Part shown: in pieces, positions 1-64,000 of the stretch | How positions within the stretch are numbered: position 1 is the first letter of the stretch | How the letters are laid out: each line of letters starts with the position of its first letter | DNA from: Astropecten irregularis | Lineage: Eukaryota; Echinodermata; Asteroidea; Paxillosida; Astropectinidae | Assembly (NCBI GenBank): GCA_963971285.1 | Contig: OZ020246.1 | Span: forward strand, 8,043,217-8,107,216 | Reading direction: 5' to 3' | DNA: 64,000 bases | Position numbers and translations under genes: made by a program | The notes under the pieces: generated by a model | Databases searched by the model: none | Told to the model about the DNA's origin: nothing | What the model saw: only the letters and a program-made list of their open reading frames with translations

Positions 1-1263
1 TCGTTTTAGGTATAAGATATAGTAAACATATTATTCCTCGATCCTGGAGCTCATACATTGAGAATGGGTGGTTACATTTTATTGTACGATCATGGAGTCT
101 CTTTGTACTGAGATGGGTTGAAGGTGTGACCCATAAAAAAATCAAATTCAACTCTTTAGCTACAGGTTCGTTTTAGGTATAAGATATAGTAAACATAATA
201 TTCCTCGATCCTGGAGCTCATACATTGAGAATGGGTGGTTACATTTTTTTGTACGATCCTGGAGTCTCTTTGTACTGAGATGGGTGGAAGGTGTGACCCA
301 TAAAAAATAAAATTCAACTCTTTAGCTACAGGTTTGTTTTAGGTATAAGATATAGTAAACATATTATTCCTCGATCCTGGAGCTCATACATTGAGAATGG
401 GTGGTTACATGTTTGTACGATCCTGGAGTCTCTTTGTACTGAGATGGGTGGAAGGTGTGACCCATAAAAAAATCAAATTCAACTCTTTAGCTACAGGTTC
501 GTTTTAGGTATAAGATATAGTAAACATATTATTCCTCGATCCTGGAGCTCATACATTGAGAATGGGTGGTTACATTTTATTGTACGATCCTGGAGTCTCT
601 TTGTACTGAGATGGGTGGAAGGTGTGACCCATAAAAAAATCAAATTCAACTCTTTAGCTACAGGTTCGTTTTAGGTATTAGATATAGTAAACATATTATT
701 CCTCGATCCTGGAGCTCATACATTGAGAATGGGTGGTTACATGTTTGTACGATCCTGGAGTCTCTTTGTACTGAGATGGGTGGAAGGTGTGACCCATAAA
801 AAAAATCAAATTCAACTCTTTAGCTACAGGTTCGTTTTAGGTATAAGATATAGTAAACATATTATTCCTCGATCCTGGAGCTCATACATTGAGAATGGGT
901 GGTTACATTTTATTGTACGATCCTGGAGTCTCTTTGTACTGAGATGGGTGGAAGGTGTGACCCATAAAAAAATCAAATTCAACTCTTTAGCTACAGGTTC
1001 GTTTTAGGTATTAGATATAGTAAACATATTATTCCTCGATCCTGGAGCTCATACATTGTGAATGGGTGGTTACATGTTTGTACGATCCTGGAGTCTCTTT
1101 GTGCTGAGATGGGTGGAAGGATGATAAGTATTTGGACCCATAAAAAATCAGTAAATTCTACTCTTAATTTCCAAGATCATTTTAGGTATTAGATAGTAAT
1201 CAAAGTCCTCGATCCTGGATCCTCGATCCTCATACATTGAGAATGGGTGGTTACATTTTGTAC
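1..1263. repeat. ~166-bp satellite/minisatellite array, about 7.5 units
   Basis: Head-to-tail units start near 1, 168, 334, 499, 666, 832 and 999, so the period is 165-167 bp; a diverged, partly deleted unit follows to about 1263. The array runs off the left edge. Each unit holds two related sub-blocks, both starting GATCCTGGAG and ending near GGGTGG, which suggests the monomer arose by duplication of a ~70-80 bp piece. From the third unit on, two unit types roughly alternate (ACATTTTATTG versus ACATGTTTG in the middle). Open frames across the array are by-products of the repeat. Confidence 0.95.
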
Positions 1264-3631
1264 GATCCTGGAGTCTCTTGTGTTGAGATGGGCAGTGGAA
1301 AGAACTGTTGAGACCCACGTGAAATCGAAATATTACCTTCAAATTGCACAACAAACCTCTTAAGGCTCTTATATTTAGCCGCATGTTGTTGTTTCATGTA
1401 TAAGTTAATTTATAAACTTAACGGTTTGATTAAATATCAGTTAACAAATACGATAATTACACGCTTCATGGAGTCGTCACAGAGGCAAGCATTGCAACTG
1501 CAGCAACTTGTATGTTTTCAATCACTCGGTCTGTTCGCTTCTTGCATAACCGTAGTTGTGTGGGGACAACATTGTTTACACTATCTCTAGAGTTGGTAAT
1601 TCGCTTATCTGTTTCTGATGGACTCATCGGTTTCTATCAAGGTTATGAAAGGGTGTAGGGAGTTTTATGGAGGTCATGTCAATTGAGACCTAAGCAAGCC
1701 CTTGCTTCAAGAAGATGGCCCACGCGTATTATTATTATTATAATGCATTCGTTTTTGTTTTTTCATTCTTGTACAAAAGGTATGTTATTGAATATTGTCA
1801 AATTATTAATTGTTCTGCTTGTAATACCCAATCATTTTTAAGTATCCAAAAAGGTGAATTTTCTAAAGCCTTAAATGAAATGAAATGAAACGTCATATGA
1901 GAATAATTTTTGTCTTCATTTTGAATATGTAAAAAGCAATGCGGCATGCCGGCGAACAGTCAATGAAAAAAAGACGTACATGATATCGGCAGTTTTTGCG
2001 TATAAAATGCAAGTCGAGCAAATTCCAGGATATAGGCCTAAAATAATTCAATTCCTTTGTTTATCCGAAAGGTACAAAGCTATGATCAAGGCGGGTAAAT
2101 CATGATACCAAATGTCGCCTTTTCAGCATATTCTTTAGCTGAGTGTGTAGGCCTAAGAGATCGAATAAAGTCCACACAATTCAAACAGTTTTAGCTTCCA
2201 AATTATATATATTCCCGAAAAAAGTGTCAACGTCTGATTCACCGTTTCCAGTGGCAGTGGATGGACAACTCGGCTCGTCATCACAAGGAGTCTTTTTTAA
2301 GGCATTCCATTATTGTCATTGAACATTAGTAGGCAAAAGGTTGGTGTTTTTTTTGCCTTGTAAATGTTTGTATTATTTTTTGTGTACGAAAATCTGTCGT
2401 CAGTATAAGACTACCAAAACGTGCAATTCATTTATTTATTGTTATTCGTGATGATTTTACGTTATACATAAAGGAGGGGGGCACAGACATCCGTTGATTG
2501 GTCACGTAATTCCCCCACTTTTGACTCACACATACTCACCCACAAACACAAATTAGTTCCCCACAGCCGTGCAGACAAATCTGATGACCGTCCATCTAGT
2601 CATGGAGGTTATGGTCTCGTTTAGGTGCAGACTGAATTGTCACAGATATCCTAGGCTGGCCCAGTTCTATGTGAATCAAGTTACATGCTTGGGACGCAAA
2701 GCTGTAAAGTGGCCTCAACGAGGACAACACTCCCTCGTGTGTGATTAAATAAACATTAACTGTTAGGCCTCAGGCATGTGGCGTCCGATCCCACCACAAA
2801 ATTAATGAGCCTGACCTCGAAGTACACTCTGGGGTATAGCTCCATGGTTTCAACCCCATTTTAACCGAGTCAAACACAGAGACGAACTGGCCGCAGAGTT
2901 GCCCCAAGGTTCTTCAGGGGAGTATCAAGTTTTAACCGAGTTTTAACCACAACATTTTCAAAGGATTTTTTCACCTCAATTTAACCATGGTTAAATTCAC
3001 GTTAAAAACAGGAAACCCCCAATTTAACCGAGAAACGGATATTTTAACCGAGGAGATTTTCATAGTGTGAAGGGCAAGGCTAATTTGCATAAGATTTGTC
3101 TGATCGTCCTGATTTTACAAAGGAGATTTTGAGCAGCGTATCAAATTGGCCTAGGTCACTATCCTCCATGTAATTTAAGGTCTGGGTACCATTATTAAAA
3201 TGTCTCTCATGAACCAGTATCACGATACTGTGAATAAAAAAATTTACTCAATTCAGTGTTTAGTCTATGATAAACACATCTTGCCCGTCCATTCCCAGGA
3301 AAAATAAGTTAATTCTATTCCTGTGCAAACATTTTCATTTCACCATTTTAATAATCACTGGTAACCAGGAGGGAAAATCACTGTCAATGGTTTTATCTGT
3401 AAATGTCAAACACTGGTGTTGGGTCATTCCACACTGAGTACAAAGTATGTGGTAACATCTGTCATATTTTTCCCAGTGCTTTCCTAGATGTGAGTGTTAT
3501 ACATGTAGTATGGAATGATCAAGCTGTACTGCTACTGTATCACAATGTGATCAGACATGTAGATTTCAAGGTTCTTCAATGTAACTATAGAGTCAATTGA
3601 ATAGTATCTGCCCCTTGTCCTGATATCCTGG

Positions 3632-3770
3632 GGCCAATTTCATAGAGCTGCTTAGCACAACAGTTCGCTAAGCATGACATTTCTGTCTTAGTAAAAACAG
3701 GATTAACAACCAAATTTCCGTGTGTTGTGTATCACTTGCAATTGTGGCTACCCATCTCTTCAATTAAAAA
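3632..3770 (-). repeat. Truncated copy of a GGCCAATTTCATAGAGC inverted-repeat element
   Basis: It starts with GGGGCCAATTTCATAGAGCT and then follows the interior of the copy at 59039-59281 in reverse orientation, ending without the second terminal repeat. Same family as 11536-11747. Confidence 0.75.
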
Positions 3771-4224
3771 ATCTGAAAGGGGCTTGCGTTACAGCATGGT
3801 TCACTCCTCATAGAAGATCAATGAATTACAATCAGATCAGCAATTAAGTGTATCACTAATTAGTTTAGAAACCTTTTAGTGGAATGCATTGCAGTCTCCT
3901 GGACCTGAGGGGACCGTGTCCTGTTTGTATTGTCAGCATCGTGTATCTGCATCACTCGAGTTGTATTTTGTAGTGCGTAGACATCCCTAGGGGTATTTAA
4001 ATATTGGCCTTTGCATGCTGCCATAGCAACGGTGTGATGTAATAGGCAATTGGTACATGTTTACTTGAACATGAATGTAAGGGACAGACTCGTGTGATTC
4101 ATAATGTTGGGATTGCTGAGTGTGTGACTTGTGCATCAGGATGTTTTACTAAATTAGTTTTACGATGCTCACATCAAAATGTATATTCTCACTAGAATTT
4201 GATAAATTAAAGAACTTTTTTGTC

Positions 4225-4595
4225 TTAAAGGTAGTATCATACTTTGGTAAGACACCAAAACAGAAATGTTCACAGATTTACATATTACTTACAGGGTATG
4301 AAGATGGTGGTGGTAGATACATACCGTTAATTTGTTTTCGTCTGAAATTGTGTATTTATCCAGAAATTAGTAAAACAACGACCGAAAAACTTTTTGATAT
4401 TTTAAAAGATCAAAAATAAAAGAGAAAAGACTTAAAAAATACTGTGGCAATTTTTCACTGTTTTCTCAAAATGTGGGCAGCATATGGGACTGAAATTTTC
4501 ACAGATGACTGTTACTGTATCCGTCTTGATATTTTTGCCCATGAATCTGTATTTCATTGATAAAAACCAAAGTATGATAGGCCTACTACCTTTAA
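4225..4595. mobile_element. MITE of the TTAA-flanked family (AGGTAGTATCATACTTTGG ends)
   Basis: The ends are inverted repeats (AGGTAGTATCATACTTTGGT and ACCAAAGTATGAT...CTACCT) bordered by TTAA on both sides. There is no transposase frame. Five copies or relatives lie in this window (4225, 7328, 12825, 15996, 38983). The right end carries a small TAGGCC interruption. TTAA duplication is typical of piggyBac-type transposition; assignment to that superfamily is inference. Confidence 0.85.
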
Positions 4596-4718
4596 ATACA
4601 CATAATTACAAATTAGCATCCAATGGATGGATTCCATAAAAGCTTGTTTTTCAATCATGTCTACATTCACACTGGAGCACAACCATCTTATGAACTTAAT
4701 TATAGGCCTTAATTTTTA

Positions 4719-5010
4719 AGGAGAGTGAGAGTGATCACTCTCCTCCGCTCTCCTTAATGTTTTCCAAGGAGAGTGAAACAAAAGAGTTGCTTTTGTCAAA
4801 ACATCAGACACATTTTTCTTTTTCGAGAGGACAAGCACAATTTTGCATCTTTTTCTGACACTGGACACATACGAACACGTGGTTTAGCAAGAGCAAACTG
4901 CTATGAGTAGGATTTGCAGCTCAAACTTGATTTTTGTTAGCGAGAGCAAATCACTCTCCTAAATTCTCTACGTTGATTTAAGGAGAGTGATTTGCAGCTC
5001 TCCTCATTTT
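4719..5010. repeat. AGGAGAGTGA-rich inverted repeat block
   Basis: AAGGAGAGTGA and its complement TCACTCTCCTT recur several times, including a near-palindrome at 4719-4757 and related words at 4768-4780 and 4979-5006. It resembles an inverted-repeat element, but exact borders could not be set. Confidence 0.4.
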
Positions 5011-5398
5011 TATTAAAATGGAAATGTTAGTATCAAACTGCTCTTTAATTACCAGACTACTAGACATTATTACACTGCAAAGAAGGTTATATTACCTGCA
5101 TTTTTCTTAGTTTCTGATGATTTATGTGGAGGTACCCTTAGAAATAATACATCGGAAGTAGAGAAATAAATATACTGGTATTTACCACTAAATATATTTA
5201 AGATGTAGTGAAGCAGAGACCTTTAATAGTTTGCAGTATAATGTATTCTTCCGGTTGAAATTTTAACAATTTACATGTAACGGCTTAACCTCATTGATGC
5301 AAGGTCAGTTAAAGCATTGTCTGTTACCATCTACTGGTATTGTCTGTTAAAAAAGTATGCACAAATACAATTTTGACTGATTTTGCTTGATTATTTAG

Positions 5399-8300
5399 GC
5401 CTTGAGTTTGCCAGGGCCGAGGTTGCTAAGAAGTTTTCCATCCCGTCATCCCCAATCACATCAAAGGTAAAGATATTTTACTCTTTGCAATTTTTCATAT
5501 CAGAAATTGCATACATTTCCAGGTATCTCAAATACATTTTTGCCACAAATGCCACATTTGATTATTACGGTATGTGTTTTTATTGTATCATTTATTAATC
5601 ATTGGTTTAATTAGGCATTGATGTCAGCAGTCCAGGAAAAAGTTATGGGTGCCTGCCATTATAAACGAAATGCATAAATTAGTTATTTTAATCAAGCCTG
5701 GAATTTAACAGAAGCCACAGAGGCCATGGCCTCCATTGCCCTGGTTCTTGGCCTTGGTGCCCCTTCAAATATTTCTGTAGACATTATGATTTTCCCTTGC
5801 AATGGAAAAGTGGCCTTTCCCTTTTCAGAACCAAATTCCAGGCCTGATTTTGATAGTTTTAATCCTGAACAAAATCTTACATGTATATTACTAATAATAA
5901 TAAAAGTTTGTTCACTGTGGCCGTTTGAAGAAAAACTGTATTTGTATTCCTGTCCCTTAAATCTGCTGGTAGGCATATCACGCTGATAAAATGTTCAATC
6001 TTTTCAGCTGTGGTGTCAAGTATGTATGAAGGACACCACCCAGGAAATGTCTTGCTCAGATTTATTTTTAGCAGGGCTTAGATTGTCATGAAACTCTGCA
6101 GGAAATATGGGGATTTACCTCGCCTTCTTGCACTACAGATAAAGTTGTCACTTCAGAAAATACAAGTCATGATTTGTGATTTTTGATGATAATATGGTTA
6201 ATCTTAAAGATTTAAGGCTATTATGATAGCAATAAATATGGTGCTCATTGCTCAATGTGAATAACTTTTTGTGGGAGAAGAGGTTTTTTGGAAAGAACTG
6301 GAGGCATAAACTCATTCCAAATATTTGACTTGCTATTCATGTACATGAAAATGAAAGGTGACATAGGGTGTTCAAATTGATAAAGAAGACAAGTGGCCAA
6401 CGTATACCAGACACCCCGCGTACTGTCTAATAAACCCTGTTATTTAAGAGAGATTTCCTCAGGATTTGGGAACCTGGGGAAAATAGACAAACTTTTTTAA
6501 CATGGTTAAATGTTTTTGTTTTCACTTACTCATTACATTTAGGACGTGGTGTTGGCATGCGGCTGTTCAGGTGCAATAGAGATGGCATTATTGGTGCTGG
6601 CCAACCCAGGAGACAACATCCTCATTCCTTGGCCTGGGTTCTCCATCTATCGTACCCTATCTGGCAGCTATGAGTTTGAACCCAGGGGTTATAAACTGCT
6701 GGTAAGAGGTTGAAAGGTGTACTTCACTTGTGCTCGACATTGCACTTCTTTTACCTATGACATGAGAATTAAGAAAAAAAGTATGATTTACTTTTGAAAT
6801 AAACACAATTTTCAGGACAAAATTGGCACTGGACCATCATTTCAAACACCACAAGATGCTTCAACATTATAAGCTGACTGCCTGTGCTCAAGTCTACTGT
6901 GTATACTCAATTGAAGGGCAGATACATTCAATTAGAAATTGTAAATTCTGAACATTTCAAATGAATACAATATTCAGAACAAAATTGGCACTGAAACTTC
7001 ACTGAAAACACCACAAGATGCTTCAACATTATAAGCTGACTGTCAGAGCTGAAGTCTGCTGTGTATATTCAATTGAAGGGCAGATACATTCAATTAGAAA
7101 TATAAAAACTGAACAAGAAACTGCATCAATCTTGTTTTCATGTTCAGCCAGAGAAGTCGTGGGAGGCAGACCTAGAGCACATGGAGTCCCTAATTGATGA
7201 GAAGACGGCTTGTATCGTGGTCAACAGTCCCTCCAACCCATGTGGTGGTGTTTTTACCAAAGAACACCTCGAAGACATTTGCAGCAGTAAGAATACAGTC
7301 CTCCAAACATTTAGTTTGCTGGTTGGCTTAACGGTAGTATCATACGCAGAAATGTTCACAGATTTACGTATAACTTACAGGTTATGAAGATGGTGGTGAT
7401 AGAAACATACCGTTAAAATGTTTCCGCCTGAGATGGTGTATTTATCCAGAAATTAGTAAAACAATGACCGAAAATCTTTTTGATCTTTTAAGATATCAAA
7501 AATAAAAGAGAAAAGACTTAAGAAATACTGTGGCTGCTTTTCACTGTTTTCTCCAAAAGCGGGCACCGTATGGGATTGAAATTTTCACAGATGACTTAAT
7601 TGGCTTTTCCGATTGTGATCGGAAAAGGTATTACTTTTGTTCTGTTTTTTTTTCTTTTTTCTTCTTCTTCTCCTCAATTTGTATTGACTTTGTACACAAA
7701 TTTTGTCTGCGGCACTTTGGTCATTTTTTAGCAGCCGATTTTAACCAATCTTGGTCTGAAAAAAGTCCATATTGGGTAGTTGTCTCCCGAAACTTTTCAT
7801 CATCATGACGTCATCAGAGGTCATGTGACAAGCGATTTGAATTTAATCATCAAAATCTTTAAAAATCAACAAAAAATCAACAGTTTGAGATATTAAGTTG
7901 ATTCTTTCACCAAAAGTGATTGTTAGGCAGGGTCTTTCTTTGTGACACATTGCTTGACCTCTGTGACCTCTACTTCCGGTCAAACAGGAAGCAGCACCTC
8001 ATTTAAAAGTGGTAAGAGCTAGGATCATGATTCTTTCACCAAAAGTGAATGTTAGGCAAGGTCTTTCATTTCTGTGACATTGCTAGACCCCTGTGACCTC
8101 TACTTCCGGTCAAACAGGAAGTAGCTCCTCATTTAAAAGTGTTAAGAGCTAGGATCATGATTCTTTCACAAAACGTGAATGTTAGGTAAGGTCTTTCTTT
8201 GTGATACATTGGTTGACCCCTGTGACCTCTACTTCCGGTCAAACCTGAAGTAGCTCCTCATTTTATAGTGGTTAGAGCTATGATCAGGATTCTTTCACCA

Positions 8301-11300
8301 AAAGTTAATATTAGGCAAGGTCTTTCTTTTTGACACAAACATGACCAAGTATATTTAAAGTAGGCCTAATATCTTAATCAAATGTCTTTGTGTGTAAAAG
8401 GTTTTGACAATTTATTTGAATATCATATAACGGAAAAGCCTTGTGTTCTGTTTTCAAGAGACACAATCTCTAGTTTTAACTGTATCTGTCTTGATATGTT
8501 TGCCCATGAATCTGTATTTCTTTGATAAAAACCAAAGTATGATATTACCTTAAAGCATAATTTATTTTCGATTCAGGGAAAAAAGTAAAGTCCCTTCAGC
8601 AAAGATATTGACCTAAAACTTCTGCAGTTTACAGATTTGCATAGAATTTATGTAAACTGAATCAGAGTTAATTTTGGAAATTATTTGTTTTGGATGATTT
8701 TTTTTACCACAATAATACAGATCATTATAGTCAAATGAAATTATTAGCTTTCACTTTTTGTTTATTATTTCTGCAATCCAAAGGAAAGTCATGAGTAGAA
8801 AACAAAGATAATGAATCACTACGTAAATGTTCATCAAGGACCTATAGTTTCAAATAATTTTAGGATTATAATGGCAGTGTGTGCGTGGTTTCATGGCTTC
8901 TGACTGCCAAACGAACAAAGATAATTTACTATTGGGGTCACCACCAACTTAGTGCTGGATGGCTCAGTTGGTAGAGAACCTGTATGGTATTCAGGAGGTC
9001 GCTGGTTCAAATCAATCATTTTTTTCTTTGTTCACTTTTCAATTTTATAATTAAATAGAAATTTCTTGGATCTGCATTTCTCTCTTTCTGTCTGTTTATT
9101 TTAAAGATTTTTGAACATTTTTGAGTTACAAGAAATTGAAATTTTGTATTGTAATTCACAGTTGCTGAGAGACACCATTTACCGATCCTGTCCGATGAGG
9201 TCTATGCTGACATGGTTTTCCCTGGCCATGAATTTCACTCGGTAGCATCTATTGCCAAGAATGTACCAGTGCTGACATGTGGTGGACTTGCTAAAAGGTT
9301 TGGTCATGGCATTTTATATTAATAATACAAATACTGGTACTTTCTTTTTGTATGTTTATTTTTCACTAACTTCTTGTAAAAGCGTACCACTTATAATTAT
9401 CAAATAACCACAAGGGAAACTGACTGAATTTAAAGTCATTGAAAAGTGAACAAAGAAAAATTGACTGGAGCGGGATTCGAACGAAGATAATTGACTATTG
9501 GGGTCACCACCAACGTAGGGCTGGGTGGATCAGTTGGTAGAGCACCTGTACGGTATTCAGGAGGTTGCCAGTTCGAATCCCGCTCCAGTCAATTTTTCTT
9601 TGTTCACTTTTCTATGACCACTTATAATTACTTACACCATCAAGGTAATTAACAAAATGTTGTAGTTAGTAAAGAAATATATTTTTGTTTTTGTTTTTAG
9701 GTATCTTGTTCCTGGTTGGAGGCTGGGCTGGATTCTGATCCACGATCCCATGGAAGCTTTCAAAGATGAGGTCAGGTTTATTTTTTAAGAAAACTTCTAC
9801 TTTCTTTCATTTTTAAAATTTAAATGCATGTTTTTACGAGTAAGAAACATAACATTATACACACAGTGCTTTTTAAATTTGATTTTCAAATACAATATTT
9901 AGGGAACAGTTCCAGAAATATTTTATAAAATATTTTCTCAGACAACTAGAACGCAGGTTTATATCAGTCCTTCCAGGTCTGAACTGATGAAATGAGATGT
10001 TGCTCTAAATAGTTGGAACCATGTAGTGTGTCCTCACACCAGGGAGCCAGTTAACCTCATTATGTATAGTATTATGGCAGTATACAGGCATGTACAATGT
10101 GACCATTTGCTGTGACCTTGTGGCTGAATTTACAACTGTGTCGTTTATGTTTTGTGTTTCCAGGTTCGTCAGGGCCTGATGAACTTAGCGACACGTATAC
10201 TTGGCCCCTGCACTGTTATACAGGCTGCGCTACCACGGATCTTCTCAGAAACGCCCGATGGATTTTACACCAAAAGCATGAAAGTATTCCAGGTGAGGCT
10301 TATTTTTGTCATATATTTTTTCTTAAAGAAATAAATTTTCTTAAAGGAGACTTGCACTGATTTAATATCAAATTATCCACCCAACCCAATCCCCCCACTC
10401 CCCCTCCCCCCTAAAAATAATTACCAGTTAAATTCTTTTGCTTTGGTCATGGGAAAAAATTATACGTACAAACAAAATTTAAAAGCTTGTTACATGTACA
10501 TCTGTAGATTTGTAGGACAGTCTGCAGGAGAGATCGGTGGTTGAATGCTTCACTTGTACATTAAATGTACAGTGTGTGAATAATTAGACTACCAGCAGAA
10601 ATATTCTTGCAAAATCATCTGAATATATTTGGGGTGTGGCAACAGACTGGATGTGAAAGGTTTGGGGGTCACTAGTAGTACGATTATATTGTAGGACTGG
10701 ATTTTTTTGCTTTAAATTTCTTATTTTTGGATATGTACGTACGGCAATAAAAGTATGATTTGCATCACTCAAAACAATCAAACATGAAAATCAGCTTGGT
10801 GTTGTGCTGCCATGATATCTAAATTATGTTGCTGGTATAAATGACCTACCTCTGACTAATTTCAGAGTCATATTTCCTGTTTTGACAGTTGAGTGGGTTT
10901 GTTTAAATATAACACACCCCACCATCTACATATAGTGGTATTAATAGTAGTGTAAAGTAGGTAATATATTATAGATAATAGGCAAGATGTTAATAGATAC
11001 AGTTTGCTATTAAAGGGTAGCCTGCTTTAAATACCCTAGCACAATTGTGAATAAACATGTTTTCACAGCTAGTAGAGTTTGAAATGTTTTATATTTCTAA
11101 AAGAAAAAGTTACATTATATAAAACATTACAAATAAAATACCATGTGTTTGGCCGGGCACATTTGATTCAGTTTGAACGCACTTGAATGACTTGATGCAG
11201 TTTTGACATCAAAGGAAAATTTATGAACTTATTAAAAAGGTCACACTTCTTCAGATTTTTCATGGGAGTTTTAATTGGTTGTGGCTTTTTACATCATAGG

Positions 11301-12799
11301 AGAATGCTGAACTGATATACGATGCCCTGGTGCATGTACCTGGTCTCTTTCCTGTCATGCCGTGTGGAGCAATGTATTTCATGGTAAGTTCACTCACAAA
11401 GTTTTGTCAAGGTGGATTCAGTCATTTTAAACTTGCACATTATGGATGGGTAATGGTGAATTAGGGACCAGTAGCTGGCTGAGTCTAGTTAGGGAGTGGG
11501 GCTGGCTTGGGACTGCGGATGATTTGGGAGTGGACCTGGGGCCAATTTCATAGAGCTGCTTAGCACAAAAAAATTGCTTAGCAAAAAGATAGCTTGCCCA
11601 ATAAAACAAACCATCATTGAAAATTGCATTTAACAGCCAAAGGACAATTGCAAGTGATACACAACACACGGAAATTTGGTTGTTAATTCTGTTTTACTCC
11701 GACAGAAATGTAATGTGCGACAGCAGCTCTATGAAATTGTCCCCTGTTAGGGACAAGGGCTGGCTGAAAAAAATTGGGGCAGGAGTGGGGCCAGTTGAGG
11801 ACTGGACTTGTTAGTGACTAGGGCAGTGGGGCTGGTTTGGCACTGAGTGATCAAGGAACTAGATGGCTGAGGAGTGTGCAACTTGGGGACTACAGTTTGC
11901 TGGGGACTGATACTGGCTAGGGAGTAGGGACTACAGCGCTGGCTTGGAGCTTGGAAGTGGGAACTGAAGTTGGCTTATGGTGGGCATGTTGAGGTTGGTA
12001 GTGGACGGAAGAGATTACACACATAGGGATCATTCAAAAGTTGGCTAATTGTTGTGCTTAGCAATTTTGATATAATTTTTTCCCGAAAACTGTCATCATT
12101 TCTCCATAGTTTGGTGTTGACATGGACAAGTTTGATGGCTTCACCAATGACATGGAGTTTGTAACTAAGCTTGTTGAGGAGGAATCAGTCTTCTGCCTCC
12201 CTGGAAAGGTTGGTTGTGCTCAGTGCCCTGAATGCAAATTTCTTAGCAACAAAAGTCTAAATATTATGTATTTTGTGGAGGCATCTTCATGTGAACTTAA
12301 AATAATAAATAATAAATACCCCTCAAGAAATGAAAACATAAACATGCAACTTTGGTATAATGAGTGAATTATACAAACATGTCCACACAAAGAATGTAAT
12401 GTTTGTACACTTGTACAGGCATTTAAAGGCATTTGAATCACATTGTGATTTACCAAACCACTTAAAAAAAGGGCAATGCATTTTTTTATCTGTTGCCTAC
12501 ATAAACCACACTAAAAAATACTGACTTATAAATTGCGTGAAGTATGGTCTATTTGATTCATGTGAGAATAACACTGTCAGTGCATAGGCCTATCTGAAAA
12601 ACTGGAAAATTAAAAATGTTTATAAACCATGGAAATATGTCTGTTTTTCTATTTTCAAATCCAGTGTTTTGAGTATCCCAATTATGTGAGGATTGTAACA
12701 TCGCTACCGCAGGACAAGACAGAGACAGCCATCAACAGGATCAAGGAATTTTGTGCCAGGCATTATCGCAGCAGCTGCAAAGGGAATGGAATAAAGTAA
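5399..12799 (+). CDS. TAT: Tyrosine aminotransferase, last nine coding exons (5' partial)
   Basis: PLP-dependent fold-type I aminotransferase that converts tyrosine and 2-oxoglutarate to 4-hydroxyphenylpyruvate and glutamate, the first step of tyrosine breakdown in the cytosol. Exons: 5399-5466, 6543-6701, 7148-7286, 9162-9297, 9701-9770, 10164-10292, 11300-11383, 12110-12208, 12665-12799 (TAA). All are bordered by AG/GT, phases agree, and they give about 339 residues against roughly 450 for the family. Diagnostic segments in order are [30 protein letters not shown], the substrate/PLP loop [20 protein letters not shown], then [17 protein letters not shown]. The lysine of GGLAKR is the PLP Schiff-base lysine, at the end of the fourth visible exon. 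The final exon holds [11 protein letters not shown] and ends CKGNGIK. Roughly the first 115 residues are missing from view. Introns hold several mobile elements. Confidence 0.95.
6811..7115. repeat. Tandem duplication, period 162 bp, in a TAT intron
   Basis: A segment starting CAAAATTGGCACTG and ending near CATTCAATTAGAAAT is present twice in direct order, offset by exactly 162 bp (for example 6811 against 6973, and 6919 against 7081), with about 10% mismatches. It lies just upstream of the exon at 7148. Confidence 0.85.
7328..8553. mobile_element. TTAA-flanked MITE split by a ~875-bp insertion
   Basis: The left part (7328 to about 7596) and right part (about 8473-8553) together match the intact copy at 15996-16360; TTAA borders both ends. 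The intervening ~875 bp (about 7597-8472) is a later insertion that carries inverted words at its edges (GGCTTTTCCG near 7601, CGGAAAAGCC near 8432) and a 129-bp tandem repeat inside. The left terminal repeat is also shortened by a small deletion. Confidence 0.75.
7900..8340. repeat. 129-bp tandem repeat, about 3.4 copies
   Basis: Units start at 7900, 8029, 8159 and 8288, each opening with GATTCTTTCACCAAAA (or a close variant) and containing CTACTTCCGGTCAAAC. The last copy is partial. The array lies inside the insertion that splits the MITE at 7328. Confidence 0.9.
8873..9040 (+). repeat. tRNA-derived SINE copy, diverged
   Basis: It has the family's head (GTGCGTGGTTTCATGGCTTC), then a tRNA-like block with an A-box region (TGGCTCAGTTGGTAGAG) and a decayed B box (GGTTCAAATCA), then TTTCTTTGTTCACTTTTCAA. 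Not a tRNA gene: the acceptor and anticodon stems do not pair properly. Confidence 0.7.
9400..9616 (+). mobile_element. tRNA-derived SINE, hairpin form, with 14-bp target duplication
   Basis: A 217-bp insertion flanked by the direct repeat ACCACTTATAATTA (9386-9399 and 9617-9630). Inverted arms carry the 3' tail (AGTCATTGAAAAGTGAACAA on the left, its complement on the right) around a sense tRNA-like core with B box GTTCGAATCCC. The left arm also carries the end of a second, antisense tRNA-like block (GGGATTCGAAC). The target duplication points to LINE-type retroposition. Confidence 0.85.
11536..11747. mobile_element. MITE with GGGCCAATTTCATAGAGCTG ends
   Basis: Terminal inverted repeats GGGGCCAATTTCATAGAGCT and AGCTCTATGAAATTGTCCCC enclose about 165 bp that match the interior of 59039-59281. 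It is non-coding and sits in the TAT intron between exons 11300-11383 and 12110-12208. CTG follows or precedes both ends, either as a short target duplication or as part of the ends. Confidence 0.85.
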
Positions 12800-12824
12800 G
12801 GCATGCTGTACTTTTGCCTGAGTC

Positions 12825-13709
12825 ATAAAGGTAACATCATACTTTGGTAAGAAACCAAAACAGAATTGTTCACAGATTTACGTATAACTTACAGAGTATG
12901 AAGATGGTGGTGGTAGAAACATACCATTAAAATGTTTCCACCTGAAATGGTGTATTTATTTATCGAGAAATTAGTAAAACATTCGTGAAATAACCACAAG
13001 GGAAACTGACTGAGTTATTTTAAGTCATTGAAAAGTGAACAAAGAAAAATTGACTGGAGCGGGATTCGAACCGGCGACCTCCTGAATACCGTACAGGCGC
13101 TCTACCAACTGAGCCATCCAGCCCTGGTCAATTTTTCTTTGTTCACTTTTCAATGACTTAAAATAACTCAGTCAGTTTCCCTTGTGGTTATTTCACGAAT
13201 ATATTAATTAAAAAGCCGTATCCTCTTTGAGTGATCCCCCATGTGCCGTTCCCAGGTTGCAGCATTGTTGCGTGTATCATTGAAACGATCCCTGGGTTGT
13301 GGCGGTGTGTGCGTGGTTTCATGGCTTCTGACTGCCAAACGAACAAAGATAGTTGACTATTGGGGTCACCACCAACATAGGGCTGGATGGCTCAGTTGGT
13401 AGAGCGCCTGTACGGTATTCAGGAGGTCGCCGGTTCGAATCCCGCTCCAGTCAATTTTTCTTTGTTCACTTTTCAATGACTTAAATTAGTAAAACAACGA
13501 CCAAAAATCTTTTTGATCTTTTAAAAGATCCAAAATGAAAAAAAAAAAGACTTTAAAAATACTGTGGCTGCTTTTCACTATTTTTTCAAAAAGTGGGCAC
13601 CGTATGGAACTGAAATTTTCACAGATGAGTGTTACTGTTTCTGTCTTGATATTTGTGCCCATGCATCTGTATTTCTTCGACAACAACTAAAGTATGATAC
13701 TACCTTTAA
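12825..13709. mobile_element. TTAA-family MITE interrupted by a 502-bp SINE insertion
   Basis: The outer parts (about 12825-12980 and 13483-13709) match the intact copy at 15996-16360 and end in CTACCTTTAA; the left end has decayed to CATAAAGG. The interruption is the composite SINE at 12981-13482. The element lies just downstream of the TAT stop codon, possibly within its 3' UTR. Confidence 0.85.
12981..13482. mobile_element. Composite tRNA-derived SINE with a 220-bp hairpin, 13-bp target duplication
   Basis: The flanking direct repeat is AAATTAGTAAAAC (12968-12980 and 13483-13495); undisrupted MITE copies have this word once, which proves insertion. Positions 12981-13200 are two ~75-base inverted arms (outer end ATTCGTGAAATAACCACAAG) around an antisense tRNA-like core with a perfect B box complement (GGATTCGAACC). 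A ~105-base unique part follows (13201-13305), then a sense SINE copy (13306-13482) with A box TGGCTCAGTTGGTAGAGCGC and B box GGTTCGAATCC. Confidence 0.88.
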
Positions 13710-15164
13710 CAAGTTGAAGATCTCAAGATTTTTGAGTTTGAGAGGGAGAAGTCTCTAAATGTGTTGCTCTGTTTATCTCAGGCTATAGAGCTTTTGTGCA
13801 TGTAGTCCTGTATTAAGGAGGTTGTTTATTTAGTGCCCTTGCTATCATCCACATTTCTCAGTGAGTTTTATCTCTCAGAGATTCCATGCAGCTGCTGTCT
13901 TAATTGAAAATCAAGATTGGAAATAGATAGCGCCAGGAGTGTTCATTTGAGCTGTTTGGATTTAATACTCTCAAAGTTGATGCAGTGGTGTTAACATTTC
14001 CAGAAAGAATGTAACATAATTCTTTCCTCCTATCTCTCTGACATGAGATGGGTGAATAAACAAGTCTCCTTTGTAAAATTACGATAAAAAAAAAATGTTG
14101 CAATAGCTGAACTGAAACCAACAAACGTGTACAAAGTCATGAATTTGTAAGTTATTAATTTTAATGTATAGGTATAAATATCCTCTATTCATACCAGAAT
14201 TAGTTCAATAAACTGAATAACCAGAAAGCATTAGATATTTTATGAAAATAAACTTCAATATCTACAGGTTCATGTTGAATATGGGACAAAATCGGCATTA
14301 ATTCAATTGTTCTGTAAAATGACAAAGAAAAGAATTAATTTTACCTGTATAGGAGTGCATTAATTACATTATTGGAATTTGCCAAGTTAAACTTGATTGG
14401 AATTGGTCAAAGAGATCAAGTATCATATTTTGTAAAGTATGTTGATTTTAAGTTCAACTCTGTAACTGAAAGCTTACTTCAAATAGAGCAATATTAACTG
14501 TGTTTGCATGGATCATTATCATATTGTTTATTTATCAAATGTGTGTGTGTGTCATGTTTTATCAGTAAAAAAAATAACACTTAAATTTATAATAAACTTT
14601 TTCAATGATTTTCCCGCTCAATCAAAGCCCTGGGAAACTACACTGTAATGACTTTTGCCCTCAGAGGGATTGTAGGGCCAATGATTTTCCGCAAAAATGG
14701 AAAACGGACGGAATTCACAGAATCTGCTCCTTGAAACGGAATTCCATTTTCAAAACGGAAAAGTAAATTCACCAATTAAATTCACAAAATGCATTATTTT
14801 TGTGAAATGATTGCTATACATTTCCTAGGCTAACTGAATCATGGTTTGGTCTTGCAATAGTTGACTGTTTTTGTGACAAAACACAGTCTGACAAGTTAGT
14901 CTTCACTGTGCAAAAGTTACAACACTGTTCCAGTGGCAGTGCCCAAACAGTCAGTGAAAGTCAGTATGCAATTTACTGCATGTTGTACAACTTTTTGGAA
15001 CTGAAAAGCATGAAACAGATTTGTTCAGTCTGAAACTGAATTTTCAGCCTTAAATGGAATCCAAGGATTTTAGAAATGGAATTTGCACTTTTTTGAAATA
15101 GAAAATCAGTGACCCTAGGATTGTAAAGAGAGCAAACAATTTAAAAAATGCTAAATGAGTTAGG

Positions 15165-15370
15165 AGGGCCTGATTTTGTTATCCTAGCTCATGGGGCCTG
15201 ACATTTTGATCCTAGCAGGATCTTTCTCAAAGACAGGGCATGACATTTTTATCCTAACAGGAAGATGCTGCTCAGAGAGCCTGACGTTTCAATCCTAGCA
15301 GTAGAAAGATCATGCTAGGATCAAAACGTCATCCTGCTAGGATCAAAACATCAGTCTCTCTAACTCTAAA
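15165..15370. repeat. Dispersed repeat with CCTAGCAGGATC words
   Basis: Words of the type GGCCTGACATTTTGATCCTA and CTAGCAGGATCTTTCTC recur several times in both orientations inside this block. Shorter pieces of the same family lie near 17249-17300, 31522-31570 and 52604-52660, where CCTGCTAGGAT is followed by CAGGCCCTCCAA. No coding content. Confidence 0.65.
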
Positions 15371-15995
15371 CTTGCATTTTCAGGACGAGGTCATTTTGGT
15401 TGATGGGCAGTTAGTAGCAGCTTGTTACTTCCATCAATTTTTTTAAAAAGAGCATTGAACTCGTCCTAAGCAATGATTACTGGTGAATGTGTGTGTTCAG
15501 TAATGTTTTTAGCTGAATTTGAAATCTTTAATAAATGCAGAGAGCAGTATTTTCATCTCTGTGTAGGTGTGCTGTGGAAAGATCAAATACAACTGTGTGC
15601 TCCAAGTGTTTGCAAACGACTTGGAATTGTACATAATTGGCAGCCATTTTCTGAACAAACATAATTTTATGTATCATGCGGAATTATCATCTCTGTCTTT
15701 GGAATTTGATAGAGGTAGAATATCAGAGTTATTTCACTTTGCTGTTTCCTGTGTGTGTTGTGTTTTTTGCAAAATATTTGCACTTTTAAGTTTTAAGTGG
15801 AATATATTAGTTTTAAGTGAAAAAAATTCCCTTTGTCATCTGTACCTGAAATATATAGACAAGGGAATTAAATTTTCTTGTTTAATAGTTAAGTTCTGTT
15901 CGGATGAAGATTATGAAAAGCAGCTGCAGGTGGTTGTTACAACAATGTCAGAGTGAGATGATTTATAAATCTTACAGCTTCCAGTCAAGACATCC

Positions 15996-16360
15996 TTAAA
16001 GGTTGTATCATACTTTGGTAAGAAACCAAAACAGAAATGTTCACAGATTTACGTATACCTTTCAGGGTATGAAGATGATGCTGGTAGAAACCTACTGTTA
16101 AAATATTTCCGCCTGAAATGGTGTATTTATCCAGAAATTAATAAAACAACGTCCGAAAATCTTTTTGATCTTTTAAAAGATCAAAAATAAAAGAGAAAAG
16201 ACTTAAGAAATACTGTGGCCGTTTTTCACTGTTTTCTCATAAGGTTGGTACCGTATGGGACTGAAATTTTCACAGATGACTTTTACTGTATCTTCCTTGA
16301 AATTTTTGCCCATGAATCTGTATTTCTTTGACAAAAACCAAAGTATGATACTACCTTTAA
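15996..16360. mobile_element. Intact TTAA-flanked MITE, 365 bp
   Basis: Best preserved family copy in the window: TTAA, then AGGTTGTATCATACTTTGG at the left, and CCAAAGTATGATACTACCT then TTAA at the right. The interior is non-coding. It serves as the reference for the disrupted copies at 7328 and 12825. Confidence 0.9.
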
Positions 16361-18020
16361 TACCTTAATTATCTGATACAATGCAATGTTTCTTATCAAG
16401 GTACTGTGAATTTGAGGTGTGTGTATTTGCAGAAATATATTGTTACATAGTATAAATATATATAAAGCTGTACAGAAGAGGTTCTAAAAATATAATAAGA
16501 TTTTATTAACATAATGATATGTTTTTAGTTCACATAATTATGTACAACTGTTTAAATACATTTTCATCCTTGTTGGTTTGCAGTTTACTCTTAGATAATT
16601 CTTTCTTCAGAAGTCATTAAATAATCTGAGCAATAATGTGGGGACAACTTGTTAAAGTAGTGGTGACATTTTCTTTCAGGATACCATTTCTTGACACTTG
16701 TCAAGTGCTCCCCTGTTTGTGTTAATCACCACTTGTAATAACAATATTTTATGATGCTGTTGACAGTAGAAACACAGCAGTACTGTATCCTTCAAATATT
16801 TATAATATTTTGCATGCCTTCGGAGTTTGCCTCATTTTCCAATTTTGTTTGAGTTGAAATTTAGGAGTTTTAGGATGTGCATGCTTAAACTACAGTTAAA
16901 ATTGGGATTGCTGATATTATTCCAACTTACATGAATCCCCCAACCCTAGCCACCCCCCCTTTAATAAATAAATAAATACACAAAAGCACATACTGTTTTA
17001 AAAGCTGTAAAACTATGCACTTTATGTATGAAATTAATTATCAATAGGCCTACTTTTGTTGTTGATTAATAGCAGTGACATGTCCTATAGGCCTACATTT
17101 CCTGCAATAGATGTGTGTTTGAGAAAATCACCACCTGTGGTAATATTCATGGTTGCTGTTGACACTAGTAGACTAGTACTGTAGGAATCATTTATACACA
17201 TTATTTCATCGATAGTTTGCCCATATTCTTCCATTTTTACTTGGAATTAGGAGGGCCGGACATTTCAATCCTAGCAGGATCTTTCTCAAAGGCTTTGTTT
17301 CAGTAGACATTTGGGGTACATGAAGATAATGGGCCTGTTTGTTTCACGCAAAGGATCCAATATTTTGGGATCCACCTCCTATGCAGGGTACCCTAAAATG
17401 GGATCCGGATCCGCAGGATTCGTCATAAACAAACAGGCCCAATGTGTGTACTGTGCTGTCTGTGCAAGCTTTTGCTTCTACAGAAAAGTTATGATATTTG
17501 GAATTATGTTTTCCAACTGAAGGACCCCCAACCCCCAAAAAGTAAATAGATACTGATAAATCAATAAATATGCAAAAGCACAAACTGTTTTAAATGACTT
17601 AAAACTATTCTCTTCAAATTTACTGGTGGGCTATTAATGTATCCATACAAGTTATCCATTGGTTGTGCTGTGAACATTAACAGGGTGAATAAAGAAAAAG
17701 ACAAAACAGATTCCCTTTTATGTATGTTTTATTGTTGAATATACAAAAAACAATTGACCACAAATCATTTGTTAATTTGTTTATAACATGTGGGATGATC
17801 GACCTGTTTCTGAAGGCCATGTATGTACTTTGTTGCAACTCTTGCCAAGTGGGAAATACATTTTTTTTTTTAAGTTGAAACAATTTTTGTGACCCTTATT
17901 ACATTGCCTAGCCTATGAACAGATGTATTTGGAGGTACATGTAAGAAACTTGGAACACATTAGCTTTGCAGGCAATGCAAGACTCTTCAGTGAAAAGATA
18001 ACCTTCCACATTGGAATTCT

Positions 18021-18421
18021 GGGGATTGTAAAGTTGGGGACCCTGTTCCTTTATTAGAACGGAAACTTAATTTTAAACCTGCAAAAATACCTTACAAGAT
18101 TACTCTGTCTCCAGGATTAATTTTGTGGAAAAAGGGCAGGGTTTTGATAAATGAGGGAAATTATGGGGTAGAAACAACCACAGCAACACAAACCAGTCAC
18201 TGATAATTAAATATATGGTGACACTCCGGCGTTCCAGTGTTTGGAAGTCAGATAAGAAAGTCGCATTTCTGTGGTATTTAATTATTTATCTGAATTCACT
18301 CAAAATAGGGTGAGCATCATTGACAGAGCATTAACTGAGGTTAGTTACACTTTTGTAGGTTGACAATGACATCTTTGAACAAAATGATAAAAACAGAGGT
18401 GTCCCGAACTTTACATTCCCC
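18021..18421. mobile_element. Non-autonomous hAT-type element with 8-bp target duplication
   Basis: Ends GGGGATTGTAAAGTTGGGGA and CCGAACTTTACATTCCCC are inverted repeats; the direct 8-bp repeat GGAATTCT lies at 18013-18020 and 18422-18429. An 8-bp duplication is the hallmark of hAT transposases. The ~400-bp body shows no transposase frame. Two smaller relatives with the same ends lie at 52808 and 53085. Confidence 0.85.
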
Positions 18422-18733
18422 GGAATTCTTACCATGGAGGAACCCAGGTAAAAGTGAGAATGAAGGGATCCGGTGAGGCACATGGATGCAACATTAATTG
18501 ACAAAGCCAAAGTGAAATTATTTTAATTAAGATAACCTTGTCTTACCTTTGTTATTGGGATGCCTACCGTAGGCTGATCATGAAGGTCTGTTTTCCTTCC
18601 TCCATGGGCTGACTATGCTGTTTTCAAGTTGCACCTCTCAGCCTGGATGCAGAATTAATTGTCTGAAAACCAAGTAGTCAGGGCCTACAATGTGTTATTT
18701 AAATGAAAATGGGGTTAATGTCTTTTACGCCAC

Positions 18734-19003
18734 CAGTGGCGTAGCCAGGATTTTTTAATAGGGGGGGGGGGGGGCCAACATGTACATTTTAGCCAATACC
18801 GGCTTGACCAGGCCTGCGCATTGGATGCACTAGTAGGCCTACTGAATACGCGCGCCAGCATTGAGGCACGTTGGTGTTGTTTTGGGAGGGGGGTTGTTTT
18901 TAGGAGGAGGAGCCCTCAGACCTTTTTTTTTTTTTTTTTTTAGGGGATGAATAGGGGGTGGCCCTGCCCCCCCCCCCCCCCCCCCCACCTGTCTACGCCA
19001 GTG
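18734..19003. mobile_element. Non-autonomous hAT-type element (CAGTGGCGTAG ends), 8-bp target duplication
   Basis: The inverted ends are CAGTGGCGTAGCCAGG and CCTGTCTACGCCAGTG, flanked by the exact direct repeat TACGCCAC (18726-18733 and 19004-19011). The 270-bp body is made of long G, T and C runs (about 14 G at 18761, a T run near 18923, a C run near 18967) and has no coding potential. The homopolymers make its true length uncertain. Confidence 0.9.
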
Positions 19004-19524
19004 TACGCCACCCATTATTGTCAGTATTTATTTAGGTTCTCCTGTTCCAAAATGAGATTTGTTACTTAAAGCAAATGTATTCATGGGCCCTGTAAAAATG
19101 AACATAGGGGCCTAGGCCTATTTCGGCAATATTTCAATTCAGTGAACCAGTCTTTAATATAATAATACTAATACTTAGGCCTAGGCCTACCCATGGAGAA
19201 ATTATTATTTCTCAAATAAATACTAAAAATAATATGGGTGGTGTAAACATGGTAAAAGACACTAATGCCATGGAGATATAATAGCACCTTTTATACTGTA
19301 AAGCACACCTGAAAATGTGGATATCCGGCCAGGTTTTTTGAAGCTCTGAGAAAGTAATTACTAATGATTAAACTTTGCAACATTTTCACTCACCTGCGTC
19401 AAATTTGCCGCTCGTCTGTAGCTGTGATTGTGCAACTATTGGTCTATTGATGGCGCTGTTTATAATTTCTTTGGTACACAACATGTGTGTACAAAGTACA
19501 ACATGTATCACATATTGTATCAAG

Positions 19525-20397
19525 ATGGAGGCTTGTGCTAAGGAAGACGGTGCGACTGCGATTCGTCAGAGAATGGCTCAAAATCAACCCAAAGAACGGA
19601 ACCCCGACGCATCTATTATTGAAGAATCGTTGGTGGACAAATTCCTGGACACATTTTGCAGTATCAGCACTCCAAACATCGCCAAATGTCTCTGTATTGT
19701 TGTGGCGATAGGATCGGTCCTGTACGAGTTTTACCCTGTGCCCGATTCGTATTTCTCCGACAAGCACAACATTCTCAACCAGTATTCCGTCAAGCTGGCG
19801 TGGGGATGGACCATGCTCCTCCATACCCCTGTTATCGTCCTCAGTGGACTTCGAAGCTCGGCCTACATCACACAGATGCTCAAGGGGCTGGTGCGAGTTC
19901 TAGTTGTGGGGACTGCGGTGTGGTATTTCTGGGTGGAGATTGTGTTCCACTCCGTCATGCAGATGACTGGAGCGTGTATTGGCGATGAGAGCTTGACCGA
20001 TGTCCGCACCTGTTTCAAGGCTGGCTTCAGGTGGAATGGATTCGACATCTCCGGACACTGTTTTCTCTTGATATTCAGTGCACTGTTGATCCACGAAGAA
20101 TTAAATATAGTTAGGAGTATGACTAATTCTTCGTTATCCAAATGTGAAACAGACGAGAATAATTTCATCAAGATTGCTGACACAGATATAAGCAACCACC
20201 CAATTTTAATTGTTGTTCTTCAGTTCTTTACTGTACTGGTTGTGATGCTTGAACTGTTATGGATATTAATGGTGACGATGACATCAATTTATTTCCATGT
20301 TTGGAGTCATAAACTGATTGGAACAATCATCGCTATCCTGACTTGGCATGTTATTTATAATATTTGGTACAAAACAAAGATTTCACCTGGTTCTTAA
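19525..20397 (+). CDS. FITM2: FIT family ER lipid diphosphatase (fat storage-inducing transmembrane protein), single coding exon
   Basis: FIT proteins are multi-pass ER membrane proteins with acyl-CoA diphosphatase activity, needed for lipid droplet budding. The chosen start at 19525 (CAAGATGG, good Kozak context) gives 290 residues, close to the ~260-290 usual for FIT proteins; an in-frame upstream ATG at 19375 would add 50 residues of poor quality. About six hydrophobic segments are visible, starting near residues 53, 94, 120, 174, 226 and 264. The two family histidines are present: H178 in FDISGHCF and H258 in SIYFHVW. The segment between them (about 198-225) is polar. The C-terminus lacks a classical KKXX signal. 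The whole protein is one uninterrupted exon, whereas vertebrate FITM genes are split. FITM1 versus FITM2 cannot be decided; the name follows the more widespread member. Confidence 0.93.
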   Translation: MEACAKEDGATAIRQRMAQNQPKERNPDASIIEESLVDKFLDTFCSISTPNIAKCLCIVVAIGSVLYEFYPVPDSYFSDKHNILNQYSVKLAWGWTMLLHTPVIVLSGLRSSAYITQMLKGLVRVLVVGTAVWYFWVEIVFHSVMQMTGACIGDESLTDVRTCFKAGFRWNGFDISGHCFLLIFSALLIHEELNIVRSMTNSSLSKCETDENNFIKIADTDISNHPILIVVLQFFTVLVVMLELLWILMVTMTSIYFHVWSHKLIGTIIAILTWHVIYNIWYKTKISPGS

Positions 20398-21884
20398 CTG
20401 CCAAAGACGTAATGATTACAACTTACAAGTACATGTATTCTTGAAAGATTCATTTGTCGTCTTTGAAACATGTGCATGTGATGATATGATTTTATATTAG
20501 AACAAAATCTTGCTCTTTTAAAGTTTTCACACCTGAAATTTAGCATGAACGTAAGATAAGCAAAGTAGTGTAAAGTCATCTTTTGAGAAACTAGGGATTG
20601 CTTCTTGCAAAGTCGGGGTGTTCACCAAAGGATTGAGTCGAAGAATGAGTTGAGATGATTGAAACAATTTAACGTGCAGAATCACTTTGTGTTTTATTGC
20701 AATTCAGAAGCTCCTCTCTCCATCCAAATTGCATGAAACTCAGAGACTAGTACTTTTGGTAGAAGTGCTTTTAGACGTAATAATTCACCAGGCTGAGAGT
20801 CATAACTGCAATGACTGATGGTCAGACTGGAGGTTCTGGGTTCAAACCCAACCCAAGCTAACACAATGTTTTCTTCACATGATAAAAATATTGCTTAGTT
20901 TTAATGAATTCTAAAATATATCATGAAAGTAAGATATAAAGGTCAAATTTGGCATTCTAATAATGAAATAAAACAAAATAATTAGACATGTGACCTACCA
21001 AATAATCAATTAATAATTATTACTTTAATATCTGGTTATTCAAATAAATAAAGATCATCTTTGAGGGCTTTTTTTGGCAAAGCCAATTTCAGTATTACTA
21101 GGATCTTTGACAGTGATTTCTTGATAAATATGAAAATTATTTCAATGATTATAATCATTTAATTGGACAAAGTAATTATTGGTTAGGTTATTGTATTCAG
21201 AAATGTTCCAACCGGGCTCCATGAATTTTAGACAAGTCCATTAAAAAATCATAATCTTCCTATAAATTACAATGGTAAAATGGCAGTGGCATTTATATGA
21301 ACTTCATACTGAACATTACTTAAAGTTATACAACTCTGGATTTGTTAAATCTAAATTTGAGATTGTTTGTGATTGATTCTTGTTCTTAACTCTTATTTAT
21401 CAGCATAATAATTTGCTAGAGAAATTTTATACAAAATTATACTTTCTGATATCTTTCCCTACCCACTTCATTGATTCATTCTTGTATCAATTTCCTAACG
21501 CCTTTGCAAAGTGTTTGAGAAACTTATTAAATGAAATAAAACGGGTACAATAAAATACTGAGTGTTAAATGTATTTAAAATCTGTCGCTTCTAACTTTCT
21601 TCTGCAAACTTTCAAATTCCATTTTCGTCCACTCATCCCCCTCTTCAATAAATACGGAATGTCTTATTTCCTGCAATCTATGGCAGCTTTCTGCATTCAT
21701 ATAATTATGACTCTTCAATTAATTGTTCCATATCTCAGGAATAAACTCTCTACAAAAATTAGAAACATTAATACATATAACTGGCTTTAAGAAATGCATC
21801 CAAAAATAGTAAATACCCATGTCCTTCAATGTTGAAGCACCTGTTATATGCATGTACGGTAATCTATACTTTTAGGTTTTCAAG
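20398..21884. other. Spacer between convergent FIT and GDAP1-like genes
   Basis: This holds the 3' UTRs of two convergent genes. A possible polyadenylation signal AATAAA for the FIT gene lies near 21045. A tRNA-like tail (GGTTCTGGGTTCAAACCCAA, about 20832-20851) marks a SINE remnant. No further coding sequence was seen. Confidence 0.55.
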
Positions 21885-24701
21885 TTACTTTTTTTGGTAA
21901 TAAATATAAACACCTGCGGCTCCAGCCAGCACAGCTGAAGCTCCAAGAACCCATGGTATGGCACATTTGAGCTTATATCGCATAAGAGGGACTGTGTAAG
22001 ACCAGAATAAATTATTTGCGTAAAGGCATGATGTACGGAAGCTCGGCAGTTGAAGGACTCGCTGGTAGTACCTTTCCACATTTGGCCGTTTGTTATCAGT
22101 CCAGAAGTAGGAGTAACCGACAAGGACAAGCCGATGTAGGAGAGTTGCAAGGTAGATGTCAGCCGCAGTGAAGTTCTTACCACACAGCCATGGTTTCTCC
22201 TCCGTTGGAACATCTGTGGAAGAAAAAACAGAACTGATTACTACCATTTTATCCAATTTTAATCCAACTAACATTTGGAGATGCTCACAGGATATTATTG
22301 CTTTGCATATGATACCGGAACTTTACCATAAAACAAAAAATTCAGCTGGGAATCGGCAACAATCCAATCCATTCCATATGCATTAGATGAGATTTTGCTA
22401 AGCAAACATTTGGGTTTTTTTTCAGCATGGCCGGTTTACTACAAGTATATTCTGATTCAAATCCTTAAAGCCTCACTCTAGAAATGATGATAAAATATCC
22501 TCCATTGTGTGTATGGTATGTATGATTACCTTGATTTTCCTCCTCCATTCTTCCCAATTCTGCTTCGACTTCAGTCAGGACACTTTCCACCACATCTAAG
22601 GTTTTCCTCAGGCTGTTTTCTGCCATCAACTTGTCCAGGAATTGAAGCAATGCTGCCTCTTTATTCAAATACTCATACCGAAGGTCTGTGTATTTTTCAG
22701 AGTAGCGTCTAACCTGTTTTGCATTTGCTTTGAATGATTCTGAAATTGGACAAAAGGGGAACAAGATTTTCATTTTTAGTTATTTATGTTGGGATGGACT
22801 TTTTAAAAGTTAGATATTGGAAACTGATACACTTTGAGTAAACCTTTTAAACATCAAATTTGGGGGTTTCAAACAGTCCTCTCTTACTTATGACAGCATC
22901 GCCAGTAAATTTTCTGGTGAGTCCCCTGGTATACTGAGGATTCATTAAGGTTCCCATTGTGAGTTCTTCCACTGCAAATGACTTCAATAGCTGAAGAAAC
23001 CGGCTGCACTTCTGACCTTCCTCTGTCTTCTCATCAGGAAAAAATCGAGGGACTGGCAAGGAATGAGAAGGAGCAAAAGCTGGTAGTGAGGAATGAGATT
23101 AGAAGATGTAACTAACACACAGGAGAAAGGACCTATCACATCGCAGTGTTTTGTCACAGATTGCTGCAGTTGTAAATGAATAAAAACATGTTATATAAAC
23201 TTGTCACCAAGTATCTCCACTGCTCATTACACCAAAATGCAAATAATTATGGACTGGTAGAGTAAGATGGACTGTGCACTGGCCTAGTACTACACAGTAA
23301 TTCACTTACTCCAATTTAGGTCTATTCCTGTGGTTCACTTATGCCAAACCTACTAAATACAACACAGTGTACATGAATCAGCTTGTGTAGGTTTAGGACA
23401 TCTGTGCCTTGCAACAACCTGCAAGAAACTTTTAAATCAGCAGGTTTGGGGTTACATGTATTTTAAAGGGATTGCATACGTTTGGTAATTTGAGCCTATT
23501 GTTTGTTTCAAACCAATATAATTGTATATATATACCATAAAACTAACCTGTGAAAGTTTCAATTCAAAAGGTGGTAGCGTTTGTGAGATTTGGGCGACAA
23601 ACTAGAGCGGTTATTTCACGCCAGATAACAGTTAGTCAATAGCTGAGAAGCGTTACGGCCATAACGCTTCTCAGATTCATAATTTTTTGAGATAAAAAGT
23701 GAAATATTTTTCCATAACCGCGGTACTTCGAATTGAACGTTTCTCAATATGCATTATTCTATCCAAAGCAGCTGTACTTCTCACCAAGTAAGTTTTTATT
23801 GCCATAAATTTTCAGAGTCGTTACCAAACGTATGCAATGCCTTTAAAGCAAATCAATATTATTAACAATCTGACTTACGCTCAGGAGTGATTTGGTCAAC
23901 ATATCCAATGATAGATTCAGATTCAATTAACGTTGTGCGTCCTTCAATGCTCAGACATGGTACCGTCATGAGGGGGTGGATGCGGACATACCAAGGCAGT
24001 AAGTGCTCACCACCGTGAATCTCAACAAGCACACTTTTGAACTTGATGTTCTTCTCTGCCAAAGCAAATCTTGCCTGCACACAAAATAAACCAGAGCAAA
24101 TGCTGCTGAAGCTGAATAAAATCTACATAATGTGTGATTTGGGAACCGGTTGTCAAAGTTTTGCTAACATGAGAAAAATGCGTGCATCCAAATTTTAAAT
24201 ATTGCAATATTTTGGCAAGTAAAATGCAGATTATCAGCAAAGAGGAAGTCAATTGAAGATGCCTAGACAACCAAATGATTAAATCTTTGATTGTAAACTT
24301 GCAGTGTAAGACTGGAAATGGCTGCTGTGGGCATTATGAATGCTTAGACAAATTTTGGCAATACAGGTACATGTTATTTATTTTAAATGTCAAACTCATC
24401 CTTCCATCTTAACCTAAACCCTCTGCAACTTCCACACAAGACAAGCTGTTTACCACACATCACCACAGGCTCCACAGGGAGACTGGACCATAAACCATAC
24501 ATTACCACACAAACCACACTGTGGTGTATTGTGGTATTCAGGACACCACACCTACCACAGGAAAAACAATATGTGGTAAACTGTGGTATGCACTATGTAG
24601 GTGGCTTAAGGTTAAATGACATTTTATACAATTTTACATTATAAATACTTTACCCTTTGTGAAAAGAAGGACGCCGGAGCATGGTAAAGAGTAAGTGACA
24701 T
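21885..24701 (-). CDS. GDAP1: GDAP1-like mitochondrial GST-fold protein, five exons, complete
   Basis: GDAP1 is a tail-anchored outer mitochondrial membrane protein of the glutathione S-transferase fold, linked to mitochondrial shape and redox control. Exons on the minus strand: 24701-24654 (ATG), 24074-23879, 23052-22888, 22739-22530, 22213-21885 (TAA). Phases fit throughout and give 315 residues (vertebrate GDAP1 about 358). Exon 1 encodes MSLTLYHAPASFFSQR, the GST beta1-alpha1 start; exon 2 encodes ARFALAEKNIKFK and VPCLSIEGRTTLIESE (thioredoxin-fold half with the cis-proline VPCL). Exon 4 gives the family's long basic/acidic helical insert. Exon 5 encodes PWLCGKNFTAADIYLATLLH, RPNVERYYQRVLQ and a C-terminal hydrophobic segment (AIPWVLGASAVLAGAAGVYI) followed by YYQKK, the tail anchor. 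It could equally be orthologous to GDAP1L1. Confidence 0.93.
23463..23846. mobile_element. TTAA-flanked MITE in a GDAP1-like intron
   Basis: TTAA precedes AGGGATTGCATACGTTTGG and follows CCAAACGTATGCAATGCCT, so the 384-bp element has ~24-bp terminal inverted repeats and a TTAA duplication. Non-coding. The ends differ from the AGGTAGTATCATAC family but the design is the same. It lies in the intron between exons 24074-23879 and 23052-22888. Confidence 0.88.
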
Positions 24702-26296
24702 TGCTGAAGTGAATAATGTATGTTTGCAGGTTACTTGGTGATGGAGAACAAGGATCAGCCTACTCCAGACAGCAAACAGGTCTGCATTTTAAAATAGGAG
24801 AAAAACATATTTGCAATTATGATTTATTCCAATCCGGTTCAATTTATCTAACGGTAGTCCTCCTACATGTAATGACTAATGGCCTGGCCCTGGGCAGCAT
24901 AAGCTTATTCCAAGCATAGAGTAAGGAAAAGTCTCTTCCTTATTCTATGTTCCAGGTTAGCAACAACAAATGCAATTCATTACAAAATGTAGATGATAAT
25001 TTAGCAAAATAAACTATTCGAACAGAAGCTTTCATTGATTCAAAGACGGAGCTCGTTATTAATTATTACCTGAATGAGGCATTTTGGAGACAAGATATAA
25101 ACGCGTATTTTCAATTTTGTCTGTCTAATTGATTCACTCAATGCAAACTACGTCACAATGGCTCAGTCAGAGCTCAGCTGAATGACGAGTGACCATAATA
25201 ATACATTTATATACCCCTCCTAATTTTCCTATTGCGCCTATGTACAAAAATTAGCGGTCCATAATATCCGTATTCCCAGCTGATCAAACCCTAACGCGTA
25301 ACTCAACATGTAACTTCGCGTAAGTTGAAACCATACATATCTGAAGAATAAAACATCTAGGCCTAGTGTTTTATTCTTCAAATAGGGGGCCTATGGTTGA
25401 AACACGTTCAACTTGGTTACACTTTTCTTGTTCCTATTCCACCACATAGAGTTGAACAGGTATAATATTATAAATACCATCATGGATATTGAATGGCCAC
25501 ATTTCCCTTCAACTTCACTAACGCTAGACCCATAAAAATTGCCCGGGTTGCCCCCCCGAGTCGAAGATGAGGGCAATATGCCGGTCTAGACTCTAGTGAG
25601 GGAAATGTACGTGGTATCTCCCTCAAGGCCAGTCGATATTATATAATCATAGACTTCGTATTTTATGAAACAGAGATAGCCTAGAGATACCTTAATAATA
25701 ATTATGCGCCTCCGGCCGGCAGTGATTGGGTTACTAACAAGTTAGACAGTTGAGTTAGACTGTCAGACTGTGACCCCTGTGTGGGCGGGGACCAAAAAAA
25801 AGTAAAACTAAAAGTGACCCCGCCCATGCCGCCTGCCGTTTTAATCATGGGGCCATGTTGTATGATGTAGTAAAATACTAGTCCATAACTTTTACAGTTG
25901 GTTTACATCCTAAAATTCCAATTACAACTACTTACCAGTACCAAAAGGGGACAGCAAAATACCTGTACACAAAAAGAGTGCATGAACTCTGCAAGTCCAA
26001 CTTCAACTTGATAACAAGGTTCAAAGTTCAAGCATTTTGACGAATGTAATTTATTAGCGGGGGTGTTCAAATATAAAGTTTCTATAAATTCCTTATTTAT
26101 CAATCAAAACACGGAGTAAATATACACTAATATCTTAAAATCAGTATAATTTAATTTAAATCATTGCAAAATATTACTAAATTTTTTATTTTTGTATCAC
26201 TTTAATAATACATGTAATGATAATATTTACCAAAGTATCCCCCAATGCAACATGGTTTCGCCAGGTAAACTGATGCACATGGATCTGGAATTCAAG

Positions 26297-27728
26297 ATGG
26301 CTTCCTCCGTAAAGTCAGATGCTGGTGCAAGCAGCGACCCACATTTCTCTGTCCTGCCTGATGCCGAACTCATCAAGCAGGGTGCAGAGGCAAAGGTGTA
26401 TCGAGGAAAGTTCTTGGGGAGACCTTGCGTGGTCAAGCAGCGCTTCAAGAAGAAGTATCGCCACCCAGTCTTAGATGAGAAACTAACGCAGAAGCGAACG
26501 GCACAGGAAGTGCGTTCTCTTGTGCGGTGCAGAAAAGCAGGTTGGTTTGCTCTGATCCTAATCCTCAGCTCATGAGATGCATGGAGCTATTTTAGTACTA
26601 CTTGTAAGTTGTAGTTGTACTGGGAAAGATTTCCATACACGGACTACACTGGACATTCCATGCACAAACCCTATATTACTAAAACTGAATAATTCAAAGT
26701 GTTTTCTAAGAAGTAAGACTGAGTGTAAGACTAACTTAAGTAACCATGGTAACGCTACCTGCCTCCTTGTGTATATTAGACATGATGAAGAATGGACTAC
26801 CAATATTTTATTTTATTGTCCGTGTATTTAAATCTTTCCATTATAAGGAAGGTACTAACACTGCAGGTCAACTTGCCTCTAAGCCGGCTCGCCCCTTATA
26901 TTGTCATAGGCCTAATTATTATTGAATTGCTCCGTACCCCTGGGCGACTCACCCCTGACTGACTTTTTGTGGATTTTTTTTTAACTAACTTAAGAAGTAT
27001 GTGTATATAAATCAATTCACAACATTTTAAAACTTGTATGACTGAGTTTTTTTTAAGTATTTTTTTTTTAGTTTTATTTGACGATTTCATTACTTGTATT
27101 GTTGGTCAGGGGTGGGGAGGGAGTGGGCCGGAGTCTGCCAGGGGTGAGTTGGTAAGGGACGAGTCAGCCAATGAATATAACTAGTACTACGTACTTAAAA
27201 TGTCATTCTTTTATTCTTTTTTGCTCAGGAATATCTACACCAACGATCTACTTTGTTAATTATGTGGAATTCTGCATCTACATGGAGGACATTGCTGATT
27301 CAGTCACAGTCAGAGAGTTCATTGAATGCACCCAACAGCAATCTGACTCGCAGGAAAAACTTCTCCAGCTTGCAGAGACGCTAGGCAGAATGCTGGCCAA
27401 AATGCACAGAAACGACGTCATCCATGGTGATTTGACAACATCCAATATGTTACTAAAGCAACACTCTCAGTCTGGAGATTCACAATTCTTCCCTTTGTCA
27501 GTCATCTTAATTGATTTTGGACTGAGCCAGATTTCAGGATTAGCAGAAGACAAGGGCGTGGATCTGTACGTCTTGGAGAGAGCCTTCTTGAGCACTCATC
27601 CTGACACAGAGGAGGTATTTGAAAGCGTGCTGAGAGCCTATGGAGAGACCTATAAGAAATCTGAGGAGGTGTTGAAGAAACTTGATGAAGTTCGACAGCG
27701 AGGAAGAAAAAGAGTCATGGTTGGATAA
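26297..27728 (+). CDS. TP53RK: TP53RK / PRPK / Bud32 atypical kinase, two exons
   Basis: Bud32-type kinase/ATPase of the KEOPS complex, which makes the t6A modification of ANN-decoding tRNAs; in mammals it also phosphorylates p53. Exons: 26297-26540 and 27229-27728 (TAA), 247 residues, matching the usual ~250. Start chosen at MASSVKSD (CAAGATGG); in-frame ATGs at 26252 and 26273 would add 15 and 8 residues. Visible motifs: glycine-poor nucleotide loop [11 protein letters not shown], the lysine in [44 protein letters not shown], catalytic loop [11 protein letters not shown] (the Bud32 form of HRD...N), metal-binding [25 protein letters not shown], and the basic C-terminal tail RGRKRVMVG. The intron sits inside KAGIS. 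The gene diverges from the GDAP1-like gene across about 1.6 kb. Confidence 0.97.
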
Positions 27729-28907
27729 CACAGAATCTTGTGTAGAACTAGCCCGTAAAAAGCCTCATCCTTTATAAGTGGAAGTTCCATTGGGAAATAT
27801 GAAAATGTTCACAGGCTCGGAGCATTTGGAGAGGATTTCAAACCCAAGATCATTTTAGTGAAGCTCGTCGAGTCTGAAAGAAAGACCACTTTAGTTTTTA
27901 CGTCCAAAGCTCTGTCAATGATAGTACCAGTAATTTTTCTGGACGAGAAGCTGGGAGGAGACTTAAGAATTGTGAGCACATTTGGGTGTGCAAAGCAGTG
28001 ATTTTGTGTTAGACTCACTCTTGCAAAGTATAGTACAGCACAAACATTAGACAATTATGACTGTGAAAGGGAATAAGTTACAACCATTTCACCATTATAT
28101 GCATGTCAGATCCATGGCTTTGTTTTGGAGTCTGAATGTGACTGACCAATGGATAATTTATGCAAACCGGAGATAATCTGATTCCAGGAATTCAGCAATA
28201 AGTAAAAGGAAGTAATTTTTAATGCGACAGCCCAGAAGCAAAATAAAAATTACTAAAAATGTATTCCCTGTTTCCTTTTATCCGTACACTTCGTCTTTAT
28301 TGTTTACAAAAAAATTACAACAATTCATCAAATTTATTGGGCTTACTGATTTTACATCTTAGAAAAGCTGGATGGGGATATTGGAATACTCTATACACAT
28401 TAGATTTTCAATAAAAATTTGAAAATATTGTTTACAATATGAGGAAACTTTTTGGAAATGGTTCTGAAAAACAACCAAACAAAAACAAATGTTATGCAAA
28501 TTAAACAAATGTAAATGTACGTGTAGTAGCTTTCCACATACAGAAATCTTGAAATCATCTGCTGTACTTGGCGTTTACACATTACTTCAAAATCAACTAA
28601 AGTCACATAAACATATGCATACTTTGAAAAATATATTCTATATCTCTTACAAGTTACCACTGATGAAAAGTAAAAGTGCGACACTTTAAGGACAAATTCC
28701 AAAATACCTGATTTCCTGTATCTTCCAAATAGCACATCACAGAATGAAGTTTGTTGTAGTATTCAATTCAGCCTGCTTAAAAGTTTCTCTGCCTTGTATA
28801 CCTGCCTTGTTTTTTAATTATCTTATAAAGGGCAATGTATAAAAATGTGTATTCTTCAGAATAAACAAAGGTTTCTGATGATTTCTCTCAAAATTAATAA
28901 TATAATC

Positions 28908-28985
28908 ATCAAATAACTACAAGAAAAACTGACTGAATTGGAGGTCGAATCCTGCTCCAGTAATTTTTTTGGGTTCACTTTCCAA
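28908..28985 (+). repeat. Short hairpin fragment of the tRNA-derived SINE
   Basis: A left arm (ATCAAATAACTACAAGAAAA) joins directly to the B-box end (GGTCGAATCCTGCTCCAGT) and the tail (GGGTTCACTTTCCAAT), so most of the core is deleted. AAAATTAATAA appears close to both sides and may be the target duplication. Confidence 0.55.
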
Positions 28986-29161
28986 TAAAATTAATAACAT
29001 TTAGGTATTCAATGGCATGAAATATTCACAGGACAAGGCAATTTTATAATATCTCCAAAGTCAAACGACTGGCATGACTCAAAACATTTAGTTCCTCAAT
29101 CATGTACGTCATGTCACAAAAAGAATGGTCTGAAGCTCATATATCGGATTCCTTGGAAGGT

Positions 29162-29393
29162 GAATAAAGAAAAATTTACTACAGCGGGATTCGAACCGGC
29201 GACCTGAATACCGTACAGGCGCTCTACCAACGGAGTTATCCAGCCCTACGTTGGTGGTGTCCCTAATAGTCAATTACCTTTGTTCGTTTGGCAGTCAGAA
29301 GCTATGCTATTTCTAGTCAATTTTTCTTTGTTCGCCTTTCAATGACTTAAAATAAAAATTCAGTCAGTTTCCCTTGTGGTTATTTGATGATCA
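29162..29393 (-). repeat. tRNA-derived SINE copy, antisense
   Basis: It contains the complement of the tRNA-like core (GGGATTCGAACCGGCGACCT), the complement of the head (TGTTCGTTTGGCAGTCAGAA), and then a second tail arm in sense orientation (CAGTCAGTTTCCCTTGTGGT). Like the copy at 9400 it has a hairpin layout. It lies just downstream of the DHRS4-like stop codon. Confidence 0.75.
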
Positions 29394-29410
29394 TATATTA
29401 AAGTTTAGAT

Positions 29411-32400
29411 TTACAGCCTTGAAAGGCAGCCTCCTGTGATGAGGATGTTTTCTCCTGTGACGTAAGAGGCATCGTCAGAGGAAAGGAACGCCACTACACC
29501 AGCACATTCATCTGCTTCTCCAGCCCTTGTGGAAAGAAAATCATTCATTCATTCATTCATTCATTCACTTCAAGTTTTCAACCATTTCTTTCCTCCTTCG
29601 GAGGTAAGGATTGTCTTGAAATTGATTTGAGGATAAAAAAGTGACTGATATCAGATAAAACAAAACCAGTTTTTCACTGATAGTGACAGTTGTTTAAAAA
29701 TTTTTTAAATGCCAATAGACCTTATTACTGACACTAATTCCCTCAGTCATCTTAAATGTAAGACAATGCTAAAAGCAATCTAGACAAAACAATCTATGTA
29801 TCTATGACATTTAGCCTAGAAAACTCAAATGACCTCATGCCTGAGGAACCTATAGAAGCCTCTAACAAAAACAAAAACCAGTCACTCTCCTGAGGACGAA
29901 CAGAGCACACTGTTCAGAACGCCAAGATAATACCAACAGTTCTTCTCAGAACCACACACTCTCACAGAAGAGATTGCATGGTGTCACCGCAAACCTACCT
30001 TTCTTTTAACCTCTAACAACGGTAGCCAAAGTATTTTCTAATATTTTTTGTACCTTTTTATTGCTCCTGTCGACAAGGCAGTGTCCAGAATTGCCTCATT
30101 ATTCCACAACTGAAAATAACACGAGACAAATTCAAAATTAAAAGGTAAAATGGCTACTTGTTGTCTCTCTGATAATTGTTTGTGAATCGTTCGTGAATTG
30201 TACTCACAGTCTCGCTGAATTTGGTCTTGATGATGCCGGGAGCAATACAGTTAACTCTGACACCCATGGGGCCACATTCAGAAGCAAGCGCCTTGGTCAT
30301 GCCAAGGAGAGCTGTCTTAGAAACGGAGTACGGTCCCAGGTACTACACAGAGAGCAGATTAAAAAGTAAAACCCAAACACTGAGAGTAATCATGGACAAC
30401 AATTACAGTCATCAATTACAGTCATCTTTCATTATAATACCGGGATCAGCTGCATTAACTTGTTTCTTTTTGTACATGCAAACAAAGAGACACATAGAAA
30501 AGAAGAGCCTTAAAATTTAGAGTGGATTTGTTACACCATTCCTTATACAAAGAGTCAACTTCATTTTGATTTAATTTGATATTTTAGGCTTTACATGGTT
30601 GAAAAAATGCCTTGAGGTTTACAGTGCACTATTTGGTATTTTTGTGGGTGAAAAGGGTAGATTCTGGAAAGGAAGTACTGGTAAAGATTTTAACTTTGCC
30701 ATCAGCAGACTGGCAAATAATGACAATTCCGCAAAAGCCCAAGAAACCCCGCTGAATATTGCTATAGCTTGTTGGCCCTCGAGGAAACTTTGCATTTTCT
30801 TCACTAGTCGTGGTAAACTGGTATTATAGCATACAAATGAATCAATAATATCATGTAGCTTTAGCCTCGAAAGGTTTGTTCACATCCCTCCAAAGTAAAC
30901 CCCGAATAGTGTCTGCATAAGTGTCTTGATTCAGACTAGAGTAAAAATCAGAAATACTTACAGAGAAAGGCTGGTAACCACCAACTGAAGAAACAATCAC
31001 AATTGAGGAACCCCTGAAACAATCCAAAAATTACACAATTACTCTATCTGCTAAAATGTGTCACTTTCAAAGGTCCCTAGTGCTAGAATGTAAGATAATT
31101 GATAATTCGTGGCCTGTAATGGGATGTCAACAGAAGGTTTGGGGTTGAAAAGGTGAAACCTGGTGCTGAATAAAATTATCAAATTTGTAATGTTTTGAAT
31201 TAACAATGTCATAATTCATAGCTTCACTGACATCAATTAAAACAAAACGAAATTAAACAAGACTATTAATTCTTTTATAAGCTGCCAAAGGAAAGTGTTC
31301 TTCAATCTACCCCGAGCAGAAAGTTTGCGCTTCGTTTGCAGCAATTTTAGTAGATTTTTTTAAGTAGCAGAGGAGAATGATGAAAGACTGAAATCCTCAA
31401 AAAAAGGTTCACTTACTTTCTATCCTTCATATGTGGAATGCATTCCTTGATGAGCAGAAAGGCAGCCTTCACATTGATATCAAAAATCTGTGATAAAACA
31501 AACAGCCTTCTATGTAAATCCTGCTAGGATTTAAACGTGTCAGGCCCTCCAAACATTTGATATATTTTACTATTTTAGGTCAATATTTTGGCTGATGAGC
31601 CGTTTGCAGCAGTTTATTGTATCATAGTAAAATAAACCCAGCTGAAATACATCATTCAAGTCAGCTTACAAAATCACTATAAAAGAAATTAATTTTTTTG
31701 TAATGAATACTAATGGAAGAGCTGGGTTTGTAACACACAGAGGCTGATATAACAGTGGTTTAAGGAATGAACATAGAGATTATGGGGTCATTCCCTTCAA
31801 TACACTCCAGCTGAAAGATACAAGGTTGAAACTACATGTATCTGACAGTAGCCTTCATGGAGAGTTAAAAGGTCATCCCTTCCAATACAATCCAGTCGGG
31901 CAAAGTCTGCCACTATCGGTAAACATTTTGAAAACAAAACATTTTTCTTACCTTATCCCACTGTTCTTCTGTTGTCTGGGGGAAAAAGATCAGACAAACT
32001 TGATATTTGATATGATTCTATTGAAAAAATTGAATAAATTCGTAGCAGAAAACATTACCTACTTGCCAAAAGTAAAAATAGGTTATGAACAAGTTACTAG
32101 CAAAGTGATGTGTTTCTAAATGCATTTACCTTATCTCTTTCTATTGATTGTTAATAATTAATTCCAACTTGTAAAAAAATATCAGGTCTAGTTGTGCACA
32201 AAGTAAATATCTAAATACCTGTAGCATTGGACCAAAGACTGGATTTACAGCTGCATTAGATACTAAAATGTCTATTCCGCCATGTTTAGCCACCGTCTGA
32301 AAAAAAAAAGAAAGATGCACATTTGTATTTCACATCAACCTATTACAATTGATACAAGGTTTGCAATGATAAAAGGCTGGGATTTTGACAACAATTTGGA

Positions 32401-33844
32401 CTTCCAGTGAAATAAAATGGGTGACATGATTTTGAATGTTTCACATGCTGGTAGTGTGTAAGCAATATGCATAAATTTACTTCAATTACAATTGATGACT
32501 TAGTGTACAATTTCACTGCATAGCAAACTGTTTGATCTGTGTTATAAATAATATATACATGTACTTGTTGCACTGTACTGCTAAGACAAAACTGGCTGCC
32601 AAAACTAGAAGTCTTCCAAATATTTGCTATCAGAAATGTTGTCTCACAACTCAGTGCTTCCTCCAGTTTCTTTCTTTTAAGCTGTAAAAGGGTTTCTGAT
32701 ATCTGATAGTACCTCATTGACGAGTTTGGAACGGTGTTCCGCCTTCCCAACGTGACAGACCATACCACTGACACTCAGGTCAGCAGCTTGCAGTTCCTGG
32801 ACAGCCTTGTCCACGTTAACCTGTTTGCGACTGCTGATGACCACATGGGCACCCTCATTGCCTAACCGTTTGGCAATTGAGAGGCCGATCCTGTAAATTT
32901 AAGGACGGGGAATATTCCAAAATATCATATTACAAGAAAACAGTTGTAGATCCAGATCCTGGATCTGGTCCGACCTTCTGAATCCTCTCCCAATTTTGTT
33001 CTTTTTCAATAAAACATAATTTTTTTGGCGATCCTGTTCTTGGCAAATGCCTCACAGAATATAAAAAGGTGATGAAAACTGACCTTGTTTTGAAGAAATT
33101 TGCCCATACGAATCAGTATAGTGCATGAAAAGCCTGCGAACGTACCGTGACCGATACAAACGTGTCGATCCCCACTGCAGCTATGCAGGCTATTATTACA
33201 CGCCTTGCACACACCGGTTGGGTGAGGATCCGGAAAGGTCGGATCAAGTCTGGGATCTGACTTTCAACAATAGCCATCTTTACAATTGTAAGAGTCTCCA
33301 TGGTCTTAGTCAGACTTAGGCCGGCCGAGTCACTGAGGCTGGTATGATGTGATACAACTACAAGTTCTAATAATAATATTTTCTATTTCTAAACTTAAGT
33401 TAAACTTGTTTGTTTTGTTTTTGGACAAACTTGTTTTTTATTTTTAAAGAATACATCGACAGGGTTTGTTTACGTTTGTGCATAAAGTTTAAAGTGTGAC
33501 TAAATAAAAGGAAGAACTCCATCCCCTCCCATCATGGAGGTACTCCCATCATCTTCTGCTCACCTCCTGCATCTGCAGCCCATCCCCTATTCCAGCCACG
33601 CCCCCTTCCCAGCTCCACCCCAGTCCTACCAGTACACCTGTGTCTTTTTTTGCACTTACCCTTCAGTGGATGCAGTTACAACTGCAACTTTTCCAGCCAA
33701 CCTTTTGCAAGCAAAATCACTCGTCATTCTGACAGATAGGTTTTGATAACGGTGAAGTAACGTCACTCTTTTTACCAAACCTGTATTAAAAAGTGTCCGT
33801 AAATGGCTTGAAAGAGCGCTTATTGACATTGTACTCAGCATCAT
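29411..33844 (-). CDS. DHRS4: DHRS4-like short-chain dehydrogenase/reductase, nine exons, complete
   Basis: NADPH-dependent carbonyl/retinal reductase of the classical SDR family, usually peroxisomal. Minus-strand exons: 33844-33660, 32890-32713, 32296-32219, 31975-31952, 31487-31417, 31013-30962, 30342-30208, 30109-30054, 29525-29411 (TAA). Phases are consistent and give 297 residues. Cofactor loop VTASTEGIGL spans the exon 1/2 junction. SSRK-type NADP selector reads [19 protein letters not shown] carries the structural Asn; IVIVSSVGG carries the catalytic Ser; [18 protein letters not shown] carries Tyr and Lys; [14 protein letters not shown] follows. The C-terminus SRL is a peroxisomal PTS1. 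The N-terminal ~40 residues are basic and Ser-rich ([20 protein letters not shown]), like a mitochondrial presequence. ATGs at 33844, 33841 and 33829 are all usable. Exon 4 is only 24 nt. Confidence 0.95.
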
Positions 33845-34316
33845 GCATCAGCTAAATCACTTTAACTCCAATCACGACCTTTGACCTTTAACCCCCCCCC
33901 CCCCCCCCCCCCCCTTCACGGCCAGCTAGCTGCGTCTTTCGTGCAGATTATCTATACCATTTATAAAGAGGGGTGGTGTGCGTTAAACCACCGTGTTTAA
34001 CGTGGTATTTTATCTACAATGAAATATGATGATAAATCGGTAAAGTAATCACTAATAAAAAGAAAATATAATTTGATTTTGATATAGCTTACATATACCT
34101 ACAGTACATTTTCAAACAAATATGTAATATTAATCATTGACACCCCTATAAATCTAATACAATCGAACCTTCCGATCCACAAGAGGTACGCAAAGCGCGC
34201 GGTTTTCAACATAAGCCCGCGTTGTAAATAATGCAAGCAAGCTACCTAGCACCTGACTATTCCTATTCCAACAAGTAGGCCTACCCCTAAAAATTTGTGT
34301 CGAATACAGTTGAAAT
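33845..34316. promoter_or_regulatory. Short head-to-head interval between DHRS4-like (-) and dNK-A (+)
   Basis: Only 472 bp separate the two ATGs, so a shared bidirectional promoter is likely. A run of about 22 C (about 33893-33914) sits close to the DHRS4 side, and GCGCGCGG-type words lie at 34194-34202. I cannot place transcription starts. Confidence 0.4.
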
Positions 34317-36667
34317 ATGTTGGGTGAAAATCAACAAAATGCTGATTCAATACCTGAGGTCCCTCATAGTAAACTGACCGAAGCAAAACGAAAACGTCAT
34401 GGAAAAACAAAAACCTCCAGGAGCAACGTTGCCATTGGTCGCTCAAGCTCAAAAACTTCTTCGGAAAATCGGACACCATTGACTCATGACATCAGCTCAA
34501 TGCTTGGCAACGTTAGCCTCGCCAGTGGGACTGAGAATGCCGGTAAACCTGTAACAGTAAGTCTATTCTTTCTCTTTACCCCGATGATATATTTTTTTGT
34601 ATCTATTAGTATTAGGCCTTTGCCTAAAAATTTCCTACAAATTAATCTAGCTGCAGTTATAAATAATGTTTTCACTTTCAACTTGCCTGCTTGACTTATT
34701 TTACTGTCTTCATTTGGGGTTCCTGAGCTGAGGTTTAGTACACTCAGGTTAGCTGGTACCCTGTTTCTACTCACCTAAATACGACTCTTCATCTATTGTG
34801 CCATGGGTATCAGCTAATCTGAGTGTACTAAACCTCCTCAGGTACCCCCTTTGTAAGGGTCAAGTACTAAATAGAACTCCGCGCTCGCGACGTCACATTC
34901 AGATGTTAGGACAAACAAGTCGCACTTGGCCCAATTTAATTTAACTTACACGTAAACGTTGTGGAGTTTGTCCGAACATCTGGATAACTATAGCTGCCGA
35001 TATAAAGGGTGTATTCTATAAATAGCTTGAGCGCAGAGCCCTATTGTGACTGTGGATGCAAGGGCACTAACTTTACTAACTAGGCCTACATGTAATTTAA
35101 GTGTTCCTGTTTGCAGTGCAGCTAATGAATATTTTTATAATGTTTATTACTTCCAGATTATTATCGAGGGCAACATTGGTTGTGGGAAGTCTACACTACT
35201 GAAGCACTTTGGCCAAAAGGATGATATTGAGATCTTTCCAGAGCCAGTACACAAATGGAGAGACAACAGAGGAGAGAATATGCTGGTAAAAGAATATTTT
35301 TCATTGTAAATTCAAGACCATACATTTAAATTTCAGTTTCAAATGTGTTTAGCTCAACTTTTAAAATGTATCTAATTTAAATTCAAAGTTTGTAATTCAT
35401 TGACTTATTTTAATACAGGAATTGTTCTACAAGGATCCAAGCCGTTGGAGTTGTGCATTTGAATCTTACAATCAATTTACGCTACTCCAGGAGCATCAAG
35501 CCCAGCCCAACTGCAGGATTAAATTGATGGAACGTTCCATCTTCAGTGGCAAATACTGCTTCATGGAGAGCCTCTATGAAAGGTATCATGACTATGAAGT
35601 TTGACTATGAATCTTCCTTAATCTTTTAAAACACCACTTCATGTAGTCCCTGATCCATCTTGCATTTGTTGGACTTTGACAAAGTCACCCAGCAAGCCCC
35701 ATTTAGAATTGCAGTGGAAGACAATATAAGAGCATTGCAATCTTTAAAAAAAACTGAAATATAAGCTTACATTTTAAAAGTTTTACTTGATCCACTGTTT
35801 TTGAATTTGGATTCACTTTCAAACTACATGTAATTTCTACTTGCAGGGCTTCCAGGCACTTGACTTTACAGTCGTACTAAGCATGCCACCTTCTCAGCAT
35901 AAACATGTCAACAAGGTCAAACTTTAATCTAAATACACACATTTTGTTTCTAAATCACAGCAAGAAGTTGCATACTGCAGAATACAATGTGCTGACTGAG
36001 TGGTTCGATTGGCTGATCACAACAAAGGATGTACATGTTGATCATATAGGTAAGAAAAGCCAGAAACCTGTTAATAAAGAAGACAACTAGGCATTTGGAA
36101 TCATTAAAAATGCTCTTGAATTGAAAATGTTCTGAGCTCAGCAAATGAAAAAAAAAATACAGAAAATGGTATTTTTATAGAAATATAAAATTTAAATCTT
36201 TGTTTTTGAATTGTATTAAATACTGAAAGCAATGTAAACAAGAGAAATTAATGAATTTTTGCTATTTTGTCCTCAGTGTACCTACGCAGCACCCCGGAGC
36301 AGTGTGAGAGGCGCATCATTGAGCGAAGTCGTAAGGAGGAGTCTGGGATACCTCTGGACTATCTGAGAGACCTTCATGAAAGGCACGAGGATTGGCTTAT
36401 AAGGAAGAAATTTGCACTTCCAGCTCCAGTATTAGTAAGTTATCTTCTCCTTTGCCACGTTCTGCCCTATCCTGTGCTATAATCCTCTCTGATTGTTCAT
36501 GGTCTATATAAAAGTATATATTTTGATCCTTTGTTGCACAGATTATGAATGATCAAATTTGTATCAATTTTATTATCTTCCAGATTCTTGACGCATCCAA
36601 ACCTCTCGACGAAATGGTGCATCAGTTCAAACACCTTGAAGAGCAACTGGGCTTTAATATAGTATGA
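34317..36667 (+). CDS. TK2: Deoxynucleoside kinase, TK2/dNK type, paralog A (six exons)
   Basis: Enzyme of the dNK/TK2/dCK/dGK family: phosphorylates deoxynucleosides with ATP in the salvage pathway. Exons: 34317-34556, 35157-35285, 35419-35582, 35961-36049, 36277-36434, 36584-36667 (TGA); 287 residues. Core motifs: P-loop GNIGCGKST, EPVHKWRDNRG, DPSRWSCAFESYNQFTLLQ, MERSIFSGKYCF (the DRS/ERS catalytic motif), EWFDWLI, YLRSTPEQCERRI, lid RSRKEESGIPLDYLRDLH, and HEDWLIRK. Exon 1 (80 residues) is unrelated to the usual mitochondrial leader: it begins MLGENQ, has a basic cluster KRKRHGKTK (residues 24-32) and RTPLTHDISS (52-61). The ATG context is weak, but MLGENQ is shared with paralog B, which supports it. 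TK2 versus a multisubstrate dNK cannot be decided. Confidence 0.93.
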
Positions 36668-36805
36668 ATTATAATACAATGTATCTATATTATAATTCTA
36701 ATTTGCCTTTAAAAACAATCTTTACCTAGTAAGAACATTTAATATTTAAGCACTGGGCATTACTAGATTTTTTACCTCAACTTTGTTTCTCCGTCAGTGT
36801 TGTGT

Positions 36806-37022
36806 AAAGTCCTTTTCACACGATGCTAAAAAAACTCTCAACCATTGAGAAATGTTCTCATGGTTGCGTAATCTTACAAAAGTGTCGTTGTGTGAAAGGA
36901 CACCAATGCTTGAGAGTGACCGACGTCCCTGGTGAATCCTTGAGAGATTTTGACTGAGGTCCAGACACATGAGAGAATTTCTCAATGGTGAATTTTCTTT
37001 TAGCGTCCTGTGAAAAGGCTTT
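36806..37022. mobile_element. MITE-like element with CTTTTCACACGATGCTAAA ends
   Basis: AAGTCCTTTTCACACGATGC at the left mirrors GCGTCCTGTGAAAAGGCTTT at the right (one to three mismatches over ~25 bp); the ~165-bp interior has further inverted words such as CCATTGAGAAAT and TTTCTCAATGG. No transposase frame. Confidence 0.8.
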
Positions 37023-37031
37023 AATACATAA

Positions 37032-37167
37032 TTAATGGGAACATTTTGGAGAACCGGTCTTCAAGTCAACAGCGCACGCAATTATGAGCATGCGTGCATT
37101 GTTTTACGCATGCGTACGCGTGCGTGCGCTGTTGGCTTGAAGACCGGTTCTCCAAAGTCTCCCATTG
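37032..37167. mobile_element. Hairpin element with GGAGAACCGGTCTTCAAG arms
   Basis: Inverted arms of about 45 bp, AATGGGA...GGAGAACCGGTCTTCAAGTC and its complement ending TCCCATT, enclose a GC-rich CpG-dense core of ACGCATGCG-type words. A second copy lies at 63777-63924 in the HERPUD gene. Confidence 0.88.
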
Positions 37168-38982
37168 GTATTACACAATTTCTGTTCAACTGTGTATGTG
37201 ACTATCAAATTACATGTAATTGGAATTTTAGAGACAATTCATTCTACTAAATTTGTCAAACTGTAAATAGCTGTAACTGCACTTCAAGTAATGGAGTTTT
37301 TAAAAAGTGCTATTAGATTGTATTTTAAATTGGAAATCAGGAAATTGTCTATATTAATTTTGATGTCTTGATTTTAATAAGACAATTGCGGCCACTTTTT
37401 AACCCTTGTTTTTAGTTTAGCAAATACTGTAGCAAAATTTGTTATGTACCTGTACATATATTAGAGAGACAGCAGTCAAATATGAAAAAAAAGTGAAATA
37501 TGTCAATTTTATTCATTTTGTCAGTTACGTGATAAAACGTATGAAATAAAATTGTTTCTCAGGAGTGTAAGATGTCTGTGAATTGAGAATGTCATTATTG
37601 ATGTACATGTATTGATGTAACTGATATTTATTCATTGTTTATTTCAGCAATTTAACATGCTGATGTAATCCATCATATACCTTAACTGACAAACCTGTAG
37701 AAGTTTCAGGTCAATCAGCCATCTGGGTCACAAGAAAATAGTGAAAACCAATTTACACATTTCGACGAATGAATAAAATGCTTTGAAGCGATTTGTTCCT
37801 ATCGGAAAATAGTTTCATTTATTTTTCAATGAATATGGCATTTCAGACAAAAACATTTCATGGGATGTTTTCTCCTATCATCACCATTATACTATTTAAG
37901 TTTTGTGTGGTATCTGTGATCTTGAAGTGTATTTGTCTTACCAATTCTGTACCATCCCTTTAAAAGAAGTCATCGGTCTCCTTACTGCTTGGAGTATACA
38001 AATCAAAATTCGCCAAAGAGCATGCCACATAAAGATCTAGGGCTGATTTCACTTAACATTTTACATTAATATTACTGCTTTTGTGAAATTGACCACTGCA
38101 GTTTGTTTCTTACAATACAAAATTTCAAATGGCAACTTTGATCAATGTCTTGAAAAGTACTAATACAAGATCCCGGATGGATGGGTGGAGTGGGAATATT
38201 CAACAAGAAATATCAGATGAAAAGTTAACTTTAGCATTCTGACAATTGGTTGACATTATTCCCTGTAGAGATGGCACTTAATATTTACTCATTACTATTG
38301 AAGATCATGGTATCTGAATATTCAATGCTTTCTAGCATAAAAGATGACAAATTGAGTCAGTAGGTGATCAATGGCAAATAGTATTGAAAGTAATTAATAG
38401 AGTTCACAAGTTCGAACAATCACTTGTGTCATTAATTATATCCACACATTTGGTCAGCCATAAGTTTTATTCATAGGAACAGTTTTTGTATGACCAGGAG
38501 TCTGTTTCACTCTAAAATAAGTAAACACAATACACAACACAATTTTACGTTCTAAATTTTATTTATCATCTAGGCCAATTTTCAGAGACAACTTACTATG
38601 TACAATGTATAGAACTAAATAAAAACAATAAGAAAACTGGCAGAACACATAAAAAAATGACATTAAGATGATACAAAAATCATTTTAATGTCAATTAAAA
38701 CTGGCTTGCTGAATGATTTGAATCAAAATGCTAGTTTGGAAATTCATTTCTTATGTTAACATGGTTTCTCTTCCAAACAAAACCTCAAATCTTATTGCCC
38801 TGAGTTTTTATTGTATACAAAATAGATTAGACCTGAATATTGAGAGAATTCCATTAAGCAGATGATTGACGGAGGTGACACTAAACAAACTACATAACTG
38901 AAATTAAATGGAATAAATTTCAGACTCTGCAAATTAACAGAGCTGAAGGAATCAAATGCAAATTTGATCATAGCTCAGTATT

Positions 38983-39319
38983 TTAAAGGTACAGTACAGG
39001 ATTGGTAACATACTGAAACAGAAATGTTAATAGATTTACATGTACATATAACTTGCAGGATGTATGTCGATGGTGCTGGTAGCCCCATCCGTTAAAATGT
39101 TTCTGGCTGTTTAAGGGTATGAAATGCTGTATTTATCCAGAAATTTGTAAAACCACAACCAAAAACAGTTTTGATCTCGGGGTAACTTGATCAAAACAAT
39201 TTCCGATAATGTTATGAGCTGAAAATTTCACAGGTTTTTTTTTTATTCCATGACAAATCAATTTATGAACAATCTGCAGCTGTTCTGTCACCTTTACCAA
39301 TGCTATAGTATACCTTTAA
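38983..39319. mobile_element. TTAA-flanked MITE, diverged relative
   Basis: TTAA, then AGGTACAGTACAGGATTGGT at the left, and ACCAATGCTATAGTATACCT then TTAA at the right. The interior (AGAAATGTTAATAGATTTAC and CGTTAAAATGTTTC) matches the 4225/15996 family, although the ends differ. Confidence 0.78.
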
Positions 39320-40428
39320 AATAGGTGAGTAATTCTTTTTACTTGATTAAGCATAACCTGAGTATCAATCACTGGCTGCAGTTATTGTATGGAATAAAGG
39401 CCGGTATTCAAGTTTGCCAAGCAAAACTAACATTATGACCCTGCTCTTCCAAAAAACTAATAAAACAAAATAAATTGTATAAATATGACTGTATTATACA
39501 CTTTTGAGTTGTTTGGCTCTTAAAAAGAACCAGATGTTAACTTTGTTTCATTTAAGAACCAAACAACTCAGAAGTGCAGTCATATTACAAAGTGTTATAA
39601 ACCTCTTTTCATCTGTACCTCAACCATGCATGACCAATAATCTATTAATTGCAGAGAAGTATGCAATCTAAAATTCAATTATTGATAAGATAAAAATGCA
39701 GTGAAAATGATTTCTATTCCAACTTGATCGAGACTCTGCTATGATATAATAACAGGCCCCATCTTTGAGGCAGCCATTGCCGTAAAGTGTTTTGGCAATT
39801 GAAAGTAAAAATCTTATATAAATTCAAATGAAACAAAAGGCTGAGGAACAGGGACGGAAACTGAGCTTAATTTCATTCAGAATGTCAGCTTCTTGAAAAT
39901 GATTTAAGCACAAACATTCACACACAGTAGAAGAAAACACCCATTATATGCATCATTTCACCAGCTTGACTCGGCAGCGGGCACAATACCATTTTGTGAT
40001 GGTGTTCATCTGACATCAATAAGATTGTGAACATAAAAATAATTCTTTAAATAATAACGAATACAGTTGTTTTCTTCTTTTCATACTGAGCTTGGTATAC
40101 ACTCAAGTAATAGCGCTGCGCACTTACGCTAAAAATAGCACAGGATCTCAGACAAACATTGCAACCATGCACGTGGGTGCGTGTGCGCGTCCATGTACAC
40201 TACGCGTGTGAGACAATGTTTGTCTGACAGCCGGGGATTTTTTGACGTCATTAGTGCGGAGCGCTATTAATGAACATCATCACAAATTTTGCAACAAGCT
40301 GGAGAAATATGACTCATTTCATACGGCAAAATCCACCAATTATTGACAAATGGTCGCTGATCAAAGTCCCCCCCCCCTAAACCGGCATCGAATGTACAAG
40401 GTAAAATTACAAATTAAAATTCATAACA

Positions 40429-43400
40429 TTATAGAGTTTTCGGCAGTATTTTGTCTTCGAGGCATTTGAACTGGTTCACCATTTCATCCAGAGGCTTTGT
40501 AGCATCTAGAACCTGCAGCACCACAGAAAACAAAGCAAAAACAAACATGGTAAGAAAGATGGTAAAACGGGTGCAAGTTGAAGACATTACAAAACTACCA
40601 TACTGCAAACTGGAAGTGGAAGCAAATACCAATGAGAGAGGGTGCATTGATGGTAAATCGAGGCAAGCAGGCTGAATAAGACTTAATGTTAAAATGTTGT
40701 TTTGTCTAACCAGACTAGTCAGTGCAGCAGCTTAAATTATTCTTTTTTGTATGACACTGAATATCATCGTTGTGACTGCTCACAAACTGTCAATTTGGAA
40801 GATTCAAACAAAAGTTGTATGTACTAGTTGTAATCAGCTGATCCGAGGAAAAGTTGCAGGCCTGATGTACACAACACACCCATTTCAGTATTAAATCTGG
40901 AAAATTGTACGAATCCTACTTTCATAGGTTGAAGAAATTAATTGAGACTTATAAACATATAGTCTTACCAACACTGGTGCTGGGAGTTGAAACTTTGTTT
41001 TCCTGATAAGCCAATCTTCGTGTGTCTCATGGAGATCTCTCAGATATTCCAAAGGTATCCCAGACTCCTCTGTACGACTTCGCTGGATAATCCGCCTCTC
41101 ACACAGCTCAGGGGTGCTACGCAGGTACACTATTTCAGGAGGTCAAACAATGCAGATAACAAATACATTTAAATAATACCATACATATTTATTTGTAAAT
41201 TATTTTGACAAAATATCTGAACTACCACAAATCCAACTTTTGCTGTGTAGTGACTGAATGTGTATAGACTATTACAGGAGTTTTTCTGTAAAATTATTTT
41301 GTGGCTTTGCTCACAAGATTTAATAACTTACGCTCTTACTTCACTTAGTGTTTAAGCTCCAAAATGATTTTAAAATGTAGGTAAGACACTCACCTATATA
41401 GTCAATGTGAAGGTCCTTTGTTGTAATCAGCCAATCAAACCACTCACATAAGACATTGTACTCAGGTCTCTTCAGCTGCTCACTGTTAAATATAAAACAA
41501 AAGCACTTTATCCAAAACAATTCATTCTGAAAAGTTGAGTAAGTGCAAACAGTATACTAGTGTATTTGACATTTTATAAAAACAAGAGATTAGAGAATCT
41601 TGACTTGTACACCATGGGCCGATTTCACTAACACTTTGCAATCAACGCTATTTTAAACCAAAATCCATCACTACATGGAAAACTGCTATGCAAAGTAGTG
41701 ATCAATTTTCCGTTTTGCGATGGATTTGGGCTTTAGCGATGATCACAAAGGGTTATAGTGTGAAATCGGCCTCAGGGGTCGTTTTCACGAAACTCATCGT
41801 AACTTACTTTCAATCATAGGACTCATGAAGCATTTGCAGCCCTACATAGGATATGATGGGTTATCCCTTGTAACTGGAGTTACGATCGATCATAGGGCTT
41901 CGTGAAATTAACCCCAGATGACTCATCATGACTACAATAATAATTCGCAATTCTTTCACGTTACAGACCCTACATGTATGCACCCGCCACAACATTTTTG
42001 ATAGCAAGAACAGCCCTGTAACCACCAGTTTTCACTTTTTATTTTACCACATTATCTCACTTGTTAAGATGTGAACCTACCTTTTATACAGATTCTCCGT
42101 GAAGCAGTACTTGCCACTGTATATGGACCTCTCCATCAATTTGTACTTGCAGTTTGTCTGAGCCTCATGCACTTGCAGTCTGGTGAACTGGGCATACGAC
42201 TCAAAGGCAAAACTCCAACGACTGGGATCTTTGTAGAAGAGATCCTGAAAGGAAAATATTGCGAGATCCTTACTTTTACAATTTTGCATTTTTTAGTCCA
42301 AAACGTCTTGAAATTAACAGGAAGAGAATTGTGGCATGCATGATCATTACAATGATGTCACTGTCCATTCTGCAATTTTGCGAGGAAAATGTTTATTTTT
42401 CCTTGAAATTTTCCCATCAGATGACATATACATGTATAATAGATAATCTTCCAGGAAGTGAAGCATATCAAAGAAAGTATAACACAATAAGAACACTTCA
42501 TACATTTTCTGACTTAGGAGATTAATAATATTACATTTATATAAGCACATTGTGCAGTTTCTTCAGCACTAGAAGAATTATTCAAATTTTATTCAACCTC
42601 AGACCAATTAGATATTTACCAATAAATTCTGTCCTTTGTTGTCTTTCCATTTATGGACTGGTTCTGGAAAGACCTCGATGTCATCCTTGTGACTGAAATA
42701 TTTCAGCAGAGTGGACTTTCCACTACCAATGTTTCCCTCGACAACAATCTAAGTTTGAAAAAAGAAATGCATTTTATGTTAGTGACCATGCAGATTCAAC
42801 ATGTTCAAACCGGAAAAAAGCAGTATTCTATTACTATCTTTAATACTTCCCATTCAAATAACAGAACAAAGTTGGAAAGTTTAATATCATATGGGAAAAC
42901 AATTTAGACAGAAAACCTGTCACAGTGTCAGCAAAATTCTTTCCTTGTTAAGGTTTATATGCTAATTGATACAATCATGACAATGGATGGCACTGGCAGG
43001 CGTTCTACACTCCAACTTTTTTCAAAACAAAGTCAAAGAAACCAACGATCTGACGATCATCATTTATTTCTGATACAAAACTCAAAAGCATCGACTAGGG
43101 CCTACTGTAGTCAGGTGGTAGTACAACGACAAGAACTTAAAAGTACAAATACAAGAACTGCTGCAAACTGCTCATCAGCCAAAATAGGATCCGAACTGTT
43201 GTTAGGCCCTATATTATTGCCAGGGTCACCAAATCAGGCCCAACAGATAAATGAGGCAACGTTAAATACTTACAGTCTTAGTTTTTTCCGAAGTATCTCC
43301 ATCCAAACCATTTCCACTGATGCTTAAGTTGCAAATCTTTGAGCTGATATCGCCCAAAGGTGCGCGACTTTGGGTGTCGCATGTTTTTGAAGGTGTCGTG

Positions 43401-43504
43401 TTGCTGTGTGCATTATTTTCGCGCCGTGTCTGCTTCATCCCCGTCGGGGTTTTTGACCGGTTCTGTGGCATGACGCTGAGGTTCTCTTGATTTTCTCCCA
43501 ACAT
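40429..43504 (-). CDS. TK2: Deoxynucleoside kinase, TK2/dNK type, paralog B (six exons)
   Basis: Minus-strand exons: 43504-43274, 42748-42620, 42244-42081, 41482-41394, 41129-40969, 40512-40429 (TAA); 285 residues. The splice positions match those of paralog A exactly. Core motifs: P-loop GNIGSGKST, EPVHKWKDNKGQN, DPSRWSFAFESYAQFTRLQ, MERSIYSGKYCF, EWFDWLITTKDLHIDY, YLRSTPELCERRI, lid RSRTEESGIPLEYL. The last exon ends ILPKTL. Exon 1 (77 residues) starts MLGENQENLS and is polar and Ser/Thr/Asn-rich, with no mitochondrial leader character. It contains RAPLGDISS at 47-55, which fits the cyclin-type destruction box RxxLxxI, and RREN at 27-30. An E2F-like word TTTCGCGCC lies inside this exon at 43417-43425. 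ACAG directly precedes the ATG, so an upstream leader exon is possible. Confidence 0.93.
41617..41915. mobile_element. Two adjacent hairpin MITEs in a dNK-B intron
   Basis: First element 41617-41771: GGCCGATTTCACTAACACTT against TATAGTGTGAAATCGGCC. Second element about 41775-41915: GGGGTCGTTTTCACGAA against TTCGTGAAATTAACCCC, with inner words CATCGTAACT and AGTTACGATCG. They abut with only three bases between. Both end sequences follow the 'GG..TTTCAC' pattern, hinting at related transposases. Confidence 0.75.
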
Positions 43505-44029
43505 CTGTGATGACGTCTCCCTTGAGGGAATCAGAAATATTCTTAAATTGTTATAAATTTGACGATATAACGAACAAATCATAGATTTTTTCAGTGGGAT
43601 TCCACACAAAGATGTACAAATGTACACGTACGTCAACAAACAAGCTTTCTGAAAACCCCGCGCTTTGGAGATCGTACTATATTTTAAATGAGGGTGAAAT
43701 TTGTTGTTTGATATGTATGTTTTTTTTAAATAAGTGAAATAAGACAAAATATAGAGCAATAAGAGCAATAAAACATCATTCAAAAGTACAATTACATACA
43801 TAAAGCTGTTATAAAGATGCTTTCTTCTTCTTTTAGACAATCCTTTTTAATTTGTCGATGTTTGGATCCCCCTTTAAATAAAATGGTTCCGCTTCGAAAA
43901 GGTCATTGCGCTAGCTAGATGATATGAGCGCGCGGGATATTCAATTCAACAGTTGTGTTAAAATTGCGCCGTCTTTCTAACGTTAGCTCAGTCAGTTTCG
44001 TCGGTTTTTGAGACAAATTTTCCGTGAAC
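43505..44029. promoter_or_regulatory. Bidirectional promoter interval between dNK-B (-) and dNK-C (+)
   Basis: The ATGs of the two divergent paralogs are 525 bp apart. The C-proximal part has CpG-containing words (GAGCGCGCGGG at 43926-43936, TTGCGCCG near 43963). A shared promoter would co-regulate two dNK paralogs. No TATA box could be placed with confidence. Confidence 0.45.
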
Positions 44030-46649
44030 ATGTCGAAGGAAAATGACGAAAAAGCCGGTGAGGAGTTGCACAGTCCTTTGACAAACATGATTCTGACGCG
44101 GCAAAACCGGTTCGAACACCTGGAATCCAAATCTCATACTCCATGTAGGACGAATTCTCAACATAAACACCGGGCACCGCTGGGTGATATCAGTTCTGTG
44201 AGCAACATCATCGGTGAAAATGGCTACATTTATGACAAGCCAAGAACAGTAAGCATGAACATTATGTCGCTTTATAAAGCTTGGGCAAGCATGGAACTAT
44301 AGGTAGGAGGGGGTTGGAAATTAGGGAAAAGTGGAGGGGTCGATGATTGGCTCATGTTTATAAAAAATGAAATACAAGTGTACAAACTGTACATGCATGT
44401 CCTCCTATTCCTAATTTATAAATAATGTGTTGCACTGGCCTAGTTAAACAAATAGTGAAAAATAGGGCATAGCACAGTTAGGGGCCATAGGTTTTAGAAC
44501 ACTGACAAAACATATGCTGAGGTTTATTACTACACTGTCTTAGAAGTAAGAAGAGTTTGCACTTAATTACGTTTTCAATAGACCCAGGCCCGGCCCCAGT
44601 AACTAGCACGACAAAAGTCGACAATGCATGGAAAGCTAACTAACGTTAGTCTTCGTATGACCGGCATTAAGCAAGGACCAGGCCGTCAAGTAGGCCTACA
44701 GGCTACAGCAAGTTACAACTGGTCTACCATCTAGGCTTTTACAATTAATCTAAATACATTTTACTCAGAATATTATCTTGCAATTGCACTTTTTTTCAAT
44801 TTCTCAGATCGTCATTGAAGGCAACATTGGCAGTGGAAAGTCAACATTACTCAAGTATTTTGGCCAAAAGAAGGGAATTGAGGTCTACCCTGAGCCTGTC
44901 CAAAAGTGGCAGGACAATCGAGGGCAGAACATGTTGGATCTCATGTACCAAGATCCTTGTCGCTGGAGCTTTGCCTTCCAGTCCTTTGTTCAGTTCACGA
45001 TGCTTCAGGTGCATCAAGCCCAGACAACTCGCAGAGTCAAGATGATGGAGCGTTCCATTCACAGCGGCAAATACTGCTTCATAGAGAACCTGTTCAAAAG
45101 TAAAAAACTGCAGAAGCCAGAGTACAACGTCCTGAGTGAATGGTTTGACTGGCTACTGACGACAAAAGATCTTGATATTGACCACATAGGTGAGCAGACT
45201 TTGGATTTCAATCTTTAGTTCTTTACTCCCTCAATGGACCCTTCCGGCCTGTCAATCAATCTGTGCGCATTGACCAATTGGAGGACGCCTCTTAATCAGG
45301 TGACCACGAAAGCCTAACTCAAACTCAGTCACAGCTGTATGCAAAACACACACGTGGGCGGGGCTTAAGGGCAAAGCCGGAACGGTCCATTGGGCAAGGC
45401 TAACAATAACGGCATCGAAAGGACTTAATATCATTCCCCATTAAACTGAAGAAAAAAAACTTCCAAAAATTAAACCAATGATAGTAATAAAATTCAATCA
45501 AATTGAAAATTGAAGCAATAAAAGTTTTTGATGAAACATCCTTGTCTTGGACTTGTTATAGTCTAACACACTAAAATTGGAGTGGGGTTGAAGGTTGAAG
45601 CATGCTTTCTAAATGAGTTACTTAGTGCATCTTAAAGGAATCACAAGAAAACTGGACTTCATGGTCAAGAAAGCCAGCGGAACTATCCAGAATTATGAGA
45701 CTCTTTGCCAGTATTCCAGTGTCTATTCTCAGTGTGGAACAGTTCAAATTCATCCAATGATACTTTGTTTAACTCCTTCTACTTTCTAATCCAGTGTACC
45801 TGCGTAGCACCCCTGAGCAGTGTGAGAGGCGGATTAAAGAGCGGAGTCGTTCAGAGGAGTGTGGGATACCTCTGGACTATCTGAGAGACCTTCATGAGCT
45901 GCATGAGGACTGGCTGATTAGAAGGAAATGTTTTGAGCTACCTGCCCCAGTATTAGTAAGTTCAAACATTTGTAGCGTTAGGACACTTTTATTAATTTGA
46001 GAGAGTAACCAATGAATAGTAGCAAGTATAGCAAGAAAAGATGTCAAACTTTTAATCTAGTTGAACTAGATTAAAAGTTTGACATCTTTTCTTGCTATGC
46101 AAATTCGGCTTTCCCATCACCGACGCAATGATGATGAGCACTGCATATTCAGTGGTTGTTGAGTGCACATGAAAAAATAATTCCTCAGGTAGGATTCAAA
46201 CCCATGACCTCCTGCTTAATAGTGCAAATGCCATACTGCTACACCACCAAGCTAGCTAGGTTCAGCGGGGTAAATCGAATTCAATATTGCGGCGCATTCG
46301 AATCCCACCTGAGCCAGCGAATTATTTTTTCATGTGCACTCAACAAGCACCGAGTATGCAGTGCCAATCCAACATGTCGTTGGAGGGCAAGCCTAATTTA
46401 CATCTATTTCTATCACCCCAAACAAAAAAATCATTCATATTCATGATCTTTTCTTTCTGTTATTGCTTGATGAAAAATCTTTTTCGTCTCATCAGCGTGC
46501 TTGTCTGGTGAATTCTTTGCCCACTTTTAAATAATTTCTTTCGTGTTTTTTTTTCTTTTTCCTAGGTTCTTGATGCAACAAAGCCACTGGAAAATATGAT
46601 TGAACAATTCACTCTCCTGGAAGAAAAACTAAACCTGCAAAATTTATGA
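44030..46649 (+). CDS. TK2: Deoxynucleoside kinase, TK2/dNK type, paralog C (four exons, two introns lost)
   Basis: Exons: 44030-44248, 44808-45189, 45795-45955, 46566-46649 (TGA); 281 residues. Exon 2 is 382 nt, exactly the sum of exons 2, 3 and 4 of paralogs A and B (129+164+89), so two introns are precisely absent. Core motifs: P-loop GNIGSGKST, EPVQKWQDNRGQN, DPCRWSFAFQSFVQFTMLQ, MERSIHSGKYCF, EWFDWLLTTKDLDIDH, YLRSTPEQCERRI, lid RSRSEECGIPLDYL, HEDWLIRRK. Exon 1 (73 residues) starts MSKENDEK, which contains a KEN box at 3-5; it has RAPLGDISS at 48-56, the same destruction-box-like motif as paralog B. There is no mitochondrial leader in view. The ATG follows CGTGAAC; the start is supported by equal exon layout. 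The introns hold two strong hairpins. Confidence 0.94.
46028..46098. repeat. Perfect 35-bp inverted repeat with a 1-base loop in a dNK-C intron
   Basis: The arms 46028-46062 and 46064-46098 are exact complements around G46063; the centre reads CTAGTTGAACTAG. Such a near-spacerless palindrome is unstable in cloning and could be real or an assembly fold-back at a read end. Confidence 0.9.
46141..46361. mobile_element. Second hairpin SINE family (tRNA-like core)
   Basis: Arms of about 57-62 bp (CTGCATATTCAGTGG...CATGAAAAAATAATT and its complement ending ATGCAG) enclose an antisense tRNA-like block: GGATTCAAACCCATGACCTC is a B-box complement, and GCCATACTGCTACACCACCA matches a D-arm/A-box region. 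The right arm carries the matching sense end CGAATCCCACCTGAG. The layout is the same as at 12981-13200, but the sequence differs. Confidence 0.8.
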
Positions 46650-49600
46650 TGTTTTCCACAGTGATGAATGTCGAAAATTTAGGACAAATGTCCTCAATGT
46701 AAAACAGACCATGAGCCAAATTTGTGATGCTGCTAAAACACCAAAACTTCGCTTAGCACACAAAAAAAACTGTCAAAAAATGATGAGTAGGTCACAATTT
46801 GTGAGTCCAAAATGCCCATGATTTGTATTGCCTCTAATCTAGTGCTGGTATGTTTTAGCAGGAAAGTTGCAAGAAGGTTTGGCCTTTTTGCTGCAATTGG
46901 TCGCTCAATGAAATAATCCTCAGGTTTTTATAGTTTTAAACAGGGTGCATTTTTGCTGGTTGCCTGGCAACCTGTTAGTCTTCTTACCAGCCAATTTCAA
47001 GCAAGCTTCTTTTATAAAATGATTTAAGAATTTTTATTCTATCTTACCTGTCTTATCTTATCTGTCTTACCTGAACTGATTTTATATGAAAAGTTTTTTT
47101 AGTAATAAAAAGTCCTCCTTTTCCTATTCTGAAGTTTAGTGTCAAATTCTAAGACAGCTTCGCACCAAATTATTAAAGAATTTTTAAAAGTTATTTATCC
47201 TAACCATTATACATTTTTAAATTGCCTTACAACTTTTGCTGTTTTTGCAAATAGGTATTTTGAAATGTGTAGTCCTGAATTTTTAGTTATTAAATGTGTT
47301 TTTCAAAATAAAAATGTGCTTATCTATAAATTAGTGGTATTAACTCCCACCCAGCTAGATTTTGTTTGGATTTTTTAAATCAAATTATTATCTTACAAAT
47401 ATTGTCTTTTAAACCAATGTATAACAATAATTGCTTTGCTACTGATGTACATTACTCAGAAATTTATCAACCAGTGTGCAACCTGTACTGCTTCCTCAAG
47501 CTTAATTATTTACTATGAAGTATAAACTAAATTAAAACAGTAAAAGGATGAGAGCATAGCAATAATTATGTTGTACAGTTCAATGTAAATCATTTATTAT
47601 TTTGTTTTTGTTTATTTACACAATATTCAAAACTCATAATTTGACTTACAAGTATGCTATCTACTTTTCACTAGGTGTAATTTCGACAGATTTAAAGTCT
47701 ACTGTTTATAGTATATTACGATAGATACATTAATTAGTAGTGTCATTTCTATTATACAATTTGAATAATGATTTCTGTGGTGGGGGAGGGGGCCAAAATA
47801 AACAAAGTGAACTATGACCACTGATATATGTGCTGGTTCTCTACCCTCTGAGCCAGCTCTTATAGTACATCAACAGTGGTCAACAAAGTTTGCTCTGGGT
47901 GCCAGTCAAAAGCCATGAAAGCTAGCTCTGCCATCGAATTGCTCTACCATCTGAGCTATAGACCTTTTTCACGATGCATCCATCCCCATTCAAAGCAGTG
48001 TAATCAAACCGAGGCTTGGATTCGAAATAGTCTGATACCCGTTTTCTTTTTGGGAATTTGTGTTATCATTTCCAACGGGTATACAAGGAAGGCGACAAAC
48101 ATGGATGAGCCGTGAAAAAGGGATGAGCCGTGAAAAAGGCGTATTCAACAGGCTATGATGGGGCCCCCTTCAGTCATCCATCTTCGATCTGGGTGCCATT
48201 AAAAAAATCCACAACACACTGACAATGTTAAGTCGGATGTGTCAGCTTTGGAAATCAAAATAAAAGAAACTTGACATCGTCATGTATGTAACATACACCG
48301 AGAGTAGTTTCTTTCTTTAGTAGTTTTTTTTTTTCAATTTCTTTCTTCCCTTAAAACAATTTCGGAAAAGTTTTAGGCAATGTTTCCCTATGTATTAAAA
48401 AAAAGAAATATTCTACAATTTACATATGAAAGAGTTCCAAACTTTCCCTGCTTGAATTCACTGCCTACTATATCACATGATTTGAAGCAAGTAACCTCCA
48501 CCTTTGGAATTATCTTGTGCTGTTTGACACTTTCAACTTTCAAGCACTGTCTGATTATGAATACAATCATGAAAGTATTAGGCCAAGTAAAAAGAAAAAT
48601 TGTTTAGCGACGTGCCTTTTTAAAAAGAAGGACGGAGGAGGCCCTTTTTTGTTTTGTTTTTTTTTTTTTTTCAAAATGGCCGACCGGCCCATTTATCCAT
48701 AACAACTGGCCGGGCCCACAGGCCAGGAAATGACTAAAATGCAAGTATTCACACCTTAAGCCTTTACTTCCTACCGGAACAGCTGTAAAAAAATAATTTT
48801 CCCCCCCAAAAAATCAAGAAATTTACTCCCTTTTTCTGGTTTTATTAAAATAAAATAAAATTGTAAAAAAGCAGGCAGCCTCCAAAAAGAAAACGGGCAG
48901 GGATGTGTAACTTTTTTTTTTTTACTTGGCCTTAGTGCAGGTCTCACATTGGAAGTAATATTGCAGTGCTTGTCTGATTGTTTCCAATTACATGAAGCAA
49001 CATCATCCATTGTCTGGGGAATTCAAATGAACATCTGAAGTATTGATTTGCCCGAGGCTTTTTGACTTCTCTGGTAAACCTCAGAAACTGATGGACTCAA
49101 CCTTCAAATTGAGACACTTTAGAAAATACTCAAACATTCAAAGAAAACTATAACCTATAACCTGTTGCGATTATTGTTTTACTGAATTTGGGTTTGATCA
49201 AAAATCTTATATTATACTTGTTATAAATAAAATACAAATTAGTGAAATTTTTAAAACTGCTGGAAGAATTCCACGCACTCGGACCAAATAGCTGGGTAAT
49301 AAATTGATATAAATTTACATGACTTGAATTGTACAGGTATTTATTCAATATCCCAGAAACACTGGCCATCTTTCTCACATCACACATTTCTTTGTGAAGG
49401 ACAGGTAATGCAATTCAAAGATTTATGCACCAACGTTTGATCTGCGCAAAGCAACACGCACTGTAGCCATTGAGCTCTGTCTTTGTTGGTGTTACCTTTG
49501 TGCAAGAAATCTTTATCTATTTACAATTTTCATTTGGGCTATTTCAAGCAAAGAGAGTGTAACTTCTCCCTCTACAACTTGTGCCCCCAAAACACAAGAA

Positions 49601-49761
49601 ATGGTAAAAACTGATGGTGGACAATTGGCAGCCAGTGAAAAAATATTGTTCAACGAGAAATGCAGCTTTCTCTTGCATGCGGAGTAAAATTTTCTATTCT
49701 ACAACCATAAATCAATATGAAAGTACCGTTTAGATAAATGTTGTAGGTGGACTGTATAAAG
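46650..49761. other. AT-rich spacer between dNK-C and CHMP4 paralog 1
   Basis: No coding sequence was recognised. It holds tRNA-like SINE remnants at about 47830-47975 (CTCTACCATCTGAGCTATAG is an antisense D-arm) and an inverted-repeat element at 48578-48935. The 3' UTRs of the two convergent genes should end here. Confidence 0.5.
48578..48935. mobile_element. Inverted-repeat element with GGCCAAGTAAAAA ends
   Basis: TTAGGCCAAGTAAAAAGAAA at the left mirrors TTTTTTTTACTTGGCCTTA at the right. The body is non-coding, with long T runs and inner words such as ATGGCCGACCGGCCCAT. Superfamily not assigned. Confidence 0.65.
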
Positions 49762-52700
49762 CTAGGACGCCCAGGCAGCAAGCTCTCTCATTTCATCATC
49801 CTCGTCAGCAGCAACTTTGGCTACAAGAAAAAAGGGAAAGATTTGAGGCTTTGCATGGTGACAATTGGTATGCGGATCGGTTTGCAGAAACACCATGTAA
49901 GAATCGTTCAATATACTTTTGCACTTCTATTCAGGAGTCGCCTGATGAAGACTAGAGCAGACTAGTCAAAACATTGAGACCTTACGAGAAGTGCGAACGA
50001 AATAGAAGTGCGAAAGTACGAATGATTCTTACATGGTGTTTCCGCAAACAGATCCACATAAGAAAAAGGGAGAAATGCAAGGTAAAATATGTTAGATAAT
50101 AAATATGTTTTGTGGATATATATATACACTGTACATGAATCCAACGCACGATTAAAAAAATTGGCCCTGCGGTGTATATTATACAAAGATGGGACTTGCA
50201 CCCACAGTATAAGTGCAACGGAGTGTAAATTATTTTGTTCTCATAGAAAAGGTGGGCGGAGTCACCACAGTATTAGTGGATGGTACAATATGTCGTGTCG
50301 TCGGATCGGTGTATAGATAAATAATAAAGTGCTCACAATAATGACCTTAATAGAGGTTGCGTACTACAGGACTTAAACTTTAGTGTTAACTAGTGCTGTG
50401 CATTAAAAACGGATTTCCAGGATCCCGCTTTAGATCTAGCCATCCGGTTTCAAAATTTCAAAAACGGTGTAACAAAACCAACATTTTAAAAAGTAGGCTG
50501 ACATTTGCCCAATGAATAAACCAAGCGTTTTCTGGTTTTCAAAAGCTTCGAAAATGCACAGCACTAGTGTTAACCCCTTAAAAAGGTACAACACCAAATA
50601 ATACACTAAGTTGAGCACAACTGGAGCCAACAAATACCGCGGATGACATTAAAACTTGGGAGAATTTAGAAAATGAACTCTGAAAAATGGGACTTTACAA
50701 ATAATCTAATAAATATTGCTGAGCAAAGAGCAATTCCATCAACTTTTTTCCACCAGCTGTTTCCTTTTGGAACTCCCTGCCTACTGCATATTTCCTTTTC
50801 CCTTACTCCTACAAAAGCCAATTGTTTTTTTAGGAATAACAATTTCTATCTTTTGCCTTCAACCATATTCTTCTTGTAGATCCCTTACAGATAGTGTCAT
50901 TTAGCCTTGTTTGGGGGAAACTTGCATTAGAAACATTTAATGACAAAAGCATGGAAATAATCATAAGGCCATTAGAGAAGTTGCTTTTAGACGTGTCATG
51001 CCAACTAATTTAAACCTATCATCACAAGGTCTGGCAGGCTAGTAGATATTTCAAGTCCTGTCTCATTCATCAGTGGATCAACTTCAAGGTCAATTTGAGA
51101 AAATAAGTACTTACCAGGTTTGTCTGTTGGTACATCTGGTAACTGAGGTGCGACACTTGGTCCAACACTCAAAAGCTGCTCATCCAAATCTTCCTGTTCT
51201 AAATCTTCAAGCTCTTTCATTAAGTCATCCTGAAACAACAACAAAAATAAATAAATGTTACCCTTAACAACATTTTGCTTAGGAACCATCCAGCATGAAT
51301 ATGACAAAATCATCAAACTCGATTTGCAGTAATTGTCATAATTTTACTATAGCAACCTGAACTGTAAATCAGTGTGTATTTTCACAAGGAAGTAAGCATC
51401 CTTCATAAAGCCACCAAACATTGTGCTTTATCTTGTGCCACATTCTTAAGTCTCAGACAAGGTTATTACTGACACTTCCAGTGCCTGGACTCACAATATC
51501 TGTAAAACTCCTATAAGTCTCAGACAAGATTATTACTGACACTTACAGTGCCTGGACTCACAATATCTGTAAAACTACGGATGGATTTTGGAGAACACCT
51601 TACAGTGAGGTATAAAGCTTACATATTGCCAGCCAGCCATTATTCAGGTATCTTAATCAATTCACAGACAAGAAAACAGAAACACGAAGTTGATTGTTTA
51701 ACATATTACATAGAGGTCATGACAAGGTAATTTCGTGTCATCTGTTGTCTTTATATAAGGTATAAAAAATAAAGACAAACTCCATTTTGAAATTTTTAAC
51801 AAAATTCTCCCATCACTGAGCTGAGCTGAGATGTGAGATGGTGGCATGTAGATTACCTCATCGACATCTTGGCCAAATCCTACAGAGTTTGAGATAGCAT
51901 CGCTGATTTCATTGGCTACTTCCAGTTGCTCCTGAAGATCAGACATCATATCATCAACGTCTTCCACACCCCTGGACAACAAATAACAAACATAAAAATC
52001 TTTCCATTAAGACATTCAGATGGATATGAATGATGCTGAGTAAGGAAAAAATTGGTCTTGCTCTGTTAAGCTAGAATTATGCATGAAGCCATGTACACAT
52101 AGCCATGCATGGCTTTTACCGTTGGCTACAACTTTATAACACAATATGAAGGTGAACTACATGTTCAAACACTGGTCTAATTAATGGGTGAAAATGAACT
52201 AAGAATTTTCACACATGATAGGAAAATGCAAATATCAAACAAAATACAGTAGATGTTATACTTACATTTGTTGCTGTGCACTTTTAAGAGCCTTTGAAGC
52301 ATAAGACATCGTCTTGAGTACCTCTGTGTTAGTGTTAGCATTCTCCAATGCTTCCCTCTGAAATTCTATCGTTGACAATGTGCCATCAATCTGCCCAAGT
52401 TGTTTCTCTAGTCTCTTTTTCCTCTTCAATGCCATTATAGCAGCTGTAAAAAAAAATTATTACAGAACTTGATAGTTTACATTTGTTCATTACTCACACT
52501 ATGGACGGGAACAACAAACACCCTTCTTTCAAGCCAAACTTACATAATTATGTAGGAAGTCCACAAGTATCTTTTTTTTTTATCTTATAAAGGCTGATAA
52601 TTAAAGATCCTGCTAGGGTCAAAAAGTGTCAGGCCCTCCAACTCCAAGTATTTGATATTATTTTTGGCTGAGGAGCAGTTAGCAGCAGTTTATTAGGCCG

Positions 52701-53463
52701 ACTTGGATTCTGTCCTCTTTATCCACTTATATGTGAACATTCTTTAAATTCAACAGTGGCATAAAACTTGAATTACAAAATCGAGTAGCCCCTAATCTAA
52801 ATTTGGTGATTGTAAAGTTCAGGACCGTCCATTGTTTTTATCCCTTGCCGGAACGACCGTGAATATGTTCCATTGCGCATAATGTGCATATTGCATTTGA
52901 TAAAAACACAAGAGGGTCCCGAACTTTACAATCTCCCTAAACGTGTCTCCCATTTACAATTTAGGTGTATTTTATGTTAATGTTGCTATTTAAAAGTTAA
53001 GAATTCATTGCTGCTTCTGATCAACAATTTCCTCCTCATATTTTCTGATATGTATCTTATAAATTGTCATAATTTGGCATCAGTAATTGTAAAGTTCGGG
53101 ACCCCCCTGTCATAGCATGTCTGTGTTTTTATCACACGCCGGATCAACGGACAGGATTCTGTTACCAGTGTTGGCAGTGTTCAGGTGTTGCGCATGCTGT
53201 GCATAAATGATAAATACACAGGACTGAGGGTCCCAAACTTTACAATCGCCGCTAAGACTGCATAAACACGCCTAATTCCTGCAAAACTTACCTCTTTTAT
53301 TTCTTGTGCCATTTCGTTTCGCTTCTTTAATCTCCTCTGTGATTTTCTTCTCTAAAAACGCCTGTTTCTTTTCCAGCAATTCTTCAGTTTGCCGAAGTTT
53401 TTGGATTGCGTCGGCAGTCGTCGGTGCTTCGTCTTTTTTCTTCTTTCCAAAGATAAACGACAT
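49762..53463 (-). CDS. CHMP4B: CHMP4 (Snf7) ESCRT-III subunit, paralog 1, five exons, complete
   Basis: CHMP4/Snf7 is the main filament-forming ESCRT-III subunit, acting in multivesicular body sorting, cytokinesis and membrane repair. Minus-strand exons: 53463-53292, 52443-52266, 51971-51857, 51229-51115, 49820-49762 (TAG); phases agree, 212 residues (vertebrate CHMP4 about 220-230). Visible parts: N-terminal MSFIFGKKKK, ADAIQKLRQTEELLEKKQAF (helix 1), ALKRKKRLEKQL and IDGTLSTIEFQREALENANT (helix 2, the most conserved CHMP4 stretch), DLQEQLEVANEISDAISN and GFGQDVDEDDLMKELEDLEQ (acidic helices 4-5). The last exon ends DDEMRELAAWAS: the amphipathic LxxW helix that binds the Bro1 domain of ALIX. 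The tandem neighbour at 55736 is a diverged copy. Assignment among vertebrate CHMP4A/B/C is not meaningful. Confidence 0.96.
49870..50058. mobile_element. Inverted-repeat element with a CTGATGA...AAAAC core, in 3' flank/last intron of CHMP4 paralog 1
   Basis: Arms GGTTTGCAGAAACACCATGT/GAATCGTTC at the left and GAATGATTCTTACATGGTGT/TTCCGCAAAC at the right pair over about 75 bp, including the inner TGCACTTCTATT / AATAGAAGTGC. The loop holds CTGATGA (49942-49948), a 6-bp stem GACTAG/CTAGTC and AAAAC. It lies in the long last intron of CHMP4 paralog 1, 50 bp upstream of the last exon on the minus strand. Confidence 0.75.
51447..51580. repeat. 67-bp tandem duplication in a CHMP4 intron
   Basis: A segment starting TAAGTCTCAGACAAG and ending CAATATCTGTAAAACT is present twice, offset by 67 bp, with only two or three mismatches. 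Confidence 0.85.
52808..52933. mobile_element. Small hAT-like MITE (GATTGTAAAGTTC ends)
   Basis: GATTGTAAAGTTCAGGACC at the left mirrors GGGTCCCGAACTTTACAATC at the right; same ends as the 401-bp element at 18021. It lies in the first intron of CHMP4 paralog 1. No clear target duplication was found. Confidence 0.75.
53085..53247. mobile_element. Small hAT-like MITE (second copy)
   Basis: AATTGTAAAGTTCGGGACCC at the left mirrors GGGTCCCAAACTTTACAATC at the right. The interior shares CACACGCCGGATC-type words with the neighbour at 52808, showing the same family in the same intron. Confidence 0.75.
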
Positions 53464-55735
53464 AATGCCAGTGCAATTATTCACAAAAACCAACAAAACT
53501 TACAAATTTTCAGCTATTTGGAAGTAATTTCTCACATAAACATAGGTTCACCAACGTTATGTGTGTGACTGTGAGTGTAATGTGTAAAAATAGAGAATGA
53601 CTGCAACAAAACACCAATCAATGGTAACAGACTCATTATTGCGAAAGAATGAATAGGGATGGAAACCAGTTAAAAAATAGTTAGGCTCCTTCTTCTCATT
53701 TTTTGATCAGGTAACTAGAACAGTCAGGGAACCGTCACATAGGAAGTAAAAGTTGACGCAAAGGTGGTTTCATTGAGGGCGCCCTTGCAAAATAATGGTC
53801 AATCGACTTGGAAAATGAAAGCCCAACATAAAATAATAATGTCCACTTTAATAATACTTTTAATCCTAATACTTTTAATCAATAAACACGACGATTGTTG
53901 TAAAGCTATGACACTCCTCTCTTTCTCCTATTTTCTCCTTGGATAGGGATGAAGAGAAAGGGGGGTTGGGTGTAAACATGATTGATGGGAATCCGGGCAT
54001 GAAGCCATGGTTGAGAATGATAATTTTATACTTCAAGAAATATATTTTGGGAAAAGCATTATGTACTGAAAAGATTATGATCGAGTTAGAGAATATTGCT
54101 AAGATACAGCAATGGCTGTCTTTCCCTTCCAAATTTAATCAAGACAAGTTGGCTTTAAGTTATCCTCAAAGATGTCATGGCAACCTTTACCTGGCATATT
54201 GGGGTTTGACTTTTAAAAAGTCAAAATTGCCAAGCCAAGTGTAATCAGCTGGCATAACCTTATGGGAAGTTTCAAAGCTGTACACTTCTGCATTGTTCCT
54301 CAGAGTACTTTTTTTCTGACAAGACAAGTTTTAATAGATTCAATGCAAGCCACACCCTAACAAATAATAAAGCAGAAAATCAGACAACCAGTGAACATTA
54401 ATTCCAAAGGCCAAGGAATTAAATGTTCAGTCACAAAGAAAACATATATCACTGTAAAATTTTCTTTAGTTCAAGTGCAGCATGAGTTGCATTTCATTTA
54501 TTGCAATACCTTTATATTATTCAAGCAAAAATAATTGAATATTTAATTAGCAAAACAAATGAGTAAATGACACAATTATTGTGTAATAAGCCCATGTGAT
54601 AATTGAAAAAAGTATTAAGATAAATATGAACGGTTATATATAAACACACCCAAATAACTCTACATATAGAAAGTACCATTCATACATTTCTGTTCATTCT
54701 TTATACATTCATGAAAATTACTGCACATTTTTACAGGCATATGTAAATACAAATATATTCAATTTTCAATATTGCACTGCACTAGTTGAAGGAAGTTCAA
54801 TGACATATAAACAAGGGGCATAAAATATAAAGTATAAATTGCTTCGAACATGGAGCACCATCGTTCAAAAATAGTGGCAAAAGGGACACCACATACAAGA
54901 TTGTTAACTCAACTCTTCAAGAATTCTAATTATAGTATGAAAAATGCTGATTCACTGTTACAATTGAGAAAAAATCAACTGCAATATGTCTTTGTGTTCT
55001 ACATGGAAGAGAATGAATTTTAAACCTGAATTATCAATAACCCAAGGAGAGACTCTTTTTTACAGCATTATCAAATATTTCACAAATGTATAGGACACAT
55101 TAGGAGATACACCAGGAAAAAATAGAAGGTGCTGAACTCTCACGGTGACAACATTTAGTATAAAACAATCTTTTTCCATTACAACTGCAAAGAAAACAGC
55201 ATCCACTATGCATTTGGTGCTTTAGCCTTTGCATTTTGCTTTTGAGATGTTTGTTGATGAACACAAAAATGGAAATTTGAGGAAAAAAAACATAAAGGCT
55301 GAGTGAATAGCAGTAATGTATGCATGATATACAAAATGCATTTTTCAGAAAAATAGTGAACTACAAATGTTACTTCTGAATTAGTCTTGTGGGTGTGGCT
55401 CCTTAATAAAAAGTCTACATAAAACTAGTATGTTTAACTAGTCCTGTAGTCTAGGTTTCTGGAAGAACAATTATTAATGAAAAGCCAGGCTAGTAAAAAT
55501 TGCTGGCAGAAAATGTGCTAAGTGAAATTCACTTTCCTTCCACTTTGAAGTTACTTAATTTGTTATTTTTATAAATGTGTGCTTAAATATTGTTACCGAC
55601 TCTTTAATACCTCTGTACAATTGCTCATAATTTGTAGATGGTTTTAACTGTACAGCGCTTTGTGATGTCTTTGACACGGAAAGCATTTTTTAAGTATTTA
55701 TAATAATTATTATCTATGGAAGCAGTTTAAAGGAC
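53464..55735. other. Spacer between the tandem CHMP4 paralogs
   Basis: The 5' flank of paralog 1 and 3' flank of paralog 2. No other gene was recognised. A frame at 53939-54244 has no recognisable similarity. A candidate minus-strand polyadenylation signal for paralog 2 could not be fixed among many AT-rich words. Confidence 0.5.
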
Positions 55736-58124
55736 TCAAGACAGTTCTCTCATATCTTCGTTCTCCTCAGCATCTTTGACTGTAATGGGAAGGGAAGCAA
55801 GGGGGAAAATCACATGAAATATTGATATTTTGGTAAAAATCTATATTATGGGAAAAATGTGAGATTTGTGTACAAACTCAATGGCATTTCATTTTCTGAA
55901 TTACAACTGGAGGGCCAAAGTTTTAGAATACAGTTACAACAAAGTTTAAGTTTCAGAGGGAGTCCACATAGTCTTGGCAGTCCAGTGAATATTTCAAATC
56001 CTGTATCATTCATCTGGGCATCAACTTAAAGGACAATTTGAGAAAATAAGTACTTACCAGGTTTGTCTGTTGGTACATCTGGTAATTGAGGTGCGACACT
56101 TGGTCCAACACTCAAGAGCTGCTCATCCAATTCTTCCTTTAACAAATCGTCAAGCTCTTCCATCAAATCATCCTAAATGACAAACAGAATGAAAAGCCCT
56201 TATGACTTCTTGCATGTACTTCGGCTAGGAAATGAGCCATCGAAACCACCGAATAAGCTTAAAGTGTCATTGTCCAGACCTAGAAGGCCCTGCTAGAACA
56301 GGGCTGGATTTGGGAGAAAATATGATGGTTAATTGGTTATGTATAGAGCTTTTGCACTGCCTGCCAACGCTGAATTAACAATGGTTACTCCAAATTTATG
56401 GACCACTTAGAACAAAGTTTTGTTCTCATACATATCACAGACAAGGGGAAGTCATGTACTGTCATGTGAGGTTTTTATATGAAAACAGTGTTTAAGAATA
56501 TTTGTCACACTTAAATTTGTAAACAACTATTTTGAGCCAAGCTGTAAGATACTTCATATGACTTACCTCATCACCATATTGACTGTATCCCACCAAGATT
56601 GGAATACATGTAGTAGGAGTGATTTCAATGGCTCCTTCCTCTTGATTCTCCAGGCCTGACATTATATCATCATCTTTGACATCCCTACACACAAATTATT
56701 GCGGAAATACAAACTACAAATAAGAAACTCAGTCTTGGAAAAAAAATGGAAGGTATGACATGTTCTCTCTCTCCCTGTCATGTGACCAATAATACTTACA
56801 GATTCAAGACATTCTCCTCACCTGGAGATGGCAAAGCATACTGGTTTAAATGTTAAGTTAGAAAGTTCAAAAGTACTTCAGCTTCTTTTTAGAAATGTGA
56901 CACCAAAACCCTTCTTAGAATTCCATTGTCACTCAAATTCTTGAAGAATGTGTTCTTGATCAAGGAAAGTCGACCTTAAACATTTAAGAATGAAATCCAT
57001 CAAAATGTCTGCTGATTTTACAGTTGGTGGGAGCTTCATGACAAAGTTTATGTAAGTGACATGCACTGGCTAAAACAAAATTGCAAATGGAAAATTCAAG
57101 GTTTGAAAATAAAATCCTAAAATATCATGCTACTTACAATTCCAGCTGTGCATTTTTCAGAGTTGTTCTAACATGGATCATTATCCTGAGTTCTTCTTTT
57201 TCTGTGCTGGCACCCTCCAGAGCTTCTATCTCAAACTCCATTTCTGTCAAAGTGTAGTCAATCTTCGTCAGAAGAATGAGTAGTCTCCTTTTTCTCTGCA
57301 ATGCCATTATAGCCACTGTGAATAATTGAAAGGTTTGGAACTTTGTCAGTTTTGAACATTGATATTGTGCCAACAATAACGATTATCAGTTCATCAGAGT
57401 CCTTTCAAGCCCAACAATAATACAAGGAAAAAAAAAAGAATGCAGTAATTTCATGACATATTATAAGCCAGTAAAATAAATTAATTTGATTGATGGTATT
57501 ATTGCAATACCTTGCAAAGCATTTTAGACTAGAGCCTCGAACTTATTTTGTGATTATATAAGTGATGAATACAATATTTTGTTACTGAAATAACATCTTA
57601 GAAAACAAAATTGGTATTGGATGGATCCTGAAGGGCAGTATAATAAGTCTGATTGGATTTTACTTCTCTGTATTGTTTTACTTGAGGAATTTGCATACTG
57701 TAATACAAGAATCTAATGGAGGTAGAAATGAAAGTAGGCCTAGTATACATGTATAGAGTTGATAATCTTAGTTGAAAATTACATGTTGTTTTGACCAGGC
57801 AAATTAAACACTAGTGAGCAAGTCATTTAAAATTTATAGTTCGCTGAGTGTATCTAGTTTTTGCGGAATTTTGCCAAACTTACTCTTCTTGTTGGCCATG
57901 CCATTCTTTTTTGCTTCTTTAAGTTCCTCTTCGACTTTTTTCTCTACAAATGCCTGTTTCGTTTCCAGCAATTTTCCTGATTGACGAAGTTTTTGGATTG
58001 CATCAGCCGGAGTTAGTGTTTCTTCTTTTTTCTTCTTTCGACCAATTTTAAACGTTAGTGTTTCTTCTTTTTTCTTCTTTCGACCAATTTTAAACATGTT
58101 AGACAAGCCAGATGCAAATGACAT
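55736..58124 (-). CDS. CHMP4-like paralog 2, diverged, five exons, altered C-terminus
   Basis: Minus-strand exons: 58124-57884, 57315-57138, 56684-56567, 56172-56058, 55779-55736 (TGA). Exon order and phases match paralog 1, and the frame stays open for 231 residues. Exon 1: MSFASGLSNM, then FKIGRKKKKEETLT twice in a row, then ADAIQKLRQSGKLLETKQAF. Exon 2 is diverged (ALQRKRRLLILLTKIDYTLT against ALKRKKRLEKQLGQIDGTLS in paralog 1), roughly 45% identical by eye. Exon 3 has lost nearly all the helix 4 residues and has one extra codon. Exon 4 is almost identical at the DNA level to paralog 1 in its second half. The last exon ends NEDMRELS, so the ALAWAS-type tryptophan helix that binds ALIX is missing. 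It could be a neofunctionalised or dominant-interfering ESCRT-III subunit, or an early pseudogene without stops yet. Confidence 0.82.
58012..58095. repeat. Perfect 42-bp tandem duplication in CHMP4 paralog 2 exon 1
   Basis: Positions 58012-58053 and 58054-58095 are identical. Being 42 bp, the duplication adds 14 residues (FKIGRKKKKEETLT) without shifting frame, doubling the basic KKKK membrane-binding patch. The absence of any mismatch suggests it is recent. Confidence 0.93.
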
Positions 58125-61100
58125 GTCACACGATGATGACTCCAGCTCCAGCAGTCCAGTGGCAGTGCAATTTCTTGTTCACAAAAATAAACCTGCAAAG
58201 TGAAGTCCAAAATGAAAAAAAAAACAGTTATAGAAAGTGACAATTTCTGACAATTCTAAACGTAGTCATCATTTAAATCATAAACCAACCTTATCTAATC
58301 TCACCAAAGAATTAATAAACACCCCCTTCATACCATAGAGCTACAAACAGATGTTCATCACACTGATCATGTGAATGGTCATGTGTGTATTTATTGAGTA
58401 ACATAAAACAAAGGTAGATGGGCTTCCTCCATTTATTACCTTGACAAATCATGTAAAACAGTCAGGGAACCGTCATAAGGCTGTAGATTGAGGGCGCTAT
58501 TGCAAAACAATGGTCATATTAATTTTTGTAAAAAATTAATGTGACAAAATGCCTGAACTTGCTTTGAGTGCACACAAAATAATGGTTACCAGTGACTGGC
58601 CCTCTAATCTGTGGATACTGCGTGTATCACTTTAAGATTACAGGGATAGTAAAAGCTGTATTGCTATAGACAAATTTAGAGATTGCTATTCTTATGGCAT
58701 TTTCTGAGAGGATGTGTAGTGCTTATGGGCGTGGTGCGTGGTTGATGAGGAAGAGGTGTCAACTGGCAGACCGACAAAAGTCAATTAATATTCATATGTA
58801 TTAAACACCCAAAAGGTTATGAATAAGAAAAAGAGGCTGTTCTAAGCTGGAATGGATACAGCATCCTTTTCCTACACTTCTTTGTGCAAGAGTGGTACGT
58901 GATACAAGCCACTGTGATGACCACTTCTCAACAAAATTGACCCAAGCCGGGATCAAACCTGGCAGGGTCATTTTAAAAAAAGATAGAGCAGGTAGAATGC
59001 TGTTTCTTTTTAAGTTTAAAAGGCGTTATGGCAAACTGGGGCCAATTTTATAGAGCTGCTTAGCACAGAAAATTGCTTGGCATAAAAATAGCTTGCCCAA
59101 TAAAACAAACCACCATCAAAATTTCCATTTGATATTCATGCTCAGCGAACAGCAGCCAAAGAACAATTGCAAGTGAGACATAACACACAGAAATTTGGTT
59201 GTTGAATCCTGTTTTTACTAAGACAGAAATGTCATGCTTAGCGAATGTTTGTGCTAACCAGCTCTATGAAATTGGCCCCTGAAAACAACACCCTCCTGAA
59301 CAAAAAGCATAAATTAACCACATGAAACCAAAATGCAATACATATAGATAATAAAGAAAATACAAATTATGATAATTGTTTTTTGTTCGAAGCATGAGCT
59401 GCATTTTAATTACCATGTGAACTATGCCGAGATATTGAAATTAAATGCTTTGTTTTATTTACATTATAAGTTTCAATGTACATGTTAATATACAGGTATA
59501 TTAGGCAGTTTCTATATACAGTTTATTTATAGGAATAATTACGTTGGTATTTTTTGTTGCTGGTTGATGTGCAATTAAATTGTCGATGTAAGAATTACAT
59601 TATGCAAATCAAGTAACAGAAGAATTACCAGTCAAAAGTAAATGATTCTGCAAAATATTTGGGCAGGTAACCGGTGTTATAGCAAACATTTAGCTATGTC
59701 TTATAAACCAGCCCAAAGAAAATAACATTCACTGATTAACAACCTGATGATATCAGCTTACATTCAACAAAACAGCAGAATTATGCTGCTTAGTTTTATG
59801 TTTAGAATCTTTCTAAAATTTAAATTTTTGAATGACCATTACCAACATTTAGATCCATTTTTGGTACTGCTTGAGAAATAAATTAAACTAACTTTGTATC
59901 TTCAAGAAACCCACCTCCAAAAAAACGAACAAAGAAAGAAACCAGATCCCACTAAGTAAAACAGTGGTAGTTTGATGCTTAATTAAAAACAATATTATGT
60001 CAAACCAATAAAAACCTAAATTTGCGGAATGAGTGGAAATAAAATCCAAAATAAAATCAAAGATGACACAGTTATTTATGAGATGATAAATTTGAGCTAT
60101 CTCCCCATATTTCCCTTCACGTGTTTCAATAGACAAATACAGAAAAAACAGCACAAATATCATCAACTACTGGAGAGCAAATTTCTATATATTTTCAGCA
60201 GAAATCATATCTCAGTTTGGGATCTCATTTGTGGTGGCAACTGCAAAGTGACATATTTACCTTAATCCATCAAAATGTGGACAAAGTTGTCAGAGTAAAT
60301 TTCTAACAAACAGCTATTATTAAATGGATGATTTTGTTGCAGAGAAACCAGTAAACTTATTAAAATCATTTCAAAGCTTTCTATTAGGGAGTCAATTTGA
60401 AAGTATAGCAAACTCAAATTATTTTTCCCACTTCATCTGGGTTTCAAAGGAACAGAAATATGTATAACCAAATCACAGTAGTTAACCAAAATACTTGAAT
60501 AACATAAATGACATATCACTGTGGCAACATGTATAAATCACAGTGACACATCTCAATATATCTGGAAGCACGTCTTGATTGATTCCCCCAGCCCAACATG
60601 GAAAAAATAATTAAAAACCAAAGAAATGCAAAAATAAATACTCCACTGTATGCCAACATACCATTCATCTAACCTACCCAATCCACAAGTTACACAGTAA
60701 TTTAAGCCAGCAGTACCAATTACTACTTCTTAATAAAAATTGCTTGTATCACAAAATCACTATCATTGATAGGCTAAGTTTTATAATTGAAAAAGTAGCA
60801 ATTTTCATGTGAAGCTTGAAATGAGTGAAAAATTTGTATGAATGTAGAAAAACACTTAACTTAATTTTAACAATCTTGAAAACTTTCAAGGTAATTGGTA
60901 ATCTGAATGTAGAAAGTGCAGGTGCTTTCTGTTTGTGACTGATCAATTTGTTACCAGCGATTATTAACCCAAAGGAGGTAATATTGTTCTGATCAGTACT
61001 GAATTATGTAATTTTTGTTTCCTTTCATCATACGTTAAATACAAGTTCACACCGAGGCGTAGAAATGAGGCACCTTAGGTGTTTGTTTTGGACTTTCATT

Positions 61101-62438
61101 TCTGGATGGTAGAATATTTTACGTTTGAATACAAGAGATTTACCTTCAAGCATAACACAACTCAACTGAACAATAATTGATCATCAGATTTGATCAATGC
61201 GATGCTTTGAAAGAATGGTCAGTAGATATGGATTCTGTTTTAGTTTAAGCAGGTTTTTATGGTTCAAGAAAAGAGACAATTCTACAATATCTGTCATTGT
61301 GAAATGTACACAACAGAGGTTACAAAAGCGCAATGGATTTGATGCGAAATATCATGATTCTACTAACTCCCCTGTGGTCATGCTGTGGTCACTGCATTTG
61401 TCCAAAGGGACTGACCACATCAGTGTCCTTCTTAAATACTTTTTACGACAAACAGGTCTAACAATTCTGCAGGATTTTGTCAGATTTCCTCTGATTCATC
61501 TTTATACCTCAAGAATAATGCAAGAGGTTATGACGACAAATAAGAGGCAAAAATTAATCAATTTTTGTACTCCTCATTTCAAACTATTCACTGAAGCATT
61601 TCTTACATTCAATGTATATTCTATATGTACAGGGATTAAATCATAAATGCAAACTGGAAGAGTTGTGAAATTAATTGCGAGTGAAGTAAGTGCAATTTGA
61701 ATCACAAAATATACATCCATTACCATATTTAAGAAGTGTGAATACGAAAATAATTACCAATTTACTTGGCAGAAATCAATACCTTATTTCAATTTCCGAC
61801 TTTTTAAGTCACTCAAATCACATCTTTCATCATGGTATTTGAATGTACAAATACTACCCAGAACAAGTTGCACTCACTTACTCAGAGAAAAAAAAAGAAT
61901 TTGAAAAATACCTCCAACCTATTTTGACAAAAAAATAAACATGTTCTTGTTTTTAACTCTAAGTCAAAAGGGCGATCAACAGACAAGTGCTTACTTGTAG
62001 AATTTCTGTCACGTTGCTATGTGACAGTCCCACATAATTGGCATGATTTAGAAACAAATTTTCTAGGAGCTGGAGGATAATCCTTCTAGACTTCACAATG
62101 GTGAGCAATCCCATGGACAAGAAACACATTGCTTATGACAAAAGTCATTACATCATGGGTACCAGACTACTCTCTGAGTTGGGCTGTCTTGTGTTATACT
62201 GTATGCGCTGTCAAAAACTGCCCCAAGCCCTTAACCACAAAATGGTAGATTCCAAATCAGCCCTATAAAACATTTACTTCAGTCCTCAATCAATGCAGTG
62301 AAACACAGACCATCATATTCCTCCTTAAAATGGACACTTGTTTCAGGCATATTTTTCAAAAATTTGAGGAGTATTTGTGACATTTGGTGGTAGTTGAATG
62401 AAACCAGGTTGAATTTGTGAACAGTTTCTCACTGTATT
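58125..62438. other. AT-rich spacer between CHMP4 paralog 2 and the HERPUD-type gene
   Basis: No exon was recognised. It holds a tRNA-like SINE remnant (about 58933-58968, GCCGGGATCAAACCTGGCAG) and a MITE at 59039-59281. The right part is probably the HERPUD 3' UTR. The longest frame, 61197-61646 (+, 149 codons), lies in AT-rich sequence and matches nothing I know. Confidence 0.5.
59039..59281. mobile_element. Full-length MITE with GGGCCAATTTCATAGAGCTG ends
   Basis: GGGGCCAATTTTATAGAGCT at the left mirrors AGCTCTATGAAATTGGCCCC at the right, 243 bp in all. It is the best copy of the family also seen at 3632 and 11536; an isolated right end occurs at 63148-63176 (GCAGCTCTATGAAATTGGCC). Confidence 0.88.
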
Positions 62439-64000
62439 TTAGTGTGCAGCTGCAACGTTGGGATCCTGGGGAAACAGCGAAGTGAAGAACGTGGACAGGA
62501 AGACCCAAGCAATGGTCAAGACTCCTGGTTTGGGCCGCTCTGGAGGTGTTTCTGGGTTTGCCGTTGAGTCAGAGTCTGTGTCTTGTTCCTCCTGGGACTC
62601 AGAGCTGCTGTCTCTTTCATTGTTGTTGTCTTCCTGTTGTTGCTGCTGTTCTTGCTGATGGTGCAAAACGTAAAACAAAACAGCAATCAGATTTATCCTC
62701 ATCTTAGAAGGACTATATCACAAGGCCTGTTCAATTTGGCAAAACATTGCCAAGCAAATGTTTGTGCTGAGCAAAACACAGGTATTACTACAAAATGCAT
62801 ACACTTTATGGTAACCTGTATTTGCTAGGCAAAACATTTTGGTGCTCAGACAGTTTCTTTTTTAGCTTAGCAGGTTCATAAAATGACACTACAATGAACT
62901 ACTAAGCAAAGTTGCTTAGGGCCAGGTACTTCAGTAAATGGAGCTCAAACCCATCAAAACACAAGTGCAAACATCACATTCTCAATAACACTAGGCCTTT
63001 TCCCACTAAACAAAATTTTCATGCGATGTTTACTGCTTTCGACTTGCATTCGGTCATTACTTTGCTGAGTATAACATTCACAAGGAGTTTTGGCTGGCAT
63101 ACTGATTTAATTTACCACGGATTTTGGTGCTTAAGCAAATTTTGATGCTTAAGCAGCTCTATGAAATTGGCCCCTGGTCCCGAGCAGGGTTGAACTCAAC
63201 CCGGAGAAAAGGTCATCTCCGGGTGGCTCGGGGGTGACGGAGGGGTGAACATTTCAAGTGGGAATCTTGGCTTATTTTCACCCCCGCGTCGCCCTGGGGC
63301 CATCCCCGAGATTGGTCAAGTGGAAAAAGGCCTACAGTGTCATTAAAACTCTTTGATGTACACCTACCTGCGCTTGGTTATTGCCTTGGTTGTTGTCTGG
63401 TACCCCGTCTGCCTGATCTGCATTCCCGTTCTCTTCCAATCTTTCCCTGGCAATTGGGGTCCGTCTAAGCTGGAACCATCGCTTCTGGTACCTGCAACAG
63501 AATACAAAATATATGTCCAGAAACTTAGTTAATGTATGACTAGTCTGGAAATAAAGGTCTTACAGAAACTCAACATATCTGAACATGAAGTTGCAAGCTG
63601 TAATAACAAGGCATCTAAACCAACATGAAGATCATGATTGTTAAACTTAGACAAGGAATCCCAATAAAATGGGACATTAAGTTTGTTAGCCAAGACAAAT
63701 TCTCACCTTCAGTGAAAATTAATAGATGAATATGAAGAGAAACAAATCATCTTACAAGAATAAGAAAATCATTCAGTCAATGGGAGACTTTGGAGAACCG
63801 GTCTTCAAGTCAACAGCGCATGCGCACGCACAACAGCGCAGGCGCAAAACAGCGCACGCATGCTCACAATTGCATGCACGTGCGCTGTTGACTTGAAGAC
63901 CGGTTCTCCAAAGTCTCCCATTGACGCAGAATATGAACTTACATGAACATTATGGTCATGACGCCAACCACCATAAGGAACCGACCGAGGGATGAGTAGA
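62439..64000 (-). CDS. HERPUD1: HERPUD-type ER ubiquitin-like protein, C-terminal three exons (5' partial)
   Basis: HERPUD proteins are ER membrane proteins with an N-terminal ubiquitin-like domain; they organise the HRD1 complex in ER-associated degradation and are induced by ER stress. Minus-strand exons in view: 64000-63943 (continues beyond the window), 63491-63368, 62654-62439 (TAA). They give about 132 residues. First visible exon: YSSLGRFLMVVGVMTIMFM, the family's hairpin membrane region. Second: YQKRWFQLRRTPIARERLEE. Last: a Gln-rich then Asp/Ser/Glu-rich linker, PERPKPGVLTIAWVFLSTFF, and FPQDPNVAAAH at the end, the family's conserved amphipathic C-terminus. The ubiquitin-like domain lies outside the window. 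HERPUD1 versus HERPUD2 cannot be decided from this part. An inverted-repeat element sits in the intron at 63777-63924. Confidence 0.9.
63777..63924. mobile_element. Hairpin element with GGAGAACCGGTCTTCAAG arms, second copy
   Basis: TCAATGGGAGACTTTGGAGA at the left mirrors TCTCCAAAGTCTCCCATTGA at the right; the arms extend to CAACAGCGCA over about 45 bp. The core is a series of CGCACGC/GCATGCG words. It is the better preserved copy of the element at 37032. Confidence 0.92.

Follow-up and report, generated by a model that had tools for sequence, protein, structure and literature searches.

Ribonucleotide reductase R2 (RRM2) is a vertebrate APC/C-Cdh1 substrate with a KEN box. Vertebrate TK2 and dGK are mitochondrial and human TK2 has a mitochondrial leader. 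Vertebrate TK1 is degraded by APC/C-Cdh1 via a C-terminal KEN box (residues 203-205 in human), as stated in PMC7694900. For the family of TK2 itself (PF01712), none of the titles listed in a literature search of mainly open-access journals concerned degradation of a member; the same search gave no literature on a KEN box in invertebrate thymidine kinase 1, and a TK1 review alone for sea urchin deoxyribonucleoside kinases. The window considered here, the whole 64-kb stretch of DNA, contains three TK2/dNK-type kinase genes, A, B and C. Our preferred reading, to which we give fair though far from full confidence, is that B and C are cytosolic/nuclear deoxynucleoside kinases that would be degraded by APC/C via an N-terminal D-box, RAPLGDISS.

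B and C lie head to head (Table 1), with gene models drawn by eye from splice signals. The spliced B protein matches PF01712 with E 6.4e-57 and 193 bits and C with E 7.9e-58 and 196 bits (curated cut-off 27), and the membership of A is shown via its separate exons only. Exon 1 of B ends in phase 0, immediately ahead of the P-loop strand, and exon 2 of C is the fused equivalent of exons 2-4 in A and B. The best PDB match of C is 1j90, a deoxyribonucleoside kinase (E 6.5e-60), and the kinase domains of all three genes are 47-48% identical to 1j90_A, which we take to be Drosophila dNK. B and C share the PF01712 kinase domain with Drosophila dNK and human TK2. Sequence similarity between C and 1j90_A begins at residue 70, which leaves exon 1 without a matched counterpart there. 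The 525 bp between the two start codons presumably form a shared promoter. As a separate observation, E2F-type TTTSSCGC sites occur five times in the window, two of the five being in exon 1 of B and C.

Table 1 Features of the kinase genes A, B and C, with positions in the 64-kb window.
Feature	Position	Strand	Description or basis
A exon 1	34317..34556	+	MLGENQQNAD...GKPVT
RTPLTHDISS of A, residues 52-61	34470..34499	+	not a canonical D-box
A kinase exons 2-6	35157..36667	+	individual exons match PF01712
B kinase exons 2-6	42748-42620, 42244-42081, 41482-41394, 41129-40969, 40512-40429	-	PF01712
B exon 1	43274..43504	-	77-residue N-terminus MLGENQENL...KTKT; splice model with gt donor
RAPLGDISS of B, residues 47-55, candidate D-box	43340..43366	-	sequence, shuffles
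E2F-type TTTSSCGC site in B exon 1	43417..43424	+	overlaps RREN codons
In-frame extension upstream of presumed B start, MICSLYRQIYNNLRIFLIPSRETSSQ	43505..43582	-	possible alternative leader
Divergent region between B and C start codons	43505..44029	.	525 bp, from coordinates
C exon 1	44030..44248	+	73-residue N-terminus MSKENDEK...KPRT
KEN of C, residues 3-5	44036..44044	+	sequence
E2F-type TTTSSCGC site in C exon 1	44098..44105	-	pattern match
RAPLGDISS of C, residues 48-56, candidate D-box	44171..44197	+	sequence, shuffles
C kinase exons 2-4	44808-45189, 45795-45955, 46566-46649	+	PF01712

The preliminary description had reported RAPLGDISS in the N-termini of B and C, and the string is indeed present at the residues given, within exon 1 of both. 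It has the RxxL core with a hydrophobic residue at position 7 (R-A-P-L-G-D-I). A six-frame scan of the 64 kb gives three instances of RxxLxDI, B and C accounting for two, and eight of the looser R..L..I.[NSG], including B and C. The pattern RxxLxx[ILVM] is weak when taken alone, being present in 3.5-5.3% of 50,000 shuffles. The whole string RAPLGDISS fits a D-box very well: PMC12401543 gives the D-box consensus RLPLGDISN, with Pro3 and Ile7 as the best residues, and reports that the peptide RAPLGDISN binds the Cdc20 WD40 domain with a KD of 19.6 uM. B and C each match the consensus at 7/9 positions and the Cdc20-binding peptide at 8/9, scores that none of the 20,000 shuffled versions made from each exon-1 peptide attained. 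For a third published D-box, RAALSDITN, the match is only 5/9, a score attained by 174 shuffles for B and 102 for C, out of 20,000 each. Position 9 is Ser in both proteins, so that the Asn of RxxLxxxxN, one of three key D-box residues (PMC12401543), is absent. Asn9 is not an absolute requirement: just 18 of the 74 D-boxes collected in PMC3315528 fit RxxLxxxxN, and 41 of 74 fit RxxLxx[LIVM]. In PMC12401543, no binding could be detected for the consensus peptide itself, for which its authors suspect solubility; the in-cell tests described there covered four peptides, RAPLGDISN not among them, and peptide affinity was no predictor of degradation. Taken as a sequence, RAPLGDISS in B and C is a strong candidate D-box.

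How constant is this block between the two genes? Across the nine motif codons, B and C differ at 6 of 7.5 synonymous sites and at none of 19.5 nonsynonymous ones. For comparison, the kinase exons have dS 1.85 with dN 0.165, and dN over the entire exon 1 is 0.70; synonymous sites are near saturation. Residue identity is 9/9 in the motif vs. 15/59 for the other aligned exon-1 residues (Fisher p 2.7e-5), or vs. 4/63 when the motif serves as an ungapped anchor, and no 9-residue window outside the motif exceeds 5/9. Counting nonsynonymous changes, motif and remaining exon 1 differ with p 2.8e-6; both p values are too small because the block was picked for being conserved. Relative to the kinase exons alone, the lack of nonsynonymous change in the motif is not significant (p 0.09). 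The comparison is one of paralogs of a single genome, in which two sequences, B and C, carry the motif. Since a tree of five sequences groups A with B (bootstrap 74%), the motif is probably older than the split and was retained on two branches.

Other elements of the same N-termini fared less well. The string RTPLTHDISS of A, noted as related, exists, but its L and D are spaced one residue too far apart for RxxLxxI, and its 3/9 match to RLPLGDISN is reached by 15,419 of 20,000 shuffles; A was therefore dropped as a third D-box carrier. RREN at residues 27-30 of B, listed alongside KEN, is likewise there but is by definition not a KEN box. KEN itself, found in the N-terminus of C and not of B, is where it was said to be and is of doubtful value as a degron: KEN appears in 3.2-4.0% of 50,000 exon-1 shuffles (4% for C), and PMC9713472 lists one in human AURKA, at K5, that is not regarded as a degron. 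The KEN of C may be inert. On whether a KEN at residues 3-5 is ancestral, the alignments differ: without gaps the KEN of C can be paired with the GEN that A and B have at residues 3-5, whereas MAFFT puts it over QEN/QQN at 6-8.

An APC/C degron presupposes a protein outside mitochondria, and the earlier claim of a non-mitochondrial, disordered N-terminus is supported for A and C and less clearly for B. By charge-hydropathy and TOP-IDP, with composition as the only basis of the disorder and leader tests, exon 1 of all three genes is disordered-like relative to their own kinase parts. The exon-1 peptides have an acidic residue 4, unlike the leader of D, a fourth and intronless kinase elsewhere in the genome (PF01712, 187 bits, cut-off 27). 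That leader is of mitochondrial type by composition, with 9 basic and 0 acidic amino acids in 51 residues, and D has no RAPLGDISS-like motif. A and C, whose reading frames are closed by a stop 2 and 7 codons ahead of the ATG, respectively, lack the composition of a mitochondrial presequence. The frame of B is open upstream of the presumed start and holds an in-frame ATG, which raises the alternative that B, and perhaps others, are made from an upstream start and imported, putting the motif beyond the reach of APC/C. The extension MICSLYRQIYNNLRIFLIPSRETSSQ has 3 basic residues and 1 acidic residue and is amphipathic, with a moment of 0.51 for the long form; no sign of its translation was seen. 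We regard mitochondrial import as improbable, given the stops in A and C, the onset of A-B similarity at MLGENQ, the evident leader on the separate gene D, and the fact that an imported protein would have no need of a preserved D-box.

A somewhat less improbable alternative, though still an unlikely one, is that RAPLGDISS is a functional short linear motif of another kind, i.e. a docking, localisation, phosphorylation or contact element. The constancy between B and C indicates function but not which function, A retains DISS without D-box spacing as if DISS served something else, and few of the 143,972 RxxL strings in five proteomes can be degrons (PMC3315528). Known motif forms include LxxIxE for PP2A-B56 and RxL for cyclin docking, neither of which fits RAPLGDISS on inspection, and the likeness to the D-box consensus and to a measured Cdc20 ligand speaks for the degron. 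Very improbable, in our view, is an ancestral leftover or chance likeness without present function. B and C are neighbouring paralogs with just two motif copies, and RxPLGDI[S-like] is not enriched genome-wide, since it has 7 matches vs. 9 in the reversed control (44 vs. 32 for the looser form). Besides B and C, four of the five RxPLGDI[S-like] matches lie in open segments of just 14, 29, 47 and 31 codons, and the fifth has Phe instead of Leu at position 4. For the looser form, where five of the 44 were examined closely and two more seen besides B and C, the open segments around the five run to 19, 36, 70, 55 and 31 codons, the last being the same 31-codon segment. Against a leftover stand the synonymous changes in the motif that left its amino acids unchanged, and the tree, by which the motif was probably kept on two branches.

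Under the degron reading, B and C would be TK2/dNK-family kinases without a mitochondrial leader, carrying a D-box inside a disordered N-terminal exon. During mitosis or on leaving it, this box would be recognised by Apc10 jointly with Cdc20, Cdh1 or both. Lysines of the flexible tail or the kinase domain would then be ubiquitinated and the enzyme removed, limiting deoxynucleoside salvage in the cytosol/nucleus to S/G2, as with vertebrate TK1. The KEN box of C may contribute Cdh1 affinity, and A, having lost the canonical spacing, may be stable or weakly regulated. The motif thus suggests that the B and C kinases are destroyed once per cell cycle; we infer their expression, location, binding, ubiquitination and timing. 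Of the original proposal that TK2-like enzymes bear a cell-cycle degradation signal, what survives is the case of B and C, built on the D-box match, its constancy, the disordered-like exon 1, the leader on D and a TK1 model of this genome that, unlike vertebrate TK1, has no KEN box; the spacing in A, RREN and the doubtful KEN lend the proposal no support.

As proposed, B and C resemble vertebrate TK1 in being salvage deoxynucleoside kinases that a degron in the tail would hand over to one and the same ubiquitin ligase, but TK1 belongs to PF00265, and the degron of B and C would be N-terminal and a D-box. With RRM2 they would share an N-terminal degron on a dNTP-supply enzyme, differing in acting in salvage rather than de novo supply and in having a D-box, not a KEN box. 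If true, two salvage kinase families would have come independently under one mitotic ubiquitin ligase, with degron tails at opposite protein ends, a convergent evolution of dNTP-pool control. This would also point to a way in which salvage could be shut down once mitosis is over in an animal with a TK1 that lacks the KEN box. A wider scheme, which we offer only tentatively and consider rather doubtful, is that destruction of a salvage kinase sits here not with TK1 but with tandem cytosolic/nuclear TK2-type kinases whose first exon acquired a cyclin-like D-box, the intronless paralog serving mitochondria.

Among control searches, the N-terminal exon of RRM2 was not found in the stretch analysed, the string RAALGNISN gave no match in the literature search, and in viral contigs searched with protein B seven stretches fit a pattern, none encoding a relative. 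Cyclin-like loci gave 14 matches in this genome, of which six were analysed. As D-box-like sequence, L034 and L037 show only RxxL in short frames; KEN occurs in short frames of L037 and L038, and L035 has neither an RxxL-type box nor KEN. Two of the six carry cyclin-type boxes, RAALGTLST and RGALENISN, encoded in frames that precede the cyclin match. B and C are like cyclin A/B in having this nine-residue type of box in an N-terminal exon, and unlike them in bearing it on a metabolic enzyme with Ser for Asn at position 9; RAALGTLST, if a D-box, likewise has no Asn there.

The three TK2/dNK-type kinase paralogs A, B and C (see table) lie in the window (contig C9, 8043217-8107216; GC content 36.7%) of the 475.7-Mb genome, B and C head to head with their start codons 525 bp apart. 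The spliced proteins of B and C score 193 and 196 bits against PF01712 (cut-off 27), while the assignment of A comes from single exons only. Among solved structures, C is closest to 1j90, the Drosophila deoxyribonucleoside kinase; each kinase domain is 47-48% identical to it, and identities among the paralogs are 75% (A-B), 73% (B-C) and 72% (A-C). A PF01712 search of the genome gave at least nine matches, at least eight in the window and at least one on contig C29. In all three paralogs the phase-0 end of exon 1 immediately precedes the P-loop strand (in C, IVIEGNIGSGKST), which makes this exon a discrete N-terminal module, 73-80 residues long; exon 2 of C is, by the gene models, equivalent to a fusion of exons 2-4 of A and B. 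The last intron of C contains an inverted repeat whose 35-bp arms pair perfectly across a 1-nt spacer (46028-46098). Next to it lies a second one (46133-46183 / 46319-46369), 51 bp long and 90% complementary, and the two are perhaps small mobile elements. Downstream of A are further inverted repeats, perhaps MITE-like (36801-37163; arms of 34, 22 and 58 bp).

Deoxynucleoside kinase and thymidine kinase genes considered here. Positions count within the window unless a contig is named.
Gene	Position	Strand	Model
Paralog A, deoxynucleoside kinase (PF01712)	34317-36667	plus	six coding exons
Paralog B, deoxynucleoside kinase (PF01712)	43504-40429	minus	six coding exons
Paralog C, deoxynucleoside kinase (PF01712)	44030-46649	plus	four coding exons
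Gene D (L001), PF01712, intronless	C29:11358310-11358906	minus	profile match; N-terminus MSLSKIVRVSPRIIVRSCFVGVSSCLRRRSNVK
TK1 (L011)	C11:3369500-3379400	minus	hand-spliced

The preliminary description proposed that these first exons carry cyclin-like destruction signals, an idea that stands for B and C but was inaccurate in its details where A and the RREN of B are concerned. RAPLGDISS is indeed present at residues 47-55 of B and 48-56 of C, as is KEN at residues 3-5 of C; RREN is not a KEN box, and RTPLTHDISS of A, put forward as a related version, has one additional residue between Leu and Asp. Between B and C the nine motif codons have six synonymous differences (7.5 sites) and no nonsynonymous ones (19.5 sites), against a dN of 0.70 for exon 1 as a whole and a dS of 1.85 and dN of 0.165 for the kinase exons (all NG86). 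All nine motif residues are identical, compared with 15/59 in the remaining aligned exon 1 (Fisher p 2.7e-5; for nonsynonymous changes, p 2.8e-6), p values that are too small because the block was chosen for its conservation. Elsewhere in this alignment, 9-residue windows that avoid the block reach at most 5/9. Anchoring the exons on the motif without gaps lowers the identity outside it to 4/63. Relative to the kinase exons alone, the nonsynonymous difference is not significant (p 0.09). A whole-genome search with exon 1 of B recovered, apart from the query, a single match (E 5.7) and missed even C, so the rest of the exon is strongly diverged. Since A groups with B in a maximum-likelihood tree of five sequences (bootstrap 74% of 200), the motif was probably already in the common ancestor of all three and then altered in A.

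Both PF01712 kinases and APC/C destruction boxes (D-boxes) are already known separately; among the open papers listed we found none joining them. RAPLGDISS differs solely at position 9 from RAPLGDISN, a peptide bound by the Cdc20 WD40 domain with a KD of 19.6 uM; the D-box consensus of the same study is RLPLGDISN, with Arg1, Leu4 and Asn9 as key residues and Pro3 and Ile7 as the best-binding ones (PMC12401543). Among collected D-boxes, RxxLxxxxN fits 18/74 and RxxLxx[LIVM] 41/74 (PMC3315528). Counting against a D-box reading, PMC12401543 reports that the consensus peptide had no detectable binding (solubility is suspected), that RAPLGDISN was outside the four natural boxes tried in cells, all of which drove degradation, and that affinity did not predict degradation. 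As an internal control we used six cyclin-like loci of the same genome, out of 14 matches and partial rather than full gene models. In two of the six, a frame upstream of the cyclin match encodes a cyclin-type box, RAALGTLST in L033 and RGALENISN in L036, and these loci may represent cyclin A and B; the other four show no more than RxxL or KEN strings within short frames, or neither.

To judge from the sequence, box-dependent destruction of B and C at mitosis is the most likely mechanism. During S phase the two kinases would be at work, either cytosolic or nuclear. In mitosis the box would dock with Cdc20 or Cdh1 on one side and Apc10 on the other; ubiquitination of the flexible exon-1 tail or of the kinase domain would follow, and the kinase would then be destroyed. 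A would be stable or under different regulation. D-boxes often have KEN boxes nearby, and KEN peptides bound Cdh1 with no detectable binding to Cdc20 (PMC8764033). The KEN of C might increase Cdh1 affinity, but we give it little weight because the human AURKA KEN starting at K5 is listed as one presumed not to act as a degron (PMC9713472). E2F-type TTTSSCGC sites number five in the window, and two of them lie in first exons, one in that of B and one in that of C, a placement that would fit S-phase transcription, though as evidence it is weak.

The composition of exon 1 in A, B and C resembles that of disordered sequence (charge-hydropathy -0.11 to -0.14; WFYILVMC 17-23%). In each paralog this exon has its first acidic residue at position 4, and it contains five to seven lysines. 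In-frame stops lie 2 (A) and 7 (C) codons upstream of the start; the B frame is open upstream and could include an additional 26-residue leader-like stretch (moment 0.51), and A-B similarity starts at MLGENQ. The first 51 residues of D have nine basic and zero acidic residues and an amphipathic moment of 0.56, features that make D the likely mitochondrial enzyme; the gene is perhaps a retrocopy that has assumed or retained that role.

The TK1 model matches chain 2orv (human thymidine kinase) at E 2.9e-72. The C-terminus of the model, read to the stop (tail ...KPSLTSLSPEINGNPQHTPTIEGAV...), lacks a KEN, whereas human TK1 has a KEN box at 203-205 (PMC7694900). Elsewhere in the window, a short-chain dehydrogenase-like gene of several exons occupies 30154-33847 (minus; 29.5 bits for PF00106 in the one exon examined, cut-off 26.6). 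Two adjoining genes at 51005-58178 (minus) look Snf7/CHMP4-like by eye: one exon of the pair exceeds the Pfam cut-off (54.2 bits), the same copy's first exon falls below it, and the other copy's exon at 57834-58178, with FKIGRKKKKEETLT twice, matched no family. Ribonucleotide reductase small-subunit matches occur exon-split on C17, as a long frame of 492 codons on C22, as frames of 343 and 385 codons on opposite strands 5 kb apart with equal E-values on C23, and, on the small contig C152, as fragments lying side by side.
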